A DNA stretch of 64,000 bases from Zasmidium citrigriseum (lineage: Eukaryota; Ascomycota; Dothideomycetes; Mycosphaerellales; Mycosphaerellaceae), in assembly GCA_002786025.1 (NCBI GenBank), contig NHNW01000064.1:62001-126000 (forward strand), written 5' to 3'. The notes under the pieces are model-generated. The model was not told the DNA's origin. It saw nothing but the letters and a program-made list of their open reading frames with translations, and ran no database searches. Position numbers and translations under genes: made by a program. Positions 1 through 64,000 of the stretch are shown here, piece after piece; the stretch's first letter is position 1, and the number at the start of each line of letters is the position of its first letter.

Positions 1-66
1 AACTTAACCGCATTCAGCACAACAACTACACCAAAGGTCAGCAAAACCCCCACCCAAGACACAACA

Positions 67-2238
67 CTAATACTCACTCGCAAACAAACAAAGCGTAACA
101 GTCGGCAACAACCAAGGCCCCTGCACAAAATCCGCCACCACCCCCGTCGTACTCATAATACTCAACAAACAAATCCCCAACCCAATCAAACTCGTCCCCA
201 CAAGTCTCAAAACAAACAACTTCGTCTTCCGCCCGCGGTTCAACCACGCGAGAACCGTACACAGAATAAGAAAAACGCCTGTGGTGACGTAGAAGTAAAC
301 GTAGGTGAGCTCAAACACCGTCCAAGCCTTCATGATGTTCTCCTCGCTCTGCTCGCGCCAGTGATCGTGTTCATACTCGGAGAAATCGATCGGGCCTTGC
401 AGGTAGGATAAAGTCTCAGCAGTTTCGGTGCTGTTCTCGGGCGCTTCGAAGCCGGCGATTTTGAAGACGGTGTTGAAGAGGATGCCGATGAGCCAGTCGA
501 AGGCGTTGCCTGCGGCGCTGAGGTCTGAGGCGCCATCGGCGAGGGTGGGGATCGCGGCGTACTTGGTCTGGTAGGTGTAGCCGATGCCCTGGGCGGTGGC
601 GAGGAGTTCGCTGCTTCGCGAAAGGCTCCGGTCGAGGAGGTTGACGGCGGTTTTGTTGAGGGAGTCGGCGGCGGCTTGGTAGATTTCGGGGCTGACGGGA
701 GTGGTGAAGTTCATGAGGGTGTCCTGCCAGTCCCGGAACTCGTGGAGGAGGGCGGTGTTGCGGCGGACGGCGGCTGTCCAGGTTATGCATTGCGAGGCGC
801 CTTCGACGGCGAGGACGAGGGCGACGTGGAGCGGGAAGTGAAGGAAGGACCAGATTTGTTGGCGGATGGTGCCGAAGAGTTCTTCGTGGATCCAGTCGAA
901 GTAGATCATGTACATCTAGACGATGTGTCAGTGGGGAGTCGATGTGTGGTGGTGATGTGACTGACGAAGTAGAGATTCAGCACAGCACAAACAACAGCCG
1001 CAGCTACTGATCCCGTAAAGTCAAACGACTCATCATCGTAGATGATATACTGACACGACTTCGCAATCGCAATGGCTCCTAGCCCAATCATCAGCACCAA
1101 CCCCCTTAATCCCCAAAGCATGCGAATACTCACCCTCCCCAAAAATAATCAACGTCAACAAACTCATCCTCTCCACTAAATGCGTCCCTTGAAAGCTCAA
1201 ATTCCTCCACACGACACTCACACTCGTCGCCAGAATCGTTTCAAGAATGGCAATGACGTACCAGACGATGTAGGTGTGGTTCTCGCCATCGGAGTTGAGG
1301 TGAAAGGTCCAGTAGAGGCCGAGGTAGACCATGGCGGCGATGAAGTAGGTGCCGATGATGAGGGACATGGGGATGATAACTTTTTTGTAGTTGCTGCGAG
1401 ATCAATGAGCTGGCTGTAGTCTGGAGAAGGGGAGTGTTGATAATACCGAGCAAACCACATCGCTTGAATGTACTGAATGACCAGGACCAGTCGGCTAATC
1501 ATCAAGACCAGAGTGAGTGCTCTCTGAACGCTCAAATTAGCAATCGCCTCTCTTTTCATGTTTCTTGAACTCACAAAATACACCAAACTCGGCGACTCCC
1601 CATCATCATCGTCCTTCGCTTCCTCTCCAGGATTGAATTCCGGTCCCACAACCGCAAATCCAATCATGACCCTACCCCAGATCATTAGCACATCCTCTCC
1701 ACAGCTCATTCCACACCAATCGACTTACAAGAATTGTATGGCTTTACAACACCTCTCAAAAACACTATCCATGAAAAACCTCACATCATACAAACTGACC
1801 TGTTTCCCCACAAGTCAGCCACCCAACCCCTAAATCCCCTACTCACCTCGCACAACCAGAGGGACGTACCTGATACCAAGTAAACCAAATAATACAAAAG
1901 AACCCCACATACTGCTTCAGACTCTCCCCATCATTGACCTCATGCTCATACGTGAAAACCGTGAGATTGGCGACGAAGAACAGATCGTAGAAGAGTTCGA
2001 TGTCGGTGGCTTGGGAGAAGCGGCGGAATTGGGGGGAGTCGGGGTCTTCGGGTTTGGGTGGGGAGGGAGATGTGCTGCTTGAGAGATGTCAGTCAGAGTG
2101 GCGTTGGGAGTAGGAGTGGGAGATGTACTGTGAATCGAGACGATTAGAGTCGACTTCGCCGAGTTCTTCGTCTTTCTCCGGCTGGACGAGGGGGCTCTGG
2201 ACGATGGGGAGGTAGCTCCGTTCGTGTTCCAGAGGCAT
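67..2238 (-). CDS. LtrA-like (low temperature requirement A) multi-pass membrane protein
   Basis: Seven exons give 611 aa: 2238-2129, 2077-1870, 1799-1729, 1671-1447, 1393-1134, 1078-966 and 915-67. All joins keep frame with GT-AG ends. The family signature is clear: ELFYDLFFVANL near residue 60, VSLYDVRF, then MIGFAVVGPEF, ERMSLLTLIIFGEG in the middle, and YFDWIHEE followed by RQQIWSFLHFPLHVALVLA. These match bacterial and fungal LtrA domains, in which acidic and His residues lie in the membrane segments. The last 80 residues form two more hydrophobic helices. LtrA was named from a Listeria cold-growth mutant; the fungal role is unknown and no substrate is established. The start is the first ATG in frame with a hydrophilic, acidic N-terminus. 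The acceptor of exon 2 could be 3 nt further on. Confidence 0.88.
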
Positions 2239-2882
2239 GGTTACGGTCGGGCAAGGATGCCGTGGATATGGTGAAGGAAGGGAAGGAAGCTTTCGCCGTG
2301 CGGGAGGACCGCAGGTATATCAAGCCTCCAGCGCAATGCTTGAACTTCTTCTTTTTGTTTCAGCCGCAAGCCACGCTTTGAAAGACGACGAAGAAGGCAT
2401 GGTTGTTGACTTTGTCAGCGCATGAAGAGAGATCCGATTGGAAAGGGACAGCGGTTGTTCATGCACGGTTAGATAGACGTCTTGGCAATCGACGTCGAAG
2501 TCCGATGTGAATAGCAGAAGGTCGATGCCAGCGAATGGGATCTTCACCCTAAAGATATCGAATCCTGCCGTCGGCAGTGCCTGGTGGCTCGGATCGGATC
2601 TACACGCTGTCAAAACGTTCATCTTTCAGCCTGGTAGTTAGTTAACGCATTGACTTCGAAGTCAACATCCGAAACGAGCCGCTCTGGTGTAGGCATGTTC
2701 AGAAATGACATCTTCCTCACCTACAAAAAGCACACCACTGCACAGCAAATACCACGCGATGGCACGCCTTGCATGCGCTGAAGTGCAAGTGCAGATGGGA
2801 TGCGCCCGAGATTTTGCTTGAAGAAGCCAGCACTGCGCTCGCACGAGCCTCGAAGGATTCAGCCGCAGGATTCTTGGGGAAG

Positions 2883-2902
2883 GTGTTGCGCCGGCGCAAC
2901 AC
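2883..2902. repeat. 20-bp perfect palindrome
   Basis: The bases GTGTTGCGCC are followed directly by their reverse complement GGCGCAACAC, with no spacer. A two-fold symmetric site of this length could bind a dimeric regulator or extrude as a hairpin. It lies 645 bp upstream of the LtrA-like start and about 2.1 kb upstream of the siderophore transporter. Function is unknown. Confidence 0.6.
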
Positions 2903-4579
2903 ATGAAGAACGCCAGCTGAAACTCGCAGATCAGCGTGTTCTCTGCGATGATGTCAATGGCGTTGGGTGCATCTCGCGACATTACTTAGCAATGCGAACC
3001 GCACATCAATGTTGTGTCGGTTGAGGCAGACTCTCTGCTCCGACGTCACTCCCCGAGAAGGCTTGAAAACGGAAGTGAAGCTCTCATGGGCTGCGTGGAC
3101 TTGAAGTCGAATTGCAACGGCGAGCGAAACCAATGCCTTGGCTTGGTGGTGGACAATATGCGAGGCATGAAGTTGGACTTCAGGCTGTACAGATTTTGCC
3201 GTGGTAACGCCCCAAGGAGTTTGTGACCAACGCCAGTCGAATCCCCAGGACATGCTTGAAGGCGCTGCCACACTGCTGTCAAGATCTTTTGAAGCCGTCG
3301 TCCAATGACAAGACGAGCGGGGGAAGCAGCCATGAGACTCAGCCCGGATGACCATTGTACATCGTGAGAGAGGCGGGGTGGCCGAATGAGCATGCCATTG
3401 TCGCATGTGACGGGGCGAACTGTTCACGGCACTGCGGAGAACAGCCCGTTGCTGCCTTCGCTGTTGAAGAGAAGGGATCGGCCGGACGTCCGTTACAGCT
3501 CAGAGACATCCATGCCATCTGAATCACCGTGGTCAATGGTATTTTGTCGGCCGTTCTTTGGAATTCGAGCCACTGGCGAATGGATCTCCTCCCAAAACGC
3601 CAGAGAGGAAGACCGCAGCTTCCTTGTCAGAAGTCATCGCTTTTCATCCAGAAGTAGATGAACGTCGTCGGTGCCAGCGTGAAGTCCAGGTCGCCATGCT
3701 GAAGGAATGAACACGAACATAGCGTGTCGTGTCCATATTCAGCACCGAACTCCGCGGATGTCCTGCATTGGAATCCCTTGCGAGTCACCGTCGTGCTCAA
3801 AAAAGAGCTGCCTGCTCAGTGGAGTATATAGTCATCAGCCATATCCAACCATGTCTCCTACCTGCTCTGCTCTTCTCCCAGGCTCTGTATCCAGCTCACC
3901 ATGCGACCACCGCGGTCACACAGCATGTCCAGCTCTTGTCCTCCCACACAATGCCCTCGTTCCTCTCCGCCCTCCCGTCATCCATCTCTTCCCATCTCCA
4001 CGGATATTGGCCGACCCAACGCCTCGACCTTCCCGGTCCAGCGCATGCCTCGCTCGCAGAAGGGTCTTGAGGGTTCATCAGCGTCGCATGTCGCATCTCG
4101 GGGTGTCATGGCACACGTGGACCGTCGAACGCCTCGCGTGGGGGTTCACTCGCGCGTGGCTTGCAGGATTCGGCACGGCGGCAGCGCCATCACGACGACG
4201 ATATTCCCTCTGCGCGTACGGCGGTAGACTTCTTCATCCTCACCCCATCCTCGCTGAGGAATATATCGATTCTTTCTGACCGGACTCGCTCGGGACGCGG
4301 TGGTGTGAATTTCTTCTCGGTGGACATACCAGATCAGTTCTCGATGTCTGTCCAAGCGAAATTGAAGAAGCATCGCCAAGTCGCAAGTCCTCGTACTTCA
4401 AGCCTCCGATCGCGGCGAAGCAATTCGAAGCATCGCGCCGGCGGCTTTGCTCGAAGGAGCCAAGCACGCCAGCCGCAAAATCTCCCATTCGCGAGACCGT
4501 CGAAAGCAAGACGCCGCATGAACACCCAAACCCCAGCGAAGAAAAGGCTTTTTAGGTGAGAGAAGGGTTTCGATGCATA

Positions 4580-4650
4580 ATCAGATGATCAGATTGCCCA
4601 CCATCTCAGGGATCATTGAATGGAGGCCCGCCGGTACCTGCTTATCTGAT
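4580..4650. promoter_or_regulatory. GATA-type (SreA-like) site cluster upstream of siderophore transporter
   Basis: On the minus strand 4650-4642 reads ATCAGATAA, an exact match to the ATCWGATAA element bound by the fungal iron-responsive GATA repressors (SreA/SRE/Urbs1). Two near matches, ATCAGATGA at 4580-4588 and ATCAGATTG at 4588-4596, lie just upstream. A simpler GATA core (TTATCTT) is at 4858-4864. The exact site is about 320 bp before the start of a siderophore transporter, a classic target of this repressor. Repression under iron sufficiency is inferred. Confidence 0.55.
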
Positions 4651-4971
4651 CGATGATTTGCTGGACCAAGGCGAGGACCAGCACGCATTGGGACGACAGC
4701 TCCGATCGCTTGCGAGCTGCGAGGGACGGAAAAGGTGGGATGCAACGACTTTTCCTCTTCTTTTTCTCTGCCGATTCCGCCGTTCATGAAACCTTGTTCA
4801 GAGCAAGTGGCGTGTGCTTTGCTTCTTCACCTGCTCTTTCCTTCACTTCCCAAGATCTTATCTTAACCTGGGATCTACCCGCTCGACTTCACTTCTTCCC
4901 TTTTCCTTACCTCCCCCTTCACCTCTGCACTTGGCTTCGCTTGGCCATTGCTTGGTTTGGTGAGCTTCACC

Positions 4972-7086
4972 ATGGGCATCCTCGACAACATCCGCGGCCG
5001 CCACGCCAGCGTCGCCAGTGGACATGTCGCTCCCACCGACACCGCCGGCCTGAGCGGCGAGGACTTCAAGAACAAGGACTTCGTCGGCGATGCCGAGACT
5101 TCTGCTTCCGACAGTGATGCTATGAGCATTGAGGCCAGGAACGAGAAGGATGTGCAGCAGAACGGCGATCGCATTACGGCTGGTGCGCAGCGTGGTGTGC
5201 AGAAGGCTGAGGCCGCGGCGTTGGTTTGGGATAAGAAGGCGATTTTTGCCATTTATGGATGGTATTGACATTCCTCTCCCACTCGTTTTGACCTGGTACT
5301 GACGATGATATCCCAGGATCTGGCTCTGCTACTTCATGCTGGCCTTCCAGCAAGGTGTGCAAGGATACGTGACCGTCTACGCCTACTCCTCCTTCCAGAA
5401 CGCCCCGGCTATCAACACCGCCTACATTCTCGCCCAGATCATTGGTGGTATTCTGCGACTGCCGATTGCCAAGTTGATCAACGTCTGGGGTCGTGCTGAG
5501 ACGTTCTTCTTGTTCGTCACCATCTACCTTATTGGTATGATTGTGTTGGCTTCGAGCAATGGACCGGACTCGTATGCTGCGGGCTATACGATCTACTACA
5601 TTGGGTACGATAACTTCCATCCGCACAGTCTGCATTTCACTAACATCTTCTAGCTACGACGCCATCTACCTCATCCTCGACATCTTCATCGCCGACTCCT
5701 TCGGCCTGAGGAACCGAGCCCTGGCCTTCGCCTTCGCCTCCACGCCCTTCATCATCACTGCTTTCACTGCCTCTCTGGCTGGCGAGTCCTTCCTCTCCAA
5801 CCAGCTGACCGGCACCGGCTGGCGATGGGGCATTGGAACTTTCTGCATCACCAACTTCGTCGTCTTCACCCCACTGTCGATCGTCTTTTGGTTCTACACC
5901 CGCAAGGCCGAGAAGATGGGTGTGTATAAGAGGGAACCAAGTGGAAGGACGACGTTGCAGTCGATCTATCATTACTTCCACGAATTTGGCAGTAAGCAAG
6001 AACATCATCCCCACTGACGAATCCGGCTGACATCTTTGCAGTCCCCAGCGCCATCATCCTCATGGCAGCCTTCTGTCTCTTCCTCTTGCCATTCTCGCTC
6101 GAGACGTACGGCCGTGCACCATACGACTCCGCCACTTTCATCGCCATGGTCGTCATCGGCTTCTGCTTGTTCTTCGTCTTTGCGGCATACGAGAGATGGT
6201 TCGCTCGTGTGCACTTCATCCGCTACGAGCTCCTCAAGCAGCGCACCGTCGCAGGATCCTGCGCGTTGGCTATGGTGCTGTACATGGCCTTTTACTGCTG
6301 GGTAAGTCAATCATACACATTGACTGGGCTCGCGATGCTGATTGATGTCTAGGACCTCAACTACTACAACTTCGTCCTCGTGCAATACGCCCTCCCCGTC
6401 TCCCTCGCGGGCTACATGAACCAAATCTACAACGTCGGCAGTACCGTAAGTAAACCCTCCCACACCACACCCAAAACACCCTCTAACCTCCCACTTCCTT
6501 CCAGTTCTGGTCCGTCCTCTACGGAATCTACATCCGCCAAACCCTCTACTTCAAATACTTCGCCCTCTGCTTCGGGCTCGGCCTAATGCTCCTCGCCAAC
6601 GGCCTGCGCATCTACTTCACCTCGTACGCCGCTCCCATCGGCTACATCATCATGGTGCAGATCTTCAATGCCTTCGCCGGAGGAACCATCGTCATCTCGA
6701 ACGAAATGGCCGTCATGACCGCCTCGGACCGCGAAGGCGTGCCCCTTCTCTTGTCGATGCTGTACCTCTTCAACGCCGTCGGCGGCGCGATCGGACAGGC
6801 CATCTCCGCGACGATATATTCCAACACTTTCCCGCAAGCTCTCCGCAAGGTTCTGCCGGAGGACCGCTGGAACAAAGTCGCGGAGCTGTACAGCGGAGGT
6901 TATGTCACGGAGATTAAGTTCCCTCCTGGAACGATTGAGAGGGATGCGAGTAATTATGCGTGGCGCCAGACGCAGTATTATGGGAGTATTGCGGCGACTT
7001 GTATTCTTGTGTTGGGGATTCCGGCCATTTTGGCGTGGAAGAATTATCGGGTTGATAAGAGGCAGAATAAGGGGACTGTACTCTAG
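4972..7086 (+). CDS. Siderophore-iron:H+ symporter, SIT/ARN family (MFS)
   Basis: Six exons (4972-5261, 5317-5604, 5654-5991, 6042-6301, 6353-6445, 6505-7086) give 616 aa; every intron is 48-56 nt and GT-AG. About 70 hydrophilic N-terminal residues precede 12-14 membrane segments. The order of motifs fits fungal siderophore transporters (Sit1, MirB, Arn): IWLCYFMLAFQQGVQG, a YDAIYLILDIFIADSF segment, a central YERWFARVHFIRYELLKQRT loop, DLNYYNFVLVQY, and a C-terminal YGSIAATCILVLGIP. It would import ferric siderophores at the plasma membrane by proton symport. The upstream GATA-type sites fit iron-repressed expression. Which siderophore is carried cannot be told. No siderophore synthetase gene lies in the window. 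Confidence 0.92.
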
Positions 7087-8439
7087 TAATGGGGAGAGTG
7101 CGAGGGGGTTTTGGGAAGAGGGGTGTATATGTGGGAGGGTGGAAGGAGGAGTTGCTTTGATGCGTTGATGCGTGCATGATGGAGGGACTTTCGCTTTCGC
7201 TGTACATTTTGGTCAGCTTTCGTTTGAAGAACTCGATGCACATGTGGATCACCTTCGATCTTCCTTTCTCCCGATCAACTCGCTCGCCTGCTGCCTTCGT
7301 GTCCTAGCTAAGCACTCCATTGCAAAGTACACTTTGCGTTCACATCCCGCTGTCTCTCAAGAAGTTCATTGTCCCCCAGAAGCCGATGGACTCCATGAGA
7401 ATATCTACGACCACGCTGGCCCCTGGGGCATCGTAATCTCACTCATCATACTGTCTCGGGCTATGTTAGTGCACTATGTTTCCCACATTCACTTCGCATC
7501 ATCGACGATAGATCTGGTCAGGAGAAAGTGCCGTCAGTCGATGCTGTGCTCTAGTCACTCAACAGAGTCGAGAGCGTCAACGACTGTCGCCGAAACAAAT
7601 GAATCGTTTGACATTGCCGAGAAATCCGTTTGAAGTCTTCCCACTTCAAGACGCTCAATGGAGGTCGTTTTCTCTCTGTTGGCCTTCCAATCTGATCTAT
7701 CGGTTGGAACCTAGGAAAGGCACTCTGGCTGCTTATTGGTATCGGTATGATATTTGCGACCTGCATTGAGATGAATGAGTAGAAAGCCACAGTCTCCTGG
7801 GTCTGAGCAAATGAATAAAGCTGGGCACCTCGCCGTCACCTCCGTAGATGCCTGAGGCAGGCCATGCTTACGTGAGTGAATCCTGCTTGGCGTGGGATGC
7901 ATCGAGCTTTCCCGCTCCGCCGTCTCCTCTTCATCTTCTCCATCAACATCAACAACACCCACAACGCCGGCGGCATTGCGGCTTCGCAATTCTGTCGCTG
8001 CAAGTCAAATATCTGGCTTGTGTCTCCTTCTGCAGGTCAAGTATACGTCATTTCCCCCTGTTCTCGAGCTCCAAATGCAGCGATCAACTCTGCTGTGCCG
8101 TGGCGCTCACGGGACGATGTTACTCGACAAGCCGGGCCAGCCTCTAGTGGGATGAGCTCCCGTCGTTGTACACAGCCTCACTGGACCGCCTTCTCGCTCT
8201 CGAGTGCATGGAGCGTTCAACACTGCTCCGACTATACTGATACACATGTACTCAAAAGACGTCTTCGAACCAGCGCAGGACAGGTCCTCCCCCGAGAGTT
8301 CCACCCCGAACCCATTACTCCTCGGCAGTCCCTTTCCACAGTGCTCAAAGGAGGCAGCACGAAGTCCATCCCACCTGCCAAGTGGTGATCATGAAGAAGA
8401 CGCTCGAGATCCAGTAGCGGTCGCCATCTTCTCCGCGCC
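7087..8439. other. Intergenic, no convincing gene
   Basis: This 1.35-kb gap separates two plus-strand genes. Open frames at 7172-7633 and 7876-8388 (both +) lack domains and overlap other frames. The 3' part presumably holds the promoter of the receptor gene; I see no clear TATA element. Confidence 0.5.
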
Positions 8440-11400
8440 ATGAGACTCCTCAACGTCCACGATCTCCGCCTCCAGGTCTTCCGCCCAGCGAGCCTGCCCA
8501 AGTACGCCATCACATCGCACAGATGGACCGAGAGCGAGCCTTTCATGCGAGACGTTCGCGACGGTCTCGACCTGACGAAGAGTGGACATCAGAAGCTGCA
8601 GGGGTTTGTCGACTACGTCAAGAACCATGTGAAGGGGATTGACTGGATCTGGATGGACACATGCTGTATCAACCAGGATAGCTCTCAAGAGGTGTCGGAA
8701 GCGATCAACTCGATGTTCAAATGGTATCGAAATGCTGAAGTCTGCCTCGCGTACATGGCCGATGTCGAGGACCTCAATAACTTCGACAAAAGCGTTTGGT
8801 TCACTCGCGGATGGACACTTCAAGAGCTGGTCGCCCCAAGCCTGGTGGTTTTCCTAAGCGGAGATTGGGATGTGCTGGGTCGGAAGGGCGGACAGCAAAA
8901 CGTGCATGAAAACGGTGATATTTACTTGCAGACTGGCCCCTCGCTGGCAGCAAGTATATCTGCTGTCACACATATACCGCACAAAGTTCTGGACGACTAC
9001 ACAGCCAGTCACGAGCTGACTGTGCAAGAAAAGTCGGCGTGGATTACTGGGCGAGAGACCACAAAAGAGGAAGATCTTGTGTACTGCTTACTTGGTATCT
9101 GCAACGTCACAATGGCCATCATCTACGGGGAAGGTCACGAGAAAGCGAAACGGCGTCTCCTGCAAGAAATCGCAGCCAATGACCCAGCGCCCGCCGATGG
9201 TCACAACTCGCCCACCCACCGGTGCGTCTCAGTCCCGTTCAGCACAGTACCGACGTACACTGAAAGGCTGTCACTGTCCCAGGAGCTAGAAGGAAAGATG
9301 GACAAGAGCTATCCAACTTCTGCGTTGATGCGTGCCGTTACGGTCTGTGGACTTGGCGGAACGGGTAAAACACAGCTGGTTCTACATTACATCGACGAAC
9401 ATGAATCAGACTACCAAACCATACTCTGGCTTGACGCGAGAAACGAGGATACCATGCGATCAAGCTTTCAGCGTTGTTGCCTGGCCCTTGGACTTGCTAG
9501 CGATACCTCGTCGCATCAAGGTGCCGCTAAGGATTCTCCAGAAGTGCAGGTATTACTTCGCTGGCTCCGCGGACGAAGCAAAGAACAGGAGTGGCTTGTC
9601 GTGGTTGACAACGCTGATGATCTTTCCTGGGGCGTAAACGAGCTGGTTCCCCGTGGCCGGGCAGGCTCGGTGATCGTCACGAGCCGCGATGCTAACGCTG
9701 CTCGGATTTTCGGCGGCAAGATGCAAACAGTGAAAGTCGATGCGATGATGGCCTCTGAGGCAATGTCGCTCCTCCTAAATTCGGTCGCCGACGAGGGCGT
9801 TTCGGGAGAAGTGAGATCTCTGGCCGAGCGGGTGGTCGATACCCTCGACAGAATCGCCCTCGCAATTGGTCTAGCCACCGCAAGGATTACCACCGACGTC
9901 GAAGATGGATGCGACCTAAACTTGGCCGTGCGTCGGTACATCGACGACTTTGAGCAGCATAAGGACGAGCTACTCCGCAACGAGGATTTTGCTCAGTGCT
10001 CCTCTTATAATAAGACCGTCTGGACCGTCTGGGAGACTAGCTTGGCCTCGCTTAGAAGAATCAAGGACTCCACGTCTTTAGAGCTCCTCGGCCTTCTCGC
10101 CGCACTTGACGGTACCAACATCCAAGACGAGCTTTTCCGAGTAGCAGCTGAAGGTCTTCAATGTGCGATTGAAGGTGCCCAAGTACAGCCTGCACCATGG
10201 CTTCAACGCATCCTCACGACTTCTGAAGGCGGCTCATATGACGACTTCCACTACCGCGCTGCCATCCGGCCCCTACTACGATACGGCCTTTTGCGACCAA
10301 CGCACGATGCTTGGCCCGGCGTGACAATGCACGGCCTCGTGCAGTGGCGAGTCCGGCAGGAAGATCATGGCAAGGAGCATTGGCTCTCGTCCCTGATCTT
10401 CATTGGAGCAGTTTGCGACGGGTGTTATTATCACTCGGTATCTGCGTCCGGTTTCTCACGTCATTTGCTCGTACACCTGCCTTCGAATGCCCAGCTGCTA
10501 CGGTGGCCACGCATTGACGAGGACGTCTTTGTCGTCTGGATTTGGCGAGTTGTGGCACGAGTACGACATAAGGAGTGGGAGGGTTCTGCTGCGGCAGAGC
10601 TTCTTGAGGCCGCACTGGCTGAGTATTCACGTTTGCTAGGCCGGGAGCATCGTGAAACGCTTGAGACTATGAGAGAACTCGCTAGCATATACAAGTTGCA
10701 AGACAGGACAAAGCTGGCCGAAAAGCTACGGGTAGAGCGCGCCGAGCTGTGTGCCAAGTCTGGAATTGATGATGAAGAAACACTACGAGCTCTACATGAA
10801 CTTGCTGAAACCTACAACCGCCAAAGACGATGGGACGAGGCAGAAAGGTTGCTGACAAAAGTGGCCGACACAAGATCGCGAATTCTTGGGGATATGCACA
10901 CACAGACACTCGAAAGTCTATTTACCTTGGTCCAGGTCTACAGCGAGCAGGGTAAAGTCAGAGAGGCAGAAACGCTGAGTTCTCGTTTAGTCCACACAAC
11001 GTCGGAATTTTTGGGCCGTGGTCATCTTGATGCACTCAAAGCTCTACAGACACTCGCATGGACTTACCAATTTCAAGAACGATACACCGACGAATTAGAG
11101 CTGCGATTGAAAATTGCCGTCAGATTTAGCGACACTGAGGTTGGAGATTCCTCTGATCGACCCTCCGCGATGGCGGACGTCGCGTGGGCGTACTACAAGT
11201 GCGGGAAGTACGATAAGGCTTTGAATGCGCAGTTGTTTGCAGTCGAAAGCTACACGAGAGCTTTGGGAGAAGAGAACCGTTCAACCGAAACAGCTCAAAT
11301 ACAGCTTGCTTCGATCTATATGGCACTCATGCGGCTACAGGAAGCAGAGCAAATATGCTTGGCCCTGAAAGCCCGGCACGGGGAGATGGTTGCACCTGAA

Positions 11401-11943
11401 GATCGGACCCTATTCCGTGCTACTACAAGAACGCTTCAAGAGCTGTATGAGATGCAAGGAAGACACGATGAGGCGCAAGCTTTAAGGGAGCAGTTACGTG
11501 ATTCGTATGCACAAGCCGAGCGGGCGGGGTGGCACGATACAAGTGACTATGCCCTTAATCTCGACATTTTAGGCCTCGATCATGACAAGCCGCCCAAGAT
11601 CAGCCCCGAGGAGTTACTTCACATCGGTGTACGTTGCGATGGTCCTTTGTGCAAGGACAAGCCAGGCCAGTCGTGGATTCGCGGCTTACGCTACAAGTGT
11701 ACTGTTTGCCGCGACACAAATTTCTGCGCCTCGTGCGAAGCACTTCCCAGCAATGACCACGATCATAGCCATCCGCTGCTGGAATTTGTATCCTGTTGGA
11801 AGCGCGGGCGTCTGCGATCGACACCAGAGGCGTCTGGCCGGCAAGGAAGTAGCAGCGGCGGCAACGAGAGTCAGAAGTCTTCACCTGCTGTACAAGACGC
11901 TGCGAGCAGAACGGGCCAGGTGCCCGAGAATCCGACGACCTGA
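8440..11943 (+). CDS. NOD-like receptor: HET / NB-ARC / TPR / ZZ zinc finger
   Basis: A single exon encodes 1,167 aa. Residues 1-245 are a HET (heterokaryon incompatibility) domain: YAITSHRW near residue 24, GIDWIWMDTCCINQ, WFTRGWTLQELVAP, and the closing YCLLGICNVTMAIIYGEG. An NB-ARC NTPase follows: P-loop GLGGTGKTQL near residue 304, kinase-2 EWLVVVDNADD, and GSVIVTSRD. Residues about 690-1010 hold kinesin-light-chain-like tetratricopeptide repeats. The C-terminus (about 1060-1112) is a ZZ-type zinc finger, with RCDG, CTVC and CASC cysteine pairs and paired histidines before LLEF. HET domains trigger cell death in vegetative incompatibility; NB-ARC/TPR receptors oligomerise on sensing a ligand. 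All key motifs are intact, so the gene looks functional. The ligand is unknown. The ZZ cap after the TPRs is less usual. Confidence 0.92.
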   Translation: MRLLNVHDLRLQVFRPASLPKYAITSHRWTESEPFMRDVRDGLDLTKSGHQKLQGFVDYVKNHVKGIDWIWMDTCCINQDSSQEVSEAINSMFKWYRNAEVCLAYMADVEDLNNFDKSVWFTRGWTLQELVAPSLVVFLSGDWDVLGRKGGQQNVHENGDIYLQTGPSLAASISAVTHIPHKVLDDYTASHELTVQEKSAWITGRETTKEEDLVYCLLGICNVTMAIIYGEGHEKAKRRLLQEIAANDPAPADGHNSPTHRCVSVPFSTVPTYTERLSLSQELEGKMDKSYPTSALMRAVTVCGLGGTGKTQLVLHYIDEHESDYQTILWLDARNEDTMRSSFQRCCLALGLASDTSSHQGAAKDSPEVQVLLRWLRGRSKEQEWLVVVDNADDLSWGVNELVPRGRAGSVIVTSRDANAARIFGGKMQTVKVDAMMASEAMSLLLNSVADEGVSGEVRSLAERVVDTLDRIALAIGLATARITTDVEDGCDLNLAVRRYIDDFEQHKDELLRNEDFAQCSSYNKTVWTVWETSLASLRRIKDSTSLELLGLLAALDGTNIQDELFRVAAEGLQCAIEGAQVQPAPWLQRILTTSEGGSYDDFHYRAAIRPLLRYGLLRPTHDAWPGVTMHGLVQWRVRQEDHGKEHWLSSLIFIGAVCDGCYYHSVSASGFSRHLLVHLPSNAQLLRWPRIDEDVFVVWIWRVVARVRHKEWEGSAAAELLEAALAEYSRLLGREHRETLETMRELASIYKLQDRTKLAEKLRVERAELCAKSGIDDEETLRALHELAETYNRQRRWDEAERLLTKVADTRSRILGDMHTQTLESLFTLVQVYSEQGKVREAETLSSRLVHTTSEFLGRGHLDALKALQTLAWTYQFQERYTDELELRLKIAVRFSDTEVGDSSDRPSAMADVAWAYYKCGKYDKALNAQLFAVESYTRALGEENRSTETAQIQLASIYMALMRLQEAEQICLALKARHGEMVAPEDRTLFRATTRTLQELYEMQGRHDEAQALREQLRDSYAQAERAGWHDTSDYALNLDILGLDHDKPPKISPEELLHIGVRCDGPLCKDKPGQSWIRGLRYKCTVCRDTNFCASCEALPSNDHDHSHPLLEFVSCWKRGRLRSTPEASGRQGSSSGGNESQKSSPAVQDAASRTGQVPENPTT

Positions 11944-12470
11944 TTGTCGCGTCTCCCTTGCGTATGACCAGCTCAAGTGGACCCCGGGGGATGCAGAGGG
12001 AGCAATAGGTGGCGTTCAATGCTACTGCTGTGTGCATCGCGAGGCAGCGAACGTTTGTTCGACATCCTCTCCGTGCACTCTAGAACTACATCTCAGCTCA
12101 TCCACAGCTGCGAGACCTCTTGCAACGATATGCAAGCATCCTGTCATCTCTTCGACAGCTGACGCAATTCTGCAATGAATACGTCGTGGTATGGGCTAAG
12201 TGTCCATCATCTATTCCCTGAGGCCTTTTGACTTTGGCCGGACTCGAAGGATTCGTACCTACTGCACGACGACATCATTCTGGATGGCTTGCTTGCACGT
12301 GCTCCGTGTCCGACATCCGCGACAATACGATATCCCGGAATATCCTTACGAGGGTATACACTGTCAGTCTGCTTCTTTGGTGAAGAGAACCTGCCGTTTC
12401 CGAGTGGAATTTTGGTATACCAGCGCTGTCTGCTCTGAAGCTGGCGAGGAGCTTTGGTCCTACGGAAGTT
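11944..12470. other. Intergenic, no gene seen
   Basis: This half-kilobase separates the receptor stop from the next plus-strand gene. Short frames on both strands are without domains. It presumably carries the receptor terminator and the MFS promoter. Confidence 0.5.
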
Positions 12471-14007
12471 GTGTCTCGAGATCCGAGGATGGCGACAGGC
12501 AGCAGCAGCGTTAGGAATGAAGAGACAGAGCCACTGCTGCAGTTGCAAGATCAAATTGAGGATACCGTAGACAACGACAAGTCATGGCTCTGCAAACCAT
12601 CCGTTGCCTGGATCCTCGTCCCCATCACACTCCTCACAACAGCCCTCGGCGGCGCCAACCCATCGAAGCAAATCCTCTTCCTGGACCTCATCTGTCGCGA
12701 TGCAGCCAAAGACCCACATCTGGACAGTCAACATGACTGCCGCTCGCCCACCGTATCCTCCCGCTACGCCATCCTCACACTCTGTACCGCCCTGCTCAGT
12801 GGGCTGCTCTTGATCTTCACTGTGCCTCGACTTTGCGCCGTCTCTGATACTCGCGGCCGGAAGCTGCCTCTCATCATCGCCATTGCGGGGATACTTGCCA
12901 GCGAGACCATCACGCTCTTCGCTGCCATCTTCTCGGAAACGTTCCCAACGTATTCTCTGGTTCTGGGAGCAGGCTTGGAGGGTGCGACTGGGTACGTTCT
13001 TGTCACGACGAGTGTGGCCGGTAGTTACTTGAGGGACTGTACGAGTGAGAAGGCGAGGAGTACGGCTTTTGCGCTGCTGTATGGATGTTTCGCTGTTGGA
13101 AATACTGTTGGACCGTGGATGGGTGGACTGGTCGCAAAAGAGACTGGAGCCGTTGGGGTATTTGCGACAGTGCTCGGTGTTCATGCAGGCGTTTTGATGT
13201 TCGTCTGTTTGCTGGTCCCGGAATCTCTCCCAAAAGACGCCAAAGTCCAGGAGGAACCCCAAACAAGAGAACGAACTCCCTGGTGCACCTTCACTCTCAG
13301 ACCATTCAGCTCATCCCCAACGATGCGCCGCAACATCCTCATACTCGCCGCAATCGACGCCATCATCTTCGGCGTAGGCCTGGGAAGCGCCTCTATCATC
13401 CCCTTCACCTTCGCCAAGTTCGGCTGGCGAGAAATTCAACTAGGCCACTTGATGACCGTCTCTCATGGAACTAGCATCGCGGCGAACTTCATCCTCCTGC
13501 CTCTCCTGACCAAACTCTTCCAGACAAAGGCCGACACACCCTGCTCAAAATTCGATCTCACGCTCATCCGCACCACCCTCCTCATCACCGCAATCGGCTA
13601 CATCGGCTACGCCATCTCTCCCACCGAAGCTCTCATCCTTTTCTCCAGCGCCGTCGTTTGGCTCGGCGGTATTTCCGCCCCCGTCGTGCAGAGTTCTCTC
13701 ACGAAACATGTACCTGCGGAGAAGACGGGTGAGTTGTTGGGGGTGATTGGGCAGTTGCATGCGGTCGGAAGGGTTGTGTTTCCGGTGGTTTTTGATTTGG
13801 TTTATTCGGGGACGGCGGGGACGGTGCCGGGGTTGATATTTTTGCTTTTGGCGGTGGTTTTGGGGGTGGCTGTTGGGATCAGTATAGGGATATGGACTGG
13901 TGAGCAAGAAAGCGGCGTTGATGAAGGTGAGTTCCATCAAAGGGTCGATCGTTGGTTATGTTGATACTGATCACCTCGCAGCCACTGTTCAAGAAGAAGC
14001 AACTTGA
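12471..14007 (+). CDS. MFS transporter, DHA/tetracycline-resistance-like
   Basis: Two exons (12471-13926, 13982-14007) give 493 aa; the small second exon adds eight codons and a stop. The N-terminus is hydrophilic and acidic, followed by 12 predicted membrane segments split by a loop near residue 265. The loop between segments 2 and 3 carries SDTRGRKLPL, the MFS motif A. GATGYVLVTTSVAGSYLRDCT and AFALLYGCFAVGNTVGPWMGG resemble drug:H+ antiporters of the fungal YCR023C/hippocampus-abundant-transcript group. The substrate is unknown. An alternative start at 12489 would shorten it by six residues. The stop lies 7 bp from that of the convergent RidA-like gene. Confidence 0.85.
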
Positions 14008-14014
14008 CTCCAAA

Positions 14015-14555
14015 TCAAGCTTCTGCCTCAACCTCAATCTCAATAACAGCACCCTCCTTCGCCAACCCACTAATCTGCCACCAAACCCATCAGCACAATC
14101 CACCACCTCCATGTGGACATTTAACTCACCTGAACAGCCGTACTCACCGGCCTCGGCCCCGGAACCCACCTCTCCCAAACCTCCATCGCCGTCTTCAAAT
14201 CCCGTTCAATGTCTATGAAGTACATTCTCCGCCGCACGATCTTGTCGACACTCGAGCCGGCGGCTTTGAGACAGGTTTTAATGTTGCGCATTGCTTGGTC
14301 CTGCCAACACTATCAATCCACGAACCAGTATAGCAGGAAGAGTGGAAGCAGTGGCATGGGTGGTGAAGGATGGAAGTGACTTACAGCCTGCGCCTCACAC
14401 CCACCCTCAACAATCTTTCCTGTCTCAGGATCATCGCCCATCCATCCAGCGACATGGATCGTATCGCCAGTTGAGCGAACGACAAGGCTGTAGGCGTTGA
14501 AGTTTGGGGCTGGGGCGCCGGGGACGGTGGCGAGGGTTCGTTCGACTGCTGGCAT
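14015..14555 (-). CDS. RidA/YjgF/YER057c family protein
   Basis: Three exons (14555-14385, 14300-14130, 14074-14015) give 133 aa, the usual size of the family. The N-terminal part has VERTLATVPGAPAPNFNAYS and IHVAGWMGDDPETGKIVEGG; the second exon has QAMRNIKTCLKAAGSSVDKIVRR, the well-kept RidA block; exon three ends ISGLAKEGAVIEIEVEAEA. Classical RidA hydrolyses reactive enamine/imine intermediates of PLP enzymes. The catalytic Arg usually lies in a C-terminal R-x-A/x-V motif; here RPVSTAVQ provides a candidate, so activity is plausible but subfamily members differ in substrate. The in-frame triplet upstream is GTG, so the ATG at 14555 is taken as start. Confidence 0.85.
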
Positions 14556-15505
14556 GATCACAAATCGCTATCTAAATTCAGGGATCTTGATCAAATGGAA
14601 GGTTAAGCTCATTCTTATGCCACGCGAGGACGGGGATAGGGATTTTCGGGGATTCTTGCGTCATGCGATCTGCAGGATGGATGCGGGGAGAGTGGTCGGA
14701 CTGATGCAGGTCATCAGAGTGCAGGATGGACGAGTGCGTTTCATGGAGTGTGGTTGGACATGGCTACTAATCACCGGATCGGGCAGCCTTGCGGAATGGC
14801 GGACCGTGCGGTGTCAGATGTGAAGTTTATGCTCGACTTGTACCATGGGACCCTGACACTTGATCTCACAATGAGGAGCAACAGCATCTCGAGACGTTGT
14901 TCTATCTCATAAGATCAGATGATCTCGAGAGACGACATTGTTGGTTCCGCCGTCCAGCACCAACTCCAGATCGACCACCAGCCAACCGAAAGTTAGCTCT
15001 GTACAAAGCAGAGGAATTCCTGGCTCAGGAAGTCCTATGAGATATAGTGACGTCTCGTCTATGGACAAACATACCGATTGCCTTCGAGATATGCCGGCTT
15101 GAAGACAAGACACATCCTTTCATTGACTAGGCGTGCCGATCTCCGGCGTGGAACGTCAAGATCCTAGGAACGTATATGTCCTGGCACCGGCAATCGAATC
15201 TGGGTCTGGGAGTCTATCTCGCATGCTGTCATACAAGGACGAGGCCAGTCCCATAGGCGTTCTGACGAAATATCTGGGGTGTGTGGTTGGAGCATAGTTG
15301 GCGAGCACGTCTGGGTCTTGGATGCGTATACGAATAAACGAGGTATTCCCAGCTAGGTCCTATGAGCCAGCTTCGCAATACTTCATGTCTACGCTGCCAC
15401 ACTGCGAAGCCGTGGATAAGAGAAGCTAGTCACCGGCGACGGGATGCGAAAGATCTGGGGAACATCATGTAAATGGCTTCACATTCCTTCTCAGCAAGGT
15501 ACGAA
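14556..15505. other. Intergenic, no gene seen
   Basis: The gap lies upstream of the RidA-like gene (-) and downstream of a secreted-protein gene (-). Frames such as 14497-14823 (+) have no domain. I see no RNA gene or repeat. Confidence 0.5.
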
Positions 15506-16617
15506 CTACGAAGTTACTGGCGTAAACGACGATTTCGTAAACACAGCCAACATCTGCAATGCATCCGTCTGGCACCCTGTAGGCGCTGTCGTGCCATGAA
15601 GCTTCCAATAGTGCGCATCATTACAATCATAGCTCGAGCTGTATTGCAGGTTGCCATTGACCGAACAAGTCATGGGAAAATACACAGAATCCGGATCCTG
15701 GTTCGCTGTCCCTGCCGGATCTACATACGGCACCGGCGAAATGCGACACTTGATCGGGACGAATCCAATGGGAGGAGGGTTGGTGTAAGGAAGTATCTCA
15801 ATGCCTGGTCCGCCAAAGACGGTCTCATCGCCGGCGGCGTGGTCGTCGAGATTGCACGCGAGGTCGAACCGGAAGTGGGGGTTTACGACGGATGAGCGGA
15901 AGGTGTAGAAGTTTTGATAGATGCTCAGGCCGGCGTATTGGCCGTCGGAGCTGCGCTTGTAGACGTCGAAGGTGGGCGCTGCGTTCACTGCGGTCACGGT
16001 GGACGTCGTGGCAGTGGTGATGGTCGTGACGGATGTAGAGGGGTCGCCGGTGGTCATCGTCGAAAAGGAGGTTGAAATTGAGGTTGCGAGGATAGTGGTG
16101 GTCGAAGGGCTCAGAGAGAGGCAGCTGCACGCAGAAGATATTTGTCTGGGCGAGTAGCCTCGGAAGAGGCCTGGCGGAGTGGCTCGGCGTTCGAGCGCGG
16201 ACTCGATATCTTCGACGGCAATTTCGGAGCGTTCGTCTTGTCTGGCCTGGACCCTGACTGTATCGGCACAGAGGAAGCCGTCCGAAAGGGCGTATACCGT
16301 GGCATATGCGGTCGTTGTCGACGTCGTCATGGACACTGAGACTTCTGTGTTGGGGACTGCGGTCACTGCCGCACTGGAAAGCACGCGGCTGTCAGTCTTG
16401 GGTCAGTGCGATGTCGACCGGGTGGGGCTTACGTGGCCTTGACGACTGTTGATGTCGTGCTGCTCACGGGTATATGGAGATATGAGGCGCAAAATGCAGT
16501 GGCCTGCTTTTGGACTCCTGCTCTTGTGAGGAAGCTGTTGACCAGTGCGCAGGAGTCTCGCTGGACGACGGAAGCCGAGCCAACAGAGGCAAGGAGCCAG
16601 AAGGCGAGCGTCTTCAT
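15506..16617 (-). CDS. Secreted Ser/Thr-rich protein, function unknown
   Basis: Two exons (16617-16433, 16388-15506) give 355 aa. Residues 1-16 or so (MKTLAFWLLASVGSAS) form a signal peptide. The middle is rich in Thr and Ser, likely O-mannosylated, with an ALERR site near residue 130 that suits Kex2-type processing. The C-terminal 160 residues are less biased and carry several Cys, Tyr and Pro (for example NFYTFRSSVVNPHFRFDLAC and YWKLHGTTAPTGCQTD), so they may form a folded domain. No transmembrane or GPI signal is evident at the C-terminus. I do not recognise the family. It may be a cell-wall or apoplastic protein. Confidence 0.75.
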
Positions 16618-17418
16618 GATTGTACGGCGTGATGGAATGGAAGGGTTGGATTCAGTCCTTGGAGAATGTACACATCTGTCAGGTATACATAGTCATCCGG
16701 CTGGGAGTCTGGGCGCGGCCAAGGATTTCGCTCAGGTAGCCACAGCCTCGTGAGGCTTCGGTGAGACCGGCCGAGCTGGCGTCCCCCATGGATTTTGAGA
16801 CCAGGTGAGGTCTGAGAGCTTCACCAGTGCTGCTCTCAGCCGTGTGGTGGCTGCACATAAGCATGTGTTGCTTCGTCGGACAGGTTTTCGCTTGCTGGGC
16901 CGTGAGGCTTGTTGCACGTGGAAGCTTGGCTTGAACTCTAATGCGGCCAGATCCAAGCCTCATTCTAGAAGGCACAGCTTGGCGTGATTCTGGAAGTGCC
17001 ACTCCACAACCATGTCATTCTTCTCACATCGAGCCTTGCACATTAACATAGTTCTCTCCTTGACCTACTCCGCATCCTAGAAGCCTTTCAAGCATTGTCC
17101 ATCACGTCCAAAGCCGGGAGTTGTCTTAGTTTAAATGACGATCCAAGGAAGTCATTTTGGCATGATATCTCCTGCCTCTGGAGAGCTATTCTGAGAATCG
17201 TCCAAAAAAGATATTCAAAGAAGGTGGCTTTCCAGATTTTTCTCGAGCGAGAACTAGGAGGGAGGACCGCGAAAGGCAAGTCAACCTTAGCTCGCTCTTT
17301 CAAACAGCAATCATGGAGCAAACACATGGTCATGATTATGTATCGCAGTTGAGGAGCAAAGATGTGAGAAAGACAGCACCACGACTTGCTTCTCTACAAG
17401 CCGGCCAATCTGAGCACA
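16618..17418. other. Divergent intergenic region
   Basis: This 0.8 kb holds the promoters of the secreted-protein gene (-) and the MYND gene (+). Small frames at 16679-17002 and 17095-17352 have no domain support. Confidence 0.5.
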
Positions 17419-19310
17419 ATGACTGATCACAGCCCTCTCACCCGTACCTGCACCAAATGCGGTGCTCATGCTACAAACACTTGCACCAACTGTCACTTAG
17501 TGGTGTATTGTGGAAGACAGTGCCAGGCTACTGACTGGCCACGCCACAGACTGGACTGCAGATCGTCTCTCGTCAAGGACGACTGGAAGCCCGCGTGGGT
17601 AAGAGAAGATCGAACGCCGACTTTCGTTGGCGACACTCCTCAAAATCCATTTGGCGGCAACAAGTTCCTGTGGGGCAACATACCTGCTCTTGACGTGGTC
17701 AAATTAAAGAACAACGAAGGCGGGGCATATCATCGACCCATGAAATTACTTTACGCAGGTGTGCAATCCGGTTGTCAAAATTCATTCACTCACGCTGACA
17801 CAACAAGATAGCCTCAGGAGACATCAGAAATGTGGTTCAGACTCTTGCGGAGCTCCCAAAGACTTACGACAAGCCACTCGTCATTCACATCAATGACATC
17901 GCGATGGAGATCGTAGCTCGCAACATAATTATGACTCTGATCGCATTCAGGGCTTCTGACGAAATACAAGCCATCCAGAGTATGGTCCACATCTGGTATT
18001 CCGCGATGATCACACCAAGGCACGCCGACATTCTCCAGAACGAGATCCGACCCTTGATCGCGGAGGTTGTTTCGAAGATTGCGAACAAGCCAGAGGATCA
18101 GATACTAGGCAAGACCTGGAAGTTCGAGACTGGAAGCTGTCGTGTTGAGCTGACGAAATCTCAATGGGACGACCTGCTGTCTTATTTCGACCTTCCAGCT
18201 GGCTTTAGTGCTGAAGAAGCTCAAAGGCAGCGCACCACCGTCACTCTGGTACCATCTCGTCTCGATCGACGGGATCGATTTCTGTCTGCTCAGAAGCCTG
18301 CCCATCGAGTGTGTTTTGACAAGTTTCGGAGAGACGGAATCCTACTCCCATTTGGGTATTCTCGGGAGGAGTTCACGGTCCCTAATCCGTAAGTGCAATA
18401 CGCTGATATATTCAAATCCTAACTGACACAGTAGTAGTACGCTATTCAAGTCCAAGACCTGGGTACTTTCAGATGCCGCAGAGCCCTTGAATGGTTGGGA
18501 CTTGACCGACGTCCTGAATGCTACGACTGGGCCAGCGACGAACGACATCTACGGCAAGCTCTATGTTCACGTTTGTGAACGCCTTCAGCTGTTTCGCCGT
18601 CGGCTTCGCAGTGAGCAGAAGACCGACTTCGTCTTCCACAACGTGAATGCTGCTGTTCTCCCTCAGTTTCTGGGACAGTCTCGCTTTGATCGTGTTGAGG
18701 TGAGCTAGTCTGATACGCCTTTCATCAACGGCAGGCACTAAGCACACAACAGGTCTCGAACATCACAGATGGGGGTTATCTCGGTATGCGCGAGACGGCT
18801 AGACACCTAGGTCCCTTGCTTGAGGGGCCGAGCGTCAATCCGCACGCCACACTGGTATCGTTGTTCATGAACGCTGTCCCTGAGATGGAGCTTCGTCTCG
18901 GTGGCGAGAACCCGCAGAACGCAATGCCAGCCATGATGCAGGCATTCGGATTTCTCGGCCTCCCAACAAACCTAAGCTCAAAGTACGATCCCATCAACAT
19001 ACTCGCAGCGCAAGCGAGATATAACTTCTGCGACATGGATGGGTACTTCAACCAGTAAGTCAATCGCTGTCCACTATCTGTCAAGGCCCAGCTGACTGAA
19101 GTCGCCAGCTACATGCAAGACCAAGGCTTCCATATAATCGATGAAGTGTATGGTTTGAAGATGAAGGATCAGCATACGATCGTGGAGAAGTGGCCGTTCC
19201 GGATCACGGACGGACCAAATGTGCCTGGGGCAAAGGAACGCTTCAAGCTGCAGCAAACCTCGGGGACCATGGGTACCGAGAGATATGTGGAGTGGAAGAG
19301 AAGCAGGTAG
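17419..19310 (+). CDS. MYND zinc finger + DUF4470-type protein
   Basis: Five exons (17419-17758, 17812-18388, 18432-18699, 18753-19054, 19109-19310) give 562 aa. Residues 11-47 form a MYND finger: CTKC, CTNC, YCGRQC, then H and C in WPRHRLDC. Next comes NPFGGNKFLWGNIPALDVVKL and a block with YDKPLVIHINDIAMEIVARN, the hallmark of the DUF4470 region found beside MYND in many ascomycete proteins. The last part carries PAMMQAFGFLGLPTNLSSKY. MYND fingers bind proline-rich partners. The function of the DUF4470 group is unknown; a cytosolic or nuclear scaffold is likely. All four introns are 43-54 nt. Confidence 0.85.
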
Positions 19311-20167
19311 TATCGTTGCAATGGCCATGTGGGACGAAAGGTAGAGGCACGAAATGAGTGGTTCATTCACTTCACATCGGATCTATGATTGGGCCGAGAA
19401 CTTTCCCGATTGGTCGCGGCTGGTGAAAGCGGCGGAGGACTTTAGGCCTCACACAGAATACAGATCGGGGAGCCAACTGGACACTGTGTATGTATGAAAA
19501 TGACGAGTTCTCGATAGCATGAGCCAGATAAGCTGGACAATGTGATCGTGACTTGGCAGTTCTCTCAGTTGGTACGTATCCTAAGCTGACTTGACTTCCT
19601 CCAACTTGGAGGTTGACCAATAGCGCATCTTCAGCTAAAAACGTCATCGCAAGAGATGTAAGCAGCATAGCCTATGCCACAATCAAAGAGAGACCTCCCA
19701 GTGGGACCGAAGCCATCCTTTTCTAGGCTTCTCTTCGCGAATTGCATCACAACAAACTTACACCGAAAGTCTTCCACCTTAAGTAATCTCGCCCGCTGCC
19801 CGCTAAGCCCTAGGCCAACGAAAGTTCAGCCTCGCGTTATCTGGCAAATTCTCGCAACAGAAGATGGGGGAAGTACAGTCATCCCGAGGTCTCGGATCCA
19901 GCTAGTTGAGAAGATACTCGGGGCTTGTGACACCGTTGGGAGTTTGTTGTTTGCGACTGTCAGGGCGGGTTGGCCTCGCAAAAGCATTGCAAAGCACTGC
20001 TTCCTGACCTTTCTTCTTCCCAAATATTCGAATTGATACTGATTCGACCCCTTGTCAGCCTCCACCCAGCCGATTGGTCTTGTTTCATGACGCAAGACTT
20101 TTTGCGGCCGCATTGAACGTTCTTGACTTGAATATCAACAGCATTATCTGCCTATAACAACATCGAA
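19311..20167. other. Intergenic, no gene seen
   Basis: The gap lies between two plus-strand genes. Frames at 19674-20036 (+) and 19372-19668 (-) are without domains. The promoter of the monooxygenase gene presumably lies at its right end. Confidence 0.5.
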
Positions 20168-21480
20168 ATGACGCAAAGCCTTCAAATCCTGATCATAGGT
20201 GCAGGGGCAACAGGACTTCTCCTTGCACAGGGGCTAAAACGTGTAAGTGAGACAATGAAAAGACAGGCATCCTCCGTACTAACATAGAATCTCATTCAGC
20301 ATGGCATCAAAGCCACAGTATTCGAACGAGAAACCGCAGAGACGTACCATGATCGACCGCGTGAGTGGGGCATGAGTCTTCATTGGGGCAATGAAGCCAT
20401 CGAGACGGTACTGCCTCCAGAGCTGAGGGAAAGGATGAACGAGGCTTGCTGCAATCCGTACTTCGATCGCGAGCTGGCGCTGAACAACTATGCTGGCCAC
20501 TCGGGCCAACTGCTGTTCTCGATCCCGATGCCGAAAGGTGCGACGAGAGTGAGTAGAAGCAAGATCAAGAAGTTGTTTGGCGAGGGGATTGATGTTCAGG
20601 TAAGCCAATCCTTCTAGCAACATTGAAGCCGAACGAGGGATCTTGTGAGCTGACGAGCGATCAGTACGGCAAAAGACTTGCATCGATCACCGAAAACAAC
20701 AACTCCGTCACAGCGCACTTCGAAGACGGCACATCCGCCACAAGCACCCTACTAATCGGCTGCGACGGCGGCAAATCCATCGTCCGCCACATCCTCGTCG
20801 GTCCTCAAAAAGCCCTTAACACAAGCCTCGACTTCAACCTCTTCAACTTCCCCTGCAAATTCGACATCGAAACCGCAACAAAAATGAAAGACATGCACTC
20901 CGTCTTCTTCAACGCCCATCACAAGAATGGTACCATGTTCTGGATCTCGGCTCAAGACGCACACGATCCCAACGATCCGTCGACGTGGCTGTGGCAGGTG
21001 ATGTTCTTCTGGGTCGGATCGCCTCGGAGAGAGGACTTTGCTGACCAGGCTTCGAGGATCAAGTTCTTGAAGAGCAAAGCTGCGGAGTATGTGGAGCCTT
21101 GGAGGTCGGTTTTGAATGCGGTGCCCGAGGATTTGAAGTTCGACGTTGATCATATATCGATCTGGGAGCCCATGGACTGGTCGTCCAGTGCGCTGGCAGG
21201 CGGAGTGACACTTGCTGGAGATGCTGCACATCCGATGCCGCCGTATCGAGGACAAGGACTGAATAATGGGCTTCAAGATGCTGCGTTGTTGGTAGAGAAG
21301 TTGTCGAAAGTTGACGGTGGAGCTCAACAGCTGACAGCAGCGCTGAGAAGCTACGAGGCGGAGATGAGGGAGCGTGCTGTCAAAGAGATCGCCTTGTCGA
21401 CAAAAGCCGCGAAGCTAGCGCATAAGTTTGATCAGCTTATGGAGAGTCCAACTGTGAAGATGGGAGTACGAAGGCAGTGA
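20168..21480 (+). CDS. FAD-dependent aromatic-type monooxygenase
   Basis: Three exons (20168-20242, 20300-20599, 20665-21480) give 396 aa. The N-terminus has the Rossmann FAD-binding fingerprint LQILIIGAGATGLLLAQGLK. Further on come GCDGGKSIVRHIL (the DG motif) and GDAAHPMPPYRGQGLNNGLQD (the GD motif that contacts the FAD ribityl). This order is that of class A flavoprotein hydroxylases such as salicylate and urate hydroxylases, which use NAD(P)H and O2 on an aromatic or polycyclic substrate. No other biosynthetic backbone gene is near, so the pathway is open. There is no signal peptide or C-terminal membrane anchor. Confidence 0.88.
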
Positions 21481-21717
21481 GAAGGCAGTGAGGTAGCGGA
21501 AGATTGTCGGACAAATCTTGCTATCGATGTAGGTGGGAAGGAGAAGGTGACATGTCAGAGAAGCTGATTACTTGACTGCTGTCCACTGATCGAATATATG
21601 TCTGCTCTGGCTGTTCGCGCTTGCTATTGTACCGCTCAATCCATCAAGTCAACTCAGACGAAGAAATATGCCGCCTCTTGATGACTTGATGTCCTGGTAT
21701 TGCCGACAATGAATCGC

Positions 21718-22063
21718 TTAACAATAGCCAGTAGGTTGGTTGGCATCGTCCCAGCCGGAGCAGACGCAGCGAGGGTCGTTGGAGCTGGACCAGCGTCAGT
21801 CATTGCCTTCGTCAGACAGACTATGTTACTCACTTGTCCTTCTGGTAAGCGTATCCAGAAACACAGTCGTTGTCGCAGTTGGGCGTCTGGTTCACGCAGT
21901 TGGGGCCTCCGCCGTCGATCTGAACGCATCCCCAGGAGCCTTGGTTCTGGCAGTGCAACCAGCCGTCGTAGCAGCATTGTCCACCGTAGAGAATGTCGCC
22001 GCCTTGGGCTGCTGCGAAGGTAGCAAGAGCCGTGAGGGAGAGGATTGGGATTGAGGCGAACAT
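21718..22063 (-). CDS. Small secreted cysteine-rich protein, effector candidate
   Basis: Two exons (22063-21834, 21784-21718) give 98 aa. Residues 1-19 are a signal peptide ending AAA, before QGGD. The mature part of about 79 residues has ten cysteines, at 30, 31, 38, 46, 56, 63, 67, 83, 85 and 98; the last residue is Cys. Without splicing, a stop follows KDK and the final three cysteines are lost; the spliced form continues through a Cys-rich stretch, which supports the intron. An even cysteine number suggests five disulfides. I do not recognise the fold. Size and composition are those of apoplastic effectors or antimicrobial proteins of plant-associated fungi. A TATA element sits 126 bp upstream. 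Confidence 0.78.
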
Positions 22064-22187
22064 GATGATGTCGGTATCGTCTGAAGCTGGTTTCGGCGGT
22101 GTTGCTGAGTTTTGTCTGTTGATGCTGATGGTGCTGATGTCTGTGCTGCCTGTGATGGATATTGACCAACAGTGAGAGTCGGTGATC

Positions 22188-22197
22188 GTATATATAC
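22188..22197 (-). promoter_or_regulatory. TATA box of the 98-aa secreted protein gene
   Basis: GTATATATAC lies 126 bp upstream of the ATG at 22063, a normal distance for a fungal TATA element with a short 5' leader rich in CA. Confidence 0.5.
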
Positions 22198-25100
22198 TCG
22201 ACTTCTCACCAACAACACTCCCTGAAGCCTGAAGCCTGACGTCGACGCTGTTTGAGGATACGACGCCGTGCGAAAGCAGGTCGCAATTTTAGACTCATTG
22301 CTTGATATCCCAAAGATTATCTCTCAAGGATCACTTCTCTCATCGCCATTCTCACTCGTCGATGTGTTGACGACCATGTGGTCGACAGCAAACCTTAACC
22401 CGCTACTGCAAGGTACAAGGCAAGTTTGAGAAGCTCACTCCACAAGGCTGGACCCTGCCCTCACAGCCGAAACTTCCATTCCGCGACGAAGAAGGTAATT
22501 GCGTGGCGTCGTCATGGACCTCGTGATGATCCGTGGTCGCCGTCGTGAAACAAGATCCCCGGGGGATGTTGACAGACGTCCCTCGTGTCAATCCGGGGTC
22601 CTGGCCGGCTGGTTGGGATGCAGCCTTGCGCAGGGCGTGTGATTCGCATTGAAGCGAGAGCTAATTACGTGTGGGTTTAGAACCCTAAGAAGTGTACTCA
22701 AACGATCCGAGTGCGGGCTAAGAGAATGCCCTAATCCCGTTTCCCTAGAATACGATTGCGATCCCAGGGAATGGATGCAATGCTCTACTGTGATGATGAG
22801 CATCTGCCGCCGCAGCCCTCGCAATCCAAGGATATCGATGCAGTATATCGTCGCCTCAGAGTAGCCGGAGATGACTGCGCCATGCGACTCGAAACCCAGT
22901 AGTCTCCGGTACGAGAAAACGAGACAATGCGACCAGGAATTTTCTCAGACATGGAATGCAAAGGTCGAGGCCACGGGTCTGATCTTGGATGTCTTCTCGT
23001 AGTGAGACATGCGGCTGACTGTAACTTTCTCATATTCGGGGACAAGGGAATTTCTTGCTTCGCCTCGATCGTCGTCATCTTGATCATCAGTCTTTTGATG
23101 AGCCACCGGGGGTGCTGGAGTTCGGATAAGTAACTTCCGTGGAAGGTTATTATCCTCCGGTCGATCCAGATTGCGATACCGCACACGAGGGTCCATGTAG
23201 TCCGGCAAGCATCTATAGACTAGGTCACTGAGCGGCAAGAAATCACTCGTGTGTAAAAGAACCGGAAGGCGCCTAACCCAAGCATTCCGATCACTAGAAT
23301 GAGGCTGAAGAAGCACCGCTCAGGCAAGACTGGGCACTCCAAGACACTGTCCCTTGTCGTCTGCCCTAACGTCGATCGTGCAGCTGCTTGCCTTCTCCAA
23401 GGGCGATCGAGCCAGTGTCGAAGCCGACGACCAACCTAAATGTATTCTAGAATGTGATTGCAGCGCGCGACATGGGCCTCCAAAGGTCGATCGAGCGCGA
23501 AGTTTGCCAGAGCGGCGAAGCATGACGCTGGTACAAAAAGCTGTGGAATAGCCTATCTGGGTGATTTTCGACCTGACCGACTTGTGGTTTCGTGGATGTG
23601 AGCCCTTCAGGATTTGTTGGGCCAGCTATGAGTCCGTTCCCCCGTGACCACGATGATGGTACCGAACCGGCTGACCCCACCTGTGACTGTGATTTGAAGC
23701 ACAGTACAGTGTGACTGCGCCAGCTGTGGAACGTGTTGGTCAGTCCAACTCCAGTCGTTGCATCACTCCTGGCAAGGGCCTGAGCATATTCGTGGATGCG
23801 CGTTTCTTGTGGTCTCATCTTCCATGAGCTTGGTGGAGATTCCACCTTTCCAGACAGCCTACGAGAATATGTTTGCAACAGCATCAATGGCATCAAGGTC
23901 TCCTGTCCGGAAACAGCCTTGACTGACGCCATTGTATTACGAGCCAACAGGATACAACACTTGTAACAAAAGATGTCCAAACGTTGGATAGTCGATCTCG
24001 ATCATGGAAAGCCACAAGATGGGCGGGATTCCGAGCTCCGTTTTCCTGGAACGGTAGGTGCAATACTGCAACGTGTATCGCATCGCGAGACTGCCAATTC
24101 GGGATGCACCGTCTGCATGTTTCGAACGGCCAAGTACGATCAAGAAGTCATTCGTCCGGCCACGTGCTCCAGATATTTTTGGATCCGCTCTCCTCAGCTC
24201 ATCATGCGTGAACGGCAAAGGAATGACGTGGCGGCCGCAGGATGTCAGAAAGTACCTGGGTATTTTCCAAGTTCTGGGTAGTAAGAAGGTCTTCTTCGAC
24301 GTTGAGGACTGTCCGCGGTCTCCGAGGCACCTTCAGAAAGAGCGTCTATGGCAAAGGTTGTGCGCCTGACAATCACTTCAACTGCAAATCGACTTCTCAT
24401 CGGTATAAGACTTATCCGCAGGCACTGAAAATAATGCAGCTTCTCACGGTTGGGAGGAACTTCGTCTTTCCATTGAGCGCTGTCTGTCTGGAAGGCAGAA
24501 GGTCAAGTTGATCAAGGCCCGCATGGCTGACACCTTGGACTCGAACATCTCAAGCTTTCTATCATTCAGACTCTGCCAGCCTTCGCCGCGGCCTCAAAGC
24601 TGTGTCGATACCGTGCGGTTTCGAAAGCAATTGGCAAGAGCTCAGGAGACGCAGGCGGCGGACTCTCAAAGTACAGGAGTTCTCATCCAATTCGAATTAA
24701 CTGGCAGCGAATGGCGCCTGATTGGACCCAAGAATCGCAGGACCAGAGGATCATTTTCCATACCTGCAGCCAGACTGCACAAGTTGAACGCAATTGCTCG
24801 AAAAAGGCGAGCGCCCGCCAGAGGGTAAACTCCCCTACTGCGAAGAGTAGCATGCAGCGATTCGAATACCTCAGCACTCGCCAGGCAGTGACATTCTTCT
24901 CGACCAGCACAGAAAAGACACAAGAAGATGAATGGCTGCTCCTTCTGAGGGCATTGGGCACTTCGTCGATCCAGACAGACCAGCCGCGGAAGTGGTAGGG
25001 CTTCAGTGCCGGCCTACAATATCCTTCAGCCATGCTTCCTTCGAGAAATTCTCCGAATGACGTGCATACCAGATCCAAGAGCGGCGGTGAGATGCAGGAA

Positions 25101-25549
25101 CGCATACATCCTCCCGCAGACAGCAGGAACGCCGCATCGTACCTGAGCCAAGGAGCGTATGTTGGCGAGACTTCAGCTCCCGACCCACAAATCTCGAAAT
25201 TCAGCCTCGTACGGGTGGAACCGCCAGAATGGCTGAGAGAAGGGCTGAAGTTTTGTTGAACGTCGCTCGCCAAGAAACCCCCTCCGAAAGATGGCTGAAT
25301 CGTCGCCGTGAATATGTACAGCCTCGTCGTGGAGCCTGGAAGGAGGATGAGGACAGATGAATGGCGACTGTACGAAGGCTGAAGATGTCGAGTTGAGGAC
25401 GATGGATTTGTGGATTTCCAGTCGCCTGGGGGAAGTCCGCCGCCATGAGGGTATAAAGAAGTCCTTAGATCTCCAATGGCAAAGGCATCAACACAACGCC
25501 ATCACAGACGAACAACATCGCAATCAACACCCGTGCAACAAGCACCAGA
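22198..25549. other. Gene-poor stretch between two secreted-protein genes
   Basis: About 3.4 kb with no convincing gene. Several frames of 100-200 codons exist on both strands (23447-23980 -, 24683-25273 -, 24058-24369 +), but they overlap one another, have unbiased composition, and show no domain or usable exon pattern. Base composition is not obviously AT-rich, so strong RIP damage is not apparent by eye. Divergent promoters must lie at its two ends. Confidence 0.5.
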
Positions 25550-26146
25550 ATGCTCAGTCTCACACCAACCCTCCTCTTCCTCACCACCTTTCTCGCACCC
25601 ATCCAAGCGGCCCCTTCTCTCGAGTCCCGCGGCATCACCATCACGAAAGGCTTCCACAACGCCAGCGCCGACGTCTCCGTCCAAGTCGACACACCCCAAG
25701 AATGCGCCTTCCAACCCCGGCAGAGCTTTCACTATTGGAAGTTAACCGGCTATGCTAAACCAGCCTGCGTAGGTAGAGACCCAGACGAATCGCTGTACAG
25801 GTGCGGCGATGGTAAATGGGGCGCCCCGCACTTCGGGGATATCCAGAAGACGCTGGAGAAGCAAGTGACCAAGGATGGGTACTTTGAGTCGTCGGAGACA
25901 GGAGATTGGTGAGTCCGCCGCGATGGTAATTTTGCTGTGTATGACAAGTTCCTGACTTGACGATCCAGGATCGGAACCTTCATCTGGCCATGGACCTCGG
26001 CGTTTGGCGATCGGAACTTGAAGCCGTTCAAGGAGTTCTGGAATGGCCGCTTGAACTTGAAGCCGGATATCAAGTCCAAGACGTGGTACTGGGGCTATGG
26101 GTCAGATAAGGCGCAGATCAGACACAGTCCAACGACATGTCCTTGA
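25550..26146 (+). CDS. Small secreted protein, effector candidate
   Basis: Two exons (25550-25908, 25969-26146) give 178 aa. The first 20 residues (MLSLTPTLLFLTTFLAPIQA) are a strong signal peptide. The mature part has four Cys, in PQEC, KPAC, LYRC and the C-terminal TTCP, and is rich in Trp and Tyr near the end (GTFIWPWTSAF, KTWYWGYGS). The splice restores a Trp codon and keeps frame. I recognise no family. Four cysteines, small size and secretion fit an apoplastic effector or host-interaction protein. Confidence 0.75.
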
Positions 26147-26350
26147 GCGAGCCAGAGGACCGTGAGAGTTGAAGGTGCGTGTTCCTGTGGAGGTTGACAG
26201 CACTGCGGTGTGTGTCGGGAATTGTCGCTGGCGTTTCGCTTTGACTTTTGTTTAGAACCAGGGCCGGCGTTGGGACTTCTTTTTCGGAGTTTCGAGATAG
26301 CAACTGGGTCGCATTGACAACTTCTCCATCAAGGATCGTCTCTCGTTCTC

Positions 26351-27372
26351 TTAGTCGTACCCATTAAACTTCCGGTAAGCCTTCTTATACTGTTCAAAGA
26401 AGATGAACGTAAAGATCGTATGCGGACCAAGCCTCATAAAACTCGGCACCCATCCCTTGAACATCCACCGCAAACCCTCATTGGCAGTCATCGTCGTCAC
26501 CAGCGCAACAGCACTTTGCTTGGTCGTAGCACTCATGAGCCGAGCTTTGATGACATCGACCGGACTGGAGATCGTCGTCGCCGTAAAGCCCGCCAGGAGA
26601 GATGCAGAGAAATGAGTCTGGATGCCGTCTTTCATCGCGAATCGATCCATGAGTTGCTGTTTGAAGAAATCGTAGCTGGCGAGTTGAGAGGCGGTCATGA
26701 TTACTCCTCGGGTACTGTGAGCCCAGACGCCGCGGAAGAGACTTCCCACGCCTTCTTCTCGGATCATTCTGAAGAGGCCGTCGAAGACGTGCTTGTATCG
26801 TCGTCGTTGCTCGGGAGGAAGGGCTCCATCGTTCTGCATTCGCACATTTAGCAAGTCGGCCGGGTTGCCAGCGATTCCTGCGATGAAGCCGGATACTGAT
26901 GCCATGGCGATCAGTGAAGGGAATGATGGCTTCGGATTGTCCGGCGTGAATGTCTCCTTGAGCTTGCCGTAGACGGCGAACCGAGTGAGGCCATAGGTGC
27001 ATTGTCGCATGAGAGATGCCGTGAGCTGGTAAGGATTAGTGGGATAGCCCATCAATTTGCCTGTGAAATGCACTTGCGCCTGAATAAAGTCCAAGCAGAC
27101 CATCAGACTTGACGACATGAACAAACATCTTGCCAAGCCCCAATCGCACACCACTTCGCCGCTGTGTCTGGAGTCGTACTTTCACTGCATTTCTGAGCAA
27201 ATATGGTTCAGGCAATCTGCCTTGCTTACTCACCAACATCCAACGGATGCAGCATACATGCCGAAGTACAGCTGCCAGCTCCGCCCAGCCAGAATGGATA
27301 TCGAATCAACGCCTTCTCAGTCTTCTCTTTGCTTGGAGCCATCGCGGGCACCTCGATAGTTTGAGCACTCAT
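26351..27372 (-). CDS. Mitochondrial carrier, dicarboxylate carrier type
   Basis: Three exons (27372-27234, 27184-27078, 27025-26351) give 306 aa. Three mitochondrial-carrier repeats are seen, each with a Px[DE]xx[KR] signature: HPLDVVKVRLQ, GNPADLLNVRMQND and SSPVDVIKARLM. The segments LTASLMRQCTYGLTRFAVYGKLKE and GVIMTASQLASYDFFKQQL resemble the fungal/animal dicarboxylate carrier (Dic1, SLC25A10), which exchanges malate or succinate for phosphate across the inner membrane; the AGNPADL signature is typical of that group. The second intron (27077-27026) uses a GC donor (GCAAGT) with a normal AG acceptor, which is needed to keep LYSG-LTASL in frame. Confidence 0.88.
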
Positions 27373-28439
27373 CTTGGCGCGGTGATTGTTTCGAGAAGTG
27401 CATTGTGAAGTGGTATAAAAAGGAGAGGGGATTCGCCCACCTCGCCGAAATCGCTTGCAGCTCGGCAAGTCGCCGACCGTCCGGATGAAGCGGACGGCAG
27501 CGATGGCGGATGTGTTGAACATCTGCTTCTGCCGCATTCTCGCAATTCATGCCCTCGACAGCCTCTTACCGATATAGGCTGTGTGTGCTAGGCGTTGATC
27601 GACATATGCTGCCCACTTTCCCGTATCTTCACGGCCGCTGAGAGCCGAAGCCTTTCAACTCACGTATCAAGTGCATCTTGACCATGCTCTTACATCGCCT
27701 GGGCTTTTTACACGATCTTACGATGATACATACTCCGCCGGATAGACACAAGGCTATGAGGCCGACGTGATCTCGCGATACCACGTGCCTGTCGACCAGC
27801 GTTCGGCCTTCACCTCGTCCAACCTTCCCTCCGCCGCACGCCGCTCTCTTTTGCTGTGTCATCCATCACAGCCTGGTTCTCGAGGCCTTCGTACTGAGCT
27901 CTTTCTGGAATCGCATACAAGGAGGTGTCATCGACTGTGAGAGGACAGGAGGGCGGGAAGGCGGATTCCGGGGAATCGGATCGGTGAGGTAGCGAGGCAA
28001 CTTGTGGGGCCTGGAAATGACGGCGACGCCAGCCCATGGAGCATCGACATACCATCGAAGGCCCGCGAACGAAATTGCGGCTGCTGGCACGACGATTGAG
28101 GGAGTTTGGGAACAATGTTGGCGCTGGGAGCTGCCCGAGGTGCTGATGCTTCATCTCCCGGAACCTGGAGAAACGTTTCGCCGAGCGACTTCAGCTCTTC
28201 CTGGAGCAAGAACGCGGCAGATATAATATACATCCACTTGACCGCTGACTGAACCTCCAAAGAAGTCCTTTGGGTATTCGACATACACTCGCTGGGGTCG
28301 CCAAGAGTTCTCGCCAAAGACTTCTCCCTACAGCCATGTGGCTTGCAGCACGAAAAGGACTTCTTCGGCCTAGAGCTCAGAGCCAGTCAATCACCACCTC
28401 ACCCCCCCCCCCCTCCAACGACATCGTACCCTCGCTTCA
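27373..28439. other. Divergent intergenic region with a C run
   Basis: This 1.07 kb lies between the carrier gene (-) and the CBM14-like gene (+). Frames such as 27928-28317 (-) have no domain. A run of 12 C bases lies at 28402-28413, about 30 bp before the next start codon. Confidence 0.5.
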
Positions 28440-28910
28440 ATGCCAGCACCATGCCAACGCCGCCCACTTCCTATAGAAGGGCGCTCTTCCTCTCACATCG
28501 CAATTCTCGTCTCCCTTCTCCTCCTCCTCGTCTCCAACGGAAAAGTTCCAGCCAATCTCAAACACAATGTCTCCGAAACTCTTCACAAGTTTTGTTTATC
28601 TCCTCTCTACACTGCCACTTCTCCCAGCAAGACCACGTATGCCACCTCTCGCATACATCATCTGCTTCTAACGCAACTCCCAGTCCACTCCAAACGCTAT
28701 CCTGTCGGCATCTGCACGTTAGACTTGGGAGCTCCGGTCCTTACCTACCTTCCGGACAGCGAACCCTGTACTCGAACCTACTGGGCCTGTCCTGAAGGCG
28801 GCCTCCTGGGCGACCCGACGCAACAAACATGTGCGCCGGGTACGATTTGGATTCAGGTGCTCTTGACCTGTGATTCAGTTTACAACTACCCAGAGTGTGA
28901 TCCCGAGTAA
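28440..28910 (+). CDS. Secreted protein with chitin-binding type-2 (CBM14/Avr4-like) cysteine pattern
   Basis: One open frame of 156 aa. A basic N-terminus and the hydrophobic core SSHIAILVSLLLLLVS (18-32) make a signal peptide or anchor. The C-terminal 65 residues have Cys at 92, 110, 117, 131, 144 and 153, spacing C-x17-C-x6-C-x13-C-x12-C-x8-C, within the range known for chitin-binding type-2 domains. The local pattern PC-x4-Y-x-AC, then CAPGTIW and TCDS-x2-NYPEC, resembles CBM14 and the fungal effector Avr4, which shields hyphal chitin from plant chitinases. A perfect donor (GTAAGT) overlaps the stop at 28908, so a short second exon ending near 28990 is possible. The start choice and the long link (33-91) are uncertain. 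Confidence 0.6.
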   Translation: MPAPCQRRPLPIEGRSSSHIAILVSLLLLLVSNGKVPANLKHNVSETLHKFCLSPLYTATSPSKTTYATSRIHHLLLTQLPVHSKRYPVGICTLDLGAPVLTYLPDSEPCTRTYWACPEGGLLGDPTQQTCAPGTIWIQVLLTCDSVYNYPECDPE

Positions 28911-29003
28911 GTAACAAGAGTGAATTGAGTCCTCCGGAGATACTGAGAGTCTACAGAAATGTTAAATACAGTATGCAACGATCCCGCTGAGTGGAAGATT
29001 CTT

Positions 29004-30788
29004 TCAAATCCCACGCCTTCTATCCATCCACCTCACCTTCCTCAGCACCAAACCTGGCTTTGCGGCCCTGTAGCGCTGCGCTCTGTCCCATTCATCCTTC
29101 AACTCCGGCGTGATCGATGCATCGAGAACGATACTCGGCCTCTCTAGAGCTTCTTCGCCGACGACCCGGTCGCACCTCCACCCAAACTGCCCCACATCTC
29201 TCCCGAACGGAAGCGGTGTATCCAAGTAGATCGTCTCAAGGTCTGGACACATCTCCTGCCCAGTCGATAAGAAATCAACGATCTTCTCGTGGATTGCATC
29301 GAAGCTATAGGTCATGTCGTCGAAAGGATAGATGCCGTCATCGGCGTCGAAGATCTTCTTTTCTGAAAGGCAGGCGGCCAGGTCCCACCATCGGGTAGAG
29401 CGGAAGATGGTGAGGGATTGGATGGTCTCTGGGAGCATGTCGGCTAGTGGAATATGGGGGTACACAATGTCGGTCTTGGACGTGCCGAAGTAGCTGCCGA
29501 GACAGCTTTCGTTGATGGCGAGATGCTTCAAGGGCGGTCCTTTCCGCAGAGGATAGAAAATCACCGGCCTTGGTGGGTCCAGCTCACGGTCATCAAAGCG
29601 GAACTTTTGCAATTGCAGCAGTTTGGTGACGAGGACTTTGTGGAGCTCCTTGAAATTCATATGATGCCGATTCCGAACCAGTCTGCCGTCCTCGCAACTA
29701 AACCCGACAGGTGTGATGCTTAGGAAAAGCAGCTTCTCACAAGCTTTTAGAGCCATGAAGAGCTTGGTACCATCGAAGAAGTTGTTGCGGCAAAGCGTAA
29801 GTGCGGTCAAGTCCTTTAGGCCAGTAAGAGGGCGGATAGGGGTCCCCAGACGATACATCGTAACGGACTGTAGTGGCGGAAGACTCTTTATGATTTTGTA
29901 AGCCTCGAGCCCGCTCAAGCTATGTGGATCAGCACGGTGTATGTGAATCTCCTTCAACTGGCGCAAGGCTCCGTTCGCCATTATCTCCGGCAGCGGACTT
30001 GCCTTGGGTAAACAGATATCGGGCCGTTCATTAAACTGGGCACAGAAGTAGAAGGCTCCGCCGCCGTTGAAGGAGACTGTGTGGTTTGGCGCCGTAACAT
30101 CAACGACTCGGACCTGCGAGCAGCATAGGAGGAGAAGGACTACATAAGCTTCATCGTTCCACTTCTTCGCGTGATTCTCGAAGAACTCGACAAGACCGTC
30201 GTAGGATGTAATTCTCTTAGACGTATAGGTCTCGAAGACCGAGTGGGGCGATACCTCGTTGGCCCAAGGGTCGATCACAAGCTGTCTCACGTTGACAGCG
30301 AGGCGCTGGCTTTCCCTGAATCTTATTTCCGAGTCGGAGCCTTCCGGCTCAAGACTTGGCTTGACGAGCCGACCGTGCGCAGTGAGATAGGGCCTCTTAC
30401 TGCAGTGTTTGACTTGGGGGGGAGCTTTGATAGATCGCAGAAAGAGCTCAGGTCTGACAACGGTCTGACCAGGATAAACAGCGTAAAGAAGAGGAATGAC
30501 AGCCTCGCGCCATTCGCGACAGACTTTCGCAATGGCAGACATTGTACGAAGCCTGAACTTATAGTCGTCATGTTGATGAGTGCAAGCACCGGTTCCCAGA
30601 TCGTTGTCTCGGTAGTAACCAGCCGGCTGATTCGGGACTGGAGGTCCTTTGAGGACGTTGACGCTTTCGTATCGATCACGGCCGATTTTCGCGGCACCTG
30701 GGAGTTTGAATCGGGAGAAGATGTTTTCGAGGATTTCGTTGGGGAGGTGTATGCTACAGGGTTGCTCGGTCTGGATGTTTGTGGTCAT
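29004..30788 (-). CDS. F-box-like protein with leucine-rich C-terminal region (paralog A)
   Basis: A single exon encodes 594 aa. Residues 12-35 (IHLPNEILENIFSRFKLPGA) match the start of an F-box, the Skp1-binding module of SCF ubiquitin ligases. The rest has LRR-like strand-turn units (LTGLKDLTALTLCRNNFFDG, LQKFRFDDREL, LKHLAINESCLGSY, IQSLTIFRSTRWWDLAA), typical of substrate-binding parts. The same landmarks recur in the same order in the gene at 36382-37911, so the two are paralogs. It lies 552 bp downstream of the NACHT receptor gene on the same strand. The F-box is weak, with an insert between its halves; the substrate is unknown. Confidence 0.75.
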   Translation of the reverse strand: MTTNIQTEQPCSIHLPNEILENIFSRFKLPGAAKIGRDRYESVNVLKGPPVPNQPAGYYRDNDLGTGACTHQHDDYKFRLRTMSAIAKVCREWREAVIPLLYAVYPGQTVVRPELFLRSIKAPPQVKHCSKRPYLTAHGRLVKPSLEPEGSDSEIRFRESQRLAVNVRQLVIDPWANEVSPHSVFETYTSKRITSYDGLVEFFENHAKKWNDEAYVVLLLLCCSQVRVVDVTAPNHTVSFNGGGAFYFCAQFNERPDICLPKASPLPEIMANGALRQLKEIHIHRADPHSLSGLEAYKIIKSLPPLQSVTMYRLGTPIRPLTGLKDLTALTLCRNNFFDGTKLFMALKACEKLLFLSITPVGFSCEDGRLVRNRHHMNFKELHKVLVTKLLQLQKFRFDDRELDPPRPVIFYPLRKGPPLKHLAINESCLGSYFGTSKTDIVYPHIPLADMLPETIQSLTIFRSTRWWDLAACLSEKKIFDADDGIYPFDDMTYSFDAIHEKIVDFLSTGQEMCPDLETIYLDTPLPFGRDVGQFGWRCDRVVGEEALERPSIVLDASITPELKDEWDRAQRYRAAKPGLVLRKVRWMDRRRGI

Positions 30789-31340
30789 GATGGCTTTGGT
30801 CTGGAGAGATCCGGCTCGGGTTGCAATTGGAAGGAATGGAAGGTGAAGTCAAGAGAGAAAGAAAGAGGCGTCCTCTTTGCGATTCCAGTTCCTCGCGAAA
30901 ACGCTCTGCCGGACAGATGCAGCTTCCCTTGATGCACATCTCCACGAAATCGGTGGCGAAATGATCTGTCACTTTCCAGTTCCGTTGGTTCCGAGGTGCG
31001 GTGTAACGAGGCTATGCCACGACGAGGTTACACAACAGTTTGCAGCATCCGCAACAACGTCTGTGAGCGACTTTGCGTCGTTGGAACTTTGTGGAATGAC
31101 TGGAGCTCAGGCTGGTAACAAGGACAACCAGAGAGCGTCCGCAAGACTGCACGCATTGTGGAAGATGAATTTCGGAACAAGAGGGATACTTCAAATGGTC
31201 ACAAATGCTGACGCTCGCGGGAGTGGCATCCGTTTGAGAAGGCTTCCTCACTCCTCGTTTCTCTATCATAAATCGAAAAGCATCCGCACATGTCTATTTC
31301 CATCTCTCCCAGAAGCCTCCACTTACGCCCAGTCAGCTAT
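30789..31340. other. Intergenic between F-box gene and receptor gene
   Basis: Promoter region of the F-box-like gene and terminator region of the NACHT receptor gene, both on the minus strand. The frame 30877-31500 (+) overlaps the receptor 3' end and is taken as a shadow. Confidence 0.5.
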
Positions 31341-34300
31341 TCAAACATCTACCTCCTTCAACTTCCATGGCAATATTACACTTTCCTTGTCGTTGACACG
31401 ACGAGGAGGAAGTGGCTCTCTGTTCCCATTCACAGCACGCCGTGACCACTCCAGAATGCACCGGCACTTGGCACCTGGGCTGACGCAGTCTGTAGTATGA
31501 ACGTTGGTAGAGTAGCATTCCGGGGGACTTACGACTTTATCGTAGCTACTAAAATCGGCGAATGTTTCGGCACTTCTTCGCCGTCGAACAGAGAAGCTTT
31601 GGAGAGGGTATGACTCCTTTGGTACGTCTCCTTCGCCATATTCTTGGAGCTTGTGATCTCTGTTCTTGCACCATCTTTCTTTCTGGACACAAGAGACGCA
31701 CAGTCTGAATGGTACTGGATCGGAACATCCGGCATCGAAACATACCAGCACATCGTGCGCAATGAAGATATCTCCGCACATGTTGCATGGCGATGGCTGC
31801 TGGTGGTTTGAATACAGGTATGAAGCACAGGCCATCCCGCTCCCCGGCTCCGGTGTACGAGTTCGAGTCGGTATTGGACATGTTCCAGTGCGAAGAAAGC
31901 AGCCAAAATCCAGCAGGTGGTGGTTGGCGTGAAGCTGATTCGGGAGGCACCATCCGCCTTCCTGGATCACACATGTATAGCAGATGTCCGCACTCGCCCT
32001 AGTTGATGAGGCAATGTAGCATAGCGGACAATGTAATCCTCCGTGGATGCAAGCTTGTCTGCAGATATAACATGTGATGCGCCTTTTGAAGTACCTTTCG
32101 AAATATCGAAACATTTTGTCGGCCTCGAATCTCCCTGGCAACACTACAAGCTGGAGCTCGGGCGCCAGTCTCTTCAGCATGTCAACGACCTGTCGATAGG
32201 TAGAGCTATCCGCTCCAGTGTAGAGGGACTTCATCGACATCGACCAATACACAAATGCGCTCCACACCGAGTGCCGGGCGACTTCAGGGTGCATTGAGAC
32301 ATGAAATCCGTCGTTTCTCAGGACGTCAACCTCTTGTGAACCCATGTATCGATCCAGGCACATCCTTCTACATTTCCTCAGATCGACACACTGTCCAATA
32401 ACATTCTTGAGAGTACCGTGTGGTCTTTGCAATAATTTCATCTTCTCGAGGCCAGCGGAACATAAGGTTTGCAGCATTGGCGTCACGCCAAAGGCATTTG
32501 GCAAAGTAATGTCGGCATTTCCGGAGTTCAGCAACTGCTCTACGATTTCGTCGCTGCTTGAGTAGATGGCGTTCGTGAGAGTTGTATGCCCGTGCGACAT
32601 TTGTTGATTTATGTCGACTCCCTCAATCTTCAGCAAGTCTTCGACAATGTCCAGAAGACGCTCCTCGACAGCCCAATCCAACGCAGAGTGCCGCCAGATA
32701 TCTTGCTGATTCACATCAATTCTGTCGTTAGCCGCAAGCATTCGCACTACCTCGCGATGGTTGTTCAGAGCTGCAGTGATCAATGGCGGTTCCATGTAGC
32801 TGTCAGAGACAGTGGAATGAATGTCAGCTTCCAACAAAAGTCCAACGACCTTCCCTTGCCCAAACTCCAAAGCCTTGTATAGTGGATGTGTAAACCACCA
32901 CCCGTCGTGGATCTTGTTGGCCTCAGAGGCAAGGAACTCTCTCACCATCCTCTCGGCACCCCCTTCGGCCGCCCACGCGAGGGGCGTTCTTCCTCGTGAA
33001 TCTGGCAGCAGCTGGCATGACACTCGATCTCGTAGCCTTGAGTAGAGACCAATCAAGTCGTAGTAGGCAAGGCAGTGCCATACCGGTACGTACCACCACC
33101 GCGAAACGTCGGGATAGAAGAAACGCCGCTCAGTTTCCGCCCAGATGAGTGGAGAAGTGTTCGGAGTAAGGACGTGCATAAGTGCATCCGTCAACTCTTC
33201 CATGTCACTTTCAGTGCAACGAGCGGCATGATAACCCCACGACGTACTTGCATAGAAGATGAGAGGGAATTTGACCGTCCAATCTATGTTCCAAGAGTTA
33301 CTTGCTGAACTGTTGGCCTCCTCCATACAGAACCCTGTGTACGAAAGACAGGTCTTTGCCAAACGAATGTTGGCAGATGGAAACCACTTGCTACTCGTCT
33401 GGGCAAAGTACTCGGATATCGTGAAATGGGCAAAGCCAATGGTCTGACGATCGTCCAGAGGCGAAAGGCCAAGGGAATGAACATCATCCGCGGCAACCAT
33501 GCCAGCGCACGCTGACAAAAGCACGTCAAGCTTAACAACGCCACTGCTGTCAAAGTGCTTGTCATCGAATCTGATTGCGAGAGCATGTTGGAGCTCGTTG
33601 CTTTGCAGAGGCTGTCGCACGTGAGCAATCCACATCAGTACCGAGTTGGCGAGCTCGCGAAGATCCTCGTCCTGAGCTTGTATTCTTTCCATCACCTCGT
33701 CGTATGCTCCGGCGTAGTTCCGTGGAAGTGCGCCTAGAGTCTCCTTGACGCCTCTAATACTGACCTTCGAGGCAAGCGACTGCATGTGCAATCTTGCAAG
33801 CAGGAACCTTTCAAAGGTCAGAAACGTGTGCGAAGTAACAACCCTTGGGGATACTTACAGATTACCAGCAGCTTGCCTAACTACTTGAATAATGTTGTTC
33901 TCTAGATCGTCATCTATGTCTACCCGGCGTCGAAGCTTTCCCAGTTGAGACTGAATGTACTTCTCGATATCAAAGTCCGAAGCTTCGATATCCACTCGCA
34001 GCGAAGCTCCAACAAGGCCACTGATAGCCACATCTCGCCTGGATGTTGTAATACATTTCAGGCAGTGCTTCTTGGCCAGATCGCGGATCACTTCGAGGAG
34101 CTCACGAAGACACCATGGCTCACATTCGTCCAGAGCATCTATCACGATGTTCGTCTCTTTGAAGGTCAACAACGCCTGTTGCAGTGCTTCGCGGAGTTCT
34201 GACAGGCTCGTACTGGAATCTTTGCGCTCGCGTATATTCTGGAATCTCCTGGTTGCAAAGGTTGGCAGCGGTGACATGTGCTCGGAGGCTTGGCGAAGGA

Positions 34301-35790
34301 GAGACAGCAGAAGGTCCGTAAGCCTTTGACTGCCTTGCCGGGAATGCTCGCAAAACAGATACAGGACGGCCGCGTCCCTCCGCTTCTGTTGTTGCCGCAG
34401 GTGTTGAACGCATTGACCAGCAAGGACAGTCTTGCCAGCTCCTGGCTCTCCAATACCTTCCATGAAGGTAGACTCTTCCTGCGACATCCACTTCGAAAAC
34501 TCCGGACTCGCCAGGAACCAGGTGCCCGTGCCTTCCAAGTGGTTCTCAAGACTTGCATTGAGAGCATCGCTATGGTTGTCTTTGGTGAGAGAGTCCAGAA
34601 CTTGCTGTCTTTCCTCTGCACCGGATTGATCATACAGCGAGTCAGTGTGCTTATGGATCTCTTCAGTCTTTGCCTGAAGCTGGGACACCTTTTCGTCAAC
34701 TACAAATAATCAGTCGCTGCGTACAAAGAACTGAGCTCATTGACTAACCATTCTTGACCAGTTCCCCAATCCCCTTCTGCACATCAACATCCCTCGATCT
34801 GACATGCTGCAGTAGCTCTTTGGCAAAAGCGGCAGCAGTCGCAGCCGCGTACCTTTGCCAAGTATCGTTCTTCCTCTCATCAGCGTAATCACAGATCCCA
34901 CGAATGACCAGGCAGGGGAAGCTGTTCATTAGTCCACGGGCCTCCATTTCGAAGCAGATGGGGTGAATCTTATGCTCCTCCAGCCAACGAACGATCTCGT
35001 CCCGCTCCTCAGCATTCTTAATGAGCTCATCTCCAGACGCAATGGTGCCGTAGTGTATCTTTGGAAGATCACGGAAGTTCTCCTCGTCCAAAACTCCATC
35101 TTCGGAGACCTCAGCGTCAGCGCCTGTCCTGTCATTCTGAGTGCGCAGAGCCATTCGCAGCGGATCCTTTTGAGCGCCCGGAAATCCATAGGGCTTTCTC
35201 ATCTTCTCATTTCTCTCGAATGCCTTGAGGTACTCATGGATCTTCGAGTCGCTGATCTCATGCCGGGCTTGAAGATCGCCCAGCGCACCAAAAAGAGCCC
35301 CCGGAAGACTGTTCAGAAATCCGTGCATATCATAAACCTTCTTGCCGTCAACGGTTTTGGCCTTCTTCACATCATGCTGGACAACACCTCCATCGGCATC
35401 CGTGGGCTGGCTCACAACCACATCGCCCAAAAAAATCCGCCTCTTCACAGTCACTTTCCCATCATCGCCCACAGCCTCTCCAGTAATCCCCGCTCCAATG
35501 CCCACAAGAAGACCAACCTTCACCCAGGGCAGAGAGGCCCTCAACCCAGCCGTCGTGGAAGCTGCAGCCGAGGTGCCATATTCCCCAGATGGGAGGGAGG
35601 CGATGACGATATTGTGCTTGCCGACCCGGCCCCATGAGTAGTTGTTGTGGTCTGAGCTGTTTTGGAGAAAGTCTTCTGGTGAGTCGTCGTGCTCTTCGTC
35701 GAGGATCTCGAGAGCTGCTGCGAGTTCGCAGGAGAGAGGGGCGATCCAGCCGATGCTGTATGAAGTTGCCCTGTGGGAAGATGAGGACAT
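31341..35790 (-). CDS. NOD-like receptor: PNP_UDP / NACHT / ankyrin / zinc-finger
   Basis: Three exons (35790-34749, 34699-33859, 33807-31341) give 1,449 aa. Residues 1-330 form a nucleoside-phosphorylase-like domain (IGWIAPLSCELAAALEILDE, LLVGIGAGI, ICFEMEARGLMNSFPCLVIR with GICDYAD), a common N-terminus of fungal receptors. A linker leads to the NACHT NTPase: P-loop GIGEPGAGKTVLAG near residue 430, Walker B NIVIDALDECE, and TTSRRD. The winged-helix part keeps FAHFTISEYF. Ankyrin-like repeats cover about 895-1070 (RGRTPLAWAAEGGAERMVRE). The C-terminus has two Cys-rich ZZ-like modules near 1205-1250 and 1300-1350. All motor motifs are intact. Such receptors are linked to allorecognition and immunity-like cell death; the ligand is unknown. 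Confidence 0.9.
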
Positions 35791-36381
35791 ATCGAAACGA
35801 AATGTAAACAGTGGATAGTGCCTGATATCCCGACCTGGTGGGCGGGAGGAAAGGAGATATATCCATGGCGGGCGTCTGCTTTTCTCCCGACGATGTGGTG
35901 TTGTTTGTAGATCTGATGCCTGTATGTGACCTTTTTGTCTTTGTCTTTGCATTGATGCAAAGGTCAGACTGCATAAGAGTCTCGCTGTATTGTAGCGCTT
36001 TGATGCAGTCAATGGCCTGTCTCGTTTCCTGTAAAACTAGTAGAATGCCGCAAGATTGTCGTAGTAGCTCCATAATGTTGGATGATACCACAAAGCAAAC
36101 CGAAAGGGGAAGATAAATGGCCTGATAGTCAATCAGCATACAGAGAAGAGCGTGTTTCCTGCTCAGTGTATACGTACCTACAACCATGAAAGTATAGGCA
36201 AGACCTACCGGCTGTGAGGTGGAGGTGGGATGAGCCCCGCGAGTGAATGAATCCCCGGCAACACATCGGCACGGCCATGGCCCGTGCGTTGCCATCTCCC
36301 TTCCGCCACCTTCTCCTCGTCCTCGATCATTCTCCACTTCTGCACCACTGACGACCGTATACCAACATAGCAGTCAACAGC
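35791..36381. promoter_or_regulatory. Shared divergent promoter of receptor and F-box-like paralog B
   Basis: The receptor starts at 35790 on the minus strand and the F-box-like gene at 36382 on the plus strand, leaving 591 bp for both promoters. Co-regulation is possible. I see no clear TATA element on either side. In-frame ATGs upstream of 35790 exist but add residues without family similarity. Confidence 0.45.
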
Positions 36382-37911
36382 ATGGCCACAGCACCATCCA
36401 CGGAGAACAGATCTCGTTATCCCGACGAGATCCTCGAAAACATCTTCACCAACCTCCGGCTCCCATCCGCCTCGACGATCGGATGTGAGCGATACGAACC
36501 AGGCGCTCCCGCCAACCACCACGCAGAGCTCAAGAGAAGCCTGCGCACTCTCGCCGCGGTCTCAAGGGCCAGCAAGCAGTTCAACCGGGTCATGAAGCCG
36601 ATCATGTTCGCCATATTCCCAGGGCAAAGCGCGGCGAATCCTCTCCTCTTCATCCGCAGCATTCGGAAGGACCGTGGCCTCGGCGCACTTGTGAAGGAGA
36701 TGGTGGTGGATGCTTGGAGGATCCCGCCGCAGAAGCGTTATGGATGGGTTCAGCTGGTCAATCTCACCACGCCGACCCAGCTCCTCGAGTTCATTCTGAA
36801 GGAGCCGTCCTGGAATGATGCTGTCCCGACGCTTCTGCTCCTACTCTGTACCAAGATCGAGACCCTGGCCTTCTCGGTGCCTGTGGGATACAGGGCGAAC
36901 CAAGGGATGTGTGGTCTGTTCGATCAGCTCTTTCGCCTGGTCCCAGATCCGTCGTCGAATGAAGAAGGAGAGCCCGAAGCCAAATCCCGCCTCCCACTGA
37001 AGAAGTTGAAGACATTGCAGCTTCATCATCTGGACAAGGACTCATTTCGAACTCTGAACGGACTCGAGCCTCTCCTCCACGTCAAGTCTCTAGAGTCGCC
37101 AACAGTCTACCGCTTCTCTCGCCACGTCGATAAGAGCATCCAAATGTGGCAGCTTCACCATCTTCAGTACCTCAATCTGTCCAGATGCACATTCAATGCG
37201 GAAGGCTTGCCATCTGTCCTGCGAGCTTGCACTGGGCTCCGATCCCTCAGCGTCACCTTTGCTGGATACGTCTTCTGCGCCGGCCAGTATTGCCATCTCA
37301 ACCAGCCGGTCAGTCTGTGGACTATCGGCGATATCATCCAGCGGCAGATGCCACATCTTCGACAGCTGCGCCTTGATGACCGCGAAGCCACACCAGTCGG
37401 GGGGAAGATGTTCCCGTCGTTCAAACAAGGTCCGGCTCTGGAGGAACTGGCGATCAACGAGGCGTGCTTCGGGGGGTACGAAGGCTCCAACCTGCAGAGT
37501 CTGCCTCTCGTCGAGATGCTCCCATCCTCCTTACGCCACCTCGCCATCCTTCGCTCAAACCAGTGGTGGGACGCAGCAGTCCATGAGCCCGACATCAACG
37601 ACTACGTCGATCAGAATACGGGTGTGGCTTATCGCATGAGCAACATCCACGACAAGGTCTTCGAGTTGCTGAGAGACTGTGCGGAGCAGCTGCCAGAGCT
37701 CAAGACCATTTCCATCGACACACCGCTTGAATTCGGAAAGGCTGTCGGGGAGTTAGGATGGGAGCGTGAGCGTGTTGTTGGAGACCCGATGTTGGCACAG
37801 CCGAAGGTTTGGACGGAGCCGAGCCTGGAGAAGGTCAAGGTTGAGTGGGCGGAGTGGTCGAGAAAGAATATGTCGACTGTGTTGCTGAGGCGGGTTGAAC
37901 CAGAATGGTAA
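36382..37911 (+). CDS. F-box-like protein with leucine-rich C-terminal region (paralog B)
   Basis: A single exon encodes 509 aa. RYPDEILENIFTNLRLPSAS (residues 12-31) parallels LPNEILENIFSRFKLPGA of the gene at 29004-30788. Other shared landmarks are PGQSAANPLLFIRSI, LQYLNLSRCTFNAEGL, LEELAINEACFGGYEG, LRHLAILRSNQWWDAA and LKTISIDTPLEFGKAVGELG, ending VLLRRV. It is 85 residues shorter, mainly through smaller loops near the N-terminus and middle. Likely role: substrate adaptor of an SCF ubiquitin ligase, inferred from the F-box-like N-terminus. It shares a divergent promoter with the NACHT receptor. Confidence 0.75.
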   Translation: MATAPSTENRSRYPDEILENIFTNLRLPSASTIGCERYEPGAPANHHAELKRSLRTLAAVSRASKQFNRVMKPIMFAIFPGQSAANPLLFIRSIRKDRGLGALVKEMVVDAWRIPPQKRYGWVQLVNLTTPTQLLEFILKEPSWNDAVPTLLLLLCTKIETLAFSVPVGYRANQGMCGLFDQLFRLVPDPSSNEEGEPEAKSRLPLKKLKTLQLHHLDKDSFRTLNGLEPLLHVKSLESPTVYRFSRHVDKSIQMWQLHHLQYLNLSRCTFNAEGLPSVLRACTGLRSLSVTFAGYVFCAGQYCHLNQPVSLWTIGDIIQRQMPHLRQLRLDDREATPVGGKMFPSFKQGPALEELAINEACFGGYEGSNLQSLPLVEMLPSSLRHLAILRSNQWWDAAVHEPDINDYVDQNTGVAYRMSNIHDKVFELLRDCAEQLPELKTISIDTPLEFGKAVGELGWERERVVGDPMLAQPKVWTEPSLEKVKVEWAEWSRKNMSTVLLRRVEPEW

Positions 37912-38506
37912 AGACTGCTTCCAAATGAGCACAGGACAGAGCTCTCGAAGAAAGCGATGCCTAAGGTTTCCTTGTGATTGAAGGAGAAGGATGCTGCTTC
38001 ATGACATTGAGGAGGATTTCGGGCGTCGGCTTCAGCATACCCACTGCCATGAGTTCTTAGAAGCATCGGCGCTCACGATTCTCATAATTTCGCATGTCGG
38101 TTTATTTCCCGTATGCTCGATGCTCCCGAATCGCTTTTGTTACGCCCTCGGATCGTGAGGCTGAAAAAGGGCCAAATCGCCAACGCCAGTCTTTGTTCGT
38201 AGCTGAATAGCATCTTGATCACTATTGTACTCGACGCGTCTTACCTGCTTTGCTGTCTGGTCCTTCCCGTGCTGCACGCGCCTTCGGACACGACCTTGTT
38301 GATAGTCATATCGACGAAGCGGCGTGAAAGGAGGAGGTGAAGTCGGAGATGGAAGTCAGGGGCAAGGAAGATCCGACCTTGACGTCAGTGGGCCGAGGTC
38401 CGTTGAGCTCCTTCAACTCCCTCAACGTCGACGACAACAACAACTTCTCCTTCTTCAGCATCAACAACAACAGTATCAATATCGACAGTATCATTATCCA
38501 GCCAAG
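37912..38506. other. Intergenic, promoter of MAPEG gene
   Basis: No gene seen. The last 110 bp before the MAPEG start are rich in CAA and TCAA triplets on the plus strand and probably form an unstructured 5' leader. Confidence 0.5.
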
Positions 38507-39107
38507 ATGTCCGCCACAACAGGTAAGCAACACATCTCACCAGAAGCTCGTTCGATCCTCCGGCTCCATCCCCTGCAGCCAGCCGCAGCCATTGTGCCAC
38601 GACGACTAATCAACCCGCAACCTCACCTCATCAACATGCTGAGTGATCAATCAATTCGCTCACTAATGATCTTATCCAGCCCTCGGCCTCAACCTCCCCA
38701 TAACAGCCACCTTCGCCGCCCCGCTCAGCGCGTATTACCTCTTCCTGCAATCCCGCGTCGTCTACCACCGCCTCAACACGCAAACCTCCCTCGGCGACAC
38801 GCAATCCACGCTCCCCTCCCACGACGCTCTCCTCGCCTCCGTGCGCGCACAGACAAACTTCGCCGAGAACGTCCCGCTCGCGCTCCTCCTCGCGGCTGTC
38901 GTGGAGCACAATGGCGGGAGCAAGAAAGCTCTGACGTATGCGCTCAGTGCGTTGTGTGTGTTTAGGGTTGCGCATGCGGAGTTTGGGGTTATGATGGAGA
39001 AGTATATGGGGAGGGGACGGCCGGTGGGGTATTTTGGGACGCAGGCGGTTGTGGCTTATTTGGCGGGTTTGGCGGGGTGGTTGACGAAGGGGTATTGGGG
39101 GTTCTAA
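38507..39107 (+). CDS. MAPEG family membrane protein (glutathione/eicosanoid metabolism type)
   Basis: Two exons (38507-38522, 38680-39107) give 147 aa; exon one is only 16 nt (MSATT plus one base). Four hydrophobic segments are spaced as in MAPEG proteins. The core RAQTNFAENVPLALLLAAVVEHNGG with a downstream FRVAHAEFG matches the R-x-x-x-N-x-x-E-x-x-P signature that binds glutathione in microsomal glutathione S-transferases. Fungal members of this branch are often annotated only as MAPEG; detoxification of lipid peroxides or xenobiotics in the ER is inferred. The length is normal for the family. Confidence 0.85.
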
Positions 39108-40687
39108 GAGTTGAGGTTGATAGGATGGAGGTGGATGGGTGAGAAGAGAGAGGAGTGGAACTAGTCCATGAAGCATTTGTACAGAAGAGATAGATTGAGG
39201 ATGTCAAGAGCATCAGCCCAGTAAGGAGCATAACAGCGCTCGCGAGTGTACAGTGTAATCAAAGTCGTTCTCTTACAATGGTTAAGACAACTTTTCATGA
39301 GCGAAGGACAGTCACATTCAACGGTCTCTTCGTTGAAGAGGGCAAGCCTAAGGTCAAGGCGAAAGCAGACGTGGCACGGTATAGCTAATCGCAAAGGAGA
39401 TTGACATCAAAAAGCTAAGTGCATTCAAGCAACGATATCTCATCCACTTACTAACGAAAGAGCCAACGAGCAGGTCAAAACCTCAATCTCCATCACCCTC
39501 ACAAAAGCCAAAACTGAATTTCACCTCACCCGCGCAAAAAGGGAACCTCCGCGGGAATCGAACCCTCGCCTCGCCATACCGCCGCCGTCGCCGCTGCCGC
39601 TGAACAGAGAGAAAGAGAAATTTGATAGTCACCTTTGAGATAGACCACGTCACCTGATGTGGAAGTGAAAGCGAGCTGAGCGCTCTGATTGAATGATGGA
39701 GGTGATGGTTTTGGGCTCACTTATGAAGGTTAAGAAGGTGAGGGCGGACATGTGAAGATTGTGAAGGGACGGGGTGCAGACGAGGGATGGAAGGGGTGAT
39801 GGCAAGGGTTGGATGGATGGATGCTGCTGTCAATGGAGTGGATGCTGGGGATGGATATGGTTTTGTTGTATTGGTGAGAGGTTTCTCATCGATCTAGATG
39901 GTCTTCAAGTGAGGTCTTCTATTAACTCCACCAGGTGGAAGGCCAAACTTCGTGAGAGTCACGGAGCGGAACAGCTACGAACGCAGCTTCGACTTGCCAC
40001 GCACCTCCTCGATGAGCAGCACCCAAGACCTTAACAACAACGACTTGATGCACGACGCGATTGGACATGAACATAGCAGCATACCTCAATAACGACTTGA
40101 AGCAAGAGAGGGATATAATCTGCATGAGATGAACGAGGAGGCTTGATTGACGTATAGCAGGCACAAAGCGCCGGATAAAGAGATGGCTTCGATACTTCAT
40201 CCTCGACCTCGCCACATCCGAGGTCTTCCTCTCCGCCGGCATACGCGTCAGCCCTCCAATTCAACCATGGCCGCTTGATTCCGTATCTTCCGATTTGAGT
40301 GTAACACCGATGAACGCCCAAAAGCAGCGCAAACCATCACCGTCAGCCTCCTCAGGTGACTTCCCCGGAGCTTCATGAACGCCTTTCGTTTCGGTCGCAG
40401 TTGATCAGCAGCACCAGCCCGTGGACCTCTGCACTCGGCACCAACATACCGTGGCTTCGCACTCCTCTCCGGTTGTGCATGTGGCGACGAAAATGGTGAA
40501 GAAGGTTATGAACACACTTGATTCAAAGGAGAACTCCCGGCAGCTCAAGAAGCACCGCAACGCCGCCCATGGATTCCACCCGAAAGAAATCCCAACACCG
40601 AATCATCAATGTCCCGCACTACCGACATGAAACACACGGCTATACTGCAGTGTCGCCCTTGCCTTCAGGTTCCCCCACCGAGAGGGC
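39108..40687. other. Intergenic between MAPEG gene and the small-gene array
   Basis: It contains a tRNA-like element (39536-39655). A Cys-rich frame at 39161-39394 (-) has no ATG and no fitting splice partner. Other short frames show no domain. Confidence 0.5.
39536..39655 (-). tRNA. Degenerate tRNA-like element
   Basis: The minus strand has a perfect B box (GGTTCGATTCC, 39564-39554) followed by a pol III type T5 run at 39540-39536. About 60 nt upstream the block GTGACTATCAAA occurs, nearly identical to GTAACTATCAAA in the element at 61.4 kb. Both are followed by a T/C-rich run and a GC-rich segment. I could not fold a proper acceptor stem or find a good A box, so it is more likely a pseudogene or tRNA-derived SINE than an active tRNA. 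If the shared block is an anticodon loop, the anticodon would read CAA (Leu). Confidence 0.35.
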
Positions 40688-40891
40688 TCATGGTTTTTTT
40701 GCGTTGGGATTCTTCTTCCAACAACGCGGACAATCGAAGTCCCTCTGAATACCATCGCCATCAGACTTGACACTGCTCAAACAGGCCTGCGAACGGAACC
40801 AGTTTCTGCCATACTCTCGAGCCCTCCAACAGGGCCTTCGCTCCCATTGGAAGTGGCCGCAGGTCCATTGGGTCTTAACTTCTGTGCACAT
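40688..40891 (-). CDS. Small Cys/His-rich Met-Cys protein, array member 1
   Basis: 67 aa from the first ATG of the frame. Metal-ligand-like residues: C2, C11, H13, C21, then C37 and the pair C54-P-R-C57. The start MCTEVKTQWTCGH shows the array signature C-x8-C-x-H. No signal peptide or membrane segment; a basic C-terminus (KKNPNAKKP). Upstream in-frame codons lack ATG, so the Met-Cys start is well supported. It is the most downstream, leftmost member of the array. I do not recognise the family; zinc binding is inferred. Confidence 0.6.
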   Translation of the reverse strand: MCTEVKTQWTCGHFQWERRPCWRAREYGRNWFRSQACLSSVKSDGDGIQRDFDCPRCWKKNPNAKKP

Positions 40892-41507
40892 GATGGGGGA
40901 TTTAGGGAAGTGCTGGTTTCGCGTCAAGGTAGAGGGAATCTGGCGAACGTTTCGGAAAATAGCTGCGCGGGAAGTGGGAGGAGCTTTGGCTGGTGGAAGA
41001 CTGCCTGGATGTGAAGGACAATCCTTGAAAATAAGACGGTGGAAGAGGCGTGGGTGGAAAGAGGTTTCAAGAAGTGCAAGGAGGCTTATAAGGACCGCTG
41101 GAGACGGTCATGCGGTACTTGGCAATCCATGTGCAACTCATGGGTTTCCACTCGAGCGCTGGCTCGCGAAGCGTATCAAACGTTTGTTCGAACACCCGGA
41201 GGCTGTGGCGATGCACACGACCTGGTCAGCTCTGGCAAGCAGCTTTAGACACAATCATGTTCTGTGGCGACGAAACGGGGGATAATGTGAAACAGGAGGT
41301 TGAATGATGATGCAGACTCATGAACATTAGCATACAGATTCGACACAACATCGAGGAGGCAAGCGTCTAGCGAGACCCCAATCCGTTACGAACGCTCCAC
41401 CCCGCTACACTGTCCTCCGAGCTAAATGAACATGCAAACACGCACCGCTAGCATCGATCGGCCATTCTCTCTTCCACATGACCTTCGCCGGCGCATCGGA
41501 TCCACAT

Positions 41508-41738
41508 TCAACTCCCCAGCTCCTCCGACGGATGCTGTCCTCGTATCTCAGGGGCACGACGTCTGCACTCCTGGCAGTCGTCGGGCAACTTTTCGGGCTC
41601 CTCATCCTCCACCATTCCATCACAGCGTTGCCGGTTGAAAAACGGCCATTTGCTGTGAGCTTCGTATGGCGCACAACGGCGTATGTTGTAACATTTGTAA
41701 TGGCCGCACTTCCACAAAATCTTCTTGAGCGTGCACAT
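41508..41738 (-). CDS. Small Cys/His-rich Met-Cys protein, array member 2
   Basis: 76 aa. C2, C11, H13, C22 in the array spacing, with extra C16 and C39, then C55-x2-C58 (CQEC). A basic core (MCTLKKILWKCGHYKC) is followed by an acidic stretch (EDEEPEKLPDD). The frame is open for 52 codons further upstream but without ATG, so this is the first possible start. About 0.6 kb separates it from member 1. Short-form member: CCHC block plus one CxxC. Confidence 0.6.
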   Translation of the reverse strand: MCTLKKILWKCGHYKCYNIRRCAPYEAHSKWPFFNRQRCDGMVEDEEPEKLPDDCQECRRRAPEIRGQHPSEELGS

Positions 41739-42285
41739 GGTGGGAGCTTTGGAGAGAGCTGGAACTGATGGACTCGGGTGCGTGTGCGAAGAGTCGGTAC
41801 GGGAGAAAACCAGAGGAGCTGGTACTGATGGCTGGCTATTCAGAGAAGGTGTTGCCCTTGGGCCGGAGGGTTTGAAAAGGGAGAGCCAGGGCAACTTGAC
41901 GGAGATGAGAACTCGGGCACATGGAGACGTTTACATGTGCCCGACGGCACGCATTTGTGTTTGCGAAGGTCTGCTGAGGACTGTTTGGTCGCCGCCCGCA
42001 CGCCGACCTTCCAAACTGATCGAGCAATGGCCCGAACACGTGTGCGACTTCGAGTTCTCCACGATTGACCTTCTAGATAGTAGCGAACAGCAGTACACGG
42101 TATTGGTCAAACTCCATTGACAATCCCCACAGCGCTCACTTAGTATCTTGACGCTAGCCTCCAATTACATGAGACGAAACACGAAAACACGAGAAGACCA
42201 GCTTGACCAACATGGAAAACCCATCCATCGCAGTCGTTGACCCCAGCCTCCAAATCGAAACCCGCCCACACAACCATCGTGGGCG

Positions 42286-42486
42286 TTACCGTCGATCGTG
42301 CGCACGGCATTTAGGACACTTTCGAAACCAGCTGCGGCTCGGCGAAGTGTCAGGCTCAATGTGGTGCCGAACGGTGAAGTAGTAGAAGCCGCTCTGCTCT
42401 TGCTTCTTCGTATATTCCCGGCAGCGGGCGATTTTCCGATTCGTCAAATGACCGCACCGCCATTTGATGTCCTTGTTTCGGCACAT
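42286..42486 (-). CDS. Small Cys/His-rich Met-Cys protein, array member 3
   Basis: 66 aa. C2, C11, H13 and C22 (MCRNKDIKWRCGH), then an aromatic stretch (GFYYFTVRHH) and C57-P-K-C60 near the C-terminus. Strongly basic. The upstream open frame has no ATG. With member 1 it shares R-x-C at the end of the CCHC block and CPxC near the C-terminus, so members 1-3 look like a close subgroup. Confidence 0.6.
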   Translation of the reverse strand: MCRNKDIKWRCGHLTNRKIARCREYTKKQEQSGFYYFTVRHHIEPDTSPSRSWFRKCPKCRAHDRR

Positions 42487-43059
42487 GATAAGCTCACTGG
42501 GAAGACTGGCACCGGTCGAAGGGGAGTATCTGTGTAGATTGAAGGTTGATCCAGGTGGGTTAGGATGTTGGATTGGAGGATGCGTGGAGATTTGGGTGTT
42601 GAGCGAGGCTTGATGCAGGAGAGCTGCAAAGCAGATAGAGGTCTTGGGAACAGAGCACGCGGCTGTTGACAATCCGTCAGCAACTTTTTGGCCACTCTCC
42701 CACCCGGTGACTCGAAAAGCATAGTCGGCGTTTGCTTTCAAGCGCAGGCAGGGCGGCGGTGGCGACTCACAGGGCACGACTAGATTCACAAATGGCGGGT
42801 GGCATCAAGCTCATGCTTAGGCGGCATTGCATGAGCAAGAGGAAGTGGAGCAAGATCAAGCCTCGTTAACATTAACATATATCTCAGCCGTACAACAGTC
42901 CGACCGAGCCCTAGAAACGACATTCAACACAATCCGGAACATGAGCACCTCCCTCATGCAAGGCGCCCAAAATCAAAACCATCGATCGTGTGCTAACAAA
43001 GACTCCAGCCTGCAAAAGAGTTACGCTATGTATAAATCATATCTCAACGTCTTCGTCTG

Positions 43060-43389
43060 TCAATCTTCTTTGGCCATCGAAGCATCCTCGCTGGTCGTCA
43101 CCTTGAAGCCATGCCGACAGGCCATGCATTCCTTGTCCTTAACGAAGTGCGGCTTGCACCCTAGATTTCTTCGCGGGTGGGACCACATCATGTGTTTGCA
43201 GGTGAAGAAGAAGGTATCGGAGGGCTCTTCGCACCTTATGCCCGTCGGGCAGTCTGGGCAAGGCTCCGGCTCGATGGGGGCGTTTCTGAATGTGGGCTGA
43301 GCACACAGTGTGCCGTAAGTGTTGCATGGCTTCGTAGTGATTTCCAATGCGTGGCCACAGGGGAAGCGAAAGAGTATGACGATGCACAT
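43060..43389 (-). CDS. Small Cys/His-rich Met-Cys protein, array member 4 (long form)
   Basis: 109 aa. C2, C11, H13, C22, then C44-P-D-C47, C64-K-H66 and C88-M-A-C91. This long form adds a second CxH and a second CxxC to the short-form plan. The N-terminus is more hydrophobic (MCIVILFRFPCGH) but too short for a signal peptide. Nine Cys besides C2; His residues around 66-71. The distance C22 to the first CxxC (21 residues) is the same as in members 6 and 5 within one residue. Confidence 0.65.
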   Translation of the reverse strand: MCIVILFRFPCGHALEITTKPCNTYGTLCAQPTFRNAPIEPEPCPDCPTGIRCEEPSDTFFFTCKHMMWSHPRRNLGCKPHFVKDKECMACRHGFKVTTSEDASMAKED

Positions 43390-43719
43390 GTTCGTTGAGG
43401 AAAGGCGTCGACGTTTGCGGAATTCGCTATGTGCTATGTGATAGTGTCGATGTAGAAGAAGAGGACATCAGCTCAGCCTGAAGTACTTTCAAGCGTTTGC
43501 GATTAACAAATGCATTTGCCGCTCCGCACGGGTCCACGATGTCAAACACGCTGGAATACATGAAGAGCCTGTCAAACCGCCCTGCACATCAAGTTTGAGA
43601 AAACAGAAGCTAACAAAAATTGTCGCCCCAATTCCCACCTAAAGGAATACACACAAGTTCAAACACCAGGGCAAGATCAAACGTTTGCAACATCCACAAC
43701 CCCTCGCCGCACCTCAAGC

Positions 43720-44037
43720 CTACTTCCCTCCACCCGACGCCGTGTGGTCATCGCCATGCATTCCGCCGCACCGAAAACAGAACTCAGGATGAATTTGCTC
43801 GGCAACAGCGCCCAATTCGTAAGCACGACTAACCGTTGAAAGAACAACGAGGCGGCCATTTGGGCAGATGTGGTTCATGATATTCGACTTCCTTGAGCAA
43901 ACTAGACACTCGTCTGCTTCGCTCTTCTTAGAGCTGGGGTGTGTCCAAGTTGAACACCCGATGATGCCGCAAGGGTCGTAGACGATCCAAACGATGTGGG
44001 GGCAGCCGGGGTGGTCGTAGACTCTAGCCTTACACAT
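43720..44037 (-). CDS. Small Cys/His-rich Met-Cys protein, array member 5 (long form)
   Basis: 105 aa. C2, C12, H14, C23 (one residue longer than the usual spacing), C28, C44-L-V-C47, C58 and C87-F-R-C90, ending in a His/Gly tail. A TATA element (TATAAAT, minus strand, 44149-44143) lies 106 bp upstream. The start context ACTCGAAATGTG is shared exactly with member 7, which points to common descent of the promoter-proximal part too. Confidence 0.65.
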   Translation of the reverse strand: MCKARVYDHPGCPHIVWIVYDPCGIIGCSTWTHPSSKKSEADECLVCSRKSNIMNHICPNGRLVVLSTVSRAYELGAVAEQIHPEFCFRCGGMHGDDHTASGGGK

Positions 44038-44346
44038 TTCGAGTCGTCGAACAATGGGTTCTGGAGGATTGGAATGGGCGGAGTGTATGATCTGATCGCG
44101 GATTGAGTGAGGGTCGATGGAAATGAAGTAGGAAATCAGAACATTTATACATCGTAAAAAGAGCTGTCACTCGACCTCGTCATTCCTTAATCTTTTGAAT
44201 CATTGCTATTTACTCACATCGCCCGAAGAGTGTGACCATAGACAATGGCTTCTAGGTCACCCGCTTCCAACGAACCGAGCACACCAAAGGGGCAGATGGC
44301 AATTTCTAGTGTCGAGGATGACCGCAACGTGATCGCCATTGATCAA

Positions 44347-44673
44347 TCACGTAGTCCCAGCGCCCGCGCCATCACTCCCATCATCTGCCCGCACAGGGCA
44401 CAGCCAGCAGTTATGTGGCTCGATGATCGGCTCAGCACTGGCAGCATCATCGACCCCGCCGGTGCCGCTGGTGACATCGTGAAACTCGTGGCCGCACTTG
44501 AAAAGGCACACCTTGGCATCAGAACGATGAAAGCAGGCTGGGCATAGCCCGCCTCGATTCTCGTTTCTTCCCGACCTCTTGATCGTGCTGCAAGAGCCAC
44601 TGTTTCGGCACGTCTGGACTACCAAGGCCCATTCGTGGCGACATGCAAACCTGCAGTATATTCCGTAGCACAT
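44347..44673 (-). CDS. Small Cys/His-rich Met-Cys protein, array member 6 (long form)
   Basis: 108 aa. C2, C11, H13, C22 (MCYGIYCRFACRH), then C44-P-A-C47, C60-G-H62 and C89-W-L-C92. This is the clearest long-form example: CCHC, CxxC, CxH, CxxC. The CxH of the second half (FKCGHEF) resembles the CGH of the first block, hinting at an internal duplication. A TATA-like CATAAAAG lies about 140 bp upstream. The C-terminus is rich in Gly and Asp. Confidence 0.65.
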   Translation of the reverse strand: MCYGIYCRFACRHEWALVVQTCRNSGSCSTIKRSGRNENRGGLCPACFHRSDAKVCLFKCGHEFHDVTSGTGGVDDAASAEPIIEPHNCWLCPVRADDGSDGAGAGTT

Positions 44674-45321
44674 GTCTGAATGGATGTTGCGTAGTTGTTG
44701 AAGATCGGGTGAGGTGAGGTTGCTGGCTGCGAAGTTCGGTGTGGTTGATGAGGTCCAAGGACGACGTTGAGAATACGGGAAGAGAGATCAGAGTCTGGTC
44801 CAGGAGCTTTTATGTGAACTTGGGAAGGGTCTTTGATCAAAGACCATCATTGAGTAAAGTGCCGTGGATCATACGAGAATTTCTAGTGATATCTTTGGCG
44901 ATTCCAGTTCACTTTGACAGAAATGCATCGAACAGAAGTGCAAAGACATGGAATGCATAGTCTGTCTGGCAAGCAACAACGCGAGCGTAGCTCCTATGCG
45001 CTACTAGCTGCATCGTAGAGCCAAATTGTATCCCAAAATCACGCGGCGGCGATGTATCCCAGAAGCTGGAAGCCACACGAACATTCCACATCTATCACCC
45101 CTATGGAAAATCTCCAACCTCACGATTGAGTACATAGCATTACCCCCAAATCAAGACTTCAACTCAGACAATGCATGGCATCTCGCTCGGACGCTAGAAG
45201 CCCCTTGTACAACAACTTCATGAAAACAAAATCACTCGAAGATACGCACTCATCGTCGTCGAGCTCAAAAAGCCCCACAAACCCACTCCAGAGGGTGATC
45301 CTTCGCTCATGTCTGAGATCG

Positions 45322-45609
45322 TTACTGCTGCTGCTGCTTCTTCTCCTCACAGATTACGCAGTGAGCCTCGCTCAATTTGATGGTCGGCGTCTTGGTAGCG
45401 TTCTTCATGCGCATAGTGTGCAAGCAGGCATAGGTAACGATTTGAGCTGCTGGGCCCTCGCATGATGGGCATTTCTTCTCGAACGACCTTGACTGTGGCT
45501 GTCCTTTCCCGGCGCATACGTGTTGGCCATGAGGCTCGTCTGTGCAAATCCAGGAGAGCGTCCATTCGTGGTCGCAGACCGTGAAATTGTAAGGAGCGTC
45601 GATGCACAT
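45322..45609 (-). CDS. Small Cys/His-rich Met-Cys protein, array member 7 (long form)
   Basis: 95 aa. C2, C12, H14, C22, C32, then C47-P-S-C50, C62-L-H64 and C84-V-I-C87, ending in a short Gln run (KKQQQQ). A TATA element (TATAAAC, minus strand, 45733-45727) lies about 118 bp upstream. Its start context equals that of member 5. Same CCHC, CxxC, CxH, CxxC order as members 4 and 6. Confidence 0.65.
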   Translation of the reverse strand: MCIDAPYNFTVCDHEWTLSWICTDEPHGQHVCAGKGQPQSRSFEKKCPSCEGPAAQIVTYACLHTMRMKNATKTPTIKLSEAHCVICEEKKQQQQ

Positions 45610-46267
45610 TTCGAGTGACTGGGGTTGTTGAGAGCTGATTGAGAGTTCGTACAGTGATTCGGATATTGTTGAGCTCGGTGGAAGCCTTGAGTGTCGTTGA
45701 AAGCGGAGGAGTGCCTCAAGTTGACTGTTTATACATGACAGGGAGGAGGGTCACGGGCATGATCAACCTTGTTTGTCCATGTTCAATGCCAAAGCGATTT
45801 CCAAACGTGCCTATAGCACAGGGACATGCCTTGTGCAGGTACCAACAAGAGCGTGGGCACGGCAAACTGGCGATTTCAACAATCCATGGAAGTCATACTG
45901 TTGAAGCAAAGAACCAGTGGCTGCCACCAGTCGTGCGAAATGTATCGCTCGCCAGCAGCATACTTGCCAGACCAGCAGCGTCCGGAGAGCCCTCGCACTT
46001 TTCAATGCATCTAATGACGCTAGTGGATTCTTGTGGCCTGAATACCGCCTGTTCTCGGCAAATGTAGTCACTCTCCGTTACAAGTTGGTCATGGCAATGG
46101 AGAGGGAGCTGATATCATAACACAAATCGTAGTATCTAGCCAAAACGAGACGTTCTGAGGGTTAACAATCGCTTCAGCATCACGGCTGCAGCCTCAGCCA
46201 GCCTTGGCACGCCCAACAGCCTCACAAATAGAACATTGCAAGAACGACTTCACACCCATAGGATTTG

Positions 46268-46918
46268 TCAACGTCTAGGGGGACGTCTTGGACTGCCTTT
46301 GCTCCTCGATCGCCTGTCGGCATCCCTCGTATAGCTCCCGTACCTATACTTTCCCATTCCTGGCACTTTGAGATAATCTGACGACTCTGCCGGTTGAGCT
46401 TCGCGGAAGTATTCAGCCGCTAGGCTTGGGCGTTCGTTGGAAGGAGACTTGGTTGTTCTTGAGCTGGGATCCTCGTTCCTCTTTGGGGTCTTCGGTTCGT
46501 ACTCTGTCGACTGCTGATCTCGGGTCGAATGCGTACGGTCGTGGTCTTGCTTCGGTTGAAAGGAATCGCCTTCTTCTCCTCCTGCTGTCGGATTTTCGGT
46601 TCTGGCAGCAGGGATGTTCTCCATTGGCACCTCAGTCTTCACTTCTGCGCCAGTCTTGAGATTCTCCTCGTGGTATACCTTCCTGGTCATCTCCTTGACA
46701 CCTTGCGCTGTTGTCAACGTGAAACGCCCCTTTGTTCTCTCCCGCTCCGCCTGCTCTCGTTTGCGAGGATTTTCGATCTCCTTGATACAGTCGTCGCATT
46801 TCGAGTGCCGCTCTTCGATTTTGGAAAACCGCTGCCTCTCGCACAGCGTCGGGCATAGACGAGTAGTGCAGCTTTCCAGATGCCTGCAGTCCCAGCGTAG
46901 AAGGGCCAGCCAACACAT
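46268..46918 (-). CDS. Cys/His-rich Met-Cys protein with long charged tail, array member 8
   Basis: 216 aa. The N-terminal 44 residues carry the array plan (C2, C11, H13, C22, C41-D-D-C44; MCWLALLRWDCRH). The remaining 170 residues are a charged, low-complexity tail rich in Glu, Lys, Arg, Ser and Thr, probably disordered, ending RRPPRR. Upstream in-frame codons give no ATG. A TATA-like TTTATATG lies about 150 bp upstream. A fusion of the family module to a disordered tail could act as an adaptor; this is inference. Confidence 0.6.
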   Translation of the reverse strand: MCWLALLRWDCRHLESCTTRLCPTLCERQRFSKIEERHSKCDDCIKEIENPRKREQAERERTKGRFTLTTAQGVKEMTRKVYHEENLKTGAEVKTEVPMENIPAARTENPTAGGEEGDSFQPKQDHDRTHSTRDQQSTEYEPKTPKRNEDPSSRTTKSPSNERPSLAAEYFREAQPAESSDYLKVPGMGKYRYGSYTRDADRRSRSKGSPRRPPRR

Positions 46919-47277
46919 CCTGGGAGTATGAAATTGGTATGTTCGAGATCTTTGGAATGCCTGATTCACATTAGAGCGCTTCAGTACACATGCACGTCAT
47001 GCGATAGCGCGCTTTCGAATTTTGACACAAGCTCAATGGTCATCGAGATCAAGTTCTTGGGGAATCATATAAAGGAAAACATCGAAGTCACGTTCGCGGT
47101 TCAGTTTGTGCCTGACCAAGTGGCAGATTGTACCGTGCGATGATTCGGGTGACCCAAGTAAATGCGTAATGCATACAACAGAAGCAAATGCAGGTGCACT
47201 CCTGGAACTCCAAGAGATACCTTGCATTGCCAATCGATTGCAAACGATATCAAGAAGCGATAGTATTCTAAACATAA

Positions 47278-47712
47278 TCAATTGGTTGAAGCTCGCTTCG
47301 CCTCAGCCTCAGCCTTAGCCTCAGCCTTGCCTGTCCCAGACGCCTTCCTCTGGGGCTGCATTGGCTGGCATACAGCACATTTCCTCTTCTTCTTCATTAC
47401 TTCTCCAACGAAATACACATCCGTCCACTTCTCCACGTCGCTGCTCGGATGCAGAGTCTTCACTTCGAAGTGCATACACCCATCGTAGCGTGTGATTGTG
47501 CCTTGTCTTGGCATGTCTTCGCCCGCGAACTTTCCTTCGCATTCGTAGCAAAAGTCGCATGTCTCGTCATCCTCTGTGGGCTCGACTTGTGATCTGTGAT
47601 AGCGTTCTCTGTTCTCGGGCTCAATTTGAAACTGCTTTTCAGGGCAGAGTGCGATGATACGAAGCCGTAGAATTTTGCACTTGGTGCATCTGCAGAGGTT
47701 GCCAGAGCACAT
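47278..47712 (-). CDS. Cys/His-rich Met-Cys protein, array member 9 (divergent long form)
   Basis: 144 aa. C2, C7, C9, C12 and C23 replace the usual CCHC block (no His at position 13-14). Downstream are C52-D-F-C55, a C-M-H motif (YDGCMHFEV) and a final KCAVC, so the long-form order CxxC, CxH, CxxC is kept. The C-terminus is an Ala/Lys/Glu repeat (KAEAKAEAEAK) coded by a short GCCTCA-type repeat at about 47295-47330. The upstream in-frame codons include no ATG. Confidence 0.55.
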   Translation of the reverse strand: MCSGNLCRCTKCKILRLRIIALCPEKQFQIEPENRERYHRSQVEPTEDDETCDFCYECEGKFAGEDMPRQGTITRYDGCMHFEVKTLHPSSDVEKWTDVYFVGEVMKKKRKCAVCQPMQPQRKASGTGKAEAKAEAEAKRASTN

Positions 47713-48014
47713 GTCATACGCTATCGACTTTTGTGGATAGATATTGTGCAAGATGCCGCTGGCCTTGGTTGGAAAAGCTTCTGTACCAGACGTTGGACCA
47801 GTGGCCGATACTATGTTCGATAAAATCTTCAGAACTGTGCTGTCTAGAGGATCATGTCATGACTGCGGAGGGCTTGTTGATACCATGATTGTAGCAAATG
47901 GTATTGAAGCTACGAAACAAATTGCTGTGTCCACAGCCTCAGAGCAACTAACAAAAGCAAATCCGCCAGATCTTCAATAACGCTCACAAGTGATGAAATA
48001 CAAATCGGGTGACC

Positions 48015-48524
48015 TCAACATCCAGTCTCAAAGATGATGCCACCACTGACTCCTCCGGAGCCAGAGTCAGTATTGGCCTTCTCCCTCTCCGTTTCCTTCT
48101 TCGCCCGCTTCTCCCCAGCCGCCGATTTGTCGGCCGGCCCTTCTCCCACCTTTGAATCGCCTCCACATTTCGAACAGAGATTCACCCCCTCAGCCAGAAC
48201 CATGCTCAGGTGACAATTGGGCTGGCGGTTGTGATGATGAAAGATCGTGACCTCTTTGCAGTCGCAACTAGGACAGTGGTACATTCCTCCGAAACACATC
48301 TCCAAGTCGGCCGCCTTTGCCGTTTCGCAAAGAGCGCAATCACCCGTCAAGCGCTTTTCGTCGATGATCTCGAGAAGAGTATAGTCGTGATATGAAAAGA
48401 CGACGTCATGTGTAGACGAAGAACTGTCGTCGGCGCAGACCACGGCATGCTTGTGCTTGTCGGGTAAGATGAGAAGTCGGCCCTTCATGGGTGTGCGTCG
48501 AGGCTTAGAGTTCCGATCAGACAT
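48015..48524 (-). CDS. Cys/His-rich protein, array member 10 (extended N-terminus)
   Basis: 169 aa from the ATG at 48524. A TATA element (TATAAAT, minus strand, 48628-48622) 98 bp upstream supports this start over the internal Met-Cys at 48299. The N-terminal 60 residues are new to the family. Then come CALC, MCFGGMYHCPSCDC, a His cluster (FHHH) and CSKC, with a charged C-terminus. It lacks the exact C-x8-C-x-H and is the most divergent member, assigned by position, strand and ligand content. Confidence 0.5.
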   Translation of the reverse strand: MSDRNSKPRRTPMKGRLLILPDKHKHAVVCADDSSSSTHDVVFSYHDYTLLEIIDEKRLTGDCALCETAKAADLEMCFGGMYHCPSCDCKEVTIFHHHNRQPNCHLSMVLAEGVNLCSKCGGDSKVGEGPADKSAAGEKRAKKETEREKANTDSGSGGVSGGIIFETGC

Positions 48525-49164
48525 CGAGTATCGAGTTGGAGTTGAGAAGGATTTCAGGATCTGAAAGTGTTTTGCTGAGTGCGCCAGTAGAGAGGTGGCT
48601 TACGCCTTGTGCTGTCTCTGAATTTATATTGCTCTGGGAGTGGCAAAATTGGGTCACTGGGATCGTACAGCGGATGATCTTGGGTAAAAAGGAGCAAGCA
48701 GATGCGTTGAAGCAAGCGGCTACCAGAACAGCTAATCGCATTTCGACAGCACGGGTCTGTTTCATGCGCGGCAGAACAATCAAGTCAGACATCATGACCT
48801 TCTAGTACAATCGAATGCGATATTGCCCATCCATGTTCTGCCTTGATGCTCATAAGCCGTTTGGCATCTACGTGCTAATTTTTGAGTAAATACAGTTAGA
48901 TGAGGTCACTTTTATTTACTTAGTCCAACAACTTCTTGAAAAATCTTACGAGTTCAGTGGCAGTGCTACTAGATATGGTACATCTCAATGGAAAGGTTCA
49001 ATACACGTCTGATGTCAAATACTAGAGTACAAGTATGAAACGCTCATGAAGCTCGAGTCCAGAGACCAAGCTACACCAATTCGAGAGACATTCATCCAGC
49101 GACGTCTTGCACCACAACGAACCCTGTCACTTGCAATACTTCAAGCCTAGCTCATCGTTGAGGA

Positions 49165-49407
49165 TCACTGTCTCCTCGGCGACCAGTAACTATAATGGAC
49201 TTTCGGTTTCTTGGGTGTTGGCGGCTGCTTGCTCGTACGTTTCTTCGCATCGCGAGGGTGCGGCCTTCCGTTGGTGCACCAGAAGCAGTTCAAGATTGAA
49301 GGCGTGTCATCGATTTCCTCAATGTCAGTGCAACGAGTCCCGCACATGTCGATTATCCTCATGCTGGCGTGACCGCACAAATGACGTATTCGGACTCCGT
49401 CACACAT
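49165..49407 (-). CDS. Small Cys/His-rich Met-Cys protein, array member 11
   Basis: 80 aa. C2, C11, H13, C22 (MCDGVRIRHLCGH), C26, then C41-F-W-C44 and a basic tail rich in Lys, Pro and Arg (KKRTSKQPPTPKKPK). Short form. A TATA-like CATATATG lies about 165 bp upstream. The first CxxC sits at the same positions as in member 8. Confidence 0.6.
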   Translation of the reverse strand: MCDGVRIRHLCGHASMRIIDMCGTRCTDIEEIDDTPSILNCFWCTNGRPHPRDAKKRTSKQPPTPKKPKVHYSYWSPRRQ

Positions 49408-49805
49408 TTCTGAGAGTCCTGGAACTTGTAGGTTGGTAAGTTCGATGGTGAGAAGAAGTGGAAAGGTCTGACGCTCGTAAATTGGTCGGTTGTCTGCTGA
49501 GAGAGCCGGAGGTTGAGGAAGGTGTGCATCGACAAGCTGCTGGATAGAAGTCTAGCTTTGTATACGCTCTTCACATATATGTCATGTGAGAAGCCATGCG
49601 GTGGAAAGCTCGAAGCTTGGAGAGACAACAGGAACAATCTGTGGGAGCAGTCGTCGTAAGGGTGGCCGTGTGGGGAAAACATTTCAGCATAGCTTACGGC
49701 AAAACTACCACTTCATACATCGCAACCACATGGCAAAGTCAAACATGCGCCACCATCGACAAGAGCACCACTCTCATCAATCATGGTCATCTCTCTCGTA
49801 TCTCC

Positions 49806-49991
49806 CTACTTGCCAACCTTGCGGCCTCCGCCACCACGGACCCGCTGACAGTTTGGGCATTTCTCGCGGCTCGTTCGGATGCCGCCCGTGCTGCCGCCAC
49901 CGGCGCACATCTTGGTGGGCTGAGCGCAACGCTTAGTAGGAGTGTGTATCTCGTGGCCGCAGGCGTATCGGGTGTGGTAGCCGGAGCACAT
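49806..49991 (-). CDS. Small Cys/His-rich Met-Cys protein, array member 12
   Basis: 61 aa from the Met-Cys start. C2, C11, H13, C22 (MCSGYHTRYACGH), C29, then C45-P-N-C48 and a Gly/Arg/Lys tail. The frame also has an ATG at 50141, which would add a 50-residue Ser/Pro/Thr-rich leader, but a CATATATG element overlaps that codon, so the shorter form is preferred. Rightmost, most upstream member. Confidence 0.6.
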   Translation of the reverse strand: MCSGYHTRYACGHEIHTPTKRCAQPTKMCAGGGSTGGIRTSREKCPNCQRVRGGGGRKVGK

Positions 49992-50168
49992 GATGACAGC
50001 GGTCTGGGGATGTGTGTTCGGGGTGTTGTTATGAGAAGGGCTTTCGATGTTTGGTGGTTTGCGTGCGGGGGCTAAGGTCTTGATAGGAGCTTGTTCCCGC
50101 TGCGTTTGATGGGAAGAGGGGGAGGCAGAAGTTGGAGGCATATATGGACATTGTGATGCGCTGCTGGA

Positions 50169-50809
50169 TCATTCAATGGCATCTCGCAGATGCCCATTGA
50201 CTGCAATCAATAAGCTTCTCTCGATCGAGTCCATGGTGAAGAGGCTCAGAACCGTCGAATTGAATGGCTTCTGCTCGCATCGTGGCAGAATATCATATCC
50301 ATCCTGCTCTTCTTCAGTTGGGACGTGGTCTTTGATCTTCGTACGGGTTGGTGAAGACATTGACTGAAGCCTGGGAACTCCTTCACAAATTGATAGCCGC
50401 AACGTTTTCGTCAACGTTGAAGGCGGAAATACTTCATACTGCAAGTCAAAGTCCCAGAAGGAGCGTGTGAAGTTGGCAAGTGAAGTGAATGCCCGGGACC
50501 CAGTCCGGGCCAATCGGCAACTGACGGGCAAGCGTCGGCCAGGATTGCAGCGAAGGAGCGACGACGGGCAGGGGAGGAGGAAACGGATCGTCTGGTGTTC
50601 AACCTCACCTCTTCCTTCACATCTACAGCACCAGAATCCTCTGGCTGCACAGCGTTCTCGACAAATTCGAGATTCACGAGCGAGAAGATGTCGATACCAC
50701 GCCGATCCACGCGCCCGGAGTGACTCCCGAGGAAGAGCTCCAGCAAGACGAGCAGCGCCAGATGGCCCACGAGCAGCAACGACGAGAGCCTTCGAATATC
50801 GGTCAGCAC
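50169..50809 (-). CDS. Possible secreted or membrane-anchored protein, two exons
   Basis: Exons 50809-50609 and 50438-50169 give 156 aa; donor GTGAGG and acceptor TTGCAG keep frame. Residues 8-28 are strongly hydrophobic (LSSLLLVGHLALLVLLELFL), a signal peptide or anchor, followed by RVDRR, a Kex2-type site. The rest is acidic and polar, with only two Cys and no recognisable domain. The 170-nt intron is longer than others here, and open frames overlap on both strands, so the model is tentative. It lies just upstream of array member 12 on the same strand but lacks the array motif. Confidence 0.4.
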
Positions 50810-52525
50810 TGACTGGCGAATGTACTAGCGGGATTTTGGAGCTTTCAAGCTGATTATGAGCCTGCTCATCGCTCGTCGGAGGAGAGTAACGGCAGAGCGG
50901 AGACGCGTGCCCAGCAACACGACCATGGAAGGCATTGAGGCCCAAGAAAGAGCTACGGACGATTGGCAATCACCAAGATATCAGAGAGCAGATGCTCATG
51001 GGTGAGCGGCAGATGCGAGCATGCCTGCGAGCCCTGACCGACAGCCCTCTTCTTCATGGCCACCGCGGCTGTACGATTGACGCGCCCGGCAGTCCGACCA
51101 GAACAAGTCCTTTGGAGCTGCATCTCTAGCTTCTGAAAAATCATAGTCTGTCAAGACTTTACTTGTTTCGCCGCTCGGCCGTCTGACAGACCTCGTCCGC
51201 AAAGTCGCCCAGCCGAGGAGCCGATTTCTCGTCTTCTGCCCAAGGATAGAAGCGCCAACGACACGCATCGCTCGTCAGCACACCACGTCGATGGCCACCA
51301 ATGCACACCTCGGTCAGAATTTGCTTGCGTGCAGCACCTGATGGCCCTGCCAACGAGCCAGCCAGTGCTTCGTGAGACAGCGAACTTCGCGGCCGGCTGC
51401 AGTGCAGGCCTTGTCAGTGTCGTCATCAGCGATACGTTTCTTTTCGAATTCAACATCCCCACTGAGCGATTTCTGATGACCAGTGTTCACGAAGCTTTCG
51501 GCAACTGAGACTTCGAAGTCGACAACATGTCGATATGCACAAATCGATTGGAGCAGCACTCTACACCACTTTTCGGCCGGCATCTCAACTACATCAAATG
51601 TCTGGGTCATATTGTGGAGAAGCAGAAGCATCCGACGAGCCGAAGCCATAGACTTTGAACGGTTTGCTGACTTTGACTTTGCCCTGGGCGTCTCCTCGGC
51701 AGCGCCCGCTTATTCATTGCGCAATCATGCGGCTCTTGCTGGGACACTCTTCACATTCATGGCATTCAAGATAACGCAGCCACGGTACGCTCGATAACAA
51801 CAATCATGCCTCTCGCTGAACATACAGACTCGTGACATCAACGACCCCGGACTCCGATGTCCCACAGCTTTTACTCCGAACCTCGAACTCATGGCTAGGA
51901 CAGACATCGCCGGAGATGCTCGACGATCCGAGGCAATATTTCACAAACTGTTACACACAAAAAGTCCCTGGCCCCCACGATGGCGTATGATCTGGAGTAT
52001 ATTCTCTGGAGCCGCAACGCCCAGCAAAGCTTGACGAGCTTGGCCTCAACTTCACTTTGCCTCTGACCAAATAATCATCCCAGCCCTGGATCGATCGTGG
52101 TCAGAAAGCCTGTGGGCCTCCCCAACGGCTGGGAGAAAGTTGTGCTCGACTGCTGGACCTGATCACGTACCGCGCTTCAACATCAGCGGCTTTCTAGAGT
52201 CGGCATCCAGGAGTAAGACTCTCTGCGATGTCTCTGTCTGGCCAAAGTGCAGATCACCTCATCACGACGCGCGGTGTGTCGCTTCTCGGTTCCACGAAAA
52301 TGTGCAGCACTGCAAATGCCTCAAGAGGTCGCAGTGGGCGCGAGGTAAGTGAGACGCCAACTTTGATGCCCTTGACCGCGTCTGCTTTTGTTTTCGTCTC
52401 ATCAAATCCTGAGCATTATCTCTCTCATATGGCTATCTGGCCGCACCCTGAAGTCAGACAGAAATTCCCGCGGGCATACTCCATGACGATTGGCAGCAGA
52501 TAAGGCTATCGACACCAGCGACAGC
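50810..52525. other. Intergenic with one possible relic
   Basis: Apart from the frame pair at 51159-51649, I see only short overlapping frames. The right end must hold the promoter of the MFS gene. Confidence 0.5.
51159..51649 (-). pseudogene. Possible frameshifted gene relic
   Basis: A frame with a true ATG at 51649 runs 111 codons (MPAEKWCRVLLQSICAYRHV, then AGREVRCLTKHWLA) and stops at 51314. An overlapping frame, open from about 51353, continues to 51159 with similar composition (EVCIGGHRRGVLTSDACRW, RFYPWAEDEKSAP). No intron fits the overlap. A single-base indel in the overlap would explain the pair, either a real mutation or a sequence error. Family unknown; two chance frames cannot be excluded. 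Confidence 0.3.
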
Positions 52526-54285
52526 ATGAACGATCCTCAAATTCCTCTCAGACCAGTGGGCTCCTTCACCTCCGCGGAGACGACGGATTCGGCTATTTCC
52601 CCAAAGCACATCTCGCCTTCGTGGACACCACCACACAAGCCTCAGCGCGAGACTGTTGACGTCCCGGCCGATGTGCAACTCGCCCTCTGTCTCAAAGGCT
52701 TCGATGTCGACCGCCATGGCGTCGTGCGCTGGAGACACAACAGCGTCACGAGCGTGCACCCGCGACAATGGCCCGTCTGGCGCAAGTCGTACGACTCATT
52801 GGTCATCTGCTTCATGGAGTTCTTCATGACTATCATCAGCAATGCCGGCTCGTCCATTGTGCCATATGCCATGCATGATCTTGGCATCAGTGAGGAGGTT
52901 GCTTTACTCTGCTTTACGACTTCTTACCTCTTCGGCCAAGCTCTCGGCGGACTGCTACTCCCTCCCGTGGCCGAGTGCTTCGGTGGTCGGATGATCTACT
53001 TGACCTCGACGCTTGCTTACAGCGCATGCTGTGCCGTGCTTGCCGGATGCCCGAAGATTGCGGTGGTTGTTCTCATGAGGTTCATCACTGGCTTCTTGTC
53101 TGCTATGCCGGCTGTGGTCGCTTGTGGGAGTATTGAAAATATGTGGGTACGTATAAACAATCATGATCTATTCTTCCTCCATGTCCTGACTTTCATCAGG
53201 ACACCAAAGCTCGGATCTGGCTTGTGCATATCTGGATCTGCTCTGCTGTCGCCGGACTGGCATTCGCACCTACTTTTGCCACTGCTGTGAGCGAGTCTCA
53301 TCTCAAATGGTATATCTTACTTTCAACGATATATTTCCTTTCATGCTCACATGGTACAGGCCATGGGTCTTCTGGATCGCCGCCATCGCTACCTTGGTTA
53401 TCGCCATACTTTGCTGCTGGATGACCGAGTCTCGTCCATCTCAACTCCTGCAAAAGGAAGTCAAGGATGTGTCGCGTGCCAACAGCTTTGACGGTCTCTC
53501 GCTCGACGATGCCGACTCCAAGCCCAGCGTCAACACTTTCGTCCGAGTTCATCTGGTAAGCATCGATCACAGCACCTCTTCATAAAGGTGTCCCAATTAA
53601 CGATACGTCTCAGGCCCTCCCAATCCGCCTCTTTTGCACCGAACCCATTGTCTTCTTCACCTCTATCATGGGCGCAACCGTCTACGGCATCATCTACCTA
53701 TTCACGCCAGCCCTCCCCGTAATCTACTCCTCGCCACCTTGGAACTTCACCAATCTTCAAACCTCCCTAGTCTCCATCACCATCGGCGTTGGCATCCTAT
53801 TCACCTTCCTCCCGCGGATCTACGACATCCTCCTGCTCCGCCGGAAAGACGCCGCCGCTATCGAGCCGGAAGAGAAACTCTTTGGCTTCTTCGTCGCTGC
53901 GCCGTTACTGGCTGTGGGACTGTGGTGGTTCGCTCTCACTGTGCCTCCACTGTTCCCCATCGCCTCCCCATGGCCATCGATTGCAAGTTTAACGTTCTTT
54001 GGCTTCGCCGTCGTGGAGTTCGACAACGTGCTCTCCGGCTACCTCACCGACACATACACCGCACACGCTGCATCCGCCATCTCGCCTATGAGCTTCCTGA
54101 GGGCGGTGCTGAGTGGTGTGTTTCCGTTGTTCGGAAAGGGAATGTTCACGGGCTTGGGGAGCAATAAAGCGCTGTTTGTGCTTGCAGGTCTCGCGACGGG
54201 CTTCATGGGCGTCGCAATCTGGTTTTGGAGGTGTGGCAGGAGGTTGAGGGTGGGGAGTGGGCTTGCCGGCAGTATGGAGAAGTGA
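52526..54285 (+). CDS. MFS transporter, DHA1 (polyamine/drug:H+ antiporter) type
   Basis: Four exons (52526-53146, 53200-53309, 53360-53555, 53614-54285) give 532 aa. A hydrophilic 85-residue N-terminus carries GFDVDRHGVVRW and HPRQWPVWRKSYD, typical of fungal DHA1 proteins. Membrane segments follow (SSIVPYAMHDLGISEEVALL, TSYLFGQALGGLLLPPVAEC with the motif A region FGGRMIY). A long central loop rich in Ser/Asp precedes the second half. The C-terminal FGFAVVEFDNVLSGYLTDTY and AVLSGVFPLFGKGMFTGLG fit the same group. Substrate unknown; efflux of toxins or polyamines is likely. The codon before 52526 in frame is not an ATG start. Confidence 0.88.
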
Positions 54286-54888
54286 TCTCGAGAGCTTTGA
54301 TGACTGGCGTTTCGGTGGGAAAGGAATGGAAAATTTGGAGTCTGTGGTCTTAGCTGGACGATCCGAATTCACGACGCTGACTTTGATGTGCAGAGTCTTG
54401 CTGCTCGGCGTCACGGAATCATAGATCTCATTCAACACGGCCTTGGTCCATGGCACTGGACGGCTTTCTGCTACTTTTTCACGTCGCTCCAAGGATGAAG
54501 ATTAATAATCGATACCGAAGGCTTCTCAATGCCTGAAGGCGTCTCGGCATGGTTACTATCTGGTAAAGATCCGCCTGCGGCGACCAAGAGCTGTCTCTGC
54601 CGGTATTGCTCAGCGACATCAGCAGCGAGACTGGAGTCTTCCGCCATGTTTTCCGATTCCGCCGTTCCCCTGGACGGAATCCAAGAAGGCTAGGATCGTT
54701 GCTGGGGAGAGAAAACCAGTGCCAGAGTATGAATGATTCTTCTTGCTGGGCACTTCCGTCTTCTCATGCCGGAATCCCGTCAAAAGCGGATATGGGAAGG
54801 ACTCGTAGCACCAAGCGGCCGAAGTTTGTAGAAAGGAGATGAAGTGGCAACTACGCTTGGTCTACAATCACATCCGCCGTCTTCTCGA
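54286..54888. other. Convergent intergenic region
   Basis: Six hundred base pairs between the stops of the MFS gene (+) and the permease gene (-). No gene seen; frames at 53989-54492 (-) overlap the MFS exon and are shadows. Confidence 0.5.
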
Positions 54889-56982
54889 TTACAAATCTCG
54901 CTTCACAAGCACAACAGGCCCGGTGTATTCATGCCTCGCCCAGACGATGTAGTAGACCGCGGCGATGGAGAGGATCCCGACGAACATCACCGGTGACCAA
55001 TTGAGTTCGGCACTGCAGCAACACGTCAGTTGATTCCACACCAAGAGATATCTGGACTTACGCAGTAGGATGCACAGTAACGGGCCAAAACGCAAAGAAC
55101 GTCAACGGCAACACAAACGCCAAACTGACCAAATTCACGAGCAACCCGAATCGTCCCAAGCTCCACGCAGCATGAGGAAGCGGTGCACCAAAGAGGCGAC
55201 GCCAGACCATGCATCCAATTGTCACCAAGTAGGAGAAGAGCAGCGAGACGACGCCGAGTGAGTTGATGGCGTTCAGGGCTACGTAGGAACCGATGTTGAT
55301 CAGGCTGAGGAGCGAGCTGATGGTTATGCTGACGAGGACGGCGCGGAGCGGAATGTTGTAGTTTGGAGAGACGTGGGAGAGCCAGCTGGAGAATGGGAGA
55401 CCGCGGTCGCGGGCGAAGGCCCAGAGTTGGCGGGAGGCGGTCGCTACTTCGGAGATGCAGGCGGACGTCTACAAGCAAGTGTCAACATGAATATCTGAAC
55501 TCGTGTGGGTTAGAGGTAGAGATTACTTACAAGCATGATCACGATAATGGATGTCATGACCGTCGCACCCGCATTGCTTCTCGTAGCATTATGGAAAACT
55601 TGAATAAAGGGCTCGTAGGTCGGGCTTGCAAGAACGTCGTCGATGTCGCCGAGGCAGAAGATGAAGGTCGTACCCATTACGAGGGCCATCAGGCCGTTGG
55701 GGACGACAGACCAAAACAAGGCCTTGGGAAGAACACGGGAAGCATCTTGGACTTCTTCGGCTGGGAGAGATGATGGTGAGCATTGATGAACTTCTGTGGC
55801 GATGGCGAGAAGAGCTTACACATGTGCACGGCGCAGTCGTAGCCGATGAGGACGCCAATTGGATTGATCTTTGGAGTAGGATCAGTAACAAAAGGATGAT
55901 GGGCCTTGGCAACTAGAGACTTACCATCCCGATTAAAGAAGACAATCCAATGTTTGACCACCCGCCGGTCGTTGTGAACTTGAATAGAGTATCATGAACA
56001 TTACCTCTTGGCGCCCTGCTTGACATCAGCTTCGTTGTGATTGAGTCATCTAGTCAACTTACATAACCCAGAGCGGGATGATGATCGCGAAAAGTCCAGC
56101 CAGATGCAAGACGAGAAGACATCCCTCGACAAGAGGCAGTCGAGTGGCAAGCAGAGTGTTGAAGAGGCTGACGAAGAGAATCACGGCGATCGTGATGAGA
56201 GTGCCATGCCAGGCATGAAACGTATACGTCTCGAGGTTGTTGAGGACGATGAGGCCTTGAATCACGCTCCCGACCATGAAGCAGATGCCCGCGAGGTAGA
56301 CTTGCCAGCCCTTCCAAGATGTCAGTGTTCTTGAACTGGATAAGATCTTGAATAGGAGCATTAATCGAGACTCACCATTGCAGTCAACCATCCGACTGTG
56401 TATGAGAGACTTTTCTGAATTGATGGTGGACCAAGCTCAGAAACCCAATGATACTGTCCACCAGATGTTGGGAACATGGAGGCCATCTCGCCCAGTGAGG
56501 CGTAGACGAAAGTCATGCCGATCACACCTGCGATCTGAAACACAATCTAGATCAGCAGAATGTTCTTGGAAAGATCCCTTCCTGCCCAGAACCAGCCGTC
56601 CTGAAATGGTGCTTTCTTTACTCACCAACGACCAGAAGATAATCGCCGTCCCGCCATTATCCAACGAATAGATGGAGATGACTGGCAAAATCTCCCACGC
56701 CACGAGCACGGTACTCGCAAAGCCCAGCATTGTCGTGAATTTGAAGTTGCGGCGCAGGACCTGTTCTCCATATCAGTTCACCGTCAACGGGACTCGTGGC
56801 TTAATCGATATTCTTACCTGCTTTCTTCCCAGAACACTCATATCGTTCCTATCCGCCACTGTGCCTTGGTACCTCTCAGGCACTGTGCTACCTTCGAGCA
56901 CTTTCTCTGTCCGGCCATAGGCAGGTTGCTGTTCGGCACGAAGCTCCTCGATGGAGACATCTTGGGAGTCGTACTTCGTCAT
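54889..56982 (-). CDS. Amino acid/choline/GABA-type permease (APC superfamily)
   Basis: Nine exons (56982-56818, 56760-56626, 56534-56376, 56310-56063, 56015-55925, 55868-55820, 55760-55531, 55468-55062, 55012-54889) give 535 aa with every phase closed. Signature blocks: VLRRNFKFTTMLGFASTVLV, SLGEMASMFPTSGGQYHWV, APRGNVHDTLFKF, GYDCAVHMSEEVQDASRVLP, ATASRQLWAFARDRGLPFS and SPNYNIPLRAVLVS. This order is that of fungal choline/GABA permeases (Hnm1, Uga4). Twelve membrane segments; import of a small amine or amino acid by proton symport at the plasma membrane is expected. Exon three may start 12 nt earlier. The N-terminus is short and acidic. Confidence 0.9.
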
Positions 56983-57699
56983 GTCCAGAAACAACCTCGC
57001 TCAGGTCAACGACCTCGACAACGAAGAGAGATAGAGAAAATCAAGGTCGACAAGCCCTTACCGACGTTGCATCCCACGTGCGTCGACAGGACCCTTCTTG
57101 TCAATCCTCGTGGCACAGCAACTTCAACGCCACCGATCCCTACTCTTTACAGTCTGACTACTGCACCACCTTGCTGTCCGCCCCGCATGGCACGGCACGG
57201 CACCGACCAGTCCCGTCGGCCACCGGCAGCCAAAGATAAGGCTTGCGAAAGCTTGCAGAGCTTCACGTCCAGTCGGTCAACATCCTGCAGATGCGAACTC
57301 GCTTCTCGTCCATTCGGCCAGCATCCTGCAGACGCAAGTCCGTCTTTTTGGTTGTCGTTCCGAGTCCCGCTGATGTCTCGGCGGCTAGCAGAGTTCGGTA
57401 ATTGCAGCTAGTCAGGTCTATCATGATGTGGTTTGGGGATGGTGTTCGGCAGACGGCTTGGAAAAGGCAGGATGGGCCGTGACGGAAGGTGCGTGCCGCG
57501 CAGAGCGCTCTCCACCGTTGCGAGGTTGACGCTGGCTTTTGAGGATGATGTAGGGCTTTGGACTGATAGAGTTGTGAAGCACCTCAGAGTGAAAAATGGT
57601 GCAGATGTGAGAGGCACAGCATCACCGGTGTGAGGAAGATGAAGAAGCGACGATGCTGCTGCCGTTCCTCACCTTCACCTTCCTGGCTCGGAGCCGACG
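56983..57699. other. Divergent intergenic region
   Basis: It holds the promoters of the permease (-) and the rhodopsin-domain gene (+). No gene or clear repeat; two CATCCTGCAGA-like words at about 57281 and 57321 form a short direct repeat. Confidence 0.45.
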
Positions 57700-59104
57700 A
57701 TGGCATCTGCAGGCATCACTCCGACCGGACAGTACCCACCTTTTGCTGTAATCACGCCAACGGACCATGCTGCTTGGATCATAATCGCTGCGGCACTCGG
57801 AACATCTTTGTCGGTCTTGTTCCTGGGCATACGAGTCTTCATTCGTTCGTCGAGCAACAGCAAGTATGGAATGGACGACTTGCTGGTCGCGGTGGCAGCA
57901 GTATGCTCAAAGCCGGAACAAGCTTGTGCAATGCTGAAAAAGTTGTAGATCTTCTCGGTTGTACAATCTGGCTTGGTACGCAGACTTGATCTCTACGGAA
58001 TGTACTGAGTCGTGCTCCGGCTGCGACGGTCTGACCTTTGCATCATTGGAAATAGATCCTGTCTGCTTGCCACTTTGGCTTGGGCAAATCAGCTAGCCTG
58101 TTGACCGACAATGCTCTCACGACAATCCAACAGGTGAGTTTAGCAAATGTGCCACAAAGGTATACCTGACAGACTGGCAGAGATACTACGCCAGCAACCT
58201 GATGTACATCGTCGGCCTTGTCCTGAGCAAAGCAGCAGTTGCCTGCTTCATCCTCCGACTGACGCCGATCCACGCTCATACATACTTTATGAAATGCGCT
58301 TTGAGTGCTTTGGCAGTCTGGGGTGTCGTCTTCATCTTTCTTCTGGCTTTCGTCTGCGACATATCCGAGCCATGGCTTCTTCTTCGCCACAAGTGTCATG
58401 AATACGTAAGCTGCTCGACTACATTCAATGAAACGCTGCAACTGACGAACATCTTCAGTACATGCGATGGGCAACCCTCGAAAGTATCGGCTGCATCTAC
58501 GAGGTAGCCATCTTCGGCATGTCCTTGTGGCTCGTCTGGTCGCTACAGACGAGCTTCAGCAATAAACTCACCGTCATCGTCACCTTCGGCGGTCGGTTAC
58601 TGTGAGCTTGCCACTCTCCCACCCCCCCNCCCCCCCCCCAAACCACGGGTGTACTGATCTCCTGACCCTAGCCTGATCGCCATCATCGCCCTCCGCCTCG
58701 AAAGTTTCGATAAAGCTGGCCAATATACAGATCCGACGCTCCTTGAAGCTCCGTTTATCGTATGGACATGTACAGAACTCAACTATTCCATCATCTCAGC
58801 AACATTTCCGATCATTCGGCCGTTTATCAACAACCTGACAACAAATTACGGAGGCAGGGGCTCATGTTTCGAAGGTTCCAACGCTTCGTCGTCAGGGACT
58901 TACGAGAGATCGAACGGACGGAACAGTCAGAAGTCTTCTGGAAGAAGAGGAATTGTCTTGCAGGATCTCGGCGCTTCAGATCTGGGAGAAGGCTCAGGAG
59001 GGCGTGTCAGGGCTGTCCAGTCGAGCAAAAATTCACCAGAAGATCGCATGAGCGTTGGGAGCAACGAAAGCAAGAGGACCATCTTGCGAGAAATGCTTCG
59101 TTAG
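57700..59104 (+). CDS. Fungal rhodopsin-domain integral membrane protein (PTH11-like group)
   Basis: Six exons (57700-57900, 57949-57975, 58056-58133, 58181-58405, 58459-58601, 58672-59104) give 368 aa. Exon two is only 27 nt. Seven membrane segments: AAWIIIAAALGTSLSVLFLG first, then SKYGMDDLLVAVAA, HFGLGKSASLLTDNA, QRYYASNLMYIVGLVLSKAA, the ALAVWGVVFIFLLAFVCDI segment, IYEVAIFGMSLWLVWSLQTS and ELNYSIISATFPIIRPFINN, the classic end of the domain. A Ser/Gly-rich cytosolic tail of about 75 residues follows. Such proteins are abundant in pathogenic fungi and may sense surface or chemical cues; no CFEM domain is present. The fifth intron contains a C run with an ambiguous base. Confidence 0.85.
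58622..58639. repeat. Poly-C run with an ambiguous base
   Basis: A run of 18 positions, all C except an N at 58629, inside intron five of the rhodopsin-domain gene. It is the only N in the window. Its length may be misjudged, but it does not affect coding. Confidence 0.85.
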
Positions 59105-59437
59105 ACACGCACGTTTCGTAGTGTAATCGAGCAGTCAATGAAGTTGGAAGATGTATGAGACACTGCTTCTCAATGAGTTCGACCACTCAGATGATTTTCT
59201 CTCCCTTTGTCAAGTCAGCACTGCAACGAGAAGGGGACCACTTCAGCCAGCCAACTCAAAATGGAAGGTAGAATGCTCATTAGTGGAGTCTCCATGCAGT
59301 GTGCAGTGCCACTACCGAAGCTCCTTCGAAGCCCAAGCTCCAAGTCCGACTTCACACTTTCACTTCCTTGCCAACAGCATCCTGACTTCACTCTACTGCT
59401 CCTAGTCTTTGAGCTCTCGTGGCTTTCTGCTGCCAGT
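59105..59437. other. Intergenic, promoter of methyltransferase gene
   Basis: Short gap between two plus-strand genes. An open frame runs into the methyltransferase from 59207, but the upstream residues do not resemble the family. Confidence 0.45.
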
Positions 59438-60241
59438 ATGGAGGGCGAGAAGGAGATGTGGAACAATCTCAACATCGACTACGAGGAAGCCTATCAAGAC
59501 AACCCCTTCAAAAAAGCTTGCGTGGCGAAAGCCCTCTCCCTCCTTCAACCAGGCTCTCGAGTCCTAGACGTAGGCTGCGGGACCGGAATCCCCGTGGCTC
59601 AGATGCTCGCAAACGCAGGCATGGAAGTCGAGGGAACGGACGTGGCGCCGAAGATGGTGGAGTTGGCGAGGAGGTATGGAACATCTCTCGCTCGCATCAA
59701 TGACTTCTTGTTGAAAGATAGCGGCTGATGCTACCGGTCCTCTCAGCAGAATCAAAGGCACCTTCCACACCACCTCCATGGAATCCTACGACCCCAGCCC
59801 ACCCTACGCCGCCGTCTTCATAATCTACTCCCACCTCGGCCTCTCCTTCTCCGCCTTCAACGCCACTGCCATCCGTCTTGCACAGGTGCTGCAGCCTGGC
59901 GGCATCATGGTCATCGGGCAATCCCCCGCAGATCCAGAGAAAGTCCCCCCCTCAGCCCCCGAATGGGATGTCACGAAATCCTACGTCTCGGGTTTCAACC
60001 TCCCGTTCATGGGCGAGGACTTTGCGACGTTGATGTTTACGAGGGAGGGTATGAGGAGGTACTTGATGGGGTTGGGGTTGGAGGTGGTGTATGAGACGGT
60101 GGGTGTTTTTCGTGAGTTGCTTCCTTCTCTGGCCGGATAGCGTTTTCGATGATTTGGGCTGACTTTCTGGTGCTAGAACCGAAGAGTGCAAAGGCACATG
60201 CCGAGACGCAGCAGTATATCATCGGCCAGCGGCCGTTGTGA
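59438..60241 (+). CDS. Class I SAM-dependent methyltransferase
   Basis: Three exons (59438-59673, 59747-60111, 60177-60241) give 221 aa. Motif I is RVLDVGCGTGIPVAQML (residues 41-57), followed by the acidic loop GMEVEGTDVAPKMVELARR (post-I). Later come a motif III-like LQPGGIMVIGQSP and a C-terminal GQRPL. Fold and length are those of UbiE/YcgJ-type small-molecule methyltransferases. The second exon might start 3 nt later. Substrate unknown; no partner genes are next to it. Confidence 0.8.
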
Positions 60242-61339
60242 GGTGCTGAGAAGTGGGCTGGTATCAAGATCCGCCCTTAATCTGCGCAAAGAATCGCAAC
60301 GCTTGATATGTATTCACGGCGTGGACCAAGCAACGTCTTTTCACGACGACGCCTTTGAGGGAGATATGAAGCTTCTATTGCCCTGTGCAGTGGCGAAGTG
60401 GCCAATCTCTTGATGTACTCCACTATCATATCCAAATTCTTCTCAACGCTGTTCTCCACCCGAGGTGACAAGTGATGCCGAGTACGTGTGATCTGCTGCT
60501 CGCTCCGGTGAGTGCTCCGACATCGTCGATGTGATGGAAGCCACAGCGGAGGCAATGGAATTGGATCGAAGGTCTCGTGTCGGACAATTTGAGCAATCGT
60601 CTCCGAGTCTGGCTTGCAGGGTTGAGGTGTTGGGCAAGGGAGGCATTGTGAAGGCCGGTCTTCTCGTCGTTCGAATCTGTTGTGCGAAGTCGCTGTTGGG
60701 GGTGTAGTAGTTGTCAAATCGGATTTCGAAGTCGCCTATGCCGCGCGTTGAGGTACAGTGAGGAGTGATACTGCTACTCCTTGTCGAAGATGGTAATGAA
60801 GATCGTCCCTGCGGTGAAGCTCGATGTTCGCGCGGTGTCAGAGGTGCGAATATGAAGGCGCGTGTCGCTGTCCCTGAGCATTCGAAGGCGTAGTGATAGC
60901 AACTCTGATCTCTTCGCAAATGTCTGAGCAAGACGCAACGGCGTCAGGTTGAGAGGCATATTGGAGGTCGAAGAGGAGGAGAGGTGGCGATCTTGTGCTT
61001 CGGCGCCATCAACAGGGTGCTGGAAGTCGAAATTTGGAAGGACGGTATACAGCAACACTGAACGAGTAACGGAATAATCGGCCGTGTAAAGAAGGTCATC
61101 CAAGTCCAAGTATAACTCTCTCGCAGAGTCGCTGCAAGTATGTCGTCGAAGCATGTCCGCAAGATGTAACCTATGGTCGAAGCGAGCAGTGAAGCCAGCA
61201 GCCCTTTCCCTCCTCCCTGCCTGCCTCTCCTACCTCTTCGTCTACCCCTCCCTTCACCTTCACTCACCCACCTCAACTAATCACTATAACCTTTTTACTT
61301 TCCCTCACATTTATCAAATCAGATGCCGTGCTATGCACT
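60242..61339. other. Intergenic with unassigned minus-strand frames
   Basis: Three minus-strand frames (61154-60774 with a true ATG, 60931-60443 and 60717-60277) follow one another in different frames. I found no splice sites that join them, and no domain. One may be a small gene, but I cannot support a model. Confidence 0.4.
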
Positions 61340-61487
61340 CACTTCACTCCCGCCAATATGGTCGAGTGGTCTAAGAGGTAACTATCAAACATTTCCTTTA
61401 CTTTCTGGCGGTAGCTTTGGCGGGCGAGCGAGCGAACGATACGGTCTCCGGGTTCGATTCCTGTTGAGGTGATGATTTTTTTTTTTT
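61340..61487 (+). tRNA. tRNA-like element, possibly degenerate tRNA-Leu(CAA) with intron
   Basis: A good A box (TGGTCGAGTGG, 61359-61369), a perfect B box (GGTTCGATTCC, 61451-61461) and a T12 pol III terminator (61476-61487). The order TGGTCGAGTGGTCTAAG resembles eukaryotic tRNA-Leu, and ACTATCAAAC could be an anticodon loop reading CAA with an intron after it. However, the stretch just before the A box does not pair with the 3' side (TGAGGTG). CACTTCA at 61340-61346 would pair fully, but 12 extra nt intervene. The T stem has a mismatch. It may be a pseudogene or SINE head. Confidence 0.4.
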
Positions 61488-61861
61488 GCGCTTTTGAGAC
61501 GTTTTTGACTTCTTTGGAGTTTCATAATTGAAGCCTCAGTCTCACCTATCGATCTGGTATCTCGCTATCACTTCTTTTTTGAGCCATGGAGTCGTGCATG
61601 TCCGTTCATAACAGCACGTCGTCACATCGTCTATATATGATTCTTGAAGTCATCGAGACCAATACCTTTCGTGGAAGAATGGAATCCCTGCATCCAATTT
61701 AAGCGTCTAACGTACTACAGGCTCGAAGTAACATCATGTATATCGAGACGTCCATTACGATAGATGCAGAAAGTATGCATTTTTTCCTTTTGCTTCACGT
61801 CTTGTCGCACTCAATACCTTCATGATCACTCTCCTTTTTCGCTTTCACCCATCATTCAACA
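61488..61861. other. Intergenic, no gene seen
   Basis: AT-rich by local standards; lies between the tRNA-like element and the 3' end of the hydrolase gene. Confidence 0.5.
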
Positions 61862-62727
61862 TCAATCCTCCGGCCTGCTCATATCCCCCCTCAACTCCTC
61901 AAACCCCGTCTCAACCCCCTCCCCAGCACACAACCTCACAAACCCCGCCGTCATCCCCGGAAACCTCAAAAACGGACTATGCCCACTCCGACTCACCCTC
62001 GTCCACCGAACCTCCTCGCCCTTGTCCCTAAACCCCCTCACAGTAGCAACCTGACTCTCCCACGGCACAGCATGATCCTCACTACAAAGCAAATACCCCA
62101 CCGGCACGCCCTTCATCGCAGCAACTTGATCCGGAATCGGAGATGTCTGGACGGCGTACCACTGCGGCCGGAGCTTATGCACGGCTTGCAGGGCTTCGTT
62201 GATGGGGAGGTCGTTGTAGAGGATTTCGATGGCGCCGGGGCCGGCGAAGGGGAGGGTCGTCTGTTTGTCGGAGGAGAGGAGGAATTGCGGGGCGAGGGTG
62301 CCGCCCATTATGTCGAGCATGCTGATGTGTGGTGGGCAGAGGAAGCCGGCGATTATTACCAGGGCGATGACGGAGGTTTTGCCGTTGCGGGCGGAGGTGC
62401 TCAGGTCGGTGAGGGCGGCGCTGCCTGGGATGGAACTATAGGAGTGGGTGACGAGGAGGACGTTGTTTGTTTCGAGGACGGTGAGGAGGGTGGAGCGGAT
62501 TGCGGCGACGTCGTCCTGGAGGGTTGGGGGTTTGTTGTTGATGAGCGAGGGGCTGTTGCCGGGGAGGTCGACGCCGAGGACGGTGTAGCCGGCGGACTCG
62601 AGTTCATGGCGCATCGAGTCAAAGTGCGCGGGGACGTGCTGTGATGAAGTCAGCGAGATGGCGATGGAACTCATGTTGCTGTGCTGACCCAAACGCCTGG
62701 CACGCAGACGATTGTTGGTTTCGCCAT
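61862..62727 (-). CDS. Alpha/beta hydrolase fold protein
   Basis: Two exons (62727-62689, 62638-61862) give 271 aa; the first codes only MAKPTIVCVPGVW, the oxyanion strand. Then come MRHELESAGYTVLGVDLPGN, nucleophile elbow LLVTHSYSSIPGS, a lid region, the acid strand YLLCSEDHAVPW and the catalytic His in RVSRSGHSPFLR. The elbow reads H-S-Y-S-S rather than the usual G/H-S-x-G-G. It resembles small esterases/hydrolases of the AB-hydrolase-1 group (pyrethroid hydrolase or methyl-esterase-like). Substrate unknown. No signal peptide, so probably cytosolic. Confidence 0.85.
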
Positions 62728-63782
62728 TCTGCACTTCACTTTCTCGAAGAAGTCCCAATTACCAGGTCGGAGGCAGCAAGACGATTCTTCAACTCCAACG
62801 GCAGCACGGAGACTGTATGTTTCCGGGCATCGCTGCTCATATTAAATTCAGGCTTCATCATCAGAAGGCAAGAATGGTTAATGATCCTTCGTTCGGCAAG
62901 CTGAAGTCGAAATGTCCTCAATCAGGAATCTGCTAAGCTCGGCGCCACATGGCGTGAATCCTTCTGAGCTCCAATCTGACAGGACCCTTATTCGTGATCT
63001 CGACTGAGTTGTAGACGAGAGACTTCCAGCCGGCGTTACCTATCCCAGAAACCTCCAATGAAGCCACATGTGGTTCGAAGATTCGGTTCTCCTCTGCCGG
63101 CGAAGGACGAGTGATTCGTGGCTTGTCTTTCTTAGAGACTGTCATTTGGGGTTTCGGAAGTGGTGGAGTTGGTGGAAGAGAAGGAAAGAAAGTGCCGCAA
63201 GGACGCTGATGTTCTTTCGACAGCGCAAGCCCGACTTCATCTGGTCTCTTCCCACCCTCGAGTTACGGTCCACAGAACACCGACATCTCTTCACCATACA
63301 CTAGCCATCCACAGAGAAGCCAGGACAGACTTTGGACAGTCGATCGACGAAGAACATTTATTCCAGATTTCTTGGCCGAGATCATAATGGAGTTGACTGA
63401 GATCAATAAGTCCTGGGGCAGTCTCAATGCAATTCAAACTTCGAGTTGGCGAACGATGCCAATCAAGATGCAAAAGTTCGGGAGTGGACTGGCAATACGT
63501 TCTGAGGTCTCGATGTCAAATTCGTCGACGAGATCGAGACAAAGAACAACCCGAAGTCGAACGAGCCTGATACTGCTGGAGACGAAAGACTTTTGATCTC
63601 TCTGTTGAGGGCGTCGAAGTTGAGAGCCCCTTGCCACAAGCCAGCCAGTCCTTGCAGCCGTTCCTGGATCATGCTCGAACGATGAAATGACTCCTCGCAT
63701 CCCGGCCGAATCAAAGCACAACGATATAGACCTCTACTTCGACGTACTTCGTCGCTCACCACAGCACATTACTATCACACCA
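62728..63782. other. Divergent intergenic region
   Basis: Between the hydrolase (-) and DUF7587 (+) starts. Minus-strand frames at 62933-63145 and 63463-63762 look mildly protein-like, but the second opens with GTG after a stop and has no ATG near its start, and I could not join them. Confidence 0.45.
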
Positions 63783-64000
63783 ATGTCTTTCATCACAGAC
63801 CTCGCCTGCACCACCCTTCCCACCACTCTCTGGCGGGTCCAACACAACGATTCACAGGCCTACTTCCGAGACGGCGATCTCGTCGCAGCAGCAGACTTCA
63901 TTCCGCAGACACAAACAGACTTCTCTCGATCGCTGGCCCAGCACTTGCAATGGGGCTACAGCACAGCGCAGAGTCCGTTCTTATCCGTCTTCGATGATAG
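63783..64000 (+). CDS. DUF7587-like protein, N-terminal part, cut by window edge
   Basis: From the ATG at 63783 the frame stays open to the window end (72 codons plus two bases). TTLWRVQHNDSQAYF near residue 14, then DGDLVAAADF, LAQHLQWG and SPFLSVFDD follow the pattern W-R-V-x-H-x2-S through H-L-x-W and S-P-F-x-S-V-F of fungal DUF7587 proteins, which are widespread and of unknown function. The rest of the gene lies outside. Confidence 0.6.
   Translation, partial: MSFITDLACTTLPTTLWRVQHNDSQAYFRDGDLVAAADFIPQTQTDFSRSLAQHLQWGYSTAQSPFLSVFDD

Follow-up and report, generated by a model that had tools for sequence, protein, structure and literature searches.

What are the twelve short open reading frames that follow one another on the minus strand between positions 40688 and 49991 of this window, and do they belong to one protein family? 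By the window we mean the whole stretch of DNA that was analysed, 64 kb in length, covering bases 62001-126000 of a contig that is 219,026 bases long; the assembly totals 44.4 Mb in 148 contigs. The original prediction described twelve small minus-strand genes over 9.3 kb, and we find all of the frames in their places and on one strand, with gaps of 302-658 bases between neighbours.

Architecture of the array

Ten of the twelve genes fit the motif MC-x(6-11)-C-x-H-x(5-12)-C and carry a CxxC farther along. In these strict modules Cys2 is followed by C11xH13 (residues 12 and 14 in genes 5 and 7), a Cys at 21-23 and, in nine of ten, a further Cys at 26-39. The CxxC expected near residues 41-58 is present in all ten, starting at 41-57. 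The shared positions C2, C11/12, H13/14 and C21-23 noted earlier likewise hold for ten genes but not for gene 9, which is without CxH in its first part. We count eleven Met-Cys starts where ten had been reported, since gene 9 (start 47712) also begins in this way; gene 10 opens with Met-Ser. The proteins range from 61 to 216 aa with predicted pI values of 6.3-10.2, and contain 5-11 Cys each (3.2-10.2% of residues). The members are listed below, where E is the value that a gene obtained when it was left out of the family profile, and shuffle counts give how many of 500 shuffled sequences reached the profile score.

Gene 1, 40688..40891, minus strand: 67 aa; one module, C2-C11xH13-C21-C37-CPRC(54-57); E 3.2e-4
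Gene 2, 41508..41738, minus strand: 76 aa; one module, C2-C11xH13-C22-C39-CQEC(55-58); E 1.7e-6
Gene 3, 42286..42486, minus strand: 66 aa; one module, C2-C11xH13-C22-CPKC(57-60), without the seventh Cys; E 2.2e-4
Gene 4, 43060..43389, minus strand: 109 aa; first module C2-C11xH13-C22-C29-CPDC(44-47), E 1.6e-7; second part CxH(64-66)...CMAC(88-91), pattern only (134/500 shuffles; pattern in 2.0% of shuffles)
Gene 5, 43720..44037, minus strand: 105 aa; first module C2-C12xH14-C23-C28-CLVC(44-47), unrecovered when left out; C-terminal part with CFRC and without CxH (98/500 shuffles)
Gene 6, 44347..44673, minus strand: 108 aa; two modules, the first C2-C11xH13-C22-C28-CPAC(44-47), E 9.2e-6, the second C60xH62...CWLC(89-92), 13.5 bits with the module profile (0/500 shuffles; pattern in 0.6% of shuffles)
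Gene 7, 45322..45609, minus strand: 95 aa; first module C2-C12xH14-C22-C32-CPSC(47-50), unrecovered when left out; probable second module C62xH64...CVIC(84-87) (22/500 shuffles; pattern in 0.08% of shuffles)
Gene 8, 46268..46918, minus strand: 216 aa; one module, C2-C11xH13-C22-C26-CDDC(41-44), E 0.004; then, in this gene alone, a long charged tail rich in Lys, Arg and Glu
Gene 9, 47278..47712, minus strand: 144 aa; second part C79xH81...CAVC(112-115), 9.2 bits (1/500 shuffles; pattern in 0.06% of shuffles)
Gene 10, 48015..48524, minus strand: 169 aa; Cys/His-rich with three CxxC; candidate member only
Gene 11, 49165..49407, minus strand: 80 aa; one module, C2-C11xH13-C22-C26-CFWC(41-44), with a basic tail; E 6.4e-5
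Gene 12, 49806..49991, minus strand: 61 aa; one compact module, C2-C11xH13-C22-C29-CPNC(45-48); E 5e-7

A second CxH...CxxC pattern sits C-terminally in genes 4, 6, 7 and 9. Genes 6 and 9 give it good support and gene 7 moderate support; in gene 4 it is a matter of pattern only, and genes 5 and 10 give it none. The second half of gene 5 has CxN in place of CxH, and judging from this and from the first half of gene 9, decayed modules appear to lose part of the CxH and keep the CxxC.

The array is flanked on one side by a MAPEG-like frame (38841-39107, plus strand), and an MFS-like frame lies farther away on its other side (52487-53287, plus strand). A bacterial-code scan gave no tRNA. Other features that we observed in the window are:

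8395-11940, plus strand: NLR-like gene combining a HET domain, NB-ARC and TPR repeats with a ZZ zinc finger close to the C-terminus
29007-30848, minus strand: frame with a 'P(N/D)EILENIF' start and a sub-threshold F-box-like match
31344-33854, minus strand: frame some 7 kb away from the array, containing ankyrin repeats and a GPIID_WHD stretch below threshold; possibly another NLR-type gene
36352-37908, plus strand: frame with a start similar to that of 29007-30848 and without an F-box-like match, the two being probably diverged paralogues on opposite strands
41913-41944: 32-base imperfect palindrome (87.5%) located upstream of gene 2; a comparison of 40001-50500 with the window lists no other self-match at E 1e-3
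42662-42770 and 43581-43654: intron-like strings inside the array, both outside the open reading frames

Motif, kinship and coding potential

When any ATG opening at least 40 codons was admitted, the strict motif was found ten times in the 64 kb, in every case on the minus strand within 40688-49991. It was absent from the 155,026 bases of the contig that lie outside the window (C110, scanned in pieces of up to 10 kb), from 40,000 bases taken from C1, C2, C24 and C35, and from 12 further loci of about 3 kb, and 20 Markov-1 simulated 64-kb sequences yielded 2 matches in total. Similarly, among first-ATG frames of at least 60 aa a Met-Cys start occurs in 11 of 24 on the minus strand of the array (genes included) versus 6 of 238 elsewhere in the window. 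Because the motif was chosen after the finding had been seen, we added a leave-one-out test, in which a profile built from nine first modules, hand-cut some residues past the CxxC, was compared with 3,495 open frames from 259,026 bases. In eight of ten runs the left-out member ranked right behind the nine training members and ahead of all other frames (E 1.6e-7 to 0.004), the best non-member in any run reaching E 0.013. Genes 5 and 7, both of which have one extra residue before CxH, were not recovered in this way. Gene 9 was matched in two of the ten runs (E 0.015 and 4.4), and gene 10 scored -5.1 bits with the family profile, a value reached by 425 of 500 shuffles. Common descent is supported for most members of the array.

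Codon choice supports the view that the frames are coding. Synonymous codon preference was scored with five long frames of the window as training set, and the score was positive in all twelve genes (barely so in gene 8) versus 16 of the array's 74 other open frames (Mann-Whitney p 2.9e-6, to be read with the caveat that overlapping frames are not independent). These scores agree with the earlier view that no other gene lies among the twelve, but 16 of 74 positive frames leave that statement unproven. In the ten genes the amino acid is fixed at all six ligand columns, yet both of its synonymous codons occur at each. In 11/12 genes no in-frame ATG precedes the proposed start, whereas gene 12 has one 50 codons upstream; the -3 position holds a purine in 11/12 and an A in 6/12, versus A at 43 of the 206 ATGs on that strand of the array. 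TATA-like words 104-199 bases upstream of five genes (1, 5, 6, 7 and 10) would be compatible with separate promoters.

The modules are only 15-35% identical to that of gene 12, and similarity shows no correlation with distance along the array (Mantel r -0.01 to 0.03, p 0.46-0.56): the neighbouring genes 1-3 are similar, and the distant pairs 4/8, 4/12 and 3/12 equally so. At the DNA level a single 18-base match (E 0.02) was found among the coding stretches, and none among the upstream stretches. Local expansion had been proposed, and the clustering does support it; however, the flat similarity with distance and the near absence of DNA-level similarity suggest that the expansion is old or that the genes evolve fast. 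Protein searches of the same genome with 11/12 genes (all but gene 5) linked none of them to its array neighbours, returning self-matches and five weak matches (L011, L015, L017, L018 and L044; E 0.011-3.7), each with a stop inside. The first four of these carry no strict motif, and a six-frame reading of L011 and L015 suggests matches by chance.

Relatives and fold

No named family had been recognised in the array, and for Pfam this holds: nothing exceeded the curated cut-offs for genes 1-10 whole, for the ten first modules including those of genes 11 and 12, or for gene 11 to residue 60. No Pfam zinc-ribbon model reaches its cut-off for the array genes, the best match being Zn_ribbon_TiaS in gene 1 only (E 0.019, 15.1 bits versus a cut-off of 27.3). 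Other matches below cut-off were LapB in gene 3 only (E 0.43), Zn_ribbon_11 in gene 4 only (E 0.72) and IS1595 in gene 10 only (E 0.14). PDB sequences gave no match better than E 0.18, and a protein database gave no homologue for gene 4 alone nor for all twelve genes (1692 candidates) in a search that needs shared five-residue words, which distant relatives of 60-100 aa could escape. A control query with the neighbouring MFS gene returned 27 proteins at E <=1e-10, the best from Zasmidium cellare at 59% identity, so the database covers fungi. NCBI assigns that species to the Mycosphaerellales (Dothideomycetes), and the HET domain gene of the window likewise favours a filamentous ascomycete as the source. 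Among the literature matches listed, the portions available hold nothing on such a family.

The ligand pattern of zinc ribbons, in which two short knuckles supply four Cys/His, occurs as CxH and then CxxC in 10/12 first modules, and from this spacing metal binding is predicted, as it was originally. Structure prediction, suggested earlier as a check, gave weak models (mean pLDDT 56 and 62) that hint at a zinc-ribbon-like fold but disagree with each other. For the first model, every one of the 33 entries listed is a chain of USP fingers, the MCM N-terminal domain, ribosomal bL33 or aRF1, all of them proteins with zinc-ribbon domains. The second model, of gene 12, places the CPxC at the start of a helix.

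Discussion

Taken together, our observations are best explained by an old family of small intracellular zinc-module adaptors with diverged surfaces, expanded locally in a Mycosphaerellales-like fungus, a reading to which we give roughly an even chance. The proteins are apparently single-exon and probably non-secreted. Each would hold one, and some two, small metal-site modules, in which Cys2 is followed by a beta-hairpin with CxH in its turn and a Cys at its end, then usually another Cys, and the CxxC knuckle. CxH and CxxC would jointly hold one zinc in a zinc-ribbon-like manner, whereas Cys2, Cys22 and the extra Cys could form a second site or a redox pair. Since six ligand positions are fixed in modules that otherwise differ so widely, we suggest a metal-held core with relaxed surfaces, in which the fixed core leaves the remaining surface almost free to diverge. 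From this we infer that the paralogues are probably intracellular adaptors with different partners, be they proteins or nucleic acids, and the absence of any long hydrophobic stretch suggests that they probably act inside the cell.

Of the alternatives, the one that survives best, although we think it unlikely, is that these are partial RING- or treble-clef-type fingers that serve ubiquitin-like pathways, for instance as adaptors that bind E2 or ubiquitin. The xCGHx...CPxC arrangement resembles the later half of RING fingers, with which the array shares the order of CxH and then CPxC, and treble clefs have CPxC at the start of a helix, just where the second model puts it. Gene 6 moreover has sub-threshold Pfam RING matches (E 0.09 and 0.2), but these lie far under the curated cut-offs (12.8 versus 30.3 bits and 12.6 versus 27.4 bits). 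A RING finger has eight ligands and begins with a CxxC before CxH; all ten strict modules lack a CxxC ahead of CxH, and with it the first ligand pair, and the array has no CxxC directly behind the His either.

We consider it improbable too that the proteins are redox or N-terminal-Cys sensors, in which removal of Met would expose Cys as a metal ligand or degradation signal. Methionine aminopeptidase removes Met before Cys, and a Cys stands at exactly residue 2 in 11/12 proteins despite widely varying tails and loops; however, Cys2 could be merely the first ligand of an ordinary site. Somewhat harder to sustain is the idea of metallothionein-like metal buffers amplified for metal tolerance. Such tolerance is known to arise when small Cys-rich genes are amplified in tandem, and the array does consist of small tandem genes with several Cys each. 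Metallothioneins, however, carry Cys at about a fifth or more of their residues in dense clusters, a density far from that of the array proteins, whose few Cys are fixed in place. Moreover, modules as different as these are no dose copies, and paralogues this diverse are more likely to have different binding partners than to serve simple metal dosage.

Secreted, disulfide-bonded effectors we regard as very unlikely. Effectors of the structurally conserved, sequence-diverse kind are what we take to be MAX effectors. Fungal effectors are often encoded by small, divergent genes rich in Cys, and genes 4 and 5 open with a moderately hydrophobic stretch (12-residue maxima of 1.92 and 1.77). With Cys at residue 2 and CxH at 11-14, however, there is no room for an ordinary signal peptide cut off ahead of the conserved part, 19-residue hydropathy does not exceed 1.32, and the His is fixed as strongly as the Cys. 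Judged by hydropathy, a signal peptide is disfavoured in most genes, genes 4 and 5 being the least clear. The effectors of PMC4624222 are described as small, strongly sequence-diverse fungal proteins that share a structure; the array resembles them in size and sequence difference, but those are described as secreted, whereas the array proteins carry a fixed His and show no evident signal peptide. Finally, although short open frames are common in the window, chance can practically be dismissed, as originally argued, given the motif scans, simulations, codon scores and leave-one-out profiles; the scans and profiles speak against it for at least eight members.

Returning to the zinc-module adaptors, a bolder version, which we offer as doubtful, is that in this unnamed fungal family the N-terminus itself is part of the metal site. 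Removal of Met would expose Cys2, whose thiol (and perhaps amine) would complete the site together with Cys22, and fold, half-life and activity would depend on zinc or redox state. The array would then comprise metal-gated intracellular adaptors with different targets that expanded in one fungal lineage. Were the adaptor reading right, it would add a zinc-domain family unnamed in Pfam, with strongly diverged paralogues packed into one 9-kb array, and a natural set for studying how far proteins diverge once a metal site fixes the fold; small genes of this kind are easily overlooked in annotation. Hypothetical proteins with the same MC...CGH...C...CxxC look presumably exist, unnamed, in several filamentous Ascomycota, though none was returned by our five-residue-word searches. 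Among known systems, the zinc-ribbon domains of USP fingers, the MCM N-terminal domain, bL33 and aRF1 share with the array the use of two short knuckles to give four ligands. The array differs from them in that CxH replaces the first CxxC, a Cys2/Cys22 pair is added, and the modules make up tiny, stand-alone proteins.
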